DNA of 49,930 nt, taken from positions 1 to 49,930 of the forward strand of contig CANMSB010000035.1 in the NCBI GenBank assembly GCA_947500445.1. Direction: 5' to 3'. How positions within the stretch are numbered: position 1 is the first letter of the stretch; the number at the start of each line of letters is the position of its first letter. The notes under the pieces are model-generated. The model saw only the letters and a list, made by a program, of their open reading frames with translations. It had not been told where the DNA came from and ran no database searches. The position numbers were made by a program, and so were the translations under genes. Shown in pieces: positions 1 through 49,930 of this stretch. The stretch comes from an uncultured Flavobacteriaceae bacterium (GTDB lineage: Bacteria > Bacteroidota > Bacteroidia > Flavobacteriales > Flavobacteriaceae).

Positions 1-311
1 CGAATTTCAAATTTCAAAGAACGACAATTGCAACCAATTGAAAATCTTTTAGTTACAACCGGACACTATTGAGTGGTAAGTAAAAAGTAATTGGTAAAAA
101 GTGGTTAGCGGTAATTCTTCTAGATTTGAGATTGAGATTGACACTTGAACTTGAATTTGAATTTGTCTTTTATCCTTGTTCCTTCAGCGCAGCGGTCTTT
201 TTTAAAGTAGTACGAAGTATTCAGTATTGCGGGGAATGAATTTGACAGTTGAACTTGTTTATGTTCTTTTCTCTTTCTTTTTTCAGGTTAGCTTAATGTT
301 AAATTTTGAGC

Positions 312-335
312 TTATTTAGATTTAATTAAAATAAA
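312..335 (+). promoter_or_regulatory. Putative iron-regulator (Fur-like) site 1
   Basis: A 24-base A+T-rich site starts TTATTTAGATT and ends AAAATAAA. It matches the site at 19773-19796 in 21 of 24 positions, and both lie directly upstream of iron/haem uptake genes. The partly palindromic layout (TTATTTA on the left, an A+T-rich TAA-type half on the right) is what one expects of a Fur-family box. The regulator's identity is inference. Confidence 0.55.
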
Positions 336-372
336 TTTTGGACAAAACAGATTTCTCCACTAGTTTTGATTT

Positions 373-396
373 TTATTTAAAATAGGTCTAAATAAA
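373..396 (+). promoter_or_regulatory. Second putative Fur-like site before the DUF4856 gene
   Basis: TTATTTA and TAAATAA form perfect inverted half-sites separated by nine bases, ending eight bases before the ATG of the DUF4856 gene. Together with the site at 312-335 this would give tandem operator occupancy over the promoter and leader. The inverted repeat is read directly; binding by Fur is inferred. Confidence 0.45.
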
Positions 397-404
397 CACA
401 CCTG

Positions 405-1700
405 ATGAAGAATACAATACCTTTTGTAGCGGCGATGGCCCTAGTTTTTTTAAGTGCATGCAGTTCCGATGATAATGATCCGGTAACGGTTGAAGCGAGC
501 TGTTCCGACGGCATACAAAACGGAGATGAGACCGGAGTGGATTGCGGTGGAAGCTGCACTCCTTGTGCTGCCGCCATTGATAATCCGGCTACCTATGTAT
601 TTGAACGGGATGGTGTTTCAACAGTAGATTTTAATGGACAAACCACCCGCTTGCTCATGGGCGAAGAATTGTTGGATGCCCTTAAAGACCCCGTCAATAC
701 GGATGCGGAACTGTTGGCCAAATATGGACATGAAGAAGGAGAAAGTAACTTTATGGATTTGGATTTAAATGGTTCCTCCAAAAACCTGAAAAGCAAGACG
801 GCGGCCTCTACCGATTATTTTTCTGCCAATACAGCAGACCAATCGACGATACGTGCCGATTTTGATGGATGGTTGTCCGCTCAGGCAAATGAGGTTTTTC
901 CAGAGTTTGATACAGTGGCCAGTCCCGGTAATCCCGGTCAATTGGCCGATGGTTCGTCAACACGGTATGTGAGCGGACAGGGATTGGAATACAACCAACT
1001 GTTCAATAAAGGACTGATCGGGGCGTTAATGGTCGATCAGGCATTGAACAACTATTTGAGTCCTGCAGTTTTGGATGCTGGGGACAATAGAACCAACAAC
1101 GATTCGGACACCGCAGCGGAAGGGAAGTCCTATACCGATATGGAGCACAAATGGGACGAGGCCTATGGATATGTATACGGCCTAAATGCCGATGTTGCCG
1201 ACCCGAATGCCGACTTGGGTGCCGATAGTTTTTTAAACAAATATGTTGGTAGGGTAGAGGGCGACGCCGATTTTGCAGGGATTGCCGATACCATTTTTCA
1301 GGCATTTAAACTGGGTCGGGCCGCAATTGTTGCCAAAGATTACGCTACCCGAGATGCACAAGCAGCCATCATTAGGGAGAAAATTTCCGAAGTCATTGCC
1401 ATTCGTGCGATATACTATTTGCAACAGGCGAAAGCTTCCATAGGAGGTGAAACCCCGGCCTATGGTACCGCTTTTCATGATCTTTCCGAGGGATATGGAT
1501 TCATTTACAGTTTGCAATTTACCAGAACACCGGACACTGACGCCCCCTATTTTTCAAAGACGGAAACCGACGTCCTACTTTCTGATTTACTAGGTGATGG
1601 CGAAAATGGTCTCTGGGATGTCACCCCCGAAACCTTGGATGCACTTTCTGTCAGCATTGCAGATCGTTTTTCCTTTACACTGGAACAAGCGGCAGAATAA
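405..1700 (+). CDS. DUF4856 domain lipoprotein
   Basis: The 431-residue protein starts with a lipoprotein signal peptide; the lipobox LSAC puts the acylated Cys at residue 19, followed by SSDDND, typical of flavobacterial surface lipoproteins. Cys33, Cys47, Cys51 and Cys54 form a small Cys-rich module of the DGIQNGDETGVDCGG type, seen at the N terminus of many flavobacterial exported proteins. The rest, from about residue 65, resembles the DUF4856 family, whose function is unknown. It is first in a run with an imelysin-like lipoprotein, an HTTM protein and a TonB receptor, and is preceded by two Fur-like sites. I infer an outer-membrane role in iron or haem capture; this is not shown by the sequence. 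Confidence 0.85.
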   Translation: MKNTIPFVAAMALVFLSACSSDDNDPVTVEASCSDGIQNGDETGVDCGGSCTPCAAAIDNPATYVFERDGVSTVDFNGQTTRLLMGEELLDALKDPVNTDAELLAKYGHEEGESNFMDLDLNGSSKNLKSKTAASTDYFSANTADQSTIRADFDGWLSAQANEVFPEFDTVASPGNPGQLADGSSTRYVSGQGLEYNQLFNKGLIGALMVDQALNNYLSPAVLDAGDNRTNNDSDTAAEGKSYTDMEHKWDEAYGYVYGLNADVADPNADLGADSFLNKYVGRVEGDADFAGIADTIFQAFKLGRAAIVAKDYATRDAQAAIIREKISEVIAIRAIYYLQQAKASIGGETPAYGTAFHDLSEGYGFIYSLQFTRTPDTDAPYFSKTETDVLLSDLLGDGENGLWDVTPETLDALSVSIADRFSFTLEQAAE

Positions 1701-1725
1701 TGGAAACGTGTTGATACAATGTTAA

Positions 1726-1767
1726 AAAAAAGCGTCAAGTTTTTAGGAAGAAACAAGGCGCTTTTTT
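1726..1767 (+). terminator. Weak terminator or attenuator after DUF4856 gene
   Basis: AAAAAAGCG at 1726-1734 pairs with CGCTTTTTT at 1759-1767 across a long loop, and the right arm ends in a T run. It could end part of the transcription before the imelysin gene. The loop is long for an intrinsic terminator. Confidence 0.4.
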
Positions 1768-1775
1768 ACTTTTGC

Positions 1776-1799
1776 TTAATTAGAATAAATAAAAATAAG
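1776..1799 (+). promoter_or_regulatory. Putative Fur-like site 3 before imelysin gene
   Basis: The 24-base site TTAATTAGAAT...AAAAATAAG agrees with the site at 19773-19796 at 21 of 24 positions and ends two bases before the imelysin ATG. Its position after a possible terminator suggests the imelysin gene has its own iron-responsive promoter. Confidence 0.5.
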
Positions 1800-1801
1800 C
1801 T

Positions 1802-2944
1802 ATGAGCCGATACTTTGTCCTTGCTTTTTTGTTGGTAGCCTTAGGCGGATGTTCTTCCGATGACGGAACCACAGGTGGTTCTCAGAGGGACGAAACCCCA
1901 AATGACGACCCCAAACCGGTATCCTTTGAACGGAGCACGTTATTAGTCAACTGGGCCGATAATATTATCGTGCCTTCCTATGAGGCCTTTGCTTCGGAAC
2001 TAGAGGTGTTACAGGGAACGTTCGAGGCGTTTCGGTCGGATGCCAGTACCGACAATTTGGTGGCCTTTCGTGCCGCTTGGTTGTCCAGCTACCTGGCTTG
2101 GCAAAGGGTTTCCATGTTTGAGATCGGTCCGGCGGAGTCCGCGGGATTTCGGTTGAACATCAATACCTATCCCGTGGATGCCGAAAAGGTAACCGCGAAC
2201 ATGAACGGTACTTCCGATTTGGCCTTGCCCTCCAATAGGGACGCCAAGGGTTTTCCGGCCTTGGATTATCTGATAAATGGCTTGGCGGATACCGATGAGG
2301 CCATTGTTTCCAAGTACAATGAAGCCGATAGGGAACAGTTATTGGCCTATACCGATAAAGTAATAACCGATATGGTAGGTTTGACCGGCACAGTGCTATC
2401 GGAGTGGAACAATGGGTACCGTAATACATTCGTATCCAATGATGGTGCTTCTGCTACGGCCTCCGTAGATCGCTTCGTGAACGATTTTATCTTTTACTAT
2501 GAAAAGTTTTTAAGGGCAGGTAAGATGGGAATTCCGCTAGGTGTTTTTTCCGGAAGTACCCTTCCCGATAGGGTAGAGGCCTTCCATGAAGGTACCATCT
2601 CCAACACCCTGTTTTTAGAAGGACTATCGGCGGTACAGGATTTTTTTAATGGAAAACATTTTGGTTCCAACGAGACCGGTGAAAGCTTGGCCACTTATCT
2701 AGAGGCGCTCAATTCCGTTAAAGGAGGGGAGAGTTTGACCGATTTGATCAACATTCAATTCGACAAGGCCAAAGAAAGTGTCGCTTCCTTACGCCCGTTC
2801 AAAGAAGAATTGATGGAAAATACCGTTCCTACCGAAATGGGCAATGCCTACGATGAAGTACAACGGGCGATTCCGTTGTTGAAGGTGGATATGGTTTCCG
2901 CGATGAGCATCAGTATTGATTTTGTCGATGCCGATGGCGATTGA
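1802..2944 (+). CDS. Imelysin-like (IrpA-type) lipoprotein
   Basis: The 380-residue protein has a lipoprotein signal (GGC lipobox, Cys17) and then an all-helical imelysin-type domain: WADNIIVPSYEAF near residue 51, AWQRVSMFEIGPAES near 99 and GFPALDYLING near 150. Imelysins (IrpA, ICMP) usually carry a GxHxxE signature; here the aligned segment is GFPALD at residues 150-155, so the His and Glu are replaced by Pro and Asp. That makes peptidase or direct metal chemistry doubtful and fits the non-canonical Bacteroidota branch. It lies 3 bases before the HTTM gene and carries a Fur-like site at its start. Likely an outer-membrane or periplasmic iron-uptake accessory. Confidence 0.85.
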   Translation: MSRYFVLAFLLVALGGCSSDDGTTGGSQRDETPNDDPKPVSFERSTLLVNWADNIIVPSYEAFASELEVLQGTFEAFRSDASTDNLVAFRAAWLSSYLAWQRVSMFEIGPAESAGFRLNINTYPVDAEKVTANMNGTSDLALPSNRDAKGFPALDYLINGLADTDEAIVSKYNEADREQLLAYTDKVITDMVGLTGTVLSEWNNGYRNTFVSNDGASATASVDRFVNDFIFYYEKFLRAGKMGIPLGVFSGSTLPDRVEAFHEGTISNTLFLEGLSAVQDFFNGKHFGSNETGESLATYLEALNSVKGGESLTDLINIQFDKAKESVASLRPFKEELMENTVPTEMGNAYDEVQRAIPLLKVDMVSAMSISIDFVDADGD

Positions 2945-2947
2945 TCC

Positions 2948-4309
2948 ATGACATCCTTTAAAGAAAAATATCTATTTCAAAACGTAGAGGCCGCCCCATT
3001 GGCGGTCTTTCGTATTTTATTCGGCCTGATGATGTTCGTTAGCATCGTTCGGTTTTGGAGCTACGGTTGGATTGAGAAATTGTATGTCCAACCGCAATTT
3101 TTCTTTTCGTATTATGGTTTTGAATGGGTAAAACCATTGGGCGACTATACCTATTTGATTTTTTTCGTTTGCGGGTTTTCGGCCCTTATGGTGGCAATAG
3201 GGTACAAATATCGTATCGCTATGGTCTTGTTTTTTGTCAGTTTTACCTATATCGAACTGATGGACAAGACCACCTATCTCAATCATTATTATTTCATCAG
3301 TGTAGTGAGTTTTTTAATGTTGTTTCTACCGGCCAATGCATACTTTTCGGTGGACGCCCGGCAACATCCCAAAAAAGCGTTCAAATATGTTCCGGTTTGG
3401 ATGATCAATAGCTTAAAATTGCTACTGGGCATCGTTTACGTTTATGCGGGATTGGCAAAATTGAATTCCGACTGGCTGGTAAAAGGGATGCCCCTTAAAA
3501 TATGGCTGCCCTCCAAATTCGACACCCCCCTTTTGGGAAACCTGGTACAGACGGAATGGGCACCCTATGCCTTTAGCTGGTTGGGTACCGGTTACGACCT
3601 GTTTATTCCATTTTTATTGTTATACCGAAGAACAAGGATCGTGGCATTTGTTGCCGTTGTGGTATTTCACGTACTGACAAGGGTACTGTTCCCCATCGGG
3701 ATGTTCTCTTATATTATGATCGTATCAACGCTAATTTTCTTTGATGCCCGGGTACACCATAAGATACTTGGGTTTTTTACCAAGATGTTGCGTCTATCAA
3801 AAACCCTTGATGGGGTCGGCGCTACATGGAGGCCGAAAAATAGTTTTAAGATGGCCTACGTGGTCCTGATCGGTTTTTTTGCGTTGCAAGTATTGGTTCC
3901 GTTTCGATACCTCTGCTATCCGGGGGAGCTGTTTTGGACCGAAGAGGGGTACCGTTTTTCTTGGCGGGTGATGCTGGTAGAAAAATCGGGATATGCACAG
4001 TTCAAGATCGTAAACGGGGATTCGGGAAAATGGTTTTATGTCGACAACAGCGACTTTCTGACTCCCTTTCAGGAAAAGCAAATGGCATTCCAGGCCGATT
4101 TTATTTTAGAGTACGCACATTATCTTAAACAACATTTCGAAAAACAGGGACATGCACAAGTGGAAGTTTATGTTGATAACCAAGTGGCCTTAAATGGAAG
4201 ATTGAGTACCACGTTTGTAGATCCTGCCGTAAATTTGGCAGCGCAAAAAGAATCGTTCGCACACAAAAACTGGATTATTCCGTTCAAAGATGAGATCAAA
4301 GGGCTATAG
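2948..4309 (+). CDS. HTTM domain membrane protein (vitamin K carboxylase-like)
   Basis: A 453-residue protein with about eight hydrophobic segments in its first 320 residues, starting near residue 19, then a soluble C-terminal part. The motifs YLNHYYF near residue 110 and YVYAGLAKLNSDWL near 166 are typical of the HTTM family, related to the membrane part of vitamin K-dependent gamma-carboxylase. The bacterial members' reaction is mostly unknown. It begins 3 bases after the imelysin stop and overlaps the next gene by 20 bases, so translational coupling is likely. Its fixed place between an imelysin and a TonB receptor suggests it modifies a ligand, a lipoprotein or the receptor; that is inference. 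Confidence 0.8.
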   Translation: MTSFKEKYLFQNVEAAPLAVFRILFGLMMFVSIVRFWSYGWIEKLYVQPQFFFSYYGFEWVKPLGDYTYLIFFVCGFSALMVAIGYKYRIAMVLFFVSFTYIELMDKTTYLNHYYFISVVSFLMLFLPANAYFSVDARQHPKKAFKYVPVWMINSLKLLLGIVYVYAGLAKLNSDWLVKGMPLKIWLPSKFDTPLLGNLVQTEWAPYAFSWLGTGYDLFIPFLLLYRRTRIVAFVAVVVFHVLTRVLFPIGMFSYIMIVSTLIFFDARVHHKILGFFTKMLRLSKTLDGVGATWRPKNSFKMAYVVLIGFFALQVLVPFRYLCYPGELFWTEEGYRFSWRVMLVEKSGYAQFKIVNGDSGKWFYVDNSDFLTPFQEKQMAFQADFILEYAHYLKQHFEKQGHAQVEVYVDNQVALNGRLSTTFVDPAVNLAAQKESFAHKNWIIPFKDEIKGL

Positions 4310-6761
4310 TAGTATCATAATGATATTTTTTTCGTTGGTCCTTTATGGACAAAACGTCATCAACGGAACGGTTACCAATGATAAGGGCGAACCCATAGCC
4401 GACGCGGAGGTATACTTAAAGGAACTACAGCGGTTGGAATATACAGAGGAAGACGGCACGTTCCGGTTTTCGGAGGTTTCGGGCGGAAAGTACACCTTGA
4501 TCGTTTTTGCCTTTGAATATGACGTTTACGAGGAAGCGCTCACCTTTGATAAATCGCTTACGGTAAACATTCCCTTAAAGCCGTTACGGACCGAAAAGTT
4601 GACAGAGGTGGTGCTTACCCAACGCCGAAACCGCCTTTTCGCCCTGCAACAATTGAAAAAAGTGGAGGGCACCGCCATCTACGCCGGCAAAAAAAGTGAG
4701 GTCGTTTTGTTGGAGGGCGTTACGGGCAACTTGGCCGCAAACAATGCAAGACAGGTATACGGGCAAGTAGTGGGGCTCAATATCTACGATAATGGCGATG
4801 CGGGATTGCAGCTCAACATCGGGGGAAGGGGATTGGACCCCAACCGTACCGCCAACTTTAATACCAGACAAAATGGGTACGACATCAGTGCCGATGTGCT
4901 GGGATATCCCGAAAGCTACTACACCCCGCCCGCGGAAGCACTGGAGGAAATACAGGTAGTGCGGGGAGCGGCTTCGCTACAGTATGGGACGCAGTTCGGG
5001 GGGTTGATCAATTTTAAGTTTAAAAAACCAAATCCGAACAAAAAGATTGAATGGACCTCTCGGCAGACGGTAGGTTCCTTTGATCTCCGAACAAGCTTTA
5101 ACAGTTTGAGCGGAACCGTAGGCAAGTTGAGTTACTACACCTACTTCAATTATAAAGAAGGAGAGGGGTTTCGGCCGAATTCCAATTTCAACAGCCGTAA
5201 TTACTTTGCGCATATCGGATATCAATGGTCCGATCGTACAAAAATCAGTGTAGAGACCACTTTTTTAAATTATTTGGCCCAACAGGCGGGAGGGCTTACC
5301 GATGCCCAGTTTATTGAAGATCCCACTTTTAGCAATCGGACACGGAATTGGTTCGATGTGGATTGGAAACTATTTTCGGTTCGGTTGGACCATCGGTTTT
5401 CATCAAAAACGGACTTTAGTTTCAACGTGTTTGGGCTCGATGCCTCCCGAAAAGCGCTGGGTTTCCGAACCAATCGGGTATCGCAACCCGATGTGTTGGA
5501 AGAACCACGGGAACTATTGGTCGATAATTTTCAAAATTGGGGTGCCGAAGCGCGGGTTTTATCGCGATACACCCTGTGGAACAAAGAATCTGCCCTGCTT
5601 TTGGGGGCCAAGTTTTACAATACCGACAACGATCAACGTCAGGGCCCGGGGAGCAATGCCTCCAACGCCGATTTCAACTTTAGGGACGATGAGTTCCCAA
5701 ATTACGAACGGCAATCACAATTTGATTTTCCCAACCTGAACGTGGCCCTGTTCGGTGAGAACGTTTTTAATATTACCGACAAACTATCGATAACCCCTGG
5801 TTTTCGTTTTGAGCATATCCGAACCGAGAGTGTCGGAAGCTACAAGAATATTGCCTTAGATTTGGCGGGCAATCCCTTGTCGAACGAAGAAATCGAGGAC
5901 AACCGAATATTCGACCGCAGCTTTGTATTGCTAGGTCTGGGGGCCACCTATAATATAGTGCCGGGAATGGAAGTTTATGGCAACGTTTCGCAAAACTATC
6001 GTTCGGTTACCTTTAGCGATATACGGGTGGTCAACCCATCTTTTCAGGTAGATCCCAATATTACGGACGAAGATGGATTAACTGCCGATCTGGGCGTCCG
6101 TGGGCGTTATAAAAACACGCTATCCTACGACATTAGTGCTTTTGGCCTGTTTTACGATAATCGTTTGGGAGAAGCCTTACTTGCTACCGATACCAACGGT
6201 ACCGTTCGGGTAAGGGGCAACATTGGGGACGCGTTTATTTATGGGTTGGAAAGTTTTGTGGATTGGAACATTGCCGAAACCTTGTGGAACCAAAATGAGG
6301 CATACCAATTGAACCTGTTTTCGAATTTGGCATTGACCCGCTCCGAATATGTTCGCGTAAACCCTTTGACCCTGGCCGGGGCGACCCAAGTGTTGCCGCT
6401 ACGGGAAGGCAACGAAGTGGAGTTTATACCTCGTGTCAACCTCAAGACGGGATTGAATTTTGGCTACAAAAATCTACTGGGAAGTTTGCAATACACCTAC
6501 TTGTCCACCCAGTTTACCGATGCTACCAACGCCCCCCAAGACGTTTCCGATAACCAAAGGGGAATCGAAGGTACCATTCCATCGTACGATATATTGGACG
6601 CTTCTTTTTCATATACCTATAAAAAATGGCGACTGGAGGCGGGCATCAATAATGTGCTGAATAATACGTATTTTACGCGTAGGGCCACAGGCTATCCCGG
6701 GCCGGGAATTATTCCATCGGAACCAAGAACATTTTATACTACCTTACAGTTTAAAATATGA
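4290..6761 (+). CDS. TonB-dependent receptor, FecA-like
   Basis: An 823-residue outer-membrane receptor. After a signal peptide (about residues 1-20, ending LYGQ) comes a carboxypeptidase-regulatory-like beta-sandwich (about 22-100, starting INGTVTNDKGEPIADAEVYL), a plug domain (about 105-250, with EEIQVVRGAASLQYGTQFGGLINFKFK) and a 22-strand-type barrel ending in the aromatic signature TLQFKI. Such receptors import iron chelates or similar ligands with TonB-ExbBD energy. The plug is most like Fe(3+)-dicitrate (FecA) receptors. Its ATG lies inside the end of the HTTM gene (20-base overlap), which ties it to the DUF4856-imelysin-HTTM run. The ligand cannot be told from sequence. Confidence 0.92.
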   Translation: MRSKGYSSIIMIFFSLVLYGQNVINGTVTNDKGEPIADAEVYLKELQRLEYTEEDGTFRFSEVSGGKYTLIVFAFEYDVYEEALTFDKSLTVNIPLKPLRTEKLTEVVLTQRRNRLFALQQLKKVEGTAIYAGKKSEVVLLEGVTGNLAANNARQVYGQVVGLNIYDNGDAGLQLNIGGRGLDPNRTANFNTRQNGYDISADVLGYPESYYTPPAEALEEIQVVRGAASLQYGTQFGGLINFKFKKPNPNKKIEWTSRQTVGSFDLRTSFNSLSGTVGKLSYYTYFNYKEGEGFRPNSNFNSRNYFAHIGYQWSDRTKISVETTFLNYLAQQAGGLTDAQFIEDPTFSNRTRNWFDVDWKLFSVRLDHRFSSKTDFSFNVFGLDASRKALGFRTNRVSQPDVLEEPRELLVDNFQNWGAEARVLSRYTLWNKESALLLGAKFYNTDNDQRQGPGSNASNADFNFRDDEFPNYERQSQFDFPNLNVALFGENVFNITDKLSITPGFRFEHIRTESVGSYKNIALDLAGNPLSNEEIEDNRIFDRSFVLLGLGATYNIVPGMEVYGNVSQNYRSVTFSDIRVVNPSFQVDPNITDEDGLTADLGVRGRYKNTLSYDISAFGLFYDNRLGEALLATDTNGTVRVRGNIGDAFIYGLESFVDWNIAETLWNQNEAYQLNLFSNLALTRSEYVRVNPLTLAGATQVLPLREGNEVEFIPRVNLKTGLNFGYKNLLGSLQYTYLSTQFTDATNAPQDVSDNQRGIEGTIPSYDILDASFSYTYKKWRLEAGINNVLNNTYFTRRATGYPGPGIIPSEPRTFYTTLQFKI

Positions 6762-6829
6762 AGTGGTTCGGGCTTTTTGCTTAAATGAAGAAATTTAAAC
6801 GAGTTCAATAACCTACAATAGCATTACCA

Positions 6830-7288
6830 ATGAAAATCGTAAAAAAACTCTTATTGGCCCTTTTGGTCGTTTTTGTATTGATGCAGTTTTATCGCCCGGA
6901 GAAGAATGAGGCACCCTATCGCGATGTTGCCTCCTTTGAGGCCGACACCAAACCGACTCCCGAGATAAAAACGATCTTGGAAAACAAATGCTACGATTGT
7001 CATAGCAATAAAACGGAATATCCTTGGTACTCCGAAATAGCCCCAATGTCCTATATCATTGCGGACCATGTGGAAGAAGGGAACGAGCACTTCAATGTGT
7101 CGGCCTGGGACAGCTATGACACAAAGAAACGGGACCATAAATTGGATGAGTTGATCGAGGAGGTAGAGGAAGGTGAAATGCCTGAAAAAGGATATCAATT
7201 GCTACACGGCGGTTTTTCGGAAGAAGAGAAGGAGGCCCTGATCGCATGGACGAGAAAGGTACGGGAGCAGTATCAGGTGTCCAATTAA
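6830..7288 (+). CDS. Haem-binding domain protein with CxxCH
   Basis: A 152-residue protein with one N-terminal hydrophobic segment (about residues 5-20, signal peptide or anchor) and a covalent haem motif CYDCH at residues 54-58, followed by SNKTEYPWYSEIAPMSYIIADHVEEG, the hallmark of the Haem_bd family. The domain is thought to be a periplasmic c-type cytochrome; its electron partner is unknown. It follows the TonB receptor by 68 bases on the same strand, so it may share that transcript, but family members also occur alone. No second haem motif is present. Confidence 0.88.
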   Translation: MKIVKKLLLALLVVFVLMQFYRPEKNEAPYRDVASFEADTKPTPEIKTILENKCYDCHSNKTEYPWYSEIAPMSYIIADHVEEGNEHFNVSAWDSYDTKKRDHKLDELIEEVEEGEMPEKGYQLLHGGFSEEEKEALIAWTRKVREQYQVSN

Positions 7289-7420
7289 CGTTGGGGACGC
7301 CAAGGGGGTCGGACAGATAGGAAGAAGTAGGTTTCTGAAACCGTTCCTTTTGAAAAAGACGACATGTAGGTTACTTTTTCTTTATTGCTTTCCCATAGCG
7401 CTCATTCCTGTTTTTTTAAC

Positions 7421-7428
7421 TACATTTG
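7421..7428 (+). promoter_or_regulatory. Probable guaB -7 promoter element
   Basis: TACATTTG matches the Bacteroidota -7 consensus TAnnTTTG and lies 23 bases before the guaB ATG. I do not see a clean TTG -33 box at the usual spacing. Confidence 0.45.
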
Positions 7429-7451
7429 CACGCAATTAATCCATAATTGCA

Positions 7452-8924
7452 ATGCAAGCCCACCTCAATAAAATTCTCGGAGAAGGTCTCACTTATGACG
7501 ACGTACTCCTCGTTCCAGCTTTTTCCGAAGTGCTTCCTAGAGAAGTAAGCATCAAAACAAGATTCACCAGAAACATTACCATAAACGTTCCCATCGTTTC
7601 CGCGGCAATGGATACCGTTACGGAGTCCAGAATGGCCATAGCCATTGCTCAGGAAGGTGGAATCGGTGTGCTGCACAAAAACATGACCATCGAGCAGCAA
7701 GCGCTCAAGGTGAGGAAGGTAAAACGTGCGGAGAGTGGCATGATCATGGATCCCGTTACCCTTCCTACCGATGCGTTGGTCAAAGATGCCAAATCCAATA
7801 TGGCCGAATTCAGTATCGGGGGTATTCCCATCGTTGATGATGCGGGCAAGCTTATCGGAATCGTCACCAATCGCGACCTGCGGTTCGAGAAAAACAACGA
7901 ACGTCCGATTTCCGAGGTAATGACCACCGAAAATCTGGTAACAGTAAGCGAAGGGACCTCTTTGGCCCAAGCAGAAGACATTTTACAGGAAAATAAGATC
8001 GAAAAGCTCCCAGTGGTCGACAAAGACTACAAATTGGTAGGATTGATTACCTTTAGGGACATTACCAAACTCACCCAGAAACCGATAGCCAATAAAGACC
8101 GTTACGGTCGGCTGCGGGTAGCTGCGGCCTTAGGGGTCACCGGCGATGCGGTGGACCGTGCCAGTGCCTTGGTAGCCGCGGGCGTAGATGCCGTGGTAAT
8201 CGATACCGCACATGGGCATACCAAAGGAGTGGTGAATGTATTAAAGGCGGTTAAAAAACAGTTTCCCGATCTGGAAGTTATCGTCGGGAACATCGCTACC
8301 GCCGAAGCCGCAAAGTATTTGGTGGAAGCGGGCGCCGATGCCGTAAAGGTCGGTATCGGTCCAGGTTCGATATGTACCACACGAGTAGTGGCCGGAGTCG
8401 GTTTCCCACAATTTTCCGCAGTACTTGAAGTAGCTGCCGCAATAAAGGGTAGTGGAGTTCCCGTAATCGCCGACGGGGGAATACGGTATACCGGGGATAT
8501 TCCGAAAGCCATTGCCGCAGGAGCCGATACGGTAATGTTGGGCTCCCTTTTGGCGGGAACTAAAGAATCGCCGGGCGAAACCATTATTTATGAAGGCAGA
8601 AAGTTCAAATCGTACCGGGGTATGGGCTCCGTAGAAGCCATGAAACAGGGGTCGAAGGACCGATACTTTCAAGATGTGGAGGACGATATTAAAAAACTGG
8701 TGCCAGAAGGTATTGTAGGTCGCGTACCGTACAAAGGGGAATTGTTCGAGAGCATTCACCAATTTGTCGGCGGATTGCGGGCAGGTATGGGCTATTGCGG
8801 CGCCAAGGACATCGCTTCCCTTCAGGAAAACGGAAGGTTTGTTAAAATTACCGCCAGCGGTATCAATGAAAGCCATCCGCACGACGTAACCATTACCAAG
8901 GAATCCCCTAATTATAGCAGGTAG
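7452..8924 (+). CDS. guaB: Inosine-5'-monophosphate dehydrogenase
   Basis: A 490-residue IMP dehydrogenase that oxidises IMP to XMP with NAD+, the committed step of guanine nucleotide synthesis in the cytosol. The N terminus ([17 protein letters not shown]) is canonical. Two CBS domains occupy about residues 97-150 and 157-213 and usually sense adenine/guanine nucleotides. The catalytic Cys is Cys308 in [11 protein letters not shown]; the IMP loop [11 protein letters not shown] and the flap YRGMGS are present. The length equals the usual bacterial enzyme. It is preceded by a TAnnTTTG element and stands alone between the haem-binding protein and a convergent thioredoxin gene. Confidence 0.98.
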
Positions 8925-9077
8925 TACTGTGCCAGAAATAGGGTCTACTTTTGGTCAGCGGTGCTAAAAAGGGTGTTTAATGAAGTAGGTCCAGTATCGA
9001 TTGACCAAAGTACTCATTTGGGTATACGTTAAAGACACCATTCTGGAACGAAGGCGCGATGTATCCGTCAATTTCGT

Positions 9078-9611
9078 TTACTCTCCCTGACCGGAATAAC
9101 TTTTCCAGTCTTTTTCCTTATAAATATCGTCACCAAAATACTTGGCGATATTTAAAAAAGGTTCGGGTTTTTGATAACCGGGTACGGGAGATAGCATGTT
9201 CAGCTCCTCATCCAAAAAAACAGTAGTGGGATAGCTGAGTTTTCCTTGTAGCAGTGCAGCGGCAAATTCATGATAGCCTTTTCTGCCGGAAGGCACAAAG
9301 TTATAGGTCTTCCCTTTATATTCTATCGGTTCTTTTCCTTCCCCGTCCAATTTCACCATATAAAAGTTCTCCTTCATATAAGCGGCCACTTCAGCGTTCT
9401 GAAACGTATCCTTATCCATTTTTTTGCACCAACCGCACCAATCGGTATACACATCGATGAATATTTTCTTTGGATTTTTATCGGTCTTGGCCATTTCCGA
9501 AGCTTCGTCCCAAGAGAGCCATTCCACCTCTTGCGCCTGTACCGCGACCATACCGAGGCCAAAGAATAGCACGAAAACCATTTTTTTAAAATGCGGGGCA
9601 ACTATACTCAT
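9078..9611 (-). CDS. Periplasmic thioredoxin-fold protein (CGWC)
   Basis: A 177-residue protein with a signal peptide (about residues 1-26, ending VQAQ) and a thioredoxin-like domain. The redox motif WCGWCKKMDKDTF puts the active cysteines at 59 and 62, and the pattern FIDVYTDWCGWC belongs to the DUF255/thioredoxin_7-like group common in Bacteroidota. It probably reduces or isomerises disulfides in periplasmic proteins. There is no partner gene alongside: it converges on guaB and is divergent from the 9853 gene. Substrate unknown. Confidence 0.88.
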   Translation of the reverse strand: MSIVAPHFKKMVFVLFFGLGMVAVQAQEVEWLSWDEASEMAKTDKNPKKIFIDVYTDWCGWCKKMDKDTFQNAEVAAYMKENFYMVKLDGEGKEPIEYKGKTYNFVPSGRKGYHEFAAALLQGKLSYPTTVFLDEELNMLSPVPGYQKPEPFLNIAKYFGDDIYKEKDWKSYSGQGE

Positions 9612-9852
9612 TTACTTACTTTTTTTAATTAGTCCAACAACTATACCAAAACTAACGAAAATTGGGCAGCTTTATTTTAAATGGTCATGCCTCCGGTTTC
9701 CGGGAAGTGTTTTTCACGGAAAACGGGTAACGGACGGAGTCGTCAACAATTTACCTTCGTATCGCGATAACCATAAAACCTGATGCCACAATACAATCTA
9801 TGGTTTTGAAATGCGTTAGCAAAAACAATGTTCACCGAAAAACTACAAACCC

Positions 9853-10527
9853 ATGCGAAATTTGAAAGCGATGTTACCAGAGATTTTGGTGGCCGGTCCC
9901 TTGAACATTTTTGAAAAAGTACTGGCCTTTAATTCAAGAACGGAAGCATTGGAAAAAATGGTTCAAATTCGTCTGGGGCTATCTTCGGGAACGGTATTCG
10001 AGGGAATCCCGCTAAAGAAGGATGTGGAAGGAAACACCCTCCTTTTTGGGGCAAACGGAAATTTGGGCTATGTAAATATTGGAAGCTTGATCAGTGTTGA
10101 AATAATGAACCCCGACCTATCGTTGTCGCTACTGACCGATGGTGCCTTTTTTGAGGTTCCGGAATCGGAGATACCCACCGGATTACAGTTAAAACGTAAT
10201 GTAAAGGCAATTGCAGATGCCATGCAAACCGATCTTGGGGTGGTACTCGACCTGGAAGCGGTGCTGGCGAAATCGTTAACGGACAAGGAGAAATATCAAT
10301 TGAAGCCCTTTTTAAGGGCATTGGCTACAGTGTTGGGGCAAATAGCGGCAGATCCGTTGGGAAAGGAAGCCATATCGTCATACAAAAGTATTGTTCTGGA
10401 AACACATGATGGCCCGCTGAAGGTGGATCGGAACCAAGATACCCTTATGGTCGCCATTGACCTAAACCAAAAATTGCCGGTAGCTCTTGAACAAAATTTA
10501 AAAGAAAAAATAGAAACCATAGTATAA
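9853..10527 (+). CDS. Unknown cytosolic protein, paralogue partner of next gene
   Basis: I do not recognise this 224-residue protein. No signal peptide or membrane segment is convincing. The first ~110 residues look rich in beta-strands (GTVFEGIPLKKDVEGNTLLFGANGNL...IGSLISVEIMNP), perhaps a small barrel. The second half is helical and contains ALATVLGQIAADPLGKEAIS, which aligns with ALESICADDMGKEAIAESL in the next gene. The two genes are 15 bases apart and likely co-transcribed, suggesting a pair derived from duplication, with the N-terminal domain extra in this one. Function unknown. Confidence 0.8.
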   Translation: MRNLKAMLPEILVAGPLNIFEKVLAFNSRTEALEKMVQIRLGLSSGTVFEGIPLKKDVEGNTLLFGANGNLGYVNIGSLISVEIMNPDLSLSLLTDGAFFEVPESEIPTGLQLKRNVKAIADAMQTDLGVVLDLEAVLAKSLTDKEKYQLKPFLRALATVLGQIAADPLGKEAISSYKSIVLETHDGPLKVDRNQDTLMVAIDLNQKLPVALEQNLKEKIETIV

Positions 10528-10542
10528 CTTAAAAAAAGAAAA

Positions 10543-10953
10543 ATGGGATTAGCAGAAAGAAGAGTGGTAAAAGCCTTTCAAGAAAACGAATACAATACCT
10601 TTTTGGAGGAACTTAAAAAAGTGGTCGGTAAGGAGGTAACCGTAAATGTTGCTTGGGACAGCCTTGCCATCGACGGTATGAGCCATTTATATGAGAAGGC
10701 ATGGCCTAAAGTATATTTTCAACCCTTATTGCAGGCATTGGAAAGCATTTGCGCCGATGATATGGGCAAAGAGGCGATAGCCGAGAGTTTGGAAAAGCTC
10801 CACATCAAAAACGAGGCTGGGGTCAGTTACGCGGCCAAGTGGGCTTCTTTTGAAAACAAGGAATTGACTTTGGACCATAAACCAACCACCAACATCGATC
10901 AGATAGACGATCGGGCCAAAGCGCTGCAGACGCTGTTGGAAAACAACTTGTAA
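10543..10953 (+). CDS. Unknown small protein, paralogue of preceding gene
   Basis: A 136-residue, mostly polar protein without signal or membrane segments. It starts MGLAERRVVKAFQENEYNTFLEELKK and contains QPLLQALESICADDMGKEAIAESLEKLHIKNEAG, which matches the second half of the 9853 product, including the shared AxDxxGKEAI core. It is the last gene of a two-gene unit, followed by a strong terminator shared with lysA. I cannot assign a function. Confidence 0.8.
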   Translation: MGLAERRVVKAFQENEYNTFLEELKKVVGKEVTVNVAWDSLAIDGMSHLYEKAWPKVYFQPLLQALESICADDMGKEAIAESLEKLHIKNEAGVSYAAKWASFENKELTLDHKPTTNIDQIDDRAKALQTLLENNL

Positions 10954-10978
10954 TAGTAACCCTATTTGGGAAAATTGG

Positions 10979-11012
10979 GCCGCGGTTATTTTACCGCGGC
11001 TTTTTCTTTTTT
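10979..11012 (+). terminator. Strong terminator between the 10543 gene and lysA
   Basis: GCCGCGGT (10979-10986) and ACCGCGGC (10993-11000) form a perfect 8-bp G+C-rich stem with a 6-base loop, followed by TTTTTCTTTTTT. It ends rightward transcription. The lysA stop codon (10986-10988, minus strand) starts at the last stem base and runs into the loop, so one hairpin serves two convergent genes. Confidence 0.85.
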
Positions 11013-12227
11013 GGTCTTAAAAAGATCTTTAACGTCCACTTGGTTCCTGATCAGGTCATCAAAATTTTCCCGCTCGCGAATCAAAATGGCCTTCCCTTCG
11101 TGCCAAAGCACTTCGGCAGGCCTAAATCGGGAATTGTAGTTGCTGGCCATGGTAAAACAATAGGCCCCGGCATTTTTAAAACAAAGGATATCACCTTCGG
11201 ATATTTCGTTGATCCGACGGTTGCTGGCAAAGGTGTCCGTTTCACAGATGTAGCCTACCACGGAATAATAACGCTCGCGTCCTTTTGTATTCGAAATATT
11301 GACGATTTGGTGATGTGCACCATATAACATAGGGCGGATCAAATGGTTAAAACCGGAGTCGACACTTGCAAAAACGGTCGATGTCGTTTGCTTTACCACA
11401 TTGACCTTGGTTAGAAAATAACCCGCTTCGCTGACCAAAAACTTGCCCGGTTCAAAGGCCAAAGTGAGTTCCTTTCCGTATTCCGCGCAAAATTCGTTAA
11501 AACGAGATCCCAACTTTTTCCCGAGCTCTTCCACATTCGTTTCAATGTCGCCTTCTTTGTAGGGCACTTTAAAGCCGCTACCAAAATCGATAAAGTCAAG
11601 ATTCTTGAAATTTTTGGCCGTATCGAATAAAATTTCGGAAGCATAAAGGAACACATCGATATCCAAAATATCACTTCCGGTATGCATGTGTATACCGTTA
11701 ATGTTCATTTGGGTGAGGTTCACGATCCGCAACAAATGTGGAATTTGGTGAATGCTGATACCAAATTTGGAATCGATATGCCCTACGGAAATGTTGGAAT
11801 TCCCCCCCGCCATCACATGCGGATTGATCCGGATGCATACCGGAATGTCCGGATGTTTGCTCCCGAACTGTTCCAATACCGAAAGATTGTCGATGTTGAT
11901 GCGTACCCCTAGTTTGGCCGCTTCCTCTATCTCTTCCAACGAAACACCGTTGGGTGTGAAAATAATGGATTCCGGTTTAAAACCGGCCAGTAGCCCGAGC
12001 TGTACCTCTTGGATCGAAACGGTATCCAGACCGCTACCCAAACTGTTCATCAGTTTTAAGATACTTATATTGGAAAGCGCTTTAGCCGCATAGTTCAGTT
12101 TAAGTTTCGGAACGGTCCGAAACGCTTTTGTCAATCGGTTGAATTGCGCGATAATTTTTGAAGAGTCGTACACATAGATTGGGTCACCATGCGTCTCGGC
12201 TATTTTCAGAAGTTCATTGGGCTGCAT
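10986..12227 (-). CDS. lysA: Diaminopimelate decarboxylase
   Basis: A 413-residue PLP enzyme of fold type III that decarboxylates meso-diaminopimelate to L-lysine, the last step of lysine synthesis. The PLP-binding lysine is Lys49 (LKLNYAAKALSN); HMHTGSDI near residue 180, the glycine loop IDFGSGF near 213, EPGKF near 259 and the dimer-contributed catalytic Cys328 in CETDTF are all present. The length is normal for the Bacteroidota enzyme. Its C-terminal codons form part of the terminator stem shared with the convergent upstream gene. It is divergent from the LON-domain gene with 158 bases between. Confidence 0.97.
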   Translation of the reverse strand: MQPNELLKIAETHGDPIYVYDSSKIIAQFNRLTKAFRTVPKLKLNYAAKALSNISILKLMNSLGSGLDTVSIQEVQLGLLAGFKPESIIFTPNGVSLEEIEEAAKLGVRINIDNLSVLEQFGSKHPDIPVCIRINPHVMAGGNSNISVGHIDSKFGISIHQIPHLLRIVNLTQMNINGIHMHTGSDILDIDVFLYASEILFDTAKNFKNLDFIDFGSGFKVPYKEGDIETNVEELGKKLGSRFNEFCAEYGKELTLAFEPGKFLVSEAGYFLTKVNVVKQTTSTVFASVDSGFNHLIRPMLYGAHHQIVNISNTKGRERYYSVVGYICETDTFASNRRINEISEGDILCFKNAGAYCFTMASNYNSRFRPAEVLWHEGKAILIRERENFDDLIRNQVDVKDLFKTKKEKAAVK

Positions 12228-12344
12228 AACATATATTTTACGCTAAAGTAATGGCATTATTCGTTTCGTACAAAAAAAATGAACATCGATATTATAAATA
12301 AAACAAAATGTTATAAATGAAACAAATGTAAAGATGCTATAAGT

Positions 12345-12375
12345 TTGTAGTACTTACGGGCGAGTTGTATTTTTG
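12345..12375 (+). promoter_or_regulatory. Promoter of LON-domain gene (TTG-N20-TATTTTTG)
   Basis: TTG at 12345-12347 and TATTTTTG at 12368-12375 are 20 bases apart, matching the Bacteroidota -33/-7 pattern. The ATG follows only 10 bases after the -7 box, so the predicted leader is only a few nucleotides long. Confidence 0.6.
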
Positions 12376-12385
12376 AAAAAAAACT

Positions 12386-13033
12386 ATGGTGCTCCCCTTA
12401 TTTCCATTACAATCTATTTTTTTTCCCGGCGAGACGGTGCCATTGCACATTTTCGAAGACCGGTACAAACAATTGATATTGGACTGTCGTTCCGAGGCAA
12501 TAACTTTTGGGATACCGGTGTATATTAATGGTGGATTGGCCTATGGGACAGAGGTACAATTGGTAGAGGTGGTTACCACCTATGAGGGGGGAGAGATGGA
12601 TGTTACCTGTGTGGCACGGCAGGTGTTTAAGGTGTTGACTTTCGAAAACCAACTCAACGACAAGCTTTATGCCGGCGGTCGGGTACGTTTTTTGGAGAAC
12701 ATCAACGATGCGGACGATGCTATGCGAGAAGCAGTGCTTTCAAAAATAGAAGAGTTGTATCACCTGATGGAGGTACCCTTTACACCCATACCCGTTTCCA
12801 AGTTTCACAGTTTTGTGCTAGTACACAAAATGGGACTTTCTATGGAGCAGGAATACGAATTGTTGCTCATGACCAAGGAGAGTGAGCGTTTGGCCTATAT
12901 CAGAGGGCATTTGTTGGCCACAATAGCGGTTTTAAAAGAAGTGGACCGAACGAAACGTACCATAACCCTGAACGGACATTTCAAAAACTTTGATCCTTTA
13001 GATTTCGAAGGCTTGGAAATCGGAGGGCAATAG
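12386..13033 (+). CDS. LON substrate-binding domain protein
   Basis: A 215-residue protein made only of the LON N-terminal (substrate-binding) domain: it opens LPLFPLQSIFFPGETVPLHIFEDRYKQLI and continues through the beta-barrel and helical bundle, with no AAA+ ATPase and no Ser-Lys peptidase. Stand-alone LON-N proteins are common in bacteria; their role is not established, but recognition of unfolded polypeptides or small ligands is plausible. It lies divergent to lysA and upstream of sucC but is separated from sucC by 201 bases, so it is probably monocistronic. Confidence 0.9.
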   Translation: MVLPLFPLQSIFFPGETVPLHIFEDRYKQLILDCRSEAITFGIPVYINGGLAYGTEVQLVEVVTTYEGGEMDVTCVARQVFKVLTFENQLNDKLYAGGRVRFLENINDADDAMREAVLSKIEELYHLMEVPFTPIPVSKFHSFVLVHKMGLSMEQEYELLLMTKESERLAYIRGHLLATIAVLKEVDRTKRTITLNGHFKNFDPLDFEGLEIGGQ

Positions 13034-13199
13034 TTCATAAAGTTCTTGTTGTATTAGTGCCTATTTTTCAAAAGCTACCGATAGTATTTTAAGGGGTGTT
13101 ACCCGTTATAGTTTAAGGCTTTTTCTCGAACAGATAGGAGAAGGAAGATATATCTCCGTTATGTTCCCTACATCATTAGTGTAAATCCGATACGTTTCC

Positions 13200-13207
13200 T
13201 ATTTTTG
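13200..13207 (+). promoter_or_regulatory. Probable sucC -7 promoter element
   Basis: TATTTTTG matches TAnnTTTG and lies 27 bases before the chosen sucC ATG. It also supports the downstream start, since the longer reading frame would begin inside this promoter. Confidence 0.5.
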
Positions 13208-13234
13208 CATCCGAACTTAAAGATACCTTCATAT

Positions 13235-14425
13235 ATGAACCTTCACGAATATCAGGGAAAAGAGATTTTAGCAAGTTTTGGCGTGCGCATCCAACGGGGC
13301 CTCGTTGCAAACAATGCAAAGGAAGCGGTTGACGCGGCAAAGCAGTTAACGGCCGAAACCGGTACCGGTTGGCACGTGATCAAGGCACAGGTTCATGCCG
13401 GTGGTCGTGGAAAGGGCGGCGGCGTAAAACTGGCCAAAAATTTGAAGGAGGTAGAGGAAATTGCAGGGCAGATCATCGGAATGAATCTGATTACCCCGCA
13501 AACATCCGCAGAAGGAAAAAAAGTACATAAGGTATTGATTGCCGAGGACGTTTACTATCCCGGGGATAGCGAGACCAATGAGTTTTATATGTCCGTGCTA
13601 TTGAATAGAGGAACCGGCCGTAACATGATCATGTATTCTACCGAAGGTGGAATGGATATCGAAGAGGTGGCCGAAAAGACACCACACTTGATCTACACGG
13701 AAGAAATTGATCCGGCAACGGGGCTATTGCCATTTCAGGCACGAAAAGTAGCTTTTAACTTGGGACTCTCCGGAGGTGCTTTTAAAGAAATGACGAAGTT
13801 TGTTGCGGCATTATACAAAGCCTATGTCGAGAGCGACTCCAGTATGTTCGAAATCAATCCGGTATTAAAAACCTCGGACGACAAGATCATGGCGGTAGAT
13901 GCCAAAGTGTCCATTGACGACAATGCCCTATACCGCAGAAAGGCATATGCCGAAATGCGTGATTTAAGAGAGGAAAATCCTATCGAGGTAGAAGCGCGGG
14001 AAGTAGGCCTGAACTATGTAGATCTTGATGGGAACGTTGGTTGTATGGTAAACGGTGCCGGTTTGGCCATGGCGACCATGGACCTGATAAAGATGGCCGG
14101 GGGAGAACCTGCCAACTTTTTGGACGTCGGTGGTACTGCCGATGCAAAACGGGTAGAGGAAGCCTTTCGTATCATTTTAAAGGACCCTGCCGTAAAAGCG
14201 ATACTGATCAACATATTCGGTGGTATTGTTCGCTGTGATCGTGTAGCGCAAGGAGTGGTGGATGCCTATAAAAATATGGGTGATGCCATTAAAGTACCGA
14301 TCATCGTTCGCTTGCAGGGAACAAATGCGGAATTGGCCAAGGAAATCATCGATAACTCGGGATTGGCCGTGCATTCTGCGGTGCAGTTTCAAGAAGCTGC
14401 CGATAAGGTTAAGGAAGTATTGTAA
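13235..14425 (+). CDS. sucC: Succinyl-CoA synthetase, beta subunit (ADP-forming)
   Basis: A 396-residue subunit starting MNLHEYQGKEIL, the invariant family N terminus; an in-frame ATG ten codons upstream would overlap the promoter and is not used by the family. It contains the ATP-grasp nucleotide-binding domain (first ~240 residues; KAQVHAGGRGKGGGVKLAKN) and the C-terminal CoA-ligase domain (GCMVNGAGLAMATMD, NIFGGIVRCDRVA). With SucD it interconverts succinyl-CoA and succinate in the TCA cycle. No sucD is adjacent; separation of sucC and sucD is common in flavobacteria. A bidirectional terminator follows. Confidence 0.98.
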   Translation: MNLHEYQGKEILASFGVRIQRGLVANNAKEAVDAAKQLTAETGTGWHVIKAQVHAGGRGKGGGVKLAKNLKEVEEIAGQIIGMNLITPQTSAEGKKVHKVLIAEDVYYPGDSETNEFYMSVLLNRGTGRNMIMYSTEGGMDIEEVAEKTPHLIYTEEIDPATGLLPFQARKVAFNLGLSGGAFKEMTKFVAALYKAYVESDSSMFEINPVLKTSDDKIMAVDAKVSIDDNALYRRKAYAEMRDLREENPIEVEAREVGLNYVDLDGNVGCMVNGAGLAMATMDLIKMAGGEPANFLDVGGTADAKRVEEAFRIILKDPAVKAILINIFGGIVRCDRVAQGVVDAYKNMGDAIKVPIIVRLQGTNAELAKEIIDNSGLAVHSAVQFQEAADKVKEVL

Positions 14426-14451
14426 TTAAAGATTACAACAAGGTCATATAT

Positions 14452-14483
14452 AAAAAAGGAAGCCCAACGGCTTCCTTTTTTTT
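14452..14483. terminator. Bidirectional terminator after sucC
   Basis: GGAAGCC (14458-14464) and GGCTTCC (14469-14475) form a perfect stem with a 4-base loop, flanked by AAAAAA on the left and a T run of eight on the right. It can stop transcription in both directions between convergent sucC and the PepSY reductase gene. Confidence 0.88.
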
Positions 14484-14549
14484 AGTGCCATATCGTAAGC
14501 GGATAAGGGGTTGCCACTCTCGGAAAAACCCAAAACCTTACTTATACCC

Positions 14550-14570
14550 TTCAAAGTTAAAATGGTATTA
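14550..14570 (+). repeat. Dispersed short repeat, copy A
   Basis: TTCAAAGTTAAAATGGTATT plus A. The identical 21 bases recur in reverse complement at 41640-41660, with variants at 30420-30440 and 37982-38030. Here it covers the stop codon of the PepSY reductase gene. Confidence 0.7.
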
Positions 14571-16766
14571 ATAACAGTCCATTTTTAGCTGTCCCTTCCG
14601 CTCGAATTCACTTAGGGATGTCTTCAATTGCTCAGCTACGATAACCTCTAGAACCCTCAGAACTTCCTGTTGCATCGCTATGGAGCCACATAGCATAATA
14701 ACTGCACCGGCCGACAATTGTTCCGCAATAAGAATACGTTCTTGTTTTAGAAGATCTTGAACATACATCTTTCTTAAAGGGCCGCGGGAATAAGCTGTTT
14801 TAAAAGAAGTCAGCTTTTTAGTTGCTATGGGTCCGTTGAGATATGTTTTGTACAGCGAAAGGGAATTTTCCGTACGACCGCCCCAGTAAAGCTGTATCGG
14901 AATGTGGCGTTCGTTTGCGGCGATTATCCCTAAAAACGGGGCGATACCTGTACCGTTGCCGATGCATAATAAACAAGGAATATTTTTTGGTAGATGAAAC
15001 GAAGGATTTTTTTCAATTGCGGCATGAACAATGTCATTTTCCGTTACGGAATAAAAGTAGTTGGAAGACATGCCGAATTCGTGTTTTTTAATACTTAATA
15101 GGATATCGTTTTCAATTCGGGCAATGGAGTACCTTCTGGGCGCACTTCCCGCCTCGGGGCAATGCACTAACAGATCTCCCGATTCGAACGAACCATAGTT
15201 TTGCGGTCTTAGTCGAATCAAAAAAGTGTCGTCCCCGTTCAAAAGGGTTCTATGGATTACTTTGAAGGGGCGGGAGATAAACTTTTTATTTGGTTTTGGA
15301 GGTTTTTGTAGTTGCAAAGGAACCTTATTTGCCAGGCCCCACTGCGATACCCAATGGTCAAATGCCGCGAATGAGGCATTGTTGATCTTATTAAGGGGAA
15401 CGCTTGACTTGAAATACGGATGTTCCTGCAAACGTTTCGCTACGTCCACGGCGTATTGACAATACTCCGGATATCTTAAAGAGCCAAACCCCAAAACGCT
15501 ATACTGCATTGGACGACGTACCGGTGTTGTGTTGAAAAGGTTTATAAAATTGCGCGCGTTCGCGGGAGGGTCGCCTTTACCATAGGTTGCGGTGAAAACG
15601 ATGATATGCTTGGCCATTTTGTACGTGTTATAGTAATCCATAGGCGCTTTGAAAACACTTTTCCCGGATCGGACAAGAGCATTTTGGAACAGGGTGGCAA
15701 AATCCGAAGTCGTACCCGTTTCCGATCCCACTAAAAGGATATATTCGGAGGTGTCCTTATCCGACATTGGGTTTAAGGTGCGGAGCCTTCTAAGACGTTT
15801 GAGCCCCATTATGGTACCCGAATACACAAAAAAGAGAATCGAAATACCGGTGAAGATCAATAACAACGACCATAATATACTCCCTTGTCCCGTATGCAGT
15901 TTTAAACTTAAGCTGGAGACCAAGGTTACAAAAGGGTAGGTTTTCTCGTTCAAAATAGCACCACTATGTTGATGTACCAATATTTGTCGGTCCCGTAAGT
16001 CAATTTCGAAATGGTCCTCAGGCGCATCGGAAAAAGGAAAGGTTACCAACCTGACATCGTTCAAAAATATTGTTTGAAAAATTGGAGTCGTTCCTTCGGC
16101 TCCCCTCTCTTCGTCCGTTACAATTGTTTCGGAAGTGTCGTTTATCGGTGTTTTGGGGAGTAATGAAAACTTTTCCGCGGATAGGAACAATCCCGTAGCG
16201 GCAACAAGAAATACCGGAAGCATGGCCCATTGACCTGTAATGGCATGGTAGCGTTGTGCAAAAGTATCTTTCTGGACCTTGGAAAAGATTCTTTTGATTC
16301 CACCTTGTCGTCTGGCCAACAGAAAAAATCCGGTTACACAGATAAGGCAAAGTAAAAAAGAAATAACGCCCACAAAAGCGCGACCAATGGTCTTTAGGAA
16401 TAACGAACGGTGTAGCGTAACGGCCCACTTGTAGATTTGCAACTTCTCTTTTGGGCTTCCTAGGGTATTGCCCGTTACGGGGTCCACATATATACGTTCG
16501 GAACGGCCGGTTTTGGTAATTACGGAAGCAATTACAAAATCGTTTGCATCGATTTCCAAAGCCAATATTTCATCATGGTGGTTCTGCAGTGCGCGGATCG
16601 TTTTCTCCAGCGAAACTTGGTTTAAGGCTGCTTTTTTAAAAGGTAGTGCCGCTTCGGAAATCGGTTCAAAAGCAAGAATGATTCCCGTTAATGCGGCAAT
16701 CGTTAAAAAAACTGCGGAAACAATGGCCAAAATAAGGTGGGCATACCTCCATATGGTAATGGACAT
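14568..16766 (-). CDS. PepSY-flavodoxin-FNR fusion reductase
   Basis: A 732-residue fused electron-transfer protein. An N-terminal PepSY membrane region has four helices (about 10-33, 127-150, 177-196, 296-320), each beginning near a histidine (His10, His119, His174, His291), as in ferric/haem reductases. A flavodoxin domain follows (about 341-480; LLVGSETGTTSDFA, TYGKGDPPANA), then an FAD-binding domain (RRYSIARIE, about 540-580) and an NADPH-binding domain (CIGNGTGIAPFLG, about 605-620). The layout predicts electrons from NADPH through FAD and FMN to haem or iron at the membrane. It ends the DUF6607-ankyrin-DUF2271 operon and probably reduces imported ferric iron or haem. Substrate not proven. 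Confidence 0.88.
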   Translation of the reverse strand: MSITIWRYAHLILAIVSAVFLTIAALTGIILAFEPISEAALPFKKAALNQVSLEKTIRALQNHHDEILALEIDANDFVIASVITKTGRSERIYVDPVTGNTLGSPKEKLQIYKWAVTLHRSLFLKTIGRAFVGVISFLLCLICVTGFFLLARRQGGIKRIFSKVQKDTFAQRYHAITGQWAMLPVFLVAATGLFLSAEKFSLLPKTPINDTSETIVTDEERGAEGTTPIFQTIFLNDVRLVTFPFSDAPEDHFEIDLRDRQILVHQHSGAILNEKTYPFVTLVSSLSLKLHTGQGSILWSLLLIFTGISILFFVYSGTIMGLKRLRRLRTLNPMSDKDTSEYILLVGSETGTTSDFATLFQNALVRSGKSVFKAPMDYYNTYKMAKHIIVFTATYGKGDPPANARNFINLFNTTPVRRPMQYSVLGFGSLRYPEYCQYAVDVAKRLQEHPYFKSSVPLNKINNASFAAFDHWVSQWGLANKVPLQLQKPPKPNKKFISRPFKVIHRTLLNGDDTFLIRLRPQNYGSFESGDLLVHCPEAGSAPRRYSIARIENDILLSIKKHEFGMSSNYFYSVTENDIVHAAIEKNPSFHLPKNIPCLLCIGNGTGIAPFLGIIAANERHIPIQLYWGGRTENSLSLYKTYLNGPIATKKLTSFKTAYSRGPLRKMYVQDLLKQERILIAEQLSAGAVIMLCGSIAMQQEVLRVLEVIVAEQLKTSLSEFERKGQLKMDCY

Positions 16767-16774
16767 CCTATTTT

Positions 16775-17260
16775 CTATTTGGGTAACATCCGAACATAAC
16801 GGATAAAACCTTTCCCTTCTTTTTTAGAGTTCAAATTTTCGGAGGTCAACTCAAACTCGACATCGTCCTTAAAATAGTCTTGATCCTCTACCGCGGATTC
16901 AAAACGAATTTTATATCCCTTATCGATTTTGTCCTTAGGGATGTTCAAAAGCACCATTTTACGCTGCCCTCCGGTAACCGTTTCCCCGGTAATGCCGTCA
17001 ATATCGGGTCTTTTGGTCCCATACAGGTTTTTCCACCACTCCTCGATATCCCGATACCATTCCTTATCGTCCCCTTGCACATATAAGGTCTCCAAATACA
17101 CATCTTTTGTATCCAATAAGGATACCACTACATATGCGCCTTCCCCGGTATAATTGGTCAGTTGGATCATACATTTGTATTGTTCGGTTTCCATAGGTGG
17201 GATAAATCCAGTTGTTCCCAAGACAATCAGGGCGAACGTTAATAGTGTGCTTTTTTTCAT
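16775..17260 (-). CDS. DUF2271 domain secreted protein
   Basis: A 161-residue protein with a signal peptide (about residues 1-19). The mature part (GAYVVVSLLDTKDVYLETLYVQGDDKEWYRDIEEWW, then GGQRKMVLLNIPKDKIDKGYKIRFE) resembles DUF2271, a family often found next to PepSY membrane proteins and with an FlgD-like beta-sandwich. Its stop is 8 bases before the PepSY reductase start, so the two are almost certainly co-translated. Function unknown; a periplasmic partner of the reductase is the natural inference. Confidence 0.82.
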   Translation of the reverse strand: MKKSTLLTFALIVLGTTGFIPPMETEQYKCMIQLTNYTGEGAYVVVSLLDTKDVYLETLYVQGDDKEWYRDIEEWWKNLYGTKRPDIDGITGETVTGGQRKMVLLNIPKDKIDKGYKIRFESAVEDQDYFKDDVEFELTSENLNSKKEGKGFIRYVRMLPK

Positions 17261-17287
17261 TGCTTTTATATTTCTTTTAGTGCCGTA

Positions 17288-18781
17288 TCATTTTAAAAAA
17301 TCGAGTTGGGTCAGCTGATCTTGCAAAAGCTCATTTTCACTTATCAGTTGGTAGGTGGTTTCATCAAAGGCCGTTTTTAGTTCCTTGTTCGCACCTAGTG
17401 TTATCAGATACTTTAAAATAGCCGCATCCGTACCGCTCATTGCCGCCAAATGCAGCGCTGTATAGCCCTCGTTGTTCAAATGATCGATGGGTATTTTGAA
17501 TTCCTCCAAGCGTTCTAAAAGCCCAAGGTTGTTTTCCCGGGCGGCAATATGCAAAAGGGTATTTCCATTTTCCTGTATAGCGGTCATCGTCACTCCCTTT
17601 TCCAGAAGTAAACGCAATTTGGCATCAAAGGGTCCCGTTTTTTTGGGTTCGTACGCCTTTAACAGATAGTATGCTATGGAATTGCCCTTATCGTCTAGGA
17701 TATTACTTTTAGCACCCTTTTTTAAAAGAAGGTCTACCACATCGGCACTATTGTGCTCAACCGCTTTGGTCAGTGAGGATCGGCCGGCATTATCCAAAGC
17801 ATTATGATTTCCCTGCTGTTCAAGAAGGTAGGTGACAATAGGTAGCGCGTTTTGTGATGCCGCATTCATAAATGGGGTATGCCCATCGGCGTCACTTTTA
17901 TTCACATCTACGCCCCGCTGGATAAAATGTTCAAATACTTCCCGGTCCGTGCACCGATAGGCAAGGGAATGCAGCACATTTTGTCCCTGAAAATTGCTAC
18001 TGTTGGCCTTAATGCCCAAACGCTCTAAATAAATGAACGTATCCAGGGTAACTTGTGTGTTTCGGGTACCTTTACTAGCCATCAACATCGCATTGTCCCC
18101 GTTAACGTTCTCATAGTCAAAAGGAATCCCCTTTTTTATCAAGGTTTTTAAAAAGGGAACATCCCCGCCTTTTGCCGCATAATGGAATAGGCCGCTCCCG
18201 TTGTTGTCCCTCGCTTTAATGTTCAAACCTTTATCGGAAAAATAGGTTACCAGGTCAAGGTTTTTTAAAAACGGCGCAACCAAGAGCAGTGCGTTGGCAC
18301 CGTCCGTGTTTGTGTTCTTGATATCCGCTCCGTGTCCCAACAGAAAATCGTAAAGCCGATGATCTGTTTGACCGGTGACGGCGGCAAAATTTAGCACCGA
18401 GTACCCATGGCTATCCATTTCGGTGGCCTTCGCCCCCTTGTCGACCAGATGGCGCATCATTTCCAGATTACCGCGATAAGCGGCCCAAAAGAGGTAGGTT
18501 CTTCCGTCGTGGGTTCGTTTGTCTACCGTATTGTTTCCCTGGGTCAAAAGAAATTTAATGGTGTTGTTATCGGTTTTCTCGAGTAGGGCGTAGCAGACCG
18601 GATCGAACATTGCGGAGGTAAATGCACCGATGTCGTTACCTACGGCGATATCGGATTTTATGGTCGCGATGTCAGGATTCGCCTTCCAGTACGATCGATT
18701 TAAAAAAACGTTGTCCTGGCAAAGCATTTTGCTGACACAAAATAGTAGCAACAACACCGGAAAAAGTCTGTTCAAGGTCAT
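17288..18781 (-). CDS. Secreted ankyrin-repeat protein
   Basis: About 497 residues from the chosen start MTLNRLFPVLLLLFCVSKMLCQ, which gives a clean signal peptide. The longer in-frame start at 18874 would read 86 bases into the upstream DUF6607 gene and hide the signal peptide. The mature protein is about a dozen ankyrin repeats, e.g. DGRTYLFWAAYRGNLEMMRHLVDKGA, NGSGLFHYAAKGGDVPFLKTLI, EGYTALHLAAMSGTDAAILKYLI. Ankyrin arrays bind proteins; a periplasmic location is unusual enough to note. It sits in the middle of the DUF6607-DUF2271-PepSY reductase operon (7 bases after the DUF6607 stop, 27 before DUF2271). Partner unknown. Confidence 0.88.
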   Translation of the reverse strand: MTLNRLFPVLLLLFCVSKMLCQDNVFLNRSYWKANPDIATIKSDIAVGNDIGAFTSAMFDPVCYALLEKTDNNTIKFLLTQGNNTVDKRTHDGRTYLFWAAYRGNLEMMRHLVDKGAKATEMDSHGYSVLNFAAVTGQTDHRLYDFLLGHGADIKNTNTDGANALLLVAPFLKNLDLVTYFSDKGLNIKARDNNGSGLFHYAAKGGDVPFLKTLIKKGIPFDYENVNGDNAMLMASKGTRNTQVTLDTFIYLERLGIKANSSNFQGQNVLHSLAYRCTDREVFEHFIQRGVDVNKSDADGHTPFMNAASQNALPIVTYLLEQQGNHNALDNAGRSSLTKAVEHNSADVVDLLLKKGAKSNILDDKGNSIAYYLLKAYEPKKTGPFDAKLRLLLEKGVTMTAIQENGNTLLHIAARENNLGLLERLEEFKIPIDHLNNEGYTALHLAAMSGTDAAILKYLITLGANKELKTAFDETTYQLISENELLQDQLTQLDFLK

Positions 18782-18788
18782 TGCGTAC

Positions 18789-19724
18789 TTATTTTCCATT
18801 GGTTTTTTCGGTGGCGCTATCACTAACGAACGAATCGATAATGTCGTCGATTTCCTTTTTTTGTTGTACTTCATCGGAAAAAAGGTATTTGTACAACACC
18901 TTGTTGGCTACTTTTTCATGAAGCGTCAAATCTGTATTTCGTGCGAAAACGGCATCCCATTTCGCCCTTACTTTGGTCCATTTTTCCTGTGATGTTTGCC
19001 ACCAATCGGCCGCGGCCTTGCAGCGCTCGTCCGCTACTCGATGGTAGGTATTGTATCCTTTTTCTTTGGCAAGCACCACATCCTCGGTTGTCCCGGATCG
19101 GATTATTTTCTGATTGTCCTGGTCGTGTACCCATCCCGTTTCGGTAATCTCATGTCGGTTGCCGCGTAACGTAATGTTGTAATCGCCCCGAGTGGTATAC
19201 TCCCTTCGTGGCAAAGGGGCCGGCGTAGTATTTTCCCAATAGCTTTTACCGTCTACATGTACCCAGGTAGCACTGCCCTCATAGCGCGGGCTGTCATCGA
19301 CCTGAAACACCTTTTGTGTCCATTGCCCCGCTACTTCGGAATCGTCTTTCTTTATATAGGACCAATTGTTGTCCCCATTGTACTGGTACAAATCTTTGTT
19401 TTCGTACAACCAGTCTTGCCGCCAGTGTTTGATGATCATCGGTTCGGCAGGGTCCCCGACTTGAAGAATGTGTTGGATCACCACTTTACCCGCCTCGTCC
19501 GTCACCAGCTGGGCCCATTCAAGTCCTTTGTCAATTTTGGTTTTTGAAGGTTTGTAAAGGCTGTCGTTGCTATAATTAAAAGTCTCCGCAAAATTGAAGG
19601 TCACTTCATAACAGCCGCACATTTTTTTGATGGCCGCCGCATCCTGAAGTTGTTTGGTGTCCTGTGCGATGCCAAAAGTGTTTAGCATAGCCAAAGCCAT
19701 TATGGTAAAAATTGATCGTTTCAT
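18789..19724 (-). CDS. DUF6607 family secreted protein
   Basis: A 311-residue protein with signal peptide (about 1-20, ending GIAQ). CGCYEVTFNFAETF near residue 36 and repeated Trp/Tyr-rich segments (HWRQDWLYENKDLYQYNGDNNW, GSATWVHVDGKSYWENTTPAPLPRREYTTRGDYN) match the DUF6607 family, of unknown function. It is the first gene of the leftward operon and is divergent from the HmuR-like receptor; the 24-base Fur-like site sits between the two starts. The aromatic-rich mature part could bind haem or a chelate, but I see no haem ligand motif. Confidence 0.85.
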   Translation of the reverse strand: MKRSIFTIMALAMLNTFGIAQDTKQLQDAAAIKKMCGCYEVTFNFAETFNYSNDSLYKPSKTKIDKGLEWAQLVTDEAGKVVIQHILQVGDPAEPMIIKHWRQDWLYENKDLYQYNGDNNWSYIKKDDSEVAGQWTQKVFQVDDSPRYEGSATWVHVDGKSYWENTTPAPLPRREYTTRGDYNITLRGNRHEITETGWVHDQDNQKIIRSGTTEDVVLAKEKGYNTYHRVADERCKAAADWWQTSQEKWTKVRAKWDAVFARNTDLTLHEKVANKVLYKYLFSDEVQQKKEIDDIIDSFVSDSATEKTNGK

Positions 19725-19772
19725 TTCGTTCGTATTTATATGATCGTTATTGCTGCCGTAAAAATATAAAAT

Positions 19773-19796
19773 TTATTTAGATTGAATAAAAATAAG
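19773..19796. promoter_or_regulatory. Putative Fur-like site between divergent haem operons
   Basis: TTATTTAGATT...AAAAATAAG, 24 bases, matches the site at 312-335 in 21 of 24 positions. It ends four bases before the -7 element of the receptor gene and lies upstream of a degenerate leftward -7 (about 19757-19768), so one bound repressor would shut both operons. Confidence 0.6.
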
Positions 19797-19799
19797 ATA

Positions 19800-19807
19800 T
19801 ATATTTG
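19800..19807 (+). promoter_or_regulatory. -7 promoter element of HmuR-like receptor gene
   Basis: TATATTTG fits TAnnTTTG and is 18 bases upstream of the receptor ATG. It is directly adjacent to the Fur-like site, which would cover the -33 region. Confidence 0.55.
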
Positions 19808-19825
19808 CCCTGTTAGTTATTAAGA

Positions 19826-21919
19826 ATGAATCTGAATAAGTTGGTTTTGCTCATTTTTGTGGTGGTATGCGGTTCCTCGGTTAGCGGCCAAGACGGGCCG
19901 CTGCAAAAAGATTCCGTGCTTACACAGGATTTGGACGAGGTAGTGGTCACCGCAACACGTACCCTACGCCAACTGTCGTCGCTTCCCCTGCCCGTTACCT
20001 TAATTTCAAGAGAGCAACTGCAACGAACGGGGGTGCTGCGTTTGAACGACATTCTGGACGAGCAAACGGGAATCGTGACCGTAACGGATGAAAGCGGGTT
20101 CAGTGGTGTACAGATCCAGGGCATTGCCTCCGACTATGTCATGATCCTTATCAACGGTGTTCCCCTTGTGGGACGTTCCTCGGGAAACTTTGATTTAAGC
20201 CGTTTGACAGTGGGCAATATCAAGCAGGTTGAGGTGGTCAAAGGCCCCTCATCCAGTCTCTACGGCTCCGAAGCCCTAGGGGGAGTGATCAATATCATTA
20301 CGGAAGATGTCCATTCTGAAGACTTACATGGGAACGTATCGTATCGCTTCGCTTCCTTCAATACCCATGATGCGAACATCAATGTCGACCAAAAAATAGG
20401 GAAGCTTGGCTATGCCTTGTTCGCGAATACCTTGCATAGCGATGGCTATGATTTTCGCCCCGAGATAACAGGGCAAACAGTGGAGCCGTTCAACAATTAT
20501 ACCTTTAATGGACAGCTGTCCTATGATTTTTCCAAGGATCTCAAACTTTTCGCCTCCGGAAGATATTACCAACAAGACCAAGAGGCATCGCTGATGGTGG
20601 ACGAAGCGTTTTTTATGGGCAGTAGCGATATCGATGAGGGGAACCTGCACCTGCGATTGGACGATGGTGCCGGTAAAAAAATGCAATTGCAATACGAGCT
20701 CTACTACACCAATTATCGGGCAAAGGAACTACTGGCGAGCCCGGTAACGGACGATGTTTTCAGCCAAAGCGAGTTTGATCAAAATTTGATCCGTCCGGAA
20801 ATCCGCGCTACATATACCGTAAACGCCAAGAACAATGTTATTGTCGGAGTTGGCTATAACCATGAAAATTTGGACCGGACCTTTTTTGACGACCAGGTCG
20901 TGTTCGATTCCCAATATGTGTACGCCCAATACGACGTCTATCCGTTGGAGCGTCTTAACATGATTTTGGGCGCACGCTTTGACAATCACAGCGAGTATCG
21001 GTCGCAGTTTAGTCCTAAAGCGGCCATGAATTGGAAGCTTTCCGATGCCCTTTCTGTAAAGGGTTCCATGGGCTACGGTTTTAAGGCGCCCGATTTCAGG
21101 CAATTGTATTTCGATTTTACCAATTCTGCAGTGGGCTATACGGTGCTTGGGTACAACGTTGCCGTTGCCAAGGTACAGGAGCTGGAGGGCCAAGGACAGC
21201 TTATCGACATTCTATATGACCTGTCGGAACTTTCGGAACCCTTAAAGGCCGAACGTTCCATAGGCTATAATTTGGGCGCTTCCTATCGAAAAGGAAAGCT
21301 GCAGATTCAGGTCAATGGTTTTAGAAACGATTTTACCAATCTGATCGATACCAGGGCCATAGCCCGAAAAACCAACGGACAAAATGTTTTTAGCTATACC
21401 AATTTTAACAAAATCTACACCACTGGGCTCGAACTTGACGGACAATATAAGTTAAATGAACACCTACAGGTGGCTGCAGGGTATCAATTATTATACGCAA
21501 AGGACAAACAAAAAAAGGTGGCTTTGGAACGGGGCGAGGTTTTTGCACGCGACCCGCGGACGCTGCAGACCATTGCCTTGGATAATTCCGATTATTTCGG
21601 GCTCGTCAACCGTTCCAGGCACACCGCCAATTTTAAAATGTTCTATACCGTTCCCAATTGGGGTCTGGACCTGAATCTTAGGGTCAACTACAGAAGTAAA
21701 TACGGTCTGTTCGATGGTAATGGTAACGGCATAATCGATGGTTACGATACCATCTTTGTCGATGGGTACGCTCTTTTTAATGTGGCCCTGAACAAGACGT
21801 TTAACGATAATTACACTTTACAGATCGGTGCCGATAACCTATTCGATTACACCGATCGGGACAATATTCCCGGACTGGCCGGGATACAACTATTCACCAA
21901 AATAAATATTCAATTTTAA
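19826..21919 (+). CDS. HmuR-like TonB-dependent haem receptor
   Basis: A 697-residue outer-membrane receptor with signal peptide (about 1-21), a TonB box-like DEVVVTATRT near residue 38, a plug domain (about 50-165; RTGVLRLNDILDEQTGI, VEVVKGPSSSLYGSEALGGVINIIT) and a beta-barrel ending in Phe (INIQF). It lacks the carboxypeptidase-like N domain of the 4290 receptor. Near residue 420 the segment FKAPDFRQLYFDF resembles the YRAP-region of haem receptors. The next gene, 10 bases away, encodes a HmuY-like lipoprotein, the known partner of HmuR in Porphyromonas, so haem is the most likely cargo. The receptor class is certain; haem specificity rests on context. Confidence 0.9.
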   Translation: MNLNKLVLLIFVVVCGSSVSGQDGPLQKDSVLTQDLDEVVVTATRTLRQLSSLPLPVTLISREQLQRTGVLRLNDILDEQTGIVTVTDESGFSGVQIQGIASDYVMILINGVPLVGRSSGNFDLSRLTVGNIKQVEVVKGPSSSLYGSEALGGVINIITEDVHSEDLHGNVSYRFASFNTHDANINVDQKIGKLGYALFANTLHSDGYDFRPEITGQTVEPFNNYTFNGQLSYDFSKDLKLFASGRYYQQDQEASLMVDEAFFMGSSDIDEGNLHLRLDDGAGKKMQLQYELYYTNYRAKELLASPVTDDVFSQSEFDQNLIRPEIRATYTVNAKNNVIVGVGYNHENLDRTFFDDQVVFDSQYVYAQYDVYPLERLNMILGARFDNHSEYRSQFSPKAAMNWKLSDALSVKGSMGYGFKAPDFRQLYFDFTNSAVGYTVLGYNVAVAKVQELEGQGQLIDILYDLSELSEPLKAERSIGYNLGASYRKGKLQIQVNGFRNDFTNLIDTRAIARKTNGQNVFSYTNFNKIYTTGLELDGQYKLNEHLQVAAGYQLLYAKDKQKKVALERGEVFARDPRTLQTIALDNSDYFGLVNRSRHTANFKMFYTVPNWGLDLNLRVNYRSKYGLFDGNGNGIIDGYDTIFVDGYALFNVALNKTFNDNYTLQIGADNLFDYTDRDNIPGLAGIQLFTKINIQF

Positions 21920-21929
21920 AACAACTACT

Positions 21930-22565
21930 ATGAAAATGATCGGTAAACCTTTTTTCTTTTTTCTTTTGGCATTGGTGCTCGGCGCCTGTAACAATGATGA
22001 TGATACTCCTGATCTGGTTGCTGTAGAAAGTGAGACAGCCACTAATATCCCGGCCCCGCAGACGGGTGGACCACCTTCCGAGGATCCTGCGGGGGGACCA
22101 TTTACAAAGTTCAGTTTTGAGACAGGTAGCGTTACCACAAGCGATACGGAATGGGATATTGCATTTAGGGGTACACGAATAGCGGTGAACGGTGGAGTAG
22201 AAACTGGCTCTAACGACGAACCTGTTAGAAACGGGAATGCAGCAGCGGCCATAGCGACCGGTACGTTCGCCAGCATAACCGATGCTTCCAATTACACTTT
22301 TGCAGAAGATTCCGCTACGGGCTTTGCGATTCCCGCAGGAAGCGATAACGGCTGGTACAATTATAACCCCCAGGTAAATGTGGTTACTCCCATCCCCGGC
22401 ACAGTACTAGTGATTCGGACACATAACGGGCGTTTTGCAAAGGTAGAAGTGTTGAGTTACTATAAAGACGCACCCGCCCAACCGGACGGTTTTGTGGACG
22501 AATTTCGCTTTTACACTTTTAACTATGTATACAATCCCAACGAAGGGGAAACCACTTTGGAATAA
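21930..22565 (+). CDS. HmuY-like haem-binding lipoprotein
   Basis: A 211-residue lipoprotein (LGAC lipobox, Cys20, then NNDDDT). The mature domain has the HmuY-family order: FTKFSFETGSVTTSDTEWDIAFRGTRIAVNGG, then TVLVIRTHNGRFAKVEVLSYYKDAP and FYTFNYVYNPNEGE. HmuY proteins scavenge haem at the cell surface and pass it to HmuR. It lies 10 bases after the receptor gene, and an operon terminator follows. Porphyromonas HmuY uses two His ligands; I could not place equivalent histidines with confidence (one His is visible, in RTHNGR), so ligands may differ here. Confidence 0.85.
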   Translation: MKMIGKPFFFFLLALVLGACNNDDDTPDLVAVESETATNIPAPQTGGPPSEDPAGGPFTKFSFETGSVTTSDTEWDIAFRGTRIAVNGGVETGSNDEPVRNGNAAAAIATGTFASITDASNYTFAEDSATGFAIPAGSDNGWYNYNPQVNVVTPIPGTVLVIRTHNGRFAKVEVLSYYKDAPAQPDGFVDEFRFYTFNYVYNPNEGETTLE

Positions 22566-22912
22566 GTGGAAGGCACGTCGATAACAAAGGTACGTCCCTC
22601 AAAAAATACGCTAAGAATTTATGTTTGCAATTGCGTTTGAGTTGGTTTGGAACCGGTCACTTTTCGGAGTGGCCGGTTTTTTAACTTTAATGTCCATCCA
22701 CTATCAATACCGATAGGGGCATCACGGGTATATACAGACGGTGTTTTTAGCACTATTTGCCATTGAATTTTCAATAAAAAATGTTAAAATCAGGAAATCC
22801 TTGTAACAAAATCATTTTTGGGGCGTCTTTTTAGTAATTCATCAATTAATCAATAATTAAGTTTTGCAATCAACCGACGCAGGTCGGATCAAAACTTTTA
22901 AAACGAAAAGTC
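22566..22912. other. Intergenic spacer after HmuY gene
   Basis: The 347 bases hold a good terminator (22651-22682, listed separately) and, before the next gene, a short hairpin ACCGACGCAGGTCGG near 22874. I see no further coding potential or RNA gene. Confidence 0.6.
22651..22682 (+). terminator. Terminator of the HmuR-HmuY operon
   Basis: AACCGGTCAC (22651-22660) pairs with GTGGCCGGTT (22669-22678), with a single G-T pair, around an 8-base loop and runs into TTTTTT. Confidence 0.8.
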
Positions 22913-23269
22913 ATGAAAAAATTAAGTGTAGTAGTAGCAGCGGTAGTTTTATTTTGTTCAACTAATGTATTTGCCAACAATGGTAAAAAAGGCAATGTAA
23001 AAAAGAACGCGCCGACCGAGGTCAAAAGTCTGTCCCATCAAATCCATTCCTTTTTAAAGTTCAACAACCTTACCGAGGAAACGGTCGGGGAGACCGCCCA
23101 CATCACTTTTATGCTGAACAACGACAAAGAGATCGTCGTTCTTTCTGTAGATACGGAGGATTCCAAAATGGATACGTTCGTGAAAAGCAGACTGAACTAT
23201 AAAAAAGTAGTCATGAACGGATATGTAGCTGGTAAAAAGTACACCGTATCGGTCCGTATCGCTTCGTAA
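22913..23269 (+). CDS. Small secreted protein of unknown function
   Basis: A 118-residue protein with a clear signal peptide (MKKLSVVVAAVVLFCSTNVFA, about 1-22), a Lys-rich stretch, and a ~80-residue domain with strands such as VGETAHITFMLNNDKEIVVLSVDT and GKKYTVSVRIAS. The alternating pattern faintly recalls the TonB C-terminal fold, but it lacks a membrane anchor and proline-rich linker, so I do not call it TonB. It is monocistronic, ending in a strong terminator. Not recognised further. Confidence 0.8.
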   Translation: MKKLSVVVAAVVLFCSTNVFANNGKKGNVKKNAPTEVKSLSHQIHSFLKFNNLTEETVGETAHITFMLNNDKEIVVLSVDTEDSKMDTFVKSRLNYKKVVMNGYVAGKKYTVSVRIAS

Positions 23270-23292
23270 TCGTAGAAGGTGTAGCAATTACA

Positions 23293-23326
23293 TCCTGATC
23301 GTAGTATTCGATCAGGATTTTTTTTT
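23293..23326 (+). terminator. Strong terminator overlapping the DUF1456 gene end
   Basis: TCCTGATCG (23293-23301) and CGATCAGGA (23309-23317) form a perfect 9-bp stem with a 7-base loop and a run of nine T. The stop codon of the convergent DUF1456 gene (23312-23314) lies within the right arm. Confidence 0.88.
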
Positions 23327-23713
23327 GCCGTTGTTTTTTGTTTTGTTCTTGTACTTCACCGAAGATAGCGCCACATCCACTTTTTTTCGCTGAGCGGTCT
23401 TAAAATCGGGTCGGCCTAGGTTTTTTTGGGTATCCACGCTTTTTTTAGTATCCGTTGGTTTGGACTTCAGCACAGCTCCGGGGAAGGTCGGATTTTCTTT
23501 TGTTCCCCTTAAGTAGAGTACCAGTCCGTTCAGAAAGTTGCGCAATATTTGATCTCCACATTCCCGGTAATTGGGGTGGTCCTCTTTGCGAAAAAAGGCG
23601 GCCAATTCACTTTTTCCGATCTTAAAATTCACAAGGCCAAGGATTTCCATAATATCATCGTCGCGGAGCATTAGCGCTACACGTAGTTTTTTAAACACAT
23701 CATTATTGGTCAT
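23312..23713 (-). CDS. DUF1456 (YehS-like) protein
   Basis: A 133-residue cytosolic protein. MTNNDVFKKLRVALMLRDDDIMEILGLVNFKIGKSELAAFFRKEDHPNYRECGDQILRNFLNGL matches the DUF1456 family, which consists of two helical repeats; function unknown. The usual length is about 150; here the C terminus is replaced by a Lys-rich tail (KNKTKNNGKKKS) encoded by the T-rich strand of the neighbouring terminator. It is probably a stand-alone gene. Confidence 0.85.
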   Translation of the reverse strand: MTNNDVFKKLRVALMLRDDDIMEILGLVNFKIGKSELAAFFRKEDHPNYRECGDQILRNFLNGLVLYLRGTKENPTFPGAVLKSKPTDTKKSVDTQKNLGRPDFKTAQRKKVDVALSSVKYKNKTKNNGKKKS

Positions 23714-23953
23714 GCCGTATTTTTTGACAAGGTATTACAATTTAACGAGGGAGCAGACGTTTTTTACGCCCCGTTCCCGATTTGGCGTCCACCTTCATGC
23801 GCTATAAACCATAGTTTTCACCTTTTATATGTTGGCAGTTCCTTTCAAATACATCCCAAAGGGAAATACCTTCCATTAGGGTATTTATACGAAACGTATT
23901 TTAAATCAGTTATATAATTGTTGTCCCGGTCGTAGATCGTAATATTGCCGTTC

Positions 23954-24355
23954 ATGAGCACATACAAAGAAAAGCTTAGTATTTTATCGGAAATGATCGC
24001 CTTTGCCAAAATCGATAAAAAGGTGGGAGAACCGGAGTATAACTTTTTATTGGGTGTTTCCGCGCATTTAGGGGTAGATCGGCAAACCTTCGATTCCTTG
24101 TTCGACAAGGAGGTAGCGCACTATGTTCCTAAAACGGAGGCCGATCGCATCATTCACTTTCACCGTTTGGTATTATTGATGAACGTTGACCAGCGGCAGC
24201 AAGATGTTGAGGTGAGCCGATTGCACAATATCGGTTTGGGTATGGGCCTTCCGCCATCCGCAATTGAGCAAGTACTCGGGCTGATGCACCAATATCCTGA
24301 TAAAATTGTCCCGCCCGACGTATTGATCAATATTTTTAAGGCGCACTACAACTAA
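23954..24355 (+). CDS. TerB-like helical protein
   Basis: A 133-residue protein starting MSTYKEKLSILSEMIAFAKIDKKVGEPEYNFLLGVSAHLGV; I use the ATG three codons after an alternative TTG. It is predicted all-helical, with the acidic metal-type pattern of TerB/DjlA N domains (AKIDKKVGEPEYNFL). TerB-like proteins occur in tellurite and envelope-stress modules, but none is nearby, so the function is open. It is preceded by a 240-base spacer and followed by a repeat-bearing spacer. Confidence 0.7.
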   Translation: MSTYKEKLSILSEMIAFAKIDKKVGEPEYNFLLGVSAHLGVDRQTFDSLFDKEVAHYVPKTEADRIIHFHRLVLLMNVDQRQQDVEVSRLHNIGLGMGLPPSAIEQVLGLMHQYPDKIVPPDVLINIFKAHYN

Positions 24356-24866
24356 ACCGCCTGTCCCCGATTCATACTCCTCTTTTAACGTTAGTTCGAC
24401 TTAAAAAATGGTTTCATAATAAGTTAAACGTTGTAAATCAGCTTCTAGCTATTTATTTGGCCTTCCGTTCATTTCTTTTGCTTGTCCAAAAGAAACGGAA
24501 CCAAAGAAAAAGACACTTTTCGTAGGGATTTTTCAGTCTCCAACTGAAAACCGTCTTGTAAACTCCGCGGCCTCCGGCCTGAATCTCGGAGCTTTACCGC
24601 AACTATCCTTTCGAAAAAGAAAAAACACCGGTAGGGTAAAACTTGGGTACCTTAAATCCAACTCAAACTCTTTTGACCACAGCAGCTTTCAAAAGAAAGG
24701 CACCACCTGGAATACTGACGTTATGTACGCTTGATATTGTTGAAAAGCGACAAAAAGTCACCATTTGGCTTGTTGAAAGTGACAAAATGACATGATTTTT
24801 CCACTGGTATGGCTTTTGTCTATTGTACTGCAGTGTTAAAAGAGTATAATCAAAAAAAGTAAAATT
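24356..24866. other. Intergenic region with hairpin repeat before hsp20
   Basis: No gene is supported in these 511 bases. It holds a perfect 9-bp inverted repeat at 24472-24495 (listed separately), G+C-rich stretches such as CTCCGCGGCCTCCGGCC near 24565, and an A+T-rich promoter-like end before the Hsp20 gene. It looks like a copy of a flavobacterial intergenic repeat rather than a decayed gene. Confidence 0.55.
24472..24495. repeat. Inverted repeat TTTCTTTTG-N6-CAAAAGAAA
   Basis: TTTCTTTTG at 24472-24480 and CAAAAGAAA at 24487-24495 are perfect inverted arms around CTTGTC. I recall similar TTGCTTGTCCAAAAGAAAC strings between genes in other flavobacteria, so it may be part of a dispersed element. 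Confidence 0.55.
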
Positions 24867-25289
24867 ATGTTAGTTAAAAGAAATCATATGTTGTTTCCTT
24901 CATTAGTGAATGAATTTTTCAAACCCGATTGGTTCGGCGGTATCGAAAACCCTCGTACGGGAATTCCGGCGGTAAACATCAAGGATAATGAAAAGGACTT
25001 TGAAATTGAACTGTCCGTTCCCGGAAGGGCAAAGGAGGACTTTAACCTCGAAGTCGATAATCATGTATTGACCATCTCGTATGAGGTTCGAAAAGAGGGA
25101 GAGCGTAAAGAGGAAAATTATACCAGAAAGGAATTTGTGCAAAGCGCCTTTAAGCGTTCATTTGAGCTTCCCGAATCGATAAATGTAGACGCCATAGATG
25201 CCAAGTATGAAGCTGGTATTTTGAGCTTGGTACTTCCTAAAAAAGAAGAGGCGTTGCCTAAGCCAAAAAGGTTGATTTCCCTTTCGTAA
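24867..25289 (+). CDS. Hsp20/alpha-crystallin small heat shock protein
   Basis: A 140-residue small heat shock chaperone that holds unfolding proteins in soluble complexes. The N-terminal arm (MLFPSLVNEFFKPDWFGG) is followed by the alpha-crystallin domain (about residues 30-128; NIKDNEKDFEIELSVPGRAKEDFNLEVDNHVLTIS, and YEAGILSLVLPKKEE near the end). The ATG at 24867 agrees with the family start. It is monocistronic with a terminator at 25375-25410. No heat-shock inverted repeat (CIRCE) was seen upstream. Confidence 0.95.
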   Translation: MLVKRNHMLFPSLVNEFFKPDWFGGIENPRTGIPAVNIKDNEKDFEIELSVPGRAKEDFNLEVDNHVLTISYEVRKEGERKEENYTRKEFVQSAFKRSFELPESINVDAIDAKYEAGILSLVLPKKEEALPKPKRLISLS

Positions 25290-25374
25290 AGAAGGGTGCG
25301 AAAAGTTGTTTTTTGAAGTGGATGTTTTTATGCTTTTTTAAGTATAAAAATGATTTTAAATTGGTAGTGTTTTT

Positions 25375-25410
25375 AAGGCGTTTTGACCGCATGGTCAAGA
25401 CGCTTTTTTT
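25375..25410 (+). terminator. Terminator downstream of hsp20
   Basis: GCGTTTTGACC (25378-25388) pairs with GGTCAAGACGC (25393-25403), one G-T pair, around a 4-base loop and is followed by seven T. Confidence 0.85.
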
Positions 25411-25682
25411 GATGGATATGATGCAGTTTTGCAAACGTTTTTACGTCGGTCCGCTTTTCTTTTTGGTTTCGTTTTCGGGATGGATTCGACTATACGAAAG
25501 GGGTAATTTTGGAATGCCGAAAAGATATTTTTCTTGGGGGAGGCGTTTTTTTTTGGACTTGAAAATGTGAAGGGGAGACGGTGAACAAGAGGTGAAAACC
25601 GCAAGGGTAGGGGTTTGTGAAATTTTGGTTATCTTTGATGGAATGCTCCCGAAAAATTACCTAAAACGCTATTTATATTAGA

Positions 25683-25698
25683 TTTAGATTAATCTAAA
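25683..25698. promoter_or_regulatory. Perfect palindrome TTTAGATTAATCTAAA
   Basis: Sixteen bases, perfectly self-complementary. Each half (TTTAGATT) equals the left half of the Fur-like sites at 312 and 19773. No iron gene is adjacent; uvrB ends 94 bases to the right on the opposite strand. A strong site without an obvious target, or a site for an unannotated small RNA. Confidence 0.4.
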
Positions 25699-25791
25699 AA
25701 ATGCATTCAACTATTTAAAATCCAGAATATTACATTATAAAATATAAAGTTATAGTTGAATTATAGTTTTTTTGAGCTGTCCACAGTGTTT

Positions 25792-27780
25792 TTACACCTT
25801 TTCTTGAAGCATTTTTATTTCGTCCCTTAATTTTGCCGCTTCCATGAAGTCCAGATCCTTGGCCGCTTTTTCCATGGCCTTCCGTTTTTCGCGAATCATT
25901 TTTTCCAACTGTTCTTTGGTCATGTATTCGAGTTCGGGTTCTGCCGCCCTCAGTTCTTCTTTTTGAAAATGGTAGGTAGAAACAGAGTTTTTTGCCAAGG
26001 CGCTATCCAAACTTTTATTGAGTGCTTTTGGCGTTACGTTATGCGCCTTATTATACGCAATTTGTTTTTCCCTGCGGTACTCCGTTTCATCGATTGTTTT
26101 CTGCATGCTTTCGGTCACCTTATCGGCATACATAATGGCCCTTCCGTTGAGGTGTCTTGCAGCACGTCCGACCGTCTGTGTGAGCGAACGATTACTCCTC
26201 AAAAAACCTTCCTTATCGGCGTCGATGATCGCTACCAAGGATACCTCCGGAAGATCTAGTCCCTCCCTCAAAAGGTTGACCCCGATCAGCACGTCAAAAA
26301 TACCTTTTCGAAGGTCTTGCATGATCTCTACCCGCTCCAAGGTATCCACATCACTATGGATATATCGGCAGCGCACATTGATGCGGGTAAGGTACTTGGC
26401 CAATTCTTCCGCCATTCTTTTGGTGAGGGTGGTCACCAGGGTACGCTCGTCTTTTTCTACCCGTTGTTGTATTTCCTCTACCAGGTCATCTATCTGGTTA
26501 AGACTGGGCCGTACTTCAATAATGGGATCTAACAGTCCCGTGGGGCGAATGATCTGTTCCGCAAAAACACCCTCGCTCAGTTTTAGTTCATAATCCGCCG
26601 GGGTGGCGCTAACATAGATAACCTGATGTTGCAAGGCTTCGAACTCCTCAAATTTTAAGGGGCGATTGTCCATAGCGGCCGGCAAGCGGAAACCATAGTC
26701 CACCAAGTTTACCTTTCGGGAACGGTCCCCACCATACATGGCATGTACCTGTGGGATGGTAACATGGCTTTCGTCGATGATCATAAGGTAATCGTCCGGA
26801 AAATAGTCCAACAAACAAAAAGGTCGCGTTCCAGGGGCACGGCCGTCCAGGTAACGGGAATAGTTCTCGATTCCCGAGCAATACCCCAGTTCCCGGATCA
26901 TTTCCAGATCAAAATTCGTACGTTCTTCCAAACGTTTGGCTTCCAGCGGCTTGCCTATTTCCTTAAAATAGTCGATCTGTTTGACCAGGTCGTCCTGTAT
27001 TTGGTGTATTGCATTTTGAAGCACGTCCTGCGAAGTAACGAACATGTTCGCCGGATAGATGTTCAGGCTTTCGTACACTTCGATTACGGTATTGTTAAAG
27101 GGATCGAACGCCTCGATTTCCTCAACTTCGTCCCCAAAAAAATGAATTCGGAACGCATGGTCGGCATAGCCCGGGAATACATCTACGACATCCCCTTTTA
27201 CCCTAAAGTTCCCGTTTCTAAAATCTGCCGTGGTCCTGGAATATAACCCTTGTACCAATTGGTGTAAAAACTTGGTACGGGCGATCACTTGATCTTTTTT
27301 GATCTGAATCACGTTTTTCTGAAATTCGATAGGGTTCCCGATACCGTAAAGGCAGGAAACGGAAGCCACCACGAGTACGTCCCTTCGTCCCGATAACAGC
27401 GAAGAGGTGGTGCTCAGGCGTAGCTTTTCAATATCCTCGTTAATGGAAAGGTCCTTCTCGATATAGAGTCCTGAGGTGGGGATGAACGCCTCCGGTTGAT
27501 AATAGTCGTAATAGGATACAAAATACTCTACGGCATTTTCAGGAAAAAATTGTTTGAACTCCGAGTACAACTGGGCCGCAAGTGTTTTGTTATGGGCCAG
27601 GATCAATGTGGGGCGTTGGGTTTCGGCGATAACATTGGCCACCGTAAACGTTTTTCCCGAGCCGGTCACTCCTAAAAGGGTTTGATATTGTTCGCCACCT
27701 TCCATGCCCTCCACAAGCTGTTTAATGGCCTGGGGCTGATCTCCGGTAGGTTTAAAATCCGATACGACCTTAAATTTCAT
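25792..27780 (-). CDS. uvrB: Excinuclease ABC subunit B
   Basis: A 662-residue UvrB, the damage-verifying helicase-like subunit of nucleotide excision repair; it is loaded by UvrA and recruits UvrC. Visible: Walker A GVTGSGKT (38-45), the beta-hairpin region YYDYYQPEAFIP (about 92-104), the DESH box (about 337), helicase motif ADKEGFLRSNRSLTQTVGRAARH, and the C-terminal UVR domain (MEKAAKDLDFMEAAKLRDEIKML). Full length for the family. It stands alone; the neighbour to the right is also leftward but 161 bases away. Confidence 0.98.
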   Translation of the reverse strand: MKFKVVSDFKPTGDQPQAIKQLVEGMEGGEQYQTLLGVTGSGKTFTVANVIAETQRPTLILAHNKTLAAQLYSEFKQFFPENAVEYFVSYYDYYQPEAFIPTSGLYIEKDLSINEDIEKLRLSTTSSLLSGRRDVLVVASVSCLYGIGNPIEFQKNVIQIKKDQVIARTKFLHQLVQGLYSRTTADFRNGNFRVKGDVVDVFPGYADHAFRIHFFGDEVEEIEAFDPFNNTVIEVYESLNIYPANMFVTSQDVLQNAIHQIQDDLVKQIDYFKEIGKPLEAKRLEERTNFDLEMIRELGYCSGIENYSRYLDGRAPGTRPFCLLDYFPDDYLMIIDESHVTIPQVHAMYGGDRSRKVNLVDYGFRLPAAMDNRPLKFEEFEALQHQVIYVSATPADYELKLSEGVFAEQIIRPTGLLDPIIEVRPSLNQIDDLVEEIQQRVEKDERTLVTTLTKRMAEELAKYLTRINVRCRYIHSDVDTLERVEIMQDLRKGIFDVLIGVNLLREGLDLPEVSLVAIIDADKEGFLRSNRSLTQTVGRAARHLNGRAIMYADKVTESMQKTIDETEYRREKQIAYNKAHNVTPKALNKSLDSALAKNSVSTYHFQKEELRAAEPELEYMTKEQLEKMIREKRKAMEKAAKDLDFMEAAKLRDEIKMLQEKV

Positions 27781-27941
27781 ATGTTATGCGGTTTAATACC
27801 ATTTCTGATGTTAAAAAGGTAAAAGCTTTTCTGAAGACTTAAAAATACAAAAAGCACCGTGTTAACAAGGGATAGGCCAGCGTTATTCCCGCTTTAGTTG
27901 TGAACATTCAACGGTCGGGCATAAGGTCAAAAAACGGACAG

Positions 27942-30329
27942 TTATCTTTTAAGGGTAAAATGGCCTTTAAACTCCCGTTCCCCGTCAATATTTGCTACAA
28001 ACCAATAGTCCGAAGGGGGTATGGGCCTGCCGTTGGCATTGCCGCTCCATCCGTTTTCATCAGCCCGAAAACGATTGATCAGGGTGCCATACCGATCATA
28101 AATGCTAATGGTAGTGTTTTGTTCAACGGAAGGATCCACTCCGATAAGCTGCCAAAAATCCCCTATACCATCGCCATTGGGGGTAAATACCTTTGGATAG
28201 CCCAATACCGTAATTGTTTCCTCGGTTATGCCACAGCCGTTCTTGTCCCGTATGTAAAGCTCCAACGTACCCGGTGGGATATTTGCAAAAAAATTGGCAT
28301 CTTGATATTCCTCGCCATCGATACTGTATTCGTAATCACCGGCTCCATTAACGATAATAGCTACGGTGTTGTTGTCCGAAGCATCGGTGAGGTCGATACG
28401 CTCTAATATAGCGGCATTGGATGGGGCGATGGTAAAATCGGCATCGTTGGAACAGCTAATGGTCTGTCCGCTATTAACGAACGTCTGGCTTACCGTTAAC
28501 CGGTAGTTACCCGGGCTATCAAAGGTTGCCGTTCGCTGATCGGATATTTCCGCCGCCCCATTGGTGTCGAGGGCCGTCCATAAATAGCCGTCATAACCTG
28601 GAGGTGCTTCCAAGGACAGTACTGGATTATCGGTGCAAATGAAAAAAGATCCATTAAAACTGATTTCCGGCAGCGGATTTACCAGTAGCTCCACCACCTC
28701 GATTCCCTCACAATCGTTGTTTTCTTCTATGCGTACATATACGGTGGTATCTTCGGAAAGATAACTATCGGAAAGTGGGTTTTGTTCCAATTTGGCATCC
28801 TCCAGCGTAGCATAAAATGCAGTTTCGGAACCTGGATAGGTATTTTGTCCGAACAGGTTCAGGTCAAAACTTCCGGTCAGGGCATCATCCTCCGGGTCTT
28901 CATCGCAGACGATCAGCGGACTTTGTACACTGGTGCGCACCGGGGCAGGATTTACCGTCAGCAATACCTCGCCCAAAGTTTCACAAACGTCGGTCAGTAC
29001 GCGGTAGTATATGGTCTGGTTGACAGGTGTGCTGTTGGTGAAGTTGGAAAAATCGGCGATGGGGTCATTGTTGTCGCGATCTTGCTCCGTTTCGTAAAAA
29101 AGATAAAGAAAATTGGTCGCTTCAATATCGGCGAACAACTGGTCAAGGTTGAAAGCGGTAATGCCGTCCAGTTCGTTGGCCAGATCTACATCGCACTGCA
29201 CCAGCTCGTCGGGAACCCGGATCGGGCTGGGCACTACCCTCAGATTGACGTCCACGACATCGAAGCAGCTCGGGTCCGGAGTCCAAATCACCCTGGCATA
29301 TAAGGTTCCGTCGGGCGCTTCGTAGGTAGCCGTCGCAATGGCATTGGTACCATTTGTTGCGTCGGCAGGGGTAGGGTGTACGGTTACCGAATAATTGATA
29401 GGGGAGGCAATACTGTTTTGCACATCTGCAATGATTTGGCTGATCTGAAAACTCTCGCTACCGTTTTCGTCGGGGTCGCACGCCACATATTCAAATGTTT
29501 TGGTAATCGGTGGATCCATGAGGATGGGTTGTTCGGTGATGTCAAAACAAGTATCGGGCCCTATGGTCTTTACGAATATGCTGGTGGCGGCGTCAATGGG
29601 AAAGGAAGAAGGGTCGCCGATGGCGTCCGTTCCATCAAAGGCATTGGCCAAGGTGCTATAATATTCGAACTGTAGGGAGGCTCCCGTGGCGATCTGATCT
29701 TGATTTTGGGTCAGGTCTACCGGAGCTCCGATTTGCGTAAAACACAAGGCGATAGGGTCCGGTTCCCCGGTAATGATGGGCTGTTCCACAAAATCGGCGG
29801 TCCCCTTCCAATCCAAGTCAAAACCACCGTTTCCGATTGGGCGATCAATCATTAAATAATAGGTTTCACCGGCCAGTACGGGGAGGGAGGACACAAAACT
29901 GTTGCCCAATTCGCCCGGTCCTTCGGAAGTATCCGATTCATTGCTTCGAAGTCCGGTAGTATTGCTCCCAAGGCCCGCTTGTTGTGGGTTGGTAGTGGAA
30001 CACCGTATCGGTGCGTTGGTATTGCCGCAACTAAAATCGGGCCCAAAAATGTAAAAATCGTAATCCACACCAATGCTGTTATTCACGGGAGTGATGGTAA
30101 ACTCCAAATCTCCGGATTGGCCGATGTTCATACGTAGCCAAAGGCTGTTACTTTCTTCAAAGGTGCAGGGGTTGGAAGTGGCATCGAGTTCCTGAACGCC
30201 AAAACCCGAGGCATTGGAGCTGATGCGACTATTGCCGCATACCGTAATGGCATCGATACAATCGCTGGCGCCCTGCGACCAAACGGCAACGGGACCAAAC
30301 AGCAATAGTATGAGCAGCATTTTTTTCAT
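27942..30329 (-). CDS. T9SS type B sorting-domain surface protein
   Basis: About 795 residues from MKKMLLILLLFGPVAVWSQ, which is a good signal peptide; a longer start at 30374 would bury it. The body has beta-rich, Asp- and Pro-rich repeats of the adhesin kind (for example LVVNPLPEISFNGSFFICTDNP). The last ~85 residues are the gliding-motility/CHU_C-type domain: YPKVFTPNGDGIGDFWQLIGVD...ISIYDRYGTLI...GWSGNANGRPIPPSDYWFVA...GHFTLKR. This tags the protein for type IX secretion and surface attachment or release. It probably binds sugars or contributes to adhesion; no enzyme motif seen. Confidence 0.93.
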   Translation of the reverse strand: MKKMLLILLLFGPVAVWSQGASDCIDAITVCGNSRISSNASGFGVQELDATSNPCTFEESNSLWLRMNIGQSGDLEFTITPVNNSIGVDYDFYIFGPDFSCGNTNAPIRCSTTNPQQAGLGSNTTGLRSNESDTSEGPGELGNSFVSSLPVLAGETYYLMIDRPIGNGGFDLDWKGTADFVEQPIITGEPDPIALCFTQIGAPVDLTQNQDQIATGASLQFEYYSTLANAFDGTDAIGDPSSFPIDAATSIFVKTIGPDTCFDITEQPILMDPPITKTFEYVACDPDENGSESFQISQIIADVQNSIASPINYSVTVHPTPADATNGTNAIATATYEAPDGTLYARVIWTPDPSCFDVVDVNLRVVPSPIRVPDELVQCDVDLANELDGITAFNLDQLFADIEATNFLYLFYETEQDRDNNDPIADFSNFTNSTPVNQTIYYRVLTDVCETLGEVLLTVNPAPVRTSVQSPLIVCDEDPEDDALTGSFDLNLFGQNTYPGSETAFYATLEDAKLEQNPLSDSYLSEDTTVYVRIEENNDCEGIEVVELLVNPLPEISFNGSFFICTDNPVLSLEAPPGYDGYLWTALDTNGAAEISDQRTATFDSPGNYRLTVSQTFVNSGQTISCSNDADFTIAPSNAAILERIDLTDASDNNTVAIIVNGAGDYEYSIDGEEYQDANFFANIPPGTLELYIRDKNGCGITEETITVLGYPKVFTPNGDGIGDFWQLIGVDPSVEQNTTISIYDRYGTLINRFRADENGWSGNANGRPIPPSDYWFVANIDGEREFKGHFTLKR

Positions 30330-30419
30330 TCGAGGGAAATGGATGTACAAGATAATGCAAATGTTTTTCCCCACAATCTGTAGGCACTTGAAGTTCGTTA
30401 TTTGTCCATTTTATAGCAG

Positions 30420-30440
30420 TTCGAAGTTAAAATGGTATAC
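30420..30440 (+). repeat. Dispersed short repeat, copy B
   Basis: TTCGAAGTTAAAATGGTATA, a close variant of copy A at 14550-14570, lying in the spacer between the T9SS protein and the 30547 gene. Confidence 0.55.
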
Positions 30441-30546
30441 CACCCAAATGAATGCGACCGAAGTGAAGCGTACGAATCAAAAGAATTGAAAACGCTTCCA
30501 TCATTTTGAATTATATTGCCCATCGAAAACGAGATTACTGGAATTT

Positions 30547-31014
30547 ATGATACGATTACTACACCTAACGGTGCTATTGACATTTGTTTTATCTTCAATG
30601 GCCAACGTTTTTGGCCAAGAATTGGAGATTAAAAGTGGTTTTTGGCGTTTGTCCTATTGCCAAAACGATGAAGAAGTTGGAAAAGAAAGGTTTTTGGAAA
30701 CGTTAAGGACCGATACGGAAGCAAATTTGTTGTGGAAAAAGGCCAAGACATCTGAAACGTTGGCATATACTTCCCTGGTATTGGGAACAGGATTTGGTAT
30801 CTGGAATTACCGCAATATATCCAATTATGACGTTAATGCCTTATCGGCTATCGGTGGAATAGTGACAAGCGCGGCCGCGCTGGTCTTTTTAATACGGACC
30901 TCAACAAACAAAACAAAAGCCGTTGCTACCTATAATCGAAATATAAAGAAGGGTACCGCGCTCAAAGTAAGGCCCTTATCAAAAGGTCTTGGACTGGCCC
31001 TAGTTTTTCAGTAG
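30547..31014 (+). CDS. Unknown membrane protein with signal peptide
   Basis: A 155-residue protein: signal peptide (about 1-24, ending VFGQ), then a short soluble part (SGFWRLSYCQNDEEVGKERFLETLRTDTEANLLWKKAKTSETLAYTS) and two hydrophobic segments (about 76-92 and 100-118), ending in a short basic tail with ATYNRNIKKG. The layout resembles a family of flavobacterial hypothetical proteins with a YN-type C-terminal motif. Function unknown. It is isolated, facing the leftward ABC exporter. Confidence 0.75.
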   Translation: MIRLLHLTVLLTFVLSSMANVFGQELEIKSGFWRLSYCQNDEEVGKERFLETLRTDTEANLLWKKAKTSETLAYTSLVLGTGFGIWNYRNISNYDVNALSAIGGIVTSAAALVFLIRTSTNKTKAVATYNRNIKKGTALKVRPLSKGLGLALVFQ

Positions 31015-31101
31015 TCCTCATCAATGTGTTGGTATGATAAAAACTGCGCTCTCCATAGTTCGTTGACAAGACCGAAATGTACCAAAAGGCCTAAAGGACA
31101 A

Positions 31102-31935
31102 TTAAAGATCCCGCTTCCGAAGTAAGGCATAGGACAGGTAAACGAATACGGCGGTCCACAAGAGCACTATTAAAACTTGATACCAGTGTACGGCGTAGTC
31201 CAACTCCAGTTTTTCGCCAATTTGATCGGCTACCGATTTAACGGCCCCTAAACGGGAAAAGGGCTCCTGTACCAAATTGGTCATCGATTGTAAGGGGAAA
31301 AAATCCTTGACGATCCTAGCATTCTCCCACGACATGAGCTTCCAGCCCAACAGTCCAAAAAGTAATTGCTCCACAATCAGCCACAACACCAGAAACCCGA
31401 GGGCAAAGGCAGATCGTTTTACAAAAATCCCCAGAAAAAGACAGAAGGAGAAGAAGCCTACAAGCTTTACAAAAAAGGCGAACAAAAATTCGAGATCCGA
31501 AAAAATAATGGAAATTTCGTTATAGTCGGAATAGATCAGTCCGAGTATCAGCGTAACGATAAAAACGAATACTGTTGAAATCAATGCGAAGGACGTTACC
31601 GTAAGGAACTTAGACAAAATGAACTCCTTTTTGGAGAGCCCATCGATCAAATTCTGTTTAATGGTTTTGTTGCTGTATTCGTTCGCCATCATGGATACGA
31701 TAACAATCGCCAAAAACAGTTTGAAAAAAGCGGCAACAAAACTGTTGAAATGCCAGATGTACGGAAAGTTGAAGATGCCCTGTTCCGCCAAATGGAACTT
31801 TACCGGACCGATATCAAATTTGATAGCCGCCACAAAAGCAATGGAAGTGAGCAGTATAAAATAGGATAAGATCAGTATTTTACTGGCCCTATTGTTCCAA
31901 AGCTTTATGAATTCTATATGTAATAAACGTATCAT
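31102..31935 (-). CDS. ABC-2 type exporter permease
   Basis: A 277-residue membrane protein with about six hydrophobic segments, ABC-2 permease type (MIRLLHIEFIKLWNNRASKILILSYFILLT, then MMANEYSNKTIKQNLIDGLSKKEFILSKFL). The latter segment is the cytosolic coupling region common to these permeases. Its start is 8 bases after the stop of the ATPase gene, so the two form one exporter. Substrate unknown; such pairs often serve lipid, bacteriocin or antibiotic export. Confidence 0.9.
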   Translation of the reverse strand: MIRLLHIEFIKLWNNRASKILILSYFILLTSIAFVAAIKFDIGPVKFHLAEQGIFNFPYIWHFNSFVAAFFKLFLAIVIVSMMANEYSNKTIKQNLIDGLSKKEFILSKFLTVTSFALISTVFVFIVTLILGLIYSDYNEISIIFSDLEFLFAFFVKLVGFFSFCLFLGIFVKRSAFALGFLVLWLIVEQLLFGLLGWKLMSWENARIVKDFFPLQSMTNLVQEPFSRLGAVKSVADQIGEKLELDYAVHWYQVLIVLLWTAVFVYLSYALLRKRDL

Positions 31936-31942
31936 CGGTTTC

Positions 31943-32842
31943 CTAGCTTTGGTTCTTTGTTAACGTAAGGAACTGTTCTTCCAGACTCTGTTTGCGTTTT
32001 ACCAGATGGGAAAGAAAAATACCTTTTTCGAACAGTTCCCGGTTCAGGGCATCAGCGGCCATTTCCTGGTTTAGAAAAGCAGTGATCATACCGTTTTCAT
32101 TTTTGAGTTGCCCAAAATTGTTGTGGTTCGTTAAATAGCGGGTCAACGCTTCCGCCTGTTCGGTCTTTAGCTCAAAAAAGCCATGACTGGCCAACATGCC
32201 GTCCACCGAGCCCGAGTATAATTTTTTGCCCTTTCTTAAAATGACCACATGGCTACACACCTTTTCTACCTCGTCCAATAAATGTGATGCCAAGAGAATT
32301 GTGGTGCCCTCCGCAGCGATTTTTTTTATGATTTCCCGGATTTGATGGATGCCCTGTGGGTCAAGGCCGTTGGTAGGCTCGTCCAATATTAGGATTTCCG
32401 GGTCGTTGAGCAGTGCCGATGCAATGGCCAATCGTTGCTTCATACCAAGGGAATAGGTGCGAAATTTGCTGTTTTTTCGCTCCAGCAACCCCACCAAAGC
32501 CAGCTTTTCCTCAACCTTCGTATCAGGTACTTCCTTTATTTTGCAAACCAATTTCAGGTTTTGCAAGGCCGTCATGTAGGGGTAAAAGTTTGGTCGTTCG
32601 ATAATGGCCCCCACCTTTTTTAGCGCTTCATGCGTCGAGGTGGCCCCATCGAACCAGGAAAATTCCCCGGCAGAACGGTTTACCACGTTCAACACGATAC
32701 CCAATGTCGTGGATTTGCCACTCCCGTTCGGACCAAGAATACCATAAACATTTCCTTTTTCTATTTCAAAAGAAAGGTTATTTACAGCAACCAGTGAACC
32801 AAATCGTTTGGTAAGGTTTTTTACGGATAGAATTGTGCTCAA
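31943..32842 (-). CDS. ABC exporter ATP-binding protein
   Basis: A 299-residue ATPase. Walker A GPNGSGKST at 37-45, signature SLGMKQR at 131-137, Walker B LILDEP at 151-156 with TNGLDPQG following, and the switch His in LLASHLL near 182. The C-terminal ~85 residues are the variable regulatory part. Paired with the ABC-2 permease immediately downstream; together they form a CcmA/DrrA-type exporter. Confidence 0.95.
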   Translation of the reverse strand: MSTILSVKNLTKRFGSLVAVNNLSFEIEKGNVYGILGPNGSGKSTTLGIVLNVVNRSAGEFSWFDGATSTHEALKKVGAIIERPNFYPYMTALQNLKLVCKIKEVPDTKVEEKLALVGLLERKNSKFRTYSLGMKQRLAIASALLNDPEILILDEPTNGLDPQGIHQIREIIKKIAAEGTTILLASHLLDEVEKVCSHVVILRKGKKLYSGSVDGMLASHGFFELKTEQAEALTRYLTNHNNFGQLKNENGMITAFLNQEMAADALNRELFEKGIFLSHLVKRKQSLEEQFLTLTKNQS

Positions 32843-32995
32843 TTTAAATCGGTTTTAAGTGGTTGCTGTCTACTTGACGAAGAAAGCGTAGTTTTGTTAC
32901 AAGAAGCGCACGCTTTTTTTAATGTGCATTTTTTATGCTTCCGTATTGCGGGAACGATGGCCCTTTTTTCGCCCGTACCAAAGAAACGAACGATT

Positions 32996-34072
32996 ATGTC
33001 CGAAGAAAAATTAATGTCGAAGAAAAAGCCGGCCTTTCCCGTTAATGAAAGGCTCGATGTGTATCTGGGGCAGTATAGTCGTAAAATTGAGATTCCGATT
33101 TTTTATGAAGATCTTTTGCGTTTTTCGGGTTCCGTTGTGGTCTATGATGAAGATGACAACGATACCCTTTGGGTACGCGTTTTTTATTCGGAAATGGAGC
33201 GGGAAGAAATCGATCGTAGCCTGAAAAAGGTCTATTCCATTTTACATTCCGACGGTAGCAATGGCATTACCCCATATTTGAACGTGGATGCCGTGGATTA
33301 TTGCACCTTTGGCAACTCCAAACCCTTTCGGATCAAGGTCCGGAACATATTGAACGACAATTTTATATACTTCTATGTAAAAAAGACCGATGCCTCAAGG
33401 GTTTACGGGCTTGAACTTGAACATATGCTCTCTCCCTACAACCTTAACTTTTTGGTATATAAGGATACGCTGATCGAAGAGCATATCGCCGGTATTCCTG
33501 GAGATGTGTTCATCAAGGATTTTTTACCAAAATGTACGGAGCGCGAAAAATCACAATTGGCAAAGGAGTTCGTAAAATTCAACGAACGTTGCATGATCCG
33601 TTTGCTGGGCGATATGCGGTCTTACAACTATGTGATCGTACCCGTACATGATTTTGATCATGTGGTGTACCGAATAAGGGCGATCGACTTTGATCAACAG
33701 TGTTTTGAGGGAAAACTAAAGGTGTACCGCCCACAGTTTTTTAAAGAAAACTTTTTAATGGTAGAATTGGTACGGGGCAAGTTACAGCGAAATTCCGTGG
33801 ACCAGTATAAGGTAGAAGAGCGATCGATAGTTGCCAAACGCATTTTGAGTTCCGGGAACCGCATCAAAAAACTCAGGGAAATATGTAAAAACGATATGAT
33901 TTCGAACCCTGAGAACGTGAGTACCCTAAAAAATCAGATTTATGAACTTACCCTTGACGTCAATTTTAAAAAATGCGAACGTATGGGCGAGGTGCTAGAT
34001 CTTGCTCTCGATTTTGTAAAAAGGAATTATCAGGATGTGAGTATGAAAGAGATCATCGAGCGTAAATTTTAA
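32996..34072 (+). CDS. Kinase-fold-like protein of unknown family
   Basis: A 358-residue protein from MSEEKLMSKKK; the longer frame from 32894 lacks a credible start context. I do not recognise the family. In order it shows YFYVKKTDASRVYGLELEHML (Lys129/130 and Glu140/142, resembling the beta-3 Lys and alpha-C Glu), TLIEEHIAGIPGD (hinge-like), LLGDMRSYNYVI (Asp206 and Asn211, spaced as in the catalytic D-x4-N loop) and RAIDFDQQCFEG (metal-binding Asp, like DFG/IDFD at 231-233). That order matches protein/aminoglycoside kinases. No signal peptide. It is next to a MATE gene in the same direction. Kinase activity is inference. Confidence 0.6.
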   Translation: MSEEKLMSKKKPAFPVNERLDVYLGQYSRKIEIPIFYEDLLRFSGSVVVYDEDDNDTLWVRVFYSEMEREEIDRSLKKVYSILHSDGSNGITPYLNVDAVDYCTFGNSKPFRIKVRNILNDNFIYFYVKKTDASRVYGLELEHMLSPYNLNFLVYKDTLIEEHIAGIPGDVFIKDFLPKCTEREKSQLAKEFVKFNERCMIRLLGDMRSYNYVIVPVHDFDHVVYRIRAIDFDQQCFEGKLKVYRPQFFKENFLMVELVRGKLQRNSVDQYKVEERSIVAKRILSSGNRIKKLREICKNDMISNPENVSTLKNQIYELTLDVNFKKCERMGEVLDLALDFVKRNYQDVSMKEIIERKF

Positions 34073-34111
34073 TACCAGAAATGGTATAAGACCTTTAAAC
34101 CACTACTGCAC

Positions 34112-35488
34112 TTGTTCCATAAGTATACCAAAGAATTTAAGTATAATGCCCGTCTGGCCTTACCGGTAATCACCGGAATGCTGGGGCATACCTTTGTGGC
34201 CTTTGCCGATAATCTTATGGTGGGCCGTTTGGGTACTGCCGAATTGGCGGCCGTATCCCTTGGAAACAGTTTTGTTTTTATTGCCATGTCCTTGGGTATC
34301 GGTTTTTCTACGGCCATTACCCCTTTGGTCGCCGAGGCCGACGGGTCGGGAAATGCGGCAAACGCAAAAAACGCCCTAAAGCACGGTTTGGTGCTTTGTA
34401 CCGTATTGGGCCTTTCCCTTTTTTTTCTGATATTGCTCTGTAGACCGTTGATGTACCATATGGATCAACCTCCGGAAGTGGTGGCCCTGGCCTTGCCCTA
34501 TATGGATCTGGTAGCCCTATCCTTGGTGCCTTTGACCATTTTTCAGGCATTCAAACAATTTTCGGAAGGCCTGTCGCAGACCAAATACCCCATGTATGCC
34601 ACGATCATCGCCAATCTGTTGAACGTCCTTCTCAACTATCTTTTCATTTTTGGGACCTTCGGCTTTCCTAAGTTGGGAGTGGTCGGTGCAGCGATCGGTA
34701 CCTTGGCTTCGCGGATTTTTATGGTCGGGTTCATTTGGTACCTTATGAAAAAACGCAAAACCTTTAAGGCCTACGTTACCGGGTTCAATTTTAGGAAAAT
34801 CGAAAAAAGGGTCATGAAAAAGATTATTGCCCTTGGTTTTCCATCGGCCCTACAAATGTTCTTTGAGGTGGGTATTTTTACCGCGGCAATTTGGCTGAGC
34901 GGGGTATTGGGTAAAAATGCCCAGGCCGCCAATCAAATTGCGTTGAACCTTAGCAGCATGACCTTCATGTTCGGAATGGGGCTGGGTGTTGCGGCAATGA
35001 TCCGTGTGGGCAACCAAAAGGGATTGGGCGACTTTAAGGAACTTCGGCGGATCGGGCAGTCGATATTTTTTATGACGTTTTTGATCGAAGTAGTATTTGC
35101 CCTGCTGTTCCTGTTCGGTAGGGAATGGTTCCCCACCCTGTACCTGAGTGCGGACGATCTCTTGCATGGCAGCGATAATGCCACGGTGCTGGCCATGGCC
35201 GCACAACTATTGTTGGTAGCCGCATTTTTTCAAATTAGCGATGGCATACAAGTAGTGGTCCTTGGGGCGCTACGAGGGTTGCAGGACGTGAAGATACCTA
35301 CTGCGATTACCTTTGTTGCCTATTGGTTGATCGGTTTCCCCATTTCTTACTACCTCTGCTTGCATACCGATTTAAAAAGCACGGGAATTTGGATCGGTCT
35401 TTTGATAGGACTTAGTGCATCGGCCCTAATGTTGTATCTTCGATTTAATTTTTTGACCACCCGCCTGATTGCCGGGCGACAAGTATAA
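34112..35488 (+). CDS. MATE family efflux transporter
   Basis: A 458-residue multidrug/toxin extrusion protein with about twelve membrane helices. Family motifs GMLGHTFVAFADNLMVGRLGTAELAAVSLGNSFVF and GFSTAITPLVAEADG are near the N terminus; PTAITFVAYWLIGFPISYYL near residue 390. The start is TTG: no in-frame ATG or GTG lies between the upstream stop (34070) and the conserved YTKEF segment. It likely exports cationic drugs or metabolites with Na+ or H+. It follows the kinase-like gene by 39 bases and precedes a small acidic protein. Confidence 0.9.
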   Translation: MFHKYTKEFKYNARLALPVITGMLGHTFVAFADNLMVGRLGTAELAAVSLGNSFVFIAMSLGIGFSTAITPLVAEADGSGNAANAKNALKHGLVLCTVLGLSLFFLILLCRPLMYHMDQPPEVVALALPYMDLVALSLVPLTIFQAFKQFSEGLSQTKYPMYATIIANLLNVLLNYLFIFGTFGFPKLGVVGAAIGTLASRIFMVGFIWYLMKKRKTFKAYVTGFNFRKIEKRVMKKIIALGFPSALQMFFEVGIFTAAIWLSGVLGKNAQAANQIALNLSSMTFMFGMGLGVAAMIRVGNQKGLGDFKELRRIGQSIFFMTFLIEVVFALLFLFGREWFPTLYLSADDLLHGSDNATVLAMAAQLLLVAAFFQISDGIQVVVLGALRGLQDVKIPTAITFVAYWLIGFPISYYLCLHTDLKSTGIWIGLLIGLSASALMLYLRFNFLTTRLIAGRQV

Positions 35489-35494
35489 TACACT

Positions 35495-35722
35495 ATGGAG
35501 TTACCAAAGTTTTTGTTGGGCGATAATACCGACTATCCCGATGGCATTTATATCGTACATACCGAATACCCGCGATTTGTAATCAATTTGGAGGACGATG
35601 AGGTGGAATGGCTGGAAGATTTTAGTATGGAAGACGAAAAAGAACTGGAGACCGAGGCGGAGAACCTGATTCGGGAAGCGACCGCATTTTATGATAGGGA
35701 AGTGGCACGTTACGAAGATTGA
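35495..35722 (+). CDS. Small acidic conserved hypothetical protein
   Basis: A 75-residue, strongly acidic protein (LEDDEVEWLEDFSMEDEKELETEAENLI) with no signal or membrane segment. It starts 6 bases after the MATE stop and ends 5 bases before the PAP2 gene, so it is embedded in one transcript with both. The continuous operon and full-length reading frame support it being real. Function unknown. Confidence 0.75.
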   Translation: MELPKFLLGDNTDYPDGIYIVHTEYPRFVINLEDDEVEWLEDFSMEDEKELETEAENLIREATAFYDREVARYED

Positions 35723-35727
35723 GTGCC

Positions 35728-36303
35728 ATGTTGCAACAGTTACTACAACAGGATAAAGAACTATTCCTCTTTTTAAATGGCTTGGGAAGTCCCGCTTGGG
35801 ACGGTTTTTGGATGGGGCTGACCAACAAGTTGGGTTTTGTTGCCATAATGACCTATGCGCTATTGCTTTTTTTGGGTTATCGCCGATTTGGGCTAAAAAA
35901 AATGGGTATTGTGTTGCTAGGGGTGGCCTTAATGATTTTGGCTACCGACCAACTCGCGAACCTTTTTAAATATGGTTTTGAACGGCTACGACCGTGCCAC
36001 GACCCTGATATTGGTACACTGGTACGTTTGGTGAAGCCGTATTGCGGGGGTAGGTTCGGGTACTTTTCGGCCCATGCCGCGAACACAATGGCACTCGTAG
36101 TATTCTTTACCGGTATTTTGAAATCGAATCAAAAAATAATTGGTTTTATGCTGTTTGCTTGGGCCATAATGGTTGGCTATAGCAGGATATACATAGGTGT
36201 CCATTTTCCCTTGGACGTGCTAACGGGAACCCTGATAGGTACTATTTTTGGATGGTTATTTGCAAAGTTGGTTATCTTTGTGTTACACAGAGACATCCGA
36301 TGA
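35728..36303 (+). CDS. PAP2 family membrane phosphatase
   Basis: A 191-residue membrane protein from the ATG at 35728 (an upstream TTG is possible). All PAP2 motifs are visible: KYGFERLRP (K-x6-RP), YFSAHAAN (the SxH motif), and SRIYIGVHFPLDVLTG (SR-x5-H-x3-D), between about six membrane helices. Family members dephosphorylate lipid pyrophosphates, e.g. undecaprenyl pyrophosphate or lipid A. It ends with a 4-base ATGA overlap with the GT39 gene, which suggests a function in lipid-linked glycan recycling. Confidence 0.93.
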   Translation: MLQQLLQQDKELFLFLNGLGSPAWDGFWMGLTNKLGFVAIMTYALLLFLGYRRFGLKKMGIVLLGVALMILATDQLANLFKYGFERLRPCHDPDIGTLVRLVKPYCGGRFGYFSAHAANTMALVVFFTGILKSNQKIIGFMLFAWAIMVGYSRIYIGVHFPLDVLTGTLIGTIFGWLFAKLVIFVLHRDIR

Positions 36304-37958
36304 TATCGAATAGAAGGTACTGGTTTTTATTGGCACTGACCGCTCTGGTGTATGTAGCGGGCATGTTTGTTACACTTTTCGAAAACGATTCGGCCCAATT
36401 TGCGACCATGGCACTGCGGATGGTCCGGGAAAATGACTTTTTAAGCCTATTCAAAGGACCACAGGAATACCTCGATAAACCCCATATGCATTATTGGTTG
36501 GCCGCGTTATCCCTAAAAGTTTTTGGGGCCTTCGATTGGGCCTACAGAATTCCAGCAATGCTCATTACTTTTTTGGGCGCCTACAGTTGCTATGGCCTCG
36601 GTAAAACGTTGTACAACACGGATACCGGCAAGCTTTCTGCCCTAATTTTTTTGACCAGTCAAACCATCGTTTTATCCGTAATCGATGTTCGTACGGATGC
36701 GGTGCTAACAGGGTTGACCATATTTTCCCTTTGGCAGCTGAGCATTTATATCCAAAAAAGGACGTTACAATCTATTCTATTGGGAGCGATAGGAGCGGGA
36801 CTGGCTTTTTCTACCAAAGGACAGATTGCGTTGGTGGTGATTGCGCTGCCCATATTATGCCACATCGCCTATGCCCGTATGTGGAAACGCTTTTTAAGTT
36901 GGAAGGTATTGTTGGCCTTTGCGGTGTTTGCATTGACCGTGGCCCCAATGTTATATGCATACTATCATCAGTTCGATCTACATCCCGAAAAAATCATTAG
37001 GGGGCGATCCAACCGTAGCGGTATCCTCTTTATTTTTTGGGAACAGAGCTTTGAACGGATGACCGGCACGGGTATGGGAAAGAACAGCAGTGATTATTTT
37101 TTCTTTTTCCACACCTTTTTATGGGTCTTTTTACCGTGGACCATTATTGGAATTATGGCCATAGGAAGTAGGATAAAGGCCTTCTTTAAAATGCGTTTGG
37201 CATATCGTCCAAAGTATGAACTGTTGACCTTGGGCGGTGCCCTTCTGATTTTTGTGTTGATCAGTTTTGCCCAGTTCAAACTACCACATTATTTGAACAT
37301 TACCATTCCATTGTTTTCGGTATTATCGGCCTCTTACCTGCATAGTTTGTACAAATATCAAAAGGCAAAAACGATCAAGTTTGTGTTGGGCGTACAGTAT
37401 TTTGTACTTGGGGTGGTATTCATCGCTACGGTATTGATCTGCTTTTTGGTATTTAAGTTCGAACATCTGATCGCCTCCCTGGCCTTGGGGGCCTCCTTTA
37501 TAATGATTATTTATTTCTGTCTAAAACGAGAGGCCTATTACCTTAGGATCATTACCATCGCCGCCTTGAGCTCCCTGTTGTTGAACGTGGTGTTGAACAT
37601 GCATTTCTATCCCTCCCTGTTGAAGTATCAAGCGGGAAGTGAAATGGCAAAAACGGTGGATGAAGAGCAGATTCCCGTTGATCGCATCTACAAATTGTCC
37701 GAAAAACATTCTTGGGCAATGGATTTTTATAACCAAGAGCCGGTCAAGATCTCTTCTTTACAGGATATCAAGGCCAAAAAGAACGTTTGGGTATATGCCA
37801 CAACGGAGGAATTGAAACAGCTGAGCGAAGAGGGTATGGACTGGGACCGACAATTTTCAAAGGACCACTTTAGGATCACCCGTTTACAGGCTACGTTCCT
37901 AAATCCGGCTACCCGCAACAAAGTGGTCGAAAAAATGCATCTGATCCATATATACTGA
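36300..37958 (+). CDS. GT39-family (ArnT-like) glycosyltransferase
   Basis: A 552-residue integral membrane enzyme starting at the ATG that overlaps the PAP2 stop (36300-36303); a longer start at 36252 would lie inside PAP2. The first periplasmic loop carries the acidic catalytic pair FENDSAQFA and KPHMHYW, both typical of ArnT/PMT-type transferases that move sugars from polyprenyl phosphate to lipids or proteins. Twelve or so helices then a soluble C-terminal region. It is convergent with a GT2-flippase pair that can supply the polyprenyl-linked sugar. Confidence 0.9.
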   Translation: MISNRRYWFLLALTALVYVAGMFVTLFENDSAQFATMALRMVRENDFLSLFKGPQEYLDKPHMHYWLAALSLKVFGAFDWAYRIPAMLITFLGAYSCYGLGKTLYNTDTGKLSALIFLTSQTIVLSVIDVRTDAVLTGLTIFSLWQLSIYIQKRTLQSILLGAIGAGLAFSTKGQIALVVIALPILCHIAYARMWKRFLSWKVLLAFAVFALTVAPMLYAYYHQFDLHPEKIIRGRSNRSGILFIFWEQSFERMTGTGMGKNSSDYFFFFHTFLWVFLPWTIIGIMAIGSRIKAFFKMRLAYRPKYELLTLGGALLIFVLISFAQFKLPHYLNITIPLFSVLSASYLHSLYKYQKAKTIKFVLGVQYFVLGVVFIATVLICFLVFKFEHLIASLALGASFIMIIYFCLKREAYYLRIITIAALSSLLLNVVLNMHFYPSLLKYQAGSEMAKTVDEEQIPVDRIYKLSEKHSWAMDFYNQEPVKISSLQDIKAKKNVWVYATTEELKQLSEEGMDWDRQFSKDHFRITRLQATFLNPATRNKVVEKMHLIHIY

Positions 37959-37981
37959 TGTTCCGTGGCGTTGCGCTACAC

Positions 37982-38030
37982 TTCAAATTTAGAATGGATT
38001 ATTGTAGCCGTTATACCATTTCAAAGTTGA
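37982..38030. repeat. Dispersed short repeat, paired copies as a hairpin
   Basis: TTCAAATTTAGAATGGATTA (37982-38001) and, inverted, TATACCATTTCAAAGTTGAA (38011-38030) face each other across nine bases. They are variants of the repeat at 14550 and 41640 and together form an imperfect hairpin between convergent genes, where it may act as a terminator. Confidence 0.5.
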
Positions 38031-38039
38031 AACAGGGTA

Positions 38040-38906
38040 TTACTTTCCTTTTACTTCAAGTTCCGGTTTTTTAAAATGGTATACCAATCCGAAGAGCGAT
38101 ACAAAAGCGGTAATCAAAAAGAAGACCAAGCTTATGGCCACTGAGGTGTCCTCCTGTAGGCCAAGGAAGTCGGCACCGTACAGAAAGGTCAGTTCCCGAC
38201 TACCGATACCGCCTATGGTCAACGGTATTACCGAAACGATAGAGGAAATCAAGAATATGAACATATAGGCCACACCATGTATGGAGATAGCAAGTGCCTT
38301 TAAAATACAGTAGACCGCAAACAACTGAGCGAGTTGTACTAGCGCGGAAAAACCAAAAGAAGGCCAAAATACGGGTAGGGTACTTTTAAAAAAGCGTTTG
38401 TTCAATCCCCAAAAAACCAAAACCGCCAAAAGGGGCAATAGCAGCAGCGCCCATTTGAAATCCGTTAAATAAGGGATATCCATGGCAAAGGCCAATAAAC
38501 AGGCGTATACCAAGAGCAACAGCAGCCCGCTCAACCGATCTAACAGCAATACGGCGACCACCTTTTTTGTGGCTGTTTCAAAACGTTGCTTGATCACATA
38601 GCCCTTATAGGCGTCCCCTCCGATACCTCCCGGAAGAAAAAGGTTGTAGAACATACCCAATAGGTACAGTTTAAGATTGCTCTTTTGGGTAAGGAATATG
38701 TCGATCTGACGGAAATAACAGTTCAGACGTGCCGCCGCAACGACTTTGGAAACGATAAAAAAAAGCAGCGCGAACAAAAGGTAAAAGGGTTTTGCCTTGC
38801 GTAGTACGGGCATAATATCGGCCAATGGGATCTTGGTGAAAACAAAGTACAGTAATCCTCCGCTTACCAGTACCTTCAGCAGGGTAATCAGTTGCTTACG
38901 CGCCAT
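38040..38906 (-). CDS. Flippase-like (lysylphosphatidylglycerol synthase TM domain) protein
   Basis: A 288-residue membrane protein from MARKQLITLLKVL (an upstream TTG adds three residues). About eight helices; NLFLPGGIGGDAYKGYVIKQR near residue 91 and PLTIGGIGSRELTFLYGADFLG near 238 are the hallmarks of the UPF0104/LPG_synthase_TM family. These proteins are thought to handle polyprenyl- or glyco-lipids. Its start overlaps the upstream GT2 gene by 11 bases, tying both together. Confidence 0.9.
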   Translation of the reverse strand: MARKQLITLLKVLVSGGLLYFVFTKIPLADIMPVLRKAKPFYLLFALLFFIVSKVVAAARLNCYFRQIDIFLTQKSNLKLYLLGMFYNLFLPGGIGGDAYKGYVIKQRFETATKKVVAVLLLDRLSGLLLLLVYACLLAFAMDIPYLTDFKWALLLLPLLAVLVFWGLNKRFFKSTLPVFWPSFGFSALVQLAQLFAVYCILKALAISIHGVAYMFIFLISSIVSVIPLTIGGIGSRELTFLYGADFLGLQEDTSVAISLVFFLITAFVSLFGLVYHFKKPELEVKGK

Positions 38907-39855
38907 TTTTGCCAACGGTTACCTTTTTGATGCGGTAGGGTCTTTTGTTCTGGGATTCGTAATAGGTACGGATCAACAGTTCCATAACGATGCCAATGGT
39001 AAACAGTTGAATGCCCGCAAGAATGAACATCAACCCAAAAATGAGCAGCGGCCGGGTACCAATATCCTGACCCATGTAAAATTTGACAAACAAGAGGTAG
39101 ATATTGATAAAGACACCGATCAGGATGAGTAAAAACCCAAAAATACCGAACAGGTGAATGGGCCGTTGAAAGTACTTTCGTATGAACAACAACAACATCA
39201 TATCGGCGACCACCTTAAAAACCCGCTCCAATCCGTATTTGGATACCCCGGAATGTCTGGCATGGTGTTTTACCGGTACTTGTTTGATCTGCGCACCTTC
39301 CAGATAGGCCAAAAGATTTATAAAACGGTGCATTTCACCATAGAGGTTCAGCTCCTTGGCAATATCCTTGGTAAAGACCTTTAAGGCACACCCATTATCC
39401 TTAATATCCATTTTGGTGACCCTCCGAACTAGGAAATTGGCAATTTTAGACGGTATCTTTTTAACGAACGAATCCTTTCTTTTTTGGCGGATGCCCGTAA
39501 CCACGTCATAATCGTCATGTACTGCATGTTGCAACATATCCGGAATATCACTGGGATCGTTCTGCAGGTCTCCATCCATGGTAATGATATATTCTCCATG
39601 GGCATAATCGATACCCGCAGCGAGTGCTAAACTTTGGCCGTAGTTTTTTTTCAATTCGATCAAATGCACCTTGGGATCGTCCATCTTTTTAACGGTGGCC
39701 CGGGTGCGATCCCTTGAAAAGTCGTCGATATAAATAATTTCATATTGATACCCGGCAAGACTTTCATGAATTTTTTGGGTGAGCAATACCACGTTGTCCT
39801 CTTCATTATACAAGGGTACCACTATGGATAAAAGCGCATCGGTGACCAGATTCAT
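38896..39855 (-). CDS. GT2 polyprenyl-phosphate glycosyltransferase (GtrB/DPM-like)
   Basis: A 319-residue enzyme: N-terminal GT-A domain (SIVVPLYNEEDNV; metal-binding ITMDGDLQNDP near residue 92) and two C-terminal membrane helices (about 233-262 and 271-300), the architecture of dolichol/undecaprenyl-phosphate sugar transferases. It likely makes a lipid-phosphate sugar donor. With the flippase-like protein and the neighbouring GT39 it forms a plausible supply-and-transfer pathway for surface glycans or lipid A. Confidence 0.93.
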   Translation of the reverse strand: MNLVTDALLSIVVPLYNEEDNVVLLTQKIHESLAGYQYEIIYIDDFSRDRTRATVKKMDDPKVHLIELKKNYGQSLALAAGIDYAHGEYIITMDGDLQNDPSDIPDMLQHAVHDDYDVVTGIRQKRKDSFVKKIPSKIANFLVRRVTKMDIKDNGCALKVFTKDIAKELNLYGEMHRFINLLAYLEGAQIKQVPVKHHARHSGVSKYGLERVFKVVADMMLLLFIRKYFQRPIHLFGIFGFLLILIGVFINIYLLFVKFYMGQDIGTRPLLIFGLMFILAGIQLFTIGIVMELLIRTYYESQNKRPYRIKKVTVGKNGA

Positions 39856-39998
39856 AGGTTGTTTTTAAATCGCCGCTAAAGGTATGTTTTTTATCAATGG
39901 GAGGCCAGTTTAGCGAAATACATAAATTATGATGACGGTACTTTTTGCTCTCCCCTGTTAGGGTGCGGTGCCAAGTTTATTGGTGTATCGACACCGTA

Positions 39999-41048
39999 TC
40001 AAGATTGCTTCCTCTCATTTTTAAGTTTCAACAGCTGTTCCGCAGCGGAGAAGGGCGATAGTTTTCCGTCGGATACTTCAACAATGTAACGTTCCAATGC
40101 ATCACGGATTTTTTGATGTGTATAAAAGTCGTCCCTCAATCGCTCCTCTATGGTCTGTAGAAGCCATTCCCGATTTTGATGGGCGCGTTTGGAACGAAAA
40201 AAAGTGGTTTCCTTATTTTTTTTAAAATAGGCGTCCATAAGCTCCCAAAGTTCGGAAATCCCGGTTTTCTCCAATGCGGAGCAACAGCACACCTCGGGGA
40301 CCCAACCGTTTTCTTTTGGTGGGTAAAGTTGTAAGGCCCGTTTGAAATCCTGTTGGGCCAATCTTGCCCTTTTTAAATTATCGCCGTCCGCTTTGTTGAT
40401 TACGATGGTATCGGCCATTTCAATGATACCTCTTTTGATGCCTTGTAGCTCATCGCCCGCACCGGCGAGTTTAAGCAGTAGAAAAAAATCGACCATGCCA
40501 TGTACCATGGTTTCACTTTGGCCTACACCTACGGTTTCGACCAGTACGACATCATATCCGGCCGCTTCGCAAAGCATTATGGTTTCGCGTGTTTTTCTGG
40601 CAACACCTCCTAAAGATTGTCCAGATGGGGAAGGGCGTATGAAAGCGTGCTCGTTTTTGCTGAGCTCGGACATGCGCGTTTTGTCCCCCATGATACTGCC
40701 TTTGTTTTTTTGGCTGGTAGGATCTACGGCCAATACGGCAACCTTCATTTTCATATCGGTTAGGCGTTTTGCGAACGCTTCGATAAAGGTACTCTTACCG
40801 ACCCCGGGTACTCCGGTAATGCCGATTCGTAAGGACTGATCTTCTTGGGCCAAACATCTTTCTATTAGGGCGTTGGCTCGTTTTTTATGGGCGGGGCTGG
40901 TACTTTCTATGAGTGTTATGGCCCGGGAAAGCATCGTTTTGTTTCCTTGGACGAGGCCGTTAAAAAGCATCTCGTCCGAAAGGGTTTCTTTTCGCTTTCC
41001 CCGGATTTTGGAGACGTTTTCGAGGTCGATATTCTTGCGTTCCTTCAC
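39999..41048 (-). CDS. meaB: Methylmalonyl-CoA mutase-associated GTPase MeaB
   Basis: A 349-residue G3E GTPase of the MeaB/ArgK type. P-loop GVPGVGKST (79-87), DPTSQKNKGSIMGDKTRM (switch region), ETVGVGQSE near 170 and NKADG near 217. It protects and reloads B12-dependent methylmalonyl-CoA mutase. Starts with GTG; that GTG overlaps the TGA of the upstream DUF2911 gene by 4 bases, so they are translationally coupled. No mutase genes are adjacent. Confidence 0.95.
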   Translation of the reverse strand: MKERKNIDLENVSKIRGKRKETLSDEMLFNGLVQGNKTMLSRAITLIESTSPAHKKRANALIERCLAQEDQSLRIGITGVPGVGKSTFIEAFAKRLTDMKMKVAVLAVDPTSQKNKGSIMGDKTRMSELSKNEHAFIRPSPSGQSLGGVARKTRETIMLCEAAGYDVVLVETVGVGQSETMVHGMVDFFLLLKLAGAGDELQGIKRGIIEMADTIVINKADGDNLKRARLAQQDFKRALQLYPPKENGWVPEVCCCSALEKTGISELWELMDAYFKKNKETTFFRSKRAHQNREWLLQTIEERLRDDFYTHQKIRDALERYIVEVSDGKLSPFSAAEQLLKLKNERKQS

Positions 41049-41611
41049 CGTACAATGTTAAAAGGGATGCGTACCCGGGTCTCTTCCCAAGAAAGGGTTA
41101 TCGCCAATTGTGGGCTTTCCTCAAACTCGATCGTGAACCGTTCCACCATTTTTTTTGTCGCTTCGGGCATGATTTCAAACTGTAAAGCGTCTTTTTCGGA
41201 ATTCCGGGTGGTTTCCGTACCACCGCTCAAAAACGTTACGCCCCAGTCCGGTACTTCCCTGTTGAAAATAATGGTCCATTTTTCCTTAGTTGGGATGGTC
41301 CATAAGGAGTAGGTGCCCTTGGCCAACTTTTGGTCCGCGATTTGAATATCGGTGTTGGTACTAAAGGTCGTCGGTTCATTTGCCCCGGTACGCCAAACGG
41401 CGCCATAGGGTACCAAATTGCCGAAAATGGCACGCCCTTTTTTGGATGGGCTGGAATAGGTTACCGCGAGCTGTACCCCATCTCCTTTATAGCTTGTAGT
41501 TTGTTGGGGACTGTGCTTTTTGGTCTTTTCCTTCATATAGGGATATCCCACAAAGTACCCCAACAGGCCCATCGCCATGATCCCTATGAAAAGCCATTTT
41601 AAGAATTTCAT
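41045..41611 (-). CDS. DUF2911 domain membrane-anchored protein
   Basis: A 188-residue protein with an N-terminal hydrophobic segment (about 5-24) and a DUF2911 domain (about 45-175): YSSPSKKGRAIFGNLVPYGAVWRTGANEPTTFSTNTDI, KGTYSLWTIPTKEKWTIIFN. The family is common in Bacteroidota and of unknown function, predicted periplasmic. It overlaps meaB by 4 bases; coupling to a cytosolic GTPase has no obvious logic. Confidence 0.88.
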   Translation of the reverse strand: MKFLKWLFIGIMAMGLLGYFVGYPYMKEKTKKHSPQQTTSYKGDGVQLAVTYSSPSKKGRAIFGNLVPYGAVWRTGANEPTTFSTNTDIQIADQKLAKGTYSLWTIPTKEKWTIIFNREVPDWGVTFLSGGTETTRNSEKDALQFEIMPEATKKMVERFTIEFEESPQLAITLSWEETRVRIPFNIVR

Positions 41612-41919
41612 TGCTTTTGGTTTTGTATCCCTAAGATACTAATACCATTTTAACTTTGAAATAGCACAAATGCATCGTTTCTTTTTCAGCTAGTATTGGT
41701 TAAACATTATGACCGTAAAGAAGGGTTTATAAAAGTTGAAGATTTAAATTCTATGCTTTTTTCTGATTCAAGAAAGATATCAAAAAAGCGCAAACCTAAT
41801 GGATTTCGTTAATGCCGGTGTTTTTGACGCCTTGTTACCCACAATAGTTGTTGTTATTAATTTTGATCGTGAATAGGATGATTTAAGAAAAAGGCAGACT
41901 TACTTTTCTAAAGTTAGTG
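41612..41919. other. A+T-rich spacer with repeat and possible gene remnant
   Basis: It begins with a copy of the dispersed repeat (41640-41660). A frame at 41696-41812 (TTG start, 38 codons, LVKHYDRKEGFIKVEDLN...) has coding-like composition and may be the tail of a lost gene, but it is too short to call. Base composition becomes A+T-richer here, marking the left edge of the TetR island. Confidence 0.4.
41640..41660 (-). repeat. Dispersed short repeat, copy D
   Basis: Reverse complement of copy A at 14550-14570, identical in all 21 positions. It lies just upstream of the DUF2911 gene at the edge of the A+T-rich island. Confidence 0.75.
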
Positions 41920-42906
41920 TTATTTTCCTTTTTGTTGATTTGAAGCCATATGCTCATATGCCTTTTTTATGTCTTTCAATTCGGATGTAGTAGCTATAAT
42001 TGGTTTGTATTTTTTGGTTTCTAAACTTCTTAATACATGGTTTTTCATTAGTGCAAAACGAGATTCTACTTCTAAAGTTTAAAAAACACAATGAAGACCA
42101 ACGATACGAATGCCTTTTATCAATAAAGGGAACCGAGGAATTGCGGGTATTGGATTCAGCGCTAAAGCACCGTAAACCAAAATAGTAACTTCAAAGCTGG
42201 ACGCTTCGACTAGGTAGTTAAAGAAGTCCGTATCGGCAATGGCGTCCATTGCTATATCAAATCCTTATTCCCGCTGTGAAATCTTTTACCGATTCCGTTA
42301 AGTTTTCTACTTCATTGGCGATAACTAAATCTGCGCCTTGTTCTTTTAAAAATTCTCTCTTTTGATCCTGTTCCTGTGGTAGCTATCACTTTTGCGATAG
42401 AGCTTTTTGCTAATTGAATGGCTGCTACACCTAAACCTGAACTTGCTGCTGAAACAAGAACAGTTTGTCCGAGCTCTTTTTTAAACTACCATGTAATATC
42501 AATGCTGCATAAGCGGTTCCATAAGCCATCCAAATTGCTGCACTTTTTTTAAAGGAGATGTTCTTGGGCTTTTTGATAACGGCTTGTATTGGAGCAACTA
42601 CGTATTCTCTAAGAAACCCATATTCTGTGGGAGTAATATTTGGGGTCAAAAATACTTCTTCTCTTTTTCCAAAACCATCTATATTGGAACCTACTTTCTC
42701 AATGATACCCGCTGCTTCAAGACCTAACAATGATGGGGAGTTAGGCTGGAAAAGATACTAATCCTTAAAGAAAAGTTATTCGACTCCGTTCAGGCCAGCG
42801 GCTTTTACTTTTATGACGATTTTGTTTTCTTTTGGAACAGGTATTTCCCTTTCTACAATGTTAAGCACTTCTGTGCCCCTATCTCAATAAATTCAACTCC
42901 TTTCAT
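41920..42906 (-). pseudogene. Decayed zinc-type quinone oxidoreductase (MDR family)
   Basis: Reading the minus strand with frame changes recovers a nearly complete MDR protein: MKGVEFIEIG, then TEVLNIVEREIPVPKENK, LLGLEAAGIIEKVGSNIDGF, GQTVLVSAASSGLGVAAIQLAK (the nucleotide-binding loop), QGADLVIANEVENLTESVKDF, FDIAMDAIADTDFFNYL, and a C-terminal KPIIATTSELKDIKKAYEHM. Frameshifts are needed near 42876, 42478, 42357 and 42268, and in-frame stops occur at 42776-42778, 42758-42760 and 42079-42081. Intact relatives reduce quinones or enals. It was the last gene of the TetR-dehalogenase operon, 15 bases after DUF2892. Confidence 0.9.
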
Positions 42907-42921
42907 ATTTTTTCAAATAGA

Positions 42922-43200
42922 TTATTTTTCAAACTTTATACCTTTTTTTGATAGATGTTCCTGTTCATGTTTAGATACCGTAGATATATTAGCCATATAA
43001 TTAATACCACACCTTGCTGTAGCAGCAGTTCCCAATACCATAATTGCTAATATTCCCGACACAATACCTAGAACACCACTTATTATACCGAAATACCAAG
43101 AAGCAATTATAGCCATAGAAATAATTGCTCTGACTATTCTATCTTTTTTTCCTAAGTTTCTACTAAAACCGTAGGTTAAACCTTTTATAAATCTGTTCAT
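42922..43200 (-). CDS. DUF2892 small membrane protein
   Basis: A 92-residue protein with two hydrophobic segments (about 26-44 and 46-64) and the DUF2892 pattern RNLGKKDRIVRAIISMAIIASWYFGIISG...TAATARCGINYMANI. Related YgaP-type domains sit in the inner membrane; function is unknown. It starts 4 bases after the dehalogenase stop in the same operon. Intact, unlike the gene that follows it. Confidence 0.85.
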   Translation of the reverse strand: MNRFIKGLTYGFSRNLGKKDRIVRAIISMAIIASWYFGIISGVLGIVSGILAIMVLGTAATARCGINYMANISTVSKHEQEHLSKKGIKFEK

Positions 43201-43204
43201 TTTT

Positions 43205-44107
43205 TCAGTTTTTAAATTTCTTCCCGTACCACACTACTATTCCTTCTCCAATTTCGTGAGGATGTGTTTCTTGTATGTAATGTTTCCCTTTTCCTAAATT
43301 GATTGCGGTTAAGTTTTTCCAAGTAGCTATAATTTGTTTAGCTTCTTTCGGTTTAATAATCATTCCTGGCTTAACGTGAAACATTAATTTTGGAACTTCC
43401 GAAGTAGGGAGATAATCATTGTATGCTTGTATAATGTCCGTGCTAAATTTTGGGGTTCCGCTTATTGCAATTTGAGATGGCCATACAAAAAGTGGTTTGC
43501 GATGCGCTTCTTCTATGTATGGCGCTCTGTAGTACTCCATTTCTTCCGTGGTCAATTTTCTACCTGTCATCATTGGCAAGAATCGATTGACAAAAAAGTG
43601 ATTCTTTACGATCATCTTGTAACCTTTCTTTGGATGCCGGAATCGTTTGAAAATAAAGCGCTCAATAATGTTTGCGTCGCTCCAGGTAATGGGTCTAACA
43701 ATAGCTTCGAGGAAAACAATACCGGCAACTTTTTTACGGAAGCGGTTTGCATAATGAAATCCAATACCCGAACCCCAATCTTGAATTACGAAAATGATGT
43801 TATTTAACTCCATTTTATCCATAAAAGCATCCATAAATGCTATATGGTCCTTAAACGTGTAATCTATATCAGGTTTACCTGACTTCCCCATACCTATTAA
43901 ATCTGGAGCGATTACGCGCCCTAATGGTGAAAGGTATGGGATGATGTTTCGCCATAGATAACTCGATGTGGGATTTCCATGAAGTAGGAGAAAGGTGTGT
44001 TCGGAATTCTCATTTCCTTCATCTACGTAATGAATTTTGGATTGGAGAACTTCTTGATAATTGGATTTAAATGGGAATGCCGATGCTATTGCTTTTTTCT
44101 TTGCCAT
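43205..44107 (-). CDS. Haloalkane dehalogenase (HLD-II type alpha/beta hydrolase)
   Basis: A 300-residue alpha/beta hydrolase. HGNPTSSYLWRNIIP near residue 43 is nearly identical to the DhaA/LinB motif. Nucleophile Asp110 and halide-stabilising Trp111 (QDWGSGIGF), Asn45 (HGNP), Glu134 (FLEAIVRPITW) and His276 (GKGKHYIQE) reproduce the DhaA pentad (Asn41, Asp106, Trp107, Glu130, His272), each shifted by +4. The predicted reaction is hydrolysis of a carbon-halogen bond to an alcohol. It lies 5 bases after the lipoprotein gene and 4 before DUF2892. Natural substrate unknown. Confidence 0.9.
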   Translation of the reverse strand: MAKKKAIASAFPFKSNYQEVLQSKIHYVDEGNENSEHTFLLLHGNPTSSYLWRNIIPYLSPLGRVIAPDLIGMGKSGKPDIDYTFKDHIAFMDAFMDKMELNNIIFVIQDWGSGIGFHYANRFRKKVAGIVFLEAIVRPITWSDANIIERFIFKRFRHPKKGYKMIVKNHFFVNRFLPMMTGRKLTTEEMEYYRAPYIEEAHRKPLFVWPSQIAISGTPKFSTDIIQAYNDYLPTSEVPKLMFHVKPGMIIKPKEAKQIIATWKNLTAINLGKGKHYIQETHPHEIGEGIVVWYGKKFKN

Positions 44108-44112
44108 TGATT

Positions 44113-45015
44113 CTATTGTTTAGTTGGTTTTGAGAATCCATAAGACTTTAATCCATCTATGGGATAAAGCAATTCCTTGTCAAATGAGTTGAACCGATAA
44201 TTATCTAAGGAGATACTATATACCTTGCTTTCTAATTTTTTAGGTCCCTTTAGTTGAATTATAATGTTACTTGGCAGGTAAGCACCTATACTTGTTTCTT
44301 TTCGTTCATATCTTGCCGTTGCGTGTCGCAAACCTTTGGGCATCGTTATAAAGAAATCATTTATAGTAACTTCCAACAAATCAATGAATTTTGTTTTTGG
44401 GTTGATATAGACTAAAAAGCGATCGAACTTCTTGTTTGGTTCTTCACTTCCCCAAGTAACGTATACTGTTTCATACACAATCCCCTCAAGTTCTTTCGTT
44501 CCCGCATATCTAATAATTTCCGCGTCCGGCAAGTGCATTGGCGCTTCCATTAAGTAATGATAGGTGGCCAATCCCCAAATGTATCTATCGTGTTCGTGTA
44601 GTTTAAGATAATCGCCGTTCGATTTTTTTTTATATCCTTGCCAGGACTGAACACCTTGAATAGTACTTTCTTTTCGACCTTCCAAGTATTCTACTTGACC
44701 ATCAAAACTATTGGTAGCTAAGCGAAGTTGGAGCGCGTTTCCATTATTGCCTGGAAAAGCATTCATTGGCATTAACAACCAGGCACCATTCCAATCAAAT
44801 TTTGTATTCGCCTCGTAGACTTCTGTATTGGCAAGTTTATCATAACCCATTATTATTTTAGCCTCATTTAGGAGTATTTTCCCTTTTTGTTCGGAATTGA
44901 TTATTGAATTTGATTTTAGTGCGGTTGTCCTTAGGTCAACCGATTTACAAGATTGGGAAAGGCTTATGATTATTATAAGGCTTGACAGTTTCAATAGGTT
45001 TTTCATTCTGTTCAT
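44113..45015 (-). CDS. Lipoprotein of unknown function in the dehalogenase operon
   Basis: A 300-residue protein with a lipoprotein signal (SQSC lipobox near residue 23). Its body contains WLLMPMNAFPGNNGNALQLRLATNSFDGQVEYLEGRKES, YHYLMEAPMHLPDAEIIRYAG and LVYINPKTKFIDLLEVTINDFF, a fold reminiscent of LolA/LppX-like or SRPBCC lipid-binding sheets, but I cannot name the family. A start three codons downstream (45006) is also possible. It follows tetR across a 43-base gap that contains a second operator, and its stop is 5 bases before the dehalogenase. Confidence 0.8.
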   Translation of the reverse strand: MNRMKNLLKLSSLIIIISLSQSCKSVDLRTTALKSNSIINSEQKGKILLNEAKIIMGYDKLANTEVYEANTKFDWNGAWLLMPMNAFPGNNGNALQLRLATNSFDGQVEYLEGRKESTIQGVQSWQGYKKKSNGDYLKLHEHDRYIWGLATYHYLMEAPMHLPDAEIIRYAGTKELEGIVYETVYVTWGSEEPNKKFDRFLVYINPKTKFIDLLEVTINDFFITMPKGLRHATARYERKETSIGAYLPSNIIIQLKGPKKLESKVYSISLDNYRFNSFDKELLYPIDGLKSYGFSKPTKQ

Positions 45016-45024
45016 ATTAATAAT

Positions 45025-45040
45025 TAGACTGTTCTGTTTA
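45025..45040. promoter_or_regulatory. Second TetR-type operator, before the lipoprotein gene
   Basis: TAGACTGTTCTGTTTA. It shares TAGAC-N6-GTTTA with the site at 45669-45684. The outer five bases are near-palindromic (TAGAC against GTTTA/GTCTA). Its place between tetR and the downstream genes suggests an internal, repressor-controlled promoter. Confidence 0.5.
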
Positions 45041-45058
45041 ATTTGAATTTAAATTTTT

Positions 45059-45640
45059 TTATGTTTTGATAAGGTTAAAAGTAATATCCAGCCAAATATC
45101 CATATATACTCTTGACCTAGTGACTTTAGTTCGCGATAGCGCACCGTAAAATCCTGCGTGCAGGTATTCGGCCAATTCCATTGGGGAATAGGCAGTGATT
45201 ATCTCCTCAAGCTTCTGACCTTTATCTATTATAGGCGCAAGGACGTTTAACCATCCTATAAAGTGTTGATTAGCCGCTGCACCAAGATTATCGATATTAC
45301 GACCGACCTCCATGCTCATATTGTTAACCAAACAACCACCAGCATAATTATCTTGCTCATTCATATCCATTACCATTGCGTAAAATGATTTCAGCGATTC
45401 AATGGGAGTAAGGCTGGATTCCTCAAAGAACTTTTCCATCAAACTTTGGTTTGAAAGCCCGTATTGATTTATTACTTGTTGCGCAAAATCCTCTTTAGAT
45501 TCAAAGAAGTTGTAAAACGAACCTTTTGGAATCCCGGATTCTTTGAGAATTTCATTGATACCAACATTGTGGTATCCATTTTTTCTAAAAACTTCATAAC
45601 CAACATTAAGAATATCCTCTTTGTTATATTTATATCCCAT
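45059..45640 (-). CDS. TetR/AcrR family repressor
   Basis: A 193-residue TetR-type regulator. Helix-turn-helix: residues about 8-50 (EDILNVGYEVFRKNGYHNVGINEILKESGIPKGSFYNFFESKEDF), with the canonical GSFYNFF recognition helix. The ligand domain contains GGCLVNNMSMEVG (Cys near 103), a position also cysteine-bearing in NemR-like electrophile sensors. It heads a leftward operon with the dehalogenase, DUF2892 and a now broken quinone oxidoreductase, and two matching operators flank it. Ligand unknown; a reactive or halogenated compound is plausible. Confidence 0.93.
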   Translation of the reverse strand: MGYKYNKEDILNVGYEVFRKNGYHNVGINEILKESGIPKGSFYNFFESKEDFAQQVINQYGLSNQSLMEKFFEESSLTPIESLKSFYAMVMDMNEQDNYAGGCLVNNMSMEVGRNIDNLGAAANQHFIGWLNVLAPIIDKGQKLEEIITAYSPMELAEYLHAGFYGALSRTKVTRSRVYMDIWLDITFNLIKT

Positions 45641-45668
45641 GGTTCAAATATAGATAAAAAAATTTAAT

Positions 45669-45684
45669 TAGACCAGTTGGTTTA
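45669..45684. promoter_or_regulatory. TetR-type operator upstream of tetR
   Basis: TAGACCAGTTGGTTTA, an imperfect inverted repeat (ACCA/TGGT core, TAGAC/GTTTA ends), 29-44 bases upstream of the tetR start. The second copy, TAGACTGTTCTGTTTA, is at 45025-45040. Autoregulation is inferred. Confidence 0.5.
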
Positions 45685-45873
45685 TTCTTGGATTGGCATT
45701 TTCATATTGAGAACTTTGTTTTTCTCTCCATTATAGGCAACTTTAGGCTATGCCTTTACTTTTTGTTGGACCCCGTTTTTCGTCATATAAAATCTACCAC
45801 AGCTCGAAACTGCGGTAAAACCAGCCGTACGGCAAATGATTACGAATCTCGTACCGCGTTTTTATTTAGGCCA

Positions 45874-46824
45874 TCAGAGAATATCGAAAATAAATTCCGA
45901 TTTGTTGGTGTAGGTGTTACCGGGCCGTAGCATGCTGCTCGGGAAATTTTCGTGGTTCGGGGCATCGGGCAGGTTTTGGGTCTCAAAACAAATGGCCGGC
46001 ATATTGTCGGGGGTATATACCACCATTGCCGGTTGGTCGGTGCGCACCGTCATGCCGATACGGGACTTTTCAGAACTCAAATTTGCAGCCGTTTCACTGT
46101 CCGCGTCGATTAGGAAAGGCGTGTCCAGGGCAGTATTTCCTACAGCGCGTTTTCTGGTAAAGTCGAATTCCGTTTTCGAAACGGGAAGTATTGCTCCGGT
46201 GGGCAGCTTTTTATCGTCGGTCGCTACATAGTTGCTACACGCCATTTGCAGGTGGTAATTTTCGATGGTGGGGGCATCGTCCAACCTAAAATAGGAGTGA
46301 TTGGTAAGGTTGACTATTGTCGTACGGTCGCATACCGCTTTGTGGATGATATGAAGGCTATTGTTTTCGATTTTATACGTAACGGAAACCTTTAAATTTC
46401 CTGGGTATCCCTCTTCCAAATGTTTGCTTTCATAGGATAGCGTCACAAAAGGGGTGTCGCCATAACTTACCTCTTCAAACGTCCAATATTTTTTACCGAA
46501 ACCCTCTTTTCCCCCGTGTAGGTGTACGCCATTTTCTTGATGGAGGTTAAATGTTTCGCGATCTAGTTCAAAGCTCCCATTGGCGATACGGCCTGCAAAA
46601 CGCCCGACACAAGCTCCCAGGAAAACGGTATCGTTCAGATACTCTTTTGGACTGTCATAACCGATTACCGTGTTCAACGTTTTTCCCGTAGCGTCCTTTA
46701 CGAGCAGTTTTTGTATAATAGCACCATAGTCCAGAACAACAAGGGTGATGAACGGGGTGCTGAGCGTAACTTGTTTCAAATCTTGAGCATTAAATTTTGT
46801 TAAAAATACTGTTTTTTGCAACAT
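45874..46824 (-). CDS. galM: Aldose 1-epimerase
   Basis: A 316-residue mutarotase from MLQKTVFLTKFNAQDLKQV; the longer start at 46881 would overlap the divergent sigma factor ATG. Motifs: GRFAGRIANGSF, NGVHLHGGKEGF (catalytic His), LTNHSYFRL (second His) and ETQNLPDAPNHENFPSSMLRPG (catalytic Glu). It interconverts the alpha and beta anomers of sugars such as galactose and glucose. It is cytosolic by sequence (no signal peptide in the chosen start) and not in an obvious sugar operon. Confidence 0.93.
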   Translation of the reverse strand: MLQKTVFLTKFNAQDLKQVTLSTPFITLVVLDYGAIIQKLLVKDATGKTLNTVIGYDSPKEYLNDTVFLGACVGRFAGRIANGSFELDRETFNLHQENGVHLHGGKEGFGKKYWTFEEVSYGDTPFVTLSYESKHLEEGYPGNLKVSVTYKIENNSLHIIHKAVCDRTTIVNLTNHSYFRLDDAPTIENYHLQMACSNYVATDDKKLPTGAILPVSKTEFDFTRKRAVGNTALDTPFLIDADSETAANLSSEKSRIGMTVRTDQPAMVVYTPDNMPAICFETQNLPDAPNHENFPSSMLRPGNTYTNKSEFIFDIL

Positions 46825-46880
46825 CGCTTTTTTTTGACCGTCCTTTAGATAACAACAACCAAAATTTAGGCTACTTGCCA

Positions 46881-47405
46881 ATGTTTCAAATCGATCTCGT
46901 AGCGCGATGCAAGCAAAACGACCGTAAGGCGCAATTGAAGCTTTACCGCCAGTATTGCGACGGTATGTTTATAGTGGCGATGCGTTTTTTAAAAAACGAG
47001 AACGATGCTGAAGATGTTTTGCAAGAGGCTTTTATAAAGGCTTTTTCCAAAATCGACCAATATAAGGGAGAGGTCACCTTCGGGGCTTGGTTAAAACGCA
47101 TCGTGGTCAACGGTAGCATCGACTTTTTAAAGTCCAAAAAGGAACAAACGGTGCCCATGGAAGAACATTTTGCGGTGGTCGGCGATGAAGATGATTGGAG
47201 CGTTTCCGATAGCGTAACGGCCGAAATGGCACGGAAAGCAATAGCACGTCTGCCGGATACCTATCGTTTCGTAACGCAACTTTTTTTAGTGGAAGGGTAC
47301 GATCATAGCGAGATTTCCGAAATATTGGGAATAAGCGGTAGCGCCTGTAGAACACGTTTGCTACGTGGGAAAGAGCAGTTAAGATTACTATTAAAAACAC
47401 ATTGA
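46881..47405 (+). CDS. ECF-type RNA polymerase sigma factor
   Basis: A 174-residue sigma-70 family factor starting MFQIDLVARCKQND; an upstream in-frame start (46797) would overlap galM. Region 2 spans about 8-75 (FLKNENDAEDVLQEAFIKAFSKIDQYKGEVTFGAWLKRIVVN) and region 4 about 118-172 (LPDTYRFVTQLFLVEGYDHSEISEILGISGSACRTRLLRGK). It starts a three-gene operon with a single-membrane-helix protein and a secreted protein, the usual sigma/anti-sigma/effector order in Bacteroidota. Divergent from galM with 56 bases between. Confidence 0.95.
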   Translation: MFQIDLVARCKQNDRKAQLKLYRQYCDGMFIVAMRFLKNENDAEDVLQEAFIKAFSKIDQYKGEVTFGAWLKRIVVNGSIDFLKSKKEQTVPMEEHFAVVGDEDDWSVSDSVTAEMARKAIARLPDTYRFVTQLFLVEGYDHSEISEILGISGSACRTRLLRGKEQLRLLLKTH

Positions 47406-47406
47406 G

Positions 47407-48009
47407 ATGGCGAAAGATTTAAGGGAGCTGTTTAAAAATGAACGTGAAGACGGGAAAGATTCGAGCCGTTTAAAAAGCGGACACGAGGCACGTTTTGCGA
47501 AACGATTGGAGCATACGATGCCAAAAGGGAAAACCCATGGGTTTCGTTGGTTCCGCATTGCGGCTACGGTTACGATACTCGTTGGAGTCGCCTGTTATTT
47601 TCTATTAAAAAGGTCCCATGCCCCATTAAAAAAGACCCCGGCCGTGGTAGAACATGAAAAACATACGAAAAAGGGCACTATGGATACCTTATCACTGGGA
47701 AAACTTTCCCCCGATTTAAAAAAGGTGGAGGATTATTACTTGGCCAGCATTCATCTCGGTCTGTCGAAAATAGAGCTGTCCGAAGGGAACAAAGAATTGG
47801 TGAACAGTTTTATGGAACAGTTGTCAGGCTTGAATACGGAATATGAGAACCTGAACAGAGAACTGAACGAATTGGGCCCTAACGATCAAACCATTAATGC
47901 ATTGATCAAAAACTTAGAGCTGCGCTTACAATTATTGCAAAAATTAAAAAGGAAGTTGAATACCATAAATACGTCAAAAAATGAACAGATCCGTAACAAT
48001 GCAATTTAA
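47407..48009 (+). CDS. Single-pass membrane protein, anti-sigma-like
   Basis: A 200-residue protein with cytosolic N-terminal ~46 residues (DLRELFKNEREDGKDSSRLKSGHEARFAKRLEH), one membrane segment (about 47-67) and a C-terminal region rich in Leu/Glu/Lys heptads (about 120-190), a likely coiled coil. The position directly after a sigma factor (1 base) and the topology suggest an anti-sigma factor, but no ZAS or FecR motif is visible. It overlaps the next gene's start by 11 or 29 bases. Confidence 0.75.
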   Translation: MAKDLRELFKNEREDGKDSSRLKSGHEARFAKRLEHTMPKGKTHGFRWFRIAATVTILVGVACYFLLKRSHAPLKKTPAVVEHEKHTKKGTMDTLSLGKLSPDLKKVEDYYLASIHLGLSKIELSEGNKELVNSFMEQLSGLNTEYENLNRELNELGPNDQTINALIKNLELRLQLLQKLKRKLNTINTSKNEQIRNNAI

Positions 48010-49429
48010 GGGACTCCTAGTGCTGCTGTGTTTCATCACCACAGCGGTTCGGGGTCAAGAACAGACGAAAAAATACCAAGAACGTTTTCTTGTGAATACC
48101 GAAACGGTACTCGACCTGAATACCAAAAATACCGACGTGGAATTTCAAACTTGGGACAAGGACGAAATTGCCATAGAAGCAACGATCGTTGTTACGGGTG
48201 CCACAAAAGAGGAGGCCGACGCGTATTTTAAAAATAACAAGATCAACATCAGCGGAAATAGTGAAAAAGTATCGGTCCGCACCGGGAGCATGCACCGTTC
48301 TTACTGGGGCCCCGAAGTACGTGAAATCGATATATCGGGTGGTGATATCGGCATACGTATCGATTCGTTTTACACCGGCCTGCCGGACATCAATTTTGAT
48401 CGGGTCGCAATCGATATGGCGATTCTGGATGAAATGCCGCCCATACCGCCCCTTTCAGAAATAACCTTTGACTACGAAGCGTTCGAAAAAGATGGGGAGG
48501 CCTATTTAAACGAATGGAAAGAACAGTTTTCTAAAAATTTTGATGCTGACTATGAACTGCAGATCAAAAGATGGGGGAAAAGGGCCAGAGAACGTACTAA
48601 AAGAAAGAAACAAAAGGAGAAGGCACTAAAAAAACGACTTGAAGAAAGGAACGCGGCCAATGCGGAACGCACTAAAGTGCGTATAGCGCTCTTGGAGGAA
48701 AGAACGGAGGCGCTGGCCAAACGGCGGGCCACGGAACGGGCCAAAAGAATACACCTGATCAAAAGGGGCAATAGCGCGAACAGCTACTACATTTCCTCAA
48801 AAAAGGGTGAAGCCAAAAACTATACGGTCAAAAAGTATATTACCATAAAAATGCCCAAAAATCTAAAAATTAATATGAACGTAAGGCATGGTGCGATCAA
48901 ATTGGCCGAAAACACCAGAAATATCAACGCAAATCTGGCCTATGCCAATTTGAATGCCTTTTCGATAGGGGGAAAGGAGACCACCATTGTAGCGTCATAC
49001 TCCCCGGTGATGGTAAAACGATGGAACGAGGGCCGGTTACGCGCCGATTATTCCGATGCGGTAGACCTAGGGGAAGTGGTAGACCTGCAGCTTAGCAGCA
49101 CTTCCTCGGACGTTACCATCCATCGTTTGTTGGAAAAAGCGCGGATTTCCAGCGCTTTTGGACCGCTTCAGGTCAAGTTTATAGGGAAGGATTTTGAGCG
49201 TTTGGACATTTCCCTAAACAACGCCGAATTGTTCTGCAATGTACCCGAACCGGCCTTTACGTTTTTAGTGACGGCCCGTTCCTCAAAAGTGGATATTCCG
49301 GAAAATTTTGAAAAAAGTATAACACAAAACGGAAACGTGCTCACCTTTGAGGGATATCATCTTCAGAAAAACAATAATAAAAAAATCATAATCAATTCAG
49401 ATTACAGCGACATTGTCATTAATCGATAA
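47981..49429 (+). CDS. Secreted DUF4097-like adhesin with charged coil
   Basis: A 482-residue protein; the start could be 47981 or 47999 (MQFKGLLVLLCF, with a clean signal peptide). N-terminal and C-terminal beta-rich parts (TETVLDLNTKNTDVEFQTWDKDEIAIEA; MPKNLKINMNVRHGAIKLAENTRNINANLAYANLNAFS) resemble the DUF4097/adhesin beta-solenoid. Between them, about residues 180-265 are a dense Lys/Arg/Glu helix (WGKRARERTKRKKQKEK...), an unusual insertion, probably a long coiled coil. Third gene of the sigma factor operon and therefore probably its target or sensor output. Confidence 0.8.
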   Translation: MNRSVTMQFKGLLVLLCFITTAVRGQEQTKKYQERFLVNTETVLDLNTKNTDVEFQTWDKDEIAIEATIVVTGATKEEADAYFKNNKINISGNSEKVSVRTGSMHRSYWGPEVREIDISGGDIGIRIDSFYTGLPDINFDRVAIDMAILDEMPPIPPLSEITFDYEAFEKDGEAYLNEWKEQFSKNFDADYELQIKRWGKRARERTKRKKQKEKALKKRLEERNAANAERTKVRIALLEERTEALAKRRATERAKRIHLIKRGNSANSYYISSKKGEAKNYTVKKYITIKMPKNLKINMNVRHGAIKLAENTRNINANLAYANLNAFSIGGKETTIVASYSPVMVKRWNEGRLRADYSDAVDLGEVVDLQLSSTSSDVTIHRLLEKARISSAFGPLQVKFIGKDFERLDISLNNAELFCNVPEPAFTFLVTARSSKVDIPENFEKSITQNGNVLTFEGYHLQKNNNKKIIINSDYSDIVINR

Positions 49430-49930
49430 CGCGTTTGCAAACTCAAACTCAAACTCAAATACAAATACAAATGCAAACTCAAATACAAGCGCAAAGCCCT
49501 CTTTTACTTATTACTAACTACTTTCCACTAACCATTGTTCATTGAAAAACGGACCGCTGCGCTGAAGGAAGAAAGAGTAAAGACAATAGACAAGTTCAAG
49601 CTCAAACTTAAACTCAAAAGTTGTCACTATTTACTTTTTACTCATTAACAAATACGCCAACTGCCTACTGCAACTGAAAACTGCAAACTACTCATTGCTA
49701 ATTGGTTATTGTTCATTGAATAAAGACCGCTGCGCTAAAAGAAGAAAGAGCAAGGACAATAGACAAGTTCAAGTGTCAAGTTCAAGAACAAATTCAAAAC
49801 TCAAATTCAAATACAAGCGCAAAGCCCTTTTTCACTTATTACTTACTACTTTCCACTCAATAGTGTCCGGTTAATGTAATAGTAATCTTTGTAAAGACCT
49901 TAAAAATATACAAGTTACGGCCGTTCTTTG
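49430..49930. repeat. Repeat-rich intergenic region at right edge
   Basis: No gene. It contains (a) short-period AAACTC/AAATAC runs, (b) two direct copies of a unit around ACCGCTGCGCT (49553 and 49726, 173 bases apart, each followed by GAAGAAAGAG...AGACAAGTTCAAG), (c) two copies of ATACAAGCGCAAAGCCCT (49483 and 49811) and (d) CCACTCAATAGTGTCCGGTT at 49853-49872, the exact reverse complement of 57-76. It is the inverted counterpart of the left edge. Confidence 0.8.

Follow-up and report, generated by a model that had tools for sequence, protein, structure and literature searches.

Joining of a RhuH-type haem locus to a predicted flavin-based reductase and an exported ankyrin protein in a Flavobacteriaceae bacterium

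Why are genes resembling a haem-scavenging system placed back to back with genes resembling an electron-delivery pathway? The question is raised by a window of 49,930 nucleotides (the whole stretch of DNA analysed; contig CANMSB010000035.1 of assembly GCA_947500445.1) from an uncultured marine member of the Flavobacteriaceae. The divergent six-gene layout, gene order and shared control region of a preliminary description of this DNA were borne out: the six ORFs were found where it had placed them, and all six products exceeded curated Pfam cut-offs in a profile search. The explanation favoured here, with a probability of roughly 0.7, is that two known modules, one for haem capture and one for electron delivery, have been joined under one control region and serve reductive release.

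The leftward genes encode, in order, a DUF6607 protein (18789-19724, minus strand, 311 aa), an ankyrin-repeat protein, a DUF2271 protein (16775-17260, minus strand, 161 aa) and a PepSY_TM membrane reductase (14568-16766, minus strand, 732 aa). The longest ankyrin ORF spans 17288-18874 on the minus strand (Ank_2, 160 bits); its residue M32, at base 18781, is invariant in all 79 aligned sequences, and from M32 the gene (17288-18781, minus strand) encodes about 497 aa with a signal peptide. Because M32 is taken as the start, the gaps between the leftward genes are 7, 27 and 8 bases, as had been described. Among the 80 closest loci (the best 80 of 222 relatives by score), 73 contain all four leftward genes as ORF clusters, and these are co-directional in 73 of 73, without any intervening ORF in 64, at median gaps of 4, 7 and 10 bases measured on longest ORFs. 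Such tight spacing suggests that the leftward genes are co-expressed, and the haem-scavenging set is apparently transcribed together with the electron-delivery-like genes. A terminator-like hairpin of 14 pairs lies 3' of the rightward HmuY gene (22649-22680, plus strand); such hairpins number 12 in the region versus 11.3 from shuffles, no real excess.

The leftward and rightward genes have in common a control region of 101 bases (19725-19825) that contains a Fur-box-like element, TTATTTAGATTGAATAAAAATAA (19773-19795). The pattern TATTTAGA is present in 55 of 59 homologous control regions, the window's counted, against 2.1 expected from base shuffles, the 59 regions not being independent because their sequences are related. 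By a hand count, bases 19775-19793 agree at 14 of 19 positions with ATTTAGAATTATTCTAAAT, the Fur box of Riemerella anatipestifer (PMC5609570), and Fur control of the rhuH locus has been shown in the Riemerella literature. The box lies 50 bases from the DUF6607 gene and 32 from the receptor gene, whereas the corresponding distances in Riemerella are 25 and 78 bases. Scans for sigma-70-type promoters gave 12 matches versus 15.5 expected, no enrichment. The shared control region is probably iron-responsive.

What the DUF6607 protein does can be judged from its relatives. The Pfam profile scores 330 bits on the product, and a phmmer search of PDB sequences matched 8xjc_A (E 4.8e-84) over residues 8-300 of 311. 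A predicted model (pLDDT 77.6) matched the same chain in Foldseek (E 3.6e-28, TMt 0.84, rmsd 5.8), indicating a barrel-like fold. This entry is the structure of RhuH of R. anatipestifer (PDB 8XJC, 2025), for which mutant phenotypes and binding of haem through one histidine with a Kd of 3.4e-11 M are reported (PMC11967795). Six haem contacts were proposed there from an AlphaFold3 model and a His96 mutant, namely the ligand His96 and five propionate contacts; in the present family, H100, R147, Y148, R174, R187 and Q202 are invariant in 127 of 127 DUF6607 sequences (one sequence set was limited to 250-400 aa; none was dropped from this count). By sequence match and modelled fold, DUF6607 is the RhuH haemophore family, and the window's protein, with its visible signal peptide, is a predicted exported haem binder. 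A literature search by the name DUF6607 found no paper; the PDB sequence search led to 8XJC and hence to the RhuH paper, and the idea of an undescribed family was dropped. DUF6607 was also considered as a stand-in for CobN/HmuS and set aside, as CobN is near HmuY by coordinates in only two genomes (G253, G290), too few; most genomes with CobN come from a single family (f17) that is wholly absent from the HmuY list.

The rightward genes encode a TonB-dependent receptor resembling HmuR and RhuR (19826-21919, plus strand, 697 aa), by its sequence alone a candidate haem receptor, and an HmuY-family lipoprotein (21930-22565, plus strand, 211 aa). The receptor scores 142 bits for the barrel and 84 for the Plug in Pfam, but its best NCBIfam matches, TonB-B12 (183 bits, cut-off 600) and TonB-hemin (168 bits, cut-off 317), are both well short of the cut-offs; it has an FKAPDFR box, and H388 and H599 are invariant in 29 of 29 sequences. 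The assignment of the lipoprotein by sequence is modest because PF14064 scores 35.1 bits against a cut-off of 27; the best PDB sequence match was 8b6a_A (8e-5), and the predicted model has the HmuY fold, matching BfrB (8b6a, E 1.4e-7) and holo-HmuY (3h8t, E 7.5e-6; prob 1.00). Its lipobox cysteine, C20, is kept in 29 of 29 members, and among the same 29 no histidine, and no methionine except M1, is conserved at the 93% level. HmuY-family proteins ligate haem by His/His or Met/Met pairs. The missing conservation argues against haem being ligated in the same way, and leaves the assignment of the HmuY fold untouched. Of the 44 partners of the alternative receptor type, 11 were tested with Pfam and all 11 are HmuY. 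The likeness of the window's receptor and HmuY copy to RhuR, RhuA and HfpY rests on layout.

Two of the remaining leftward genes point to electron transfer. The DUF2271 protein (Pfam, 125 bits; signal read from sequence) carries at T94, in the motif D-G-I-T-G-E-T, a predicted site of covalent FMN attachment. This position is T in 79 and S in one of the 80 closest loci; the strict flavinylation motif [ST]GA[ST] is missing in the window's protein, which has TGET instead, and is present in 48 of the 80 (window counted). Strict motifs occur with 12 of 26 HmuR-type and 30 of 45 other-type receptors, a weak trend that was not used. DUF2271 proteins are among the known substrates of ApbE flavinylation: flavinylation of a DUF2271 has been demonstrated in the literature on relatives, and clusters of PepSY, DUF2271 and ApbE, often with DUF4198, have been linked to iron reduction (PMC8238504). 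The window contains no ApbE gene, and the genome has three copies, none of them on the window's contig.

The reductase combines PepSY_TM (125 bits), Flavodoxin_1 (52 bits) and FNR/CysJ-like domains similar to NADPH-P450 reductase (NAD_binding_1, 31 bits). It resembles cysJ in NCBIfam, yet scores under the cut-off, and among PDB sequences it matches P450 reductases, NO synthases and sulfite reductase alpha. Four histidines of the PepSY region, H10, H119, H174 and H291, are invariant in 76 of 76 sequences and are putative haem ligands, as in FoxB, a PepSY protein reported to have two haem sites of two histidines each (PMC11334425). The protein is predicted to be a transmembrane electron carrier of the inner membrane. 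Since DUF2271 with PepSY is a described arrangement for flavin-based transmembrane electron transfer and iron reduction, electrons most likely flow outwards to the envelope.

This direction is the reverse of the one first proposed, in which haem or iron would move inward, through an undescribed periplasmic relay of DUF6607, the ankyrin protein and DUF2271, until it reached the reductase. Haem binding by relatives of DUF6607 would suit such a relay, as would the ability of the Campylobacter ankyrin protein Cj1386, described in a review as cytoplasmic, to traffic haem. It is nevertheless improbable, for DUF2271 has been published as a flavin-carrier family (PMC8238504), the PepSY protein bears NAD(P)H-oxidising domains, RhuH is reported as secreted (PMC11967795), and DUF6607 and the other three genes (the triad of ankyrin, DUF2271 and reductase) are apart in most drawn genomes. 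The undescribed relay is not supported: DUF6607 belongs to a family with known structure and mutants, and DUF2271 with PepSY is of a described kind.

In this group, DUF2271 and PepSY are regularly joined by a third member, the exported ankyrin protein, and a full-text literature search for ankyrin and DUF2271 jointly found no paper. Its conserved histidines were inspected by eye as candidate haem ligands and look like usual repeat positions, giving no lead. Haem import brings an oxidative load. The triad might shield the envelope from the toxicity of haem or iron, by keeping haem iron or thiols reduced or by helping to detoxify peroxide, instead of feeding uptake; according to a review, an ankyrin protein serves catalase in Campylobacter. 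We consider this improbable, as a Pfam scan of the recurrent neighbours showed no catalase, peroxidase or thiol enzyme (most single neighbours fall outside that scan), and the iron box suits acquisition.

The distribution of the genes was then compared in two kinds of sample. The 80-locus set is biased to close relatives because it holds the best-scoring of the 222; the less biased control was evenly drawn from the phylum and class. Genes cut at contig ends were counted as missing, and the DUF6607 cluster covers 79 of the 80 loci owing to one miscalled ORF (L057), so that cluster counts are slightly low. In the even draws, an HmuY-type gene is near DUF6607 in 33 of 43 loci, and HmuY is carried by 24 of 25 DUF6607 genomes versus 72 of 271 others in the phylum draw, and by 28 of 30 versus 125 of 365 in the class draw. 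The link to haem genes that had been proposed is therefore real, although DUF6607 is not everywhere tied to HmuY: ten of the 43 loci (one a contig-end fragment) have no HmuY-type gene nearby, and in two of these (L115, L235) the neighbours of DUF6607 are instead a PepSY_TM protein and a receptor of the siderophore type.

The triad behaves differently. It is missing at 33 of 33 HmuY-linked DUF6607 loci of the broader draw, and two genomes of the same genus (G641, G643) have the haem core without the triad alongside. Of 23 DUF2271 places above the cut-off, 20 distant from DUF6607 were sampled (the three omitted were that of the window, one adjoining DUF6607 (G182:C13, represented by L136) and G254); 18 of the 20 have the triad, co-directional in 18 of 18. 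Near 14 of these 18 is an ApbE-like ORF by motif, and Pfam confirmed eight of eight tested. The triad is a separate module from the haem core. Thus, the leftward genes are a tight, co-directional unit here, as had been claimed, but their two parts also occur separately, and of the four only DUF6607 is a neighbour of HmuRY beyond close relatives.

Alternatively, the triad may be a general periplasmic ferric reductase, acting on siderophores, citrate or free Fe3+ and sharing with the haem genes only iron control and transcription. This is a serious possibility, if somewhat short of even odds. A siderophore-type receptor is near four of the 18 triads away from DUF6607 (L206, L207, L214, L216) and lies between DUF6607 and the ankyrin gene in 7 of the 80 loci; most drawn loci have the haem core without an adjoining triad; and PepSY systems have been linked to the reduction of siderophore iron (PMC8238504), as has XusC according to PMC13142918. 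On the other hand, 67 of the 80 closest loci combine the triad with DUF6607 and an HmuY-type receptor pair despite varying receptor type, and the tight spacing suggests co-expression.

Under the favoured explanation, the fused locus is likely to serve reductive release of iron or haem; we infer this function, as well as the electron path, the electron acceptor and the role of the ankyrin protein. The RhuH-type protein and the HmuY-type lipoprotein would gather haem and pass it to the HmuR/RhuR-type receptor. The PepSY protein would draw electrons from NAD(P)H through its FAD and FMN domains and send them across the inner membrane, over two haems b held by the four invariant histidines, to DUF2271, on which one of the genome's three ApbE proteins would have put covalent FMN in trans. 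Reduced DUF2271 would then pass electrons to periplasmic ferric iron or ferric haem supplied by the first module, a reduction that would loosen the ligand and free iron or haem, while the exported ankyrin protein would probably dock DUF2271 to its partners. A more specific version, tentative and rather unlikely, supposes that the ankyrin protein keeps flavin-bearing DUF2271 next to the receptor on its periplasmic face, where DUF2271 reduces ferric haem on arrival or while bound to the haemophore; redox chemistry would then break the very tight hold on ferric haem, or else iron would be stripped from haem in the periplasm without a haem oxygenase or ABC importer. The RhuH-type protein may never meet periplasmic DUF2271, because RhuH is reported to be secreted in vesicles (PMC11967795). 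Literature searches found no experiment on the operon. The proposal is a testable answer to how such bacteria free iron or haem past the outer membrane. We know of no redox-driven haem release step described in a bacterial envelope.

The closest known system is the RhuH-RhuR-RhuA locus, in which a Fur-box promoter separates rhuH from the divergent rhuR-rhuA (PMC11967795); the window has the same divergent layout, a Fur-box-like element between and the six contacts kept. The available text of that paper describes no ankyrin-DUF2271-PepSY operon behind rhuH, and "reductase" is not in its main text. HfpR-HfpY of Flavobacterium psychrophilum (PMC9331221) and HmuYR of Porphyromonas gingivalis likewise pair a TonB-dependent haem receptor with an HmuY-family protein and are up at low iron; however, the window's HmuY has no conserved histidine, one gene separates hfpR and hfpY (PMC9331221), and P. 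gingivalis has hmuSTUV in addition, together with a CobN-type gene, of which the window's genome has no match. XusABC of Bacteroides also combines an outer-membrane receptor, a surface lipoprotein and a PepSY inner-membrane reductase, but for siderophores, not haem, and with a DUF4374 lipoprotein; the available text names neither DUF2271 nor an ankyrin protein (PMC13142918). The flavinylation clusters of PMC8238504 similarly place PepSY_TM, an NAD-binding domain and DUF2271 beside iron receptors; the word "ankyrin" is not in the main text of that paper, and the window differs in its regular ankyrin third member, its lack of an operon ApbE and its fused haemophore gene. Relative to all of these, the unnamed family DUF6607 is now equated with the RhuH haemophore, and, among close relatives in the Flavobacteriaceae, a flavin-based electron chain is linked to the RhuH-type haem system. 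What is new is that genes for an exported ankyrin protein and for a predicted flavin-based reductase stand in an operon with a RhuH-type haem locus, and this arrangement suggests reduction as the means by which captured iron is set free.

The six genes of the haem locus lie where the preliminary description had placed them, as borne out by open reading frames and Pfam: a leftward set (14568-19724, minus strand) encoding a DUF6607 protein, an ankyrin protein, a DUF2271 protein and a PepSY/flavodoxin/FNR reductase, and a rightward receptor gene and HmuY-like gene (19826-22565, plus strand). The leftward spacings of 7, 27 and 8 bases also hold, given that the ankyrin start is set at 18781 (M32, kept in 79/79). 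The 5.18 Mb genome that holds the window (contig C35) encodes, by profile searches, 1 DUF6607, 3 ApbE, 1 DUF2271, 4 PepSY_TM and 1 HmuY protein; the named relatives with the best DUF6607 matches are Flavobacteriaceae, among them Maribacter, Zobellia and Allomuricauda.

By its Pfam score (35 bits) and structural model (pLDDT 85), the HmuY-like protein is a true HmuY-fold lipoprotein; the best structural matches of the model are BfrB of Bacteroides fragilis and haem-bound HmuY. The family alignment contains no conserved His, and M1 is its only conserved Met; thus, haem ligation, if any, would be unlike that of P. gingivalis HmuY as its ligands are generally known. HfpY, an HmuY relative of F. 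psychrophilum, binds haem, according to the excerpted text of PMC9331221. Downstream of the HmuY gene is a 118-aa exported-looking ORF (22913-23269) with no Pfam match above cut-off.

After the Riemerella anatipestifer haemophore RhuH, the best structural matches of the DUF6607 model (m3b018a592ff8; 18789-19724) are nitrobindins, which are haem-binding barrels; the word nitrobindin does not occur in the main text of the RhuH paper. Among the best 80 of 222 DUF6607 loci found, the ankyrin-DUF2271-reductase triad accompanies an HmuR/HmuY pair in 26, a different receptor plus a longer HmuY-family protein in 41 (HmuY by Pfam in 11/11 tested of 44 such proteins), and neither such receptor in 7; the triad is incomplete beside the second receptor type in 3 and beside HmuR/HmuY in 2, and 1 locus has neither. 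Thus, in these best 80 of 222 loci, the receptor is exchangeable and HmuY stays. In a less biased set of 43 loci besides the window's, from genomes drawn across the phylum and the class (stretches of 9 to 19.5 kb), 33 have an HmuY-type gene within the stretch, and none of these 33 has the triad there; the rest comprise 2 with the triad and no HmuY, 7 with neither, and 1 contig-end fragment. By reading across genome lists, HmuY was found in 24 of the 25 DUF6607-bearing genomes (of 296) in the phylum draw versus 72/271 others, and in 28 of 30 (of 395) in the class draw versus 125/365 others. Of nine other genomes of the window's genus, four have DUF6607, and the triad adjoins it in G642 and G646 and not in G641 and G643.

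Seven loci argue against a universal tie of DUF6607 to HmuY. Two of them, L115:5432-9946 and L235:4663-10086, give this haemophore family a third setting: DUF6607 comes immediately after a siderophore-type receptor gene and one for a PepSY_TM protein (PepSY_TM 223.7 and 207.7 bits, respectively), and HmuY is not encoded nearby. None of the partners searched by profile lies beside DUF6607 in L229, L230, L231 and L236, and L137 has a weak receptor match only.

Several variants of the operon were noted. A siderophore-type TonB-dependent receptor of ~807 aa, assigned from one Pfam-scanned member, lies between the DUF6607 and ankyrin genes in 7 of the best 80 of 222 loci (L033, L046, L053, L054, L056, L062, L068), and at L049:12064-15885 inserted genes for a TonB-dependent receptor and a lipoprotein-like protein of 459 aa separate DUF2271 from the reductase. 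In L007, L013 and L136 (Zobellia and a Zobellia-like genome) DUF2271 follows DUF6607, and neither an ankyrin nor a reductase gene adjoins it. A small DUF6686 (PF20391) protein of ~118 aa, assigned from one scanned member, lies 3' of the operon by cluster in 30 of the best 80 of 222 loci (L058:14157-14513 and 29 others). A ~417-aa protein with a type IX secretion tail (e.g. L050:4315-5568) recurs near DUF6607 in 13 of the best 80 of 222 and several distant loci; PF14064 identified HmuY in those of L119 and L219, not of L050.

The triad is a module in its own right. It is encoded on one strand in 18 of 20 DUF2271 loci sampled away from DUF6607 in phylum-draw genomes (with an intervening ORF in L200); 14 of these 18 have an ApbE-like ORF by motif within the stretch (ApbE by Pfam in 8/8 tested, 3 on the opposite strand), and 4 (L206, L207, L214, L216) a siderophore-type receptor. 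That the triad is a general ferric reductase is a strong rival, to which we give slightly less than even odds. One study (eLife 2021, PMC8238504) reports that ApbE flavinylates a DUF2271 at [S/T]GA[S/T], and counts 2833 PepSY clusters with DUF2271, which it ties to iron reduction; such PepSY/DUF2271-type genes are iron-controlled according to papers on Caulobacter and Alteromonas. Among the best 80 of 222 loci, the DUF2271 acceptor position is Thr in 79 and Ser in 1, and the motif is TGAT in 39, VGET in 15 and the window's variant, TGET, in 7. In the PepSY protein H10, H119, H174 and H291 are invariant (76/76); FoxB has two haem sites of two His each (PMC11334425). The PepSY protein's cytoplasmic half is similar to P450 reductase and CysJ, which suggests that NADPH is the likely electron donor, and these PepSY/DUF2271 features and NADPH-type donor domains together make it most likely that electrons go outwards.

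The 101 bases separating DUF6607 and the receptor contain a Fur-box-like element (TTATTTAGATTGAATAAAAATAA; 19773-19795), a pattern match with zero mismatches by construction, the pattern having been derived from the window's and related regions. The sequence TATTTAGA is present in 55 of 59 DUF6607-receptor intergenic regions. By hand count, the element is identical at 14/19 positions to the Riemerella Fur box ATTTAGAATTATTCTAAAT as excerpted from PMC5609570; its distances to DUF6607 and to the receptor gene are 50 and 32 bases, versus 25 and 78, respectively, in Riemerella. Another match, with 2 mismatches, overlaps the receptor start (19817-19839). Further Fur-box-like elements (312-334, 373-395, 1776-1798) lie upstream of a rightward gene run (405-7288, plus strand) encoding DUF4856, imelysin (Peptidase_M75), HTTM/vitamin-K-carboxylase-like, TonB-dependent receptor and Haem_bd (PF14376) proteins, probably a second iron locus within the window.

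In open-licence PubMed Central, no paper was found on ankyrin together with DUF2271, or on ankyrin, PepSY and TonB-dependent receptor in Flavobacteri, and, judged by titles and abstract openings, none of six papers found on RhuH, PepSY and related topics deals with the combination of these haem genes and the triad. The words ankyrin and PepSY are absent from the main texts on Flavobacterium columnare iron uptake and F. psychrophilum HfpR/BfpR. The locus is real, conserved and mostly explained; what is new is the joining of the haem half and the triad in one operon, which allows a reductive step in haem or iron release to be tested. The haem half is of a kind already described, RhuH-RhuR-RhuA, and the triad is an electron-transfer cluster of a known kind, to which the ankyrin partner is an addition.
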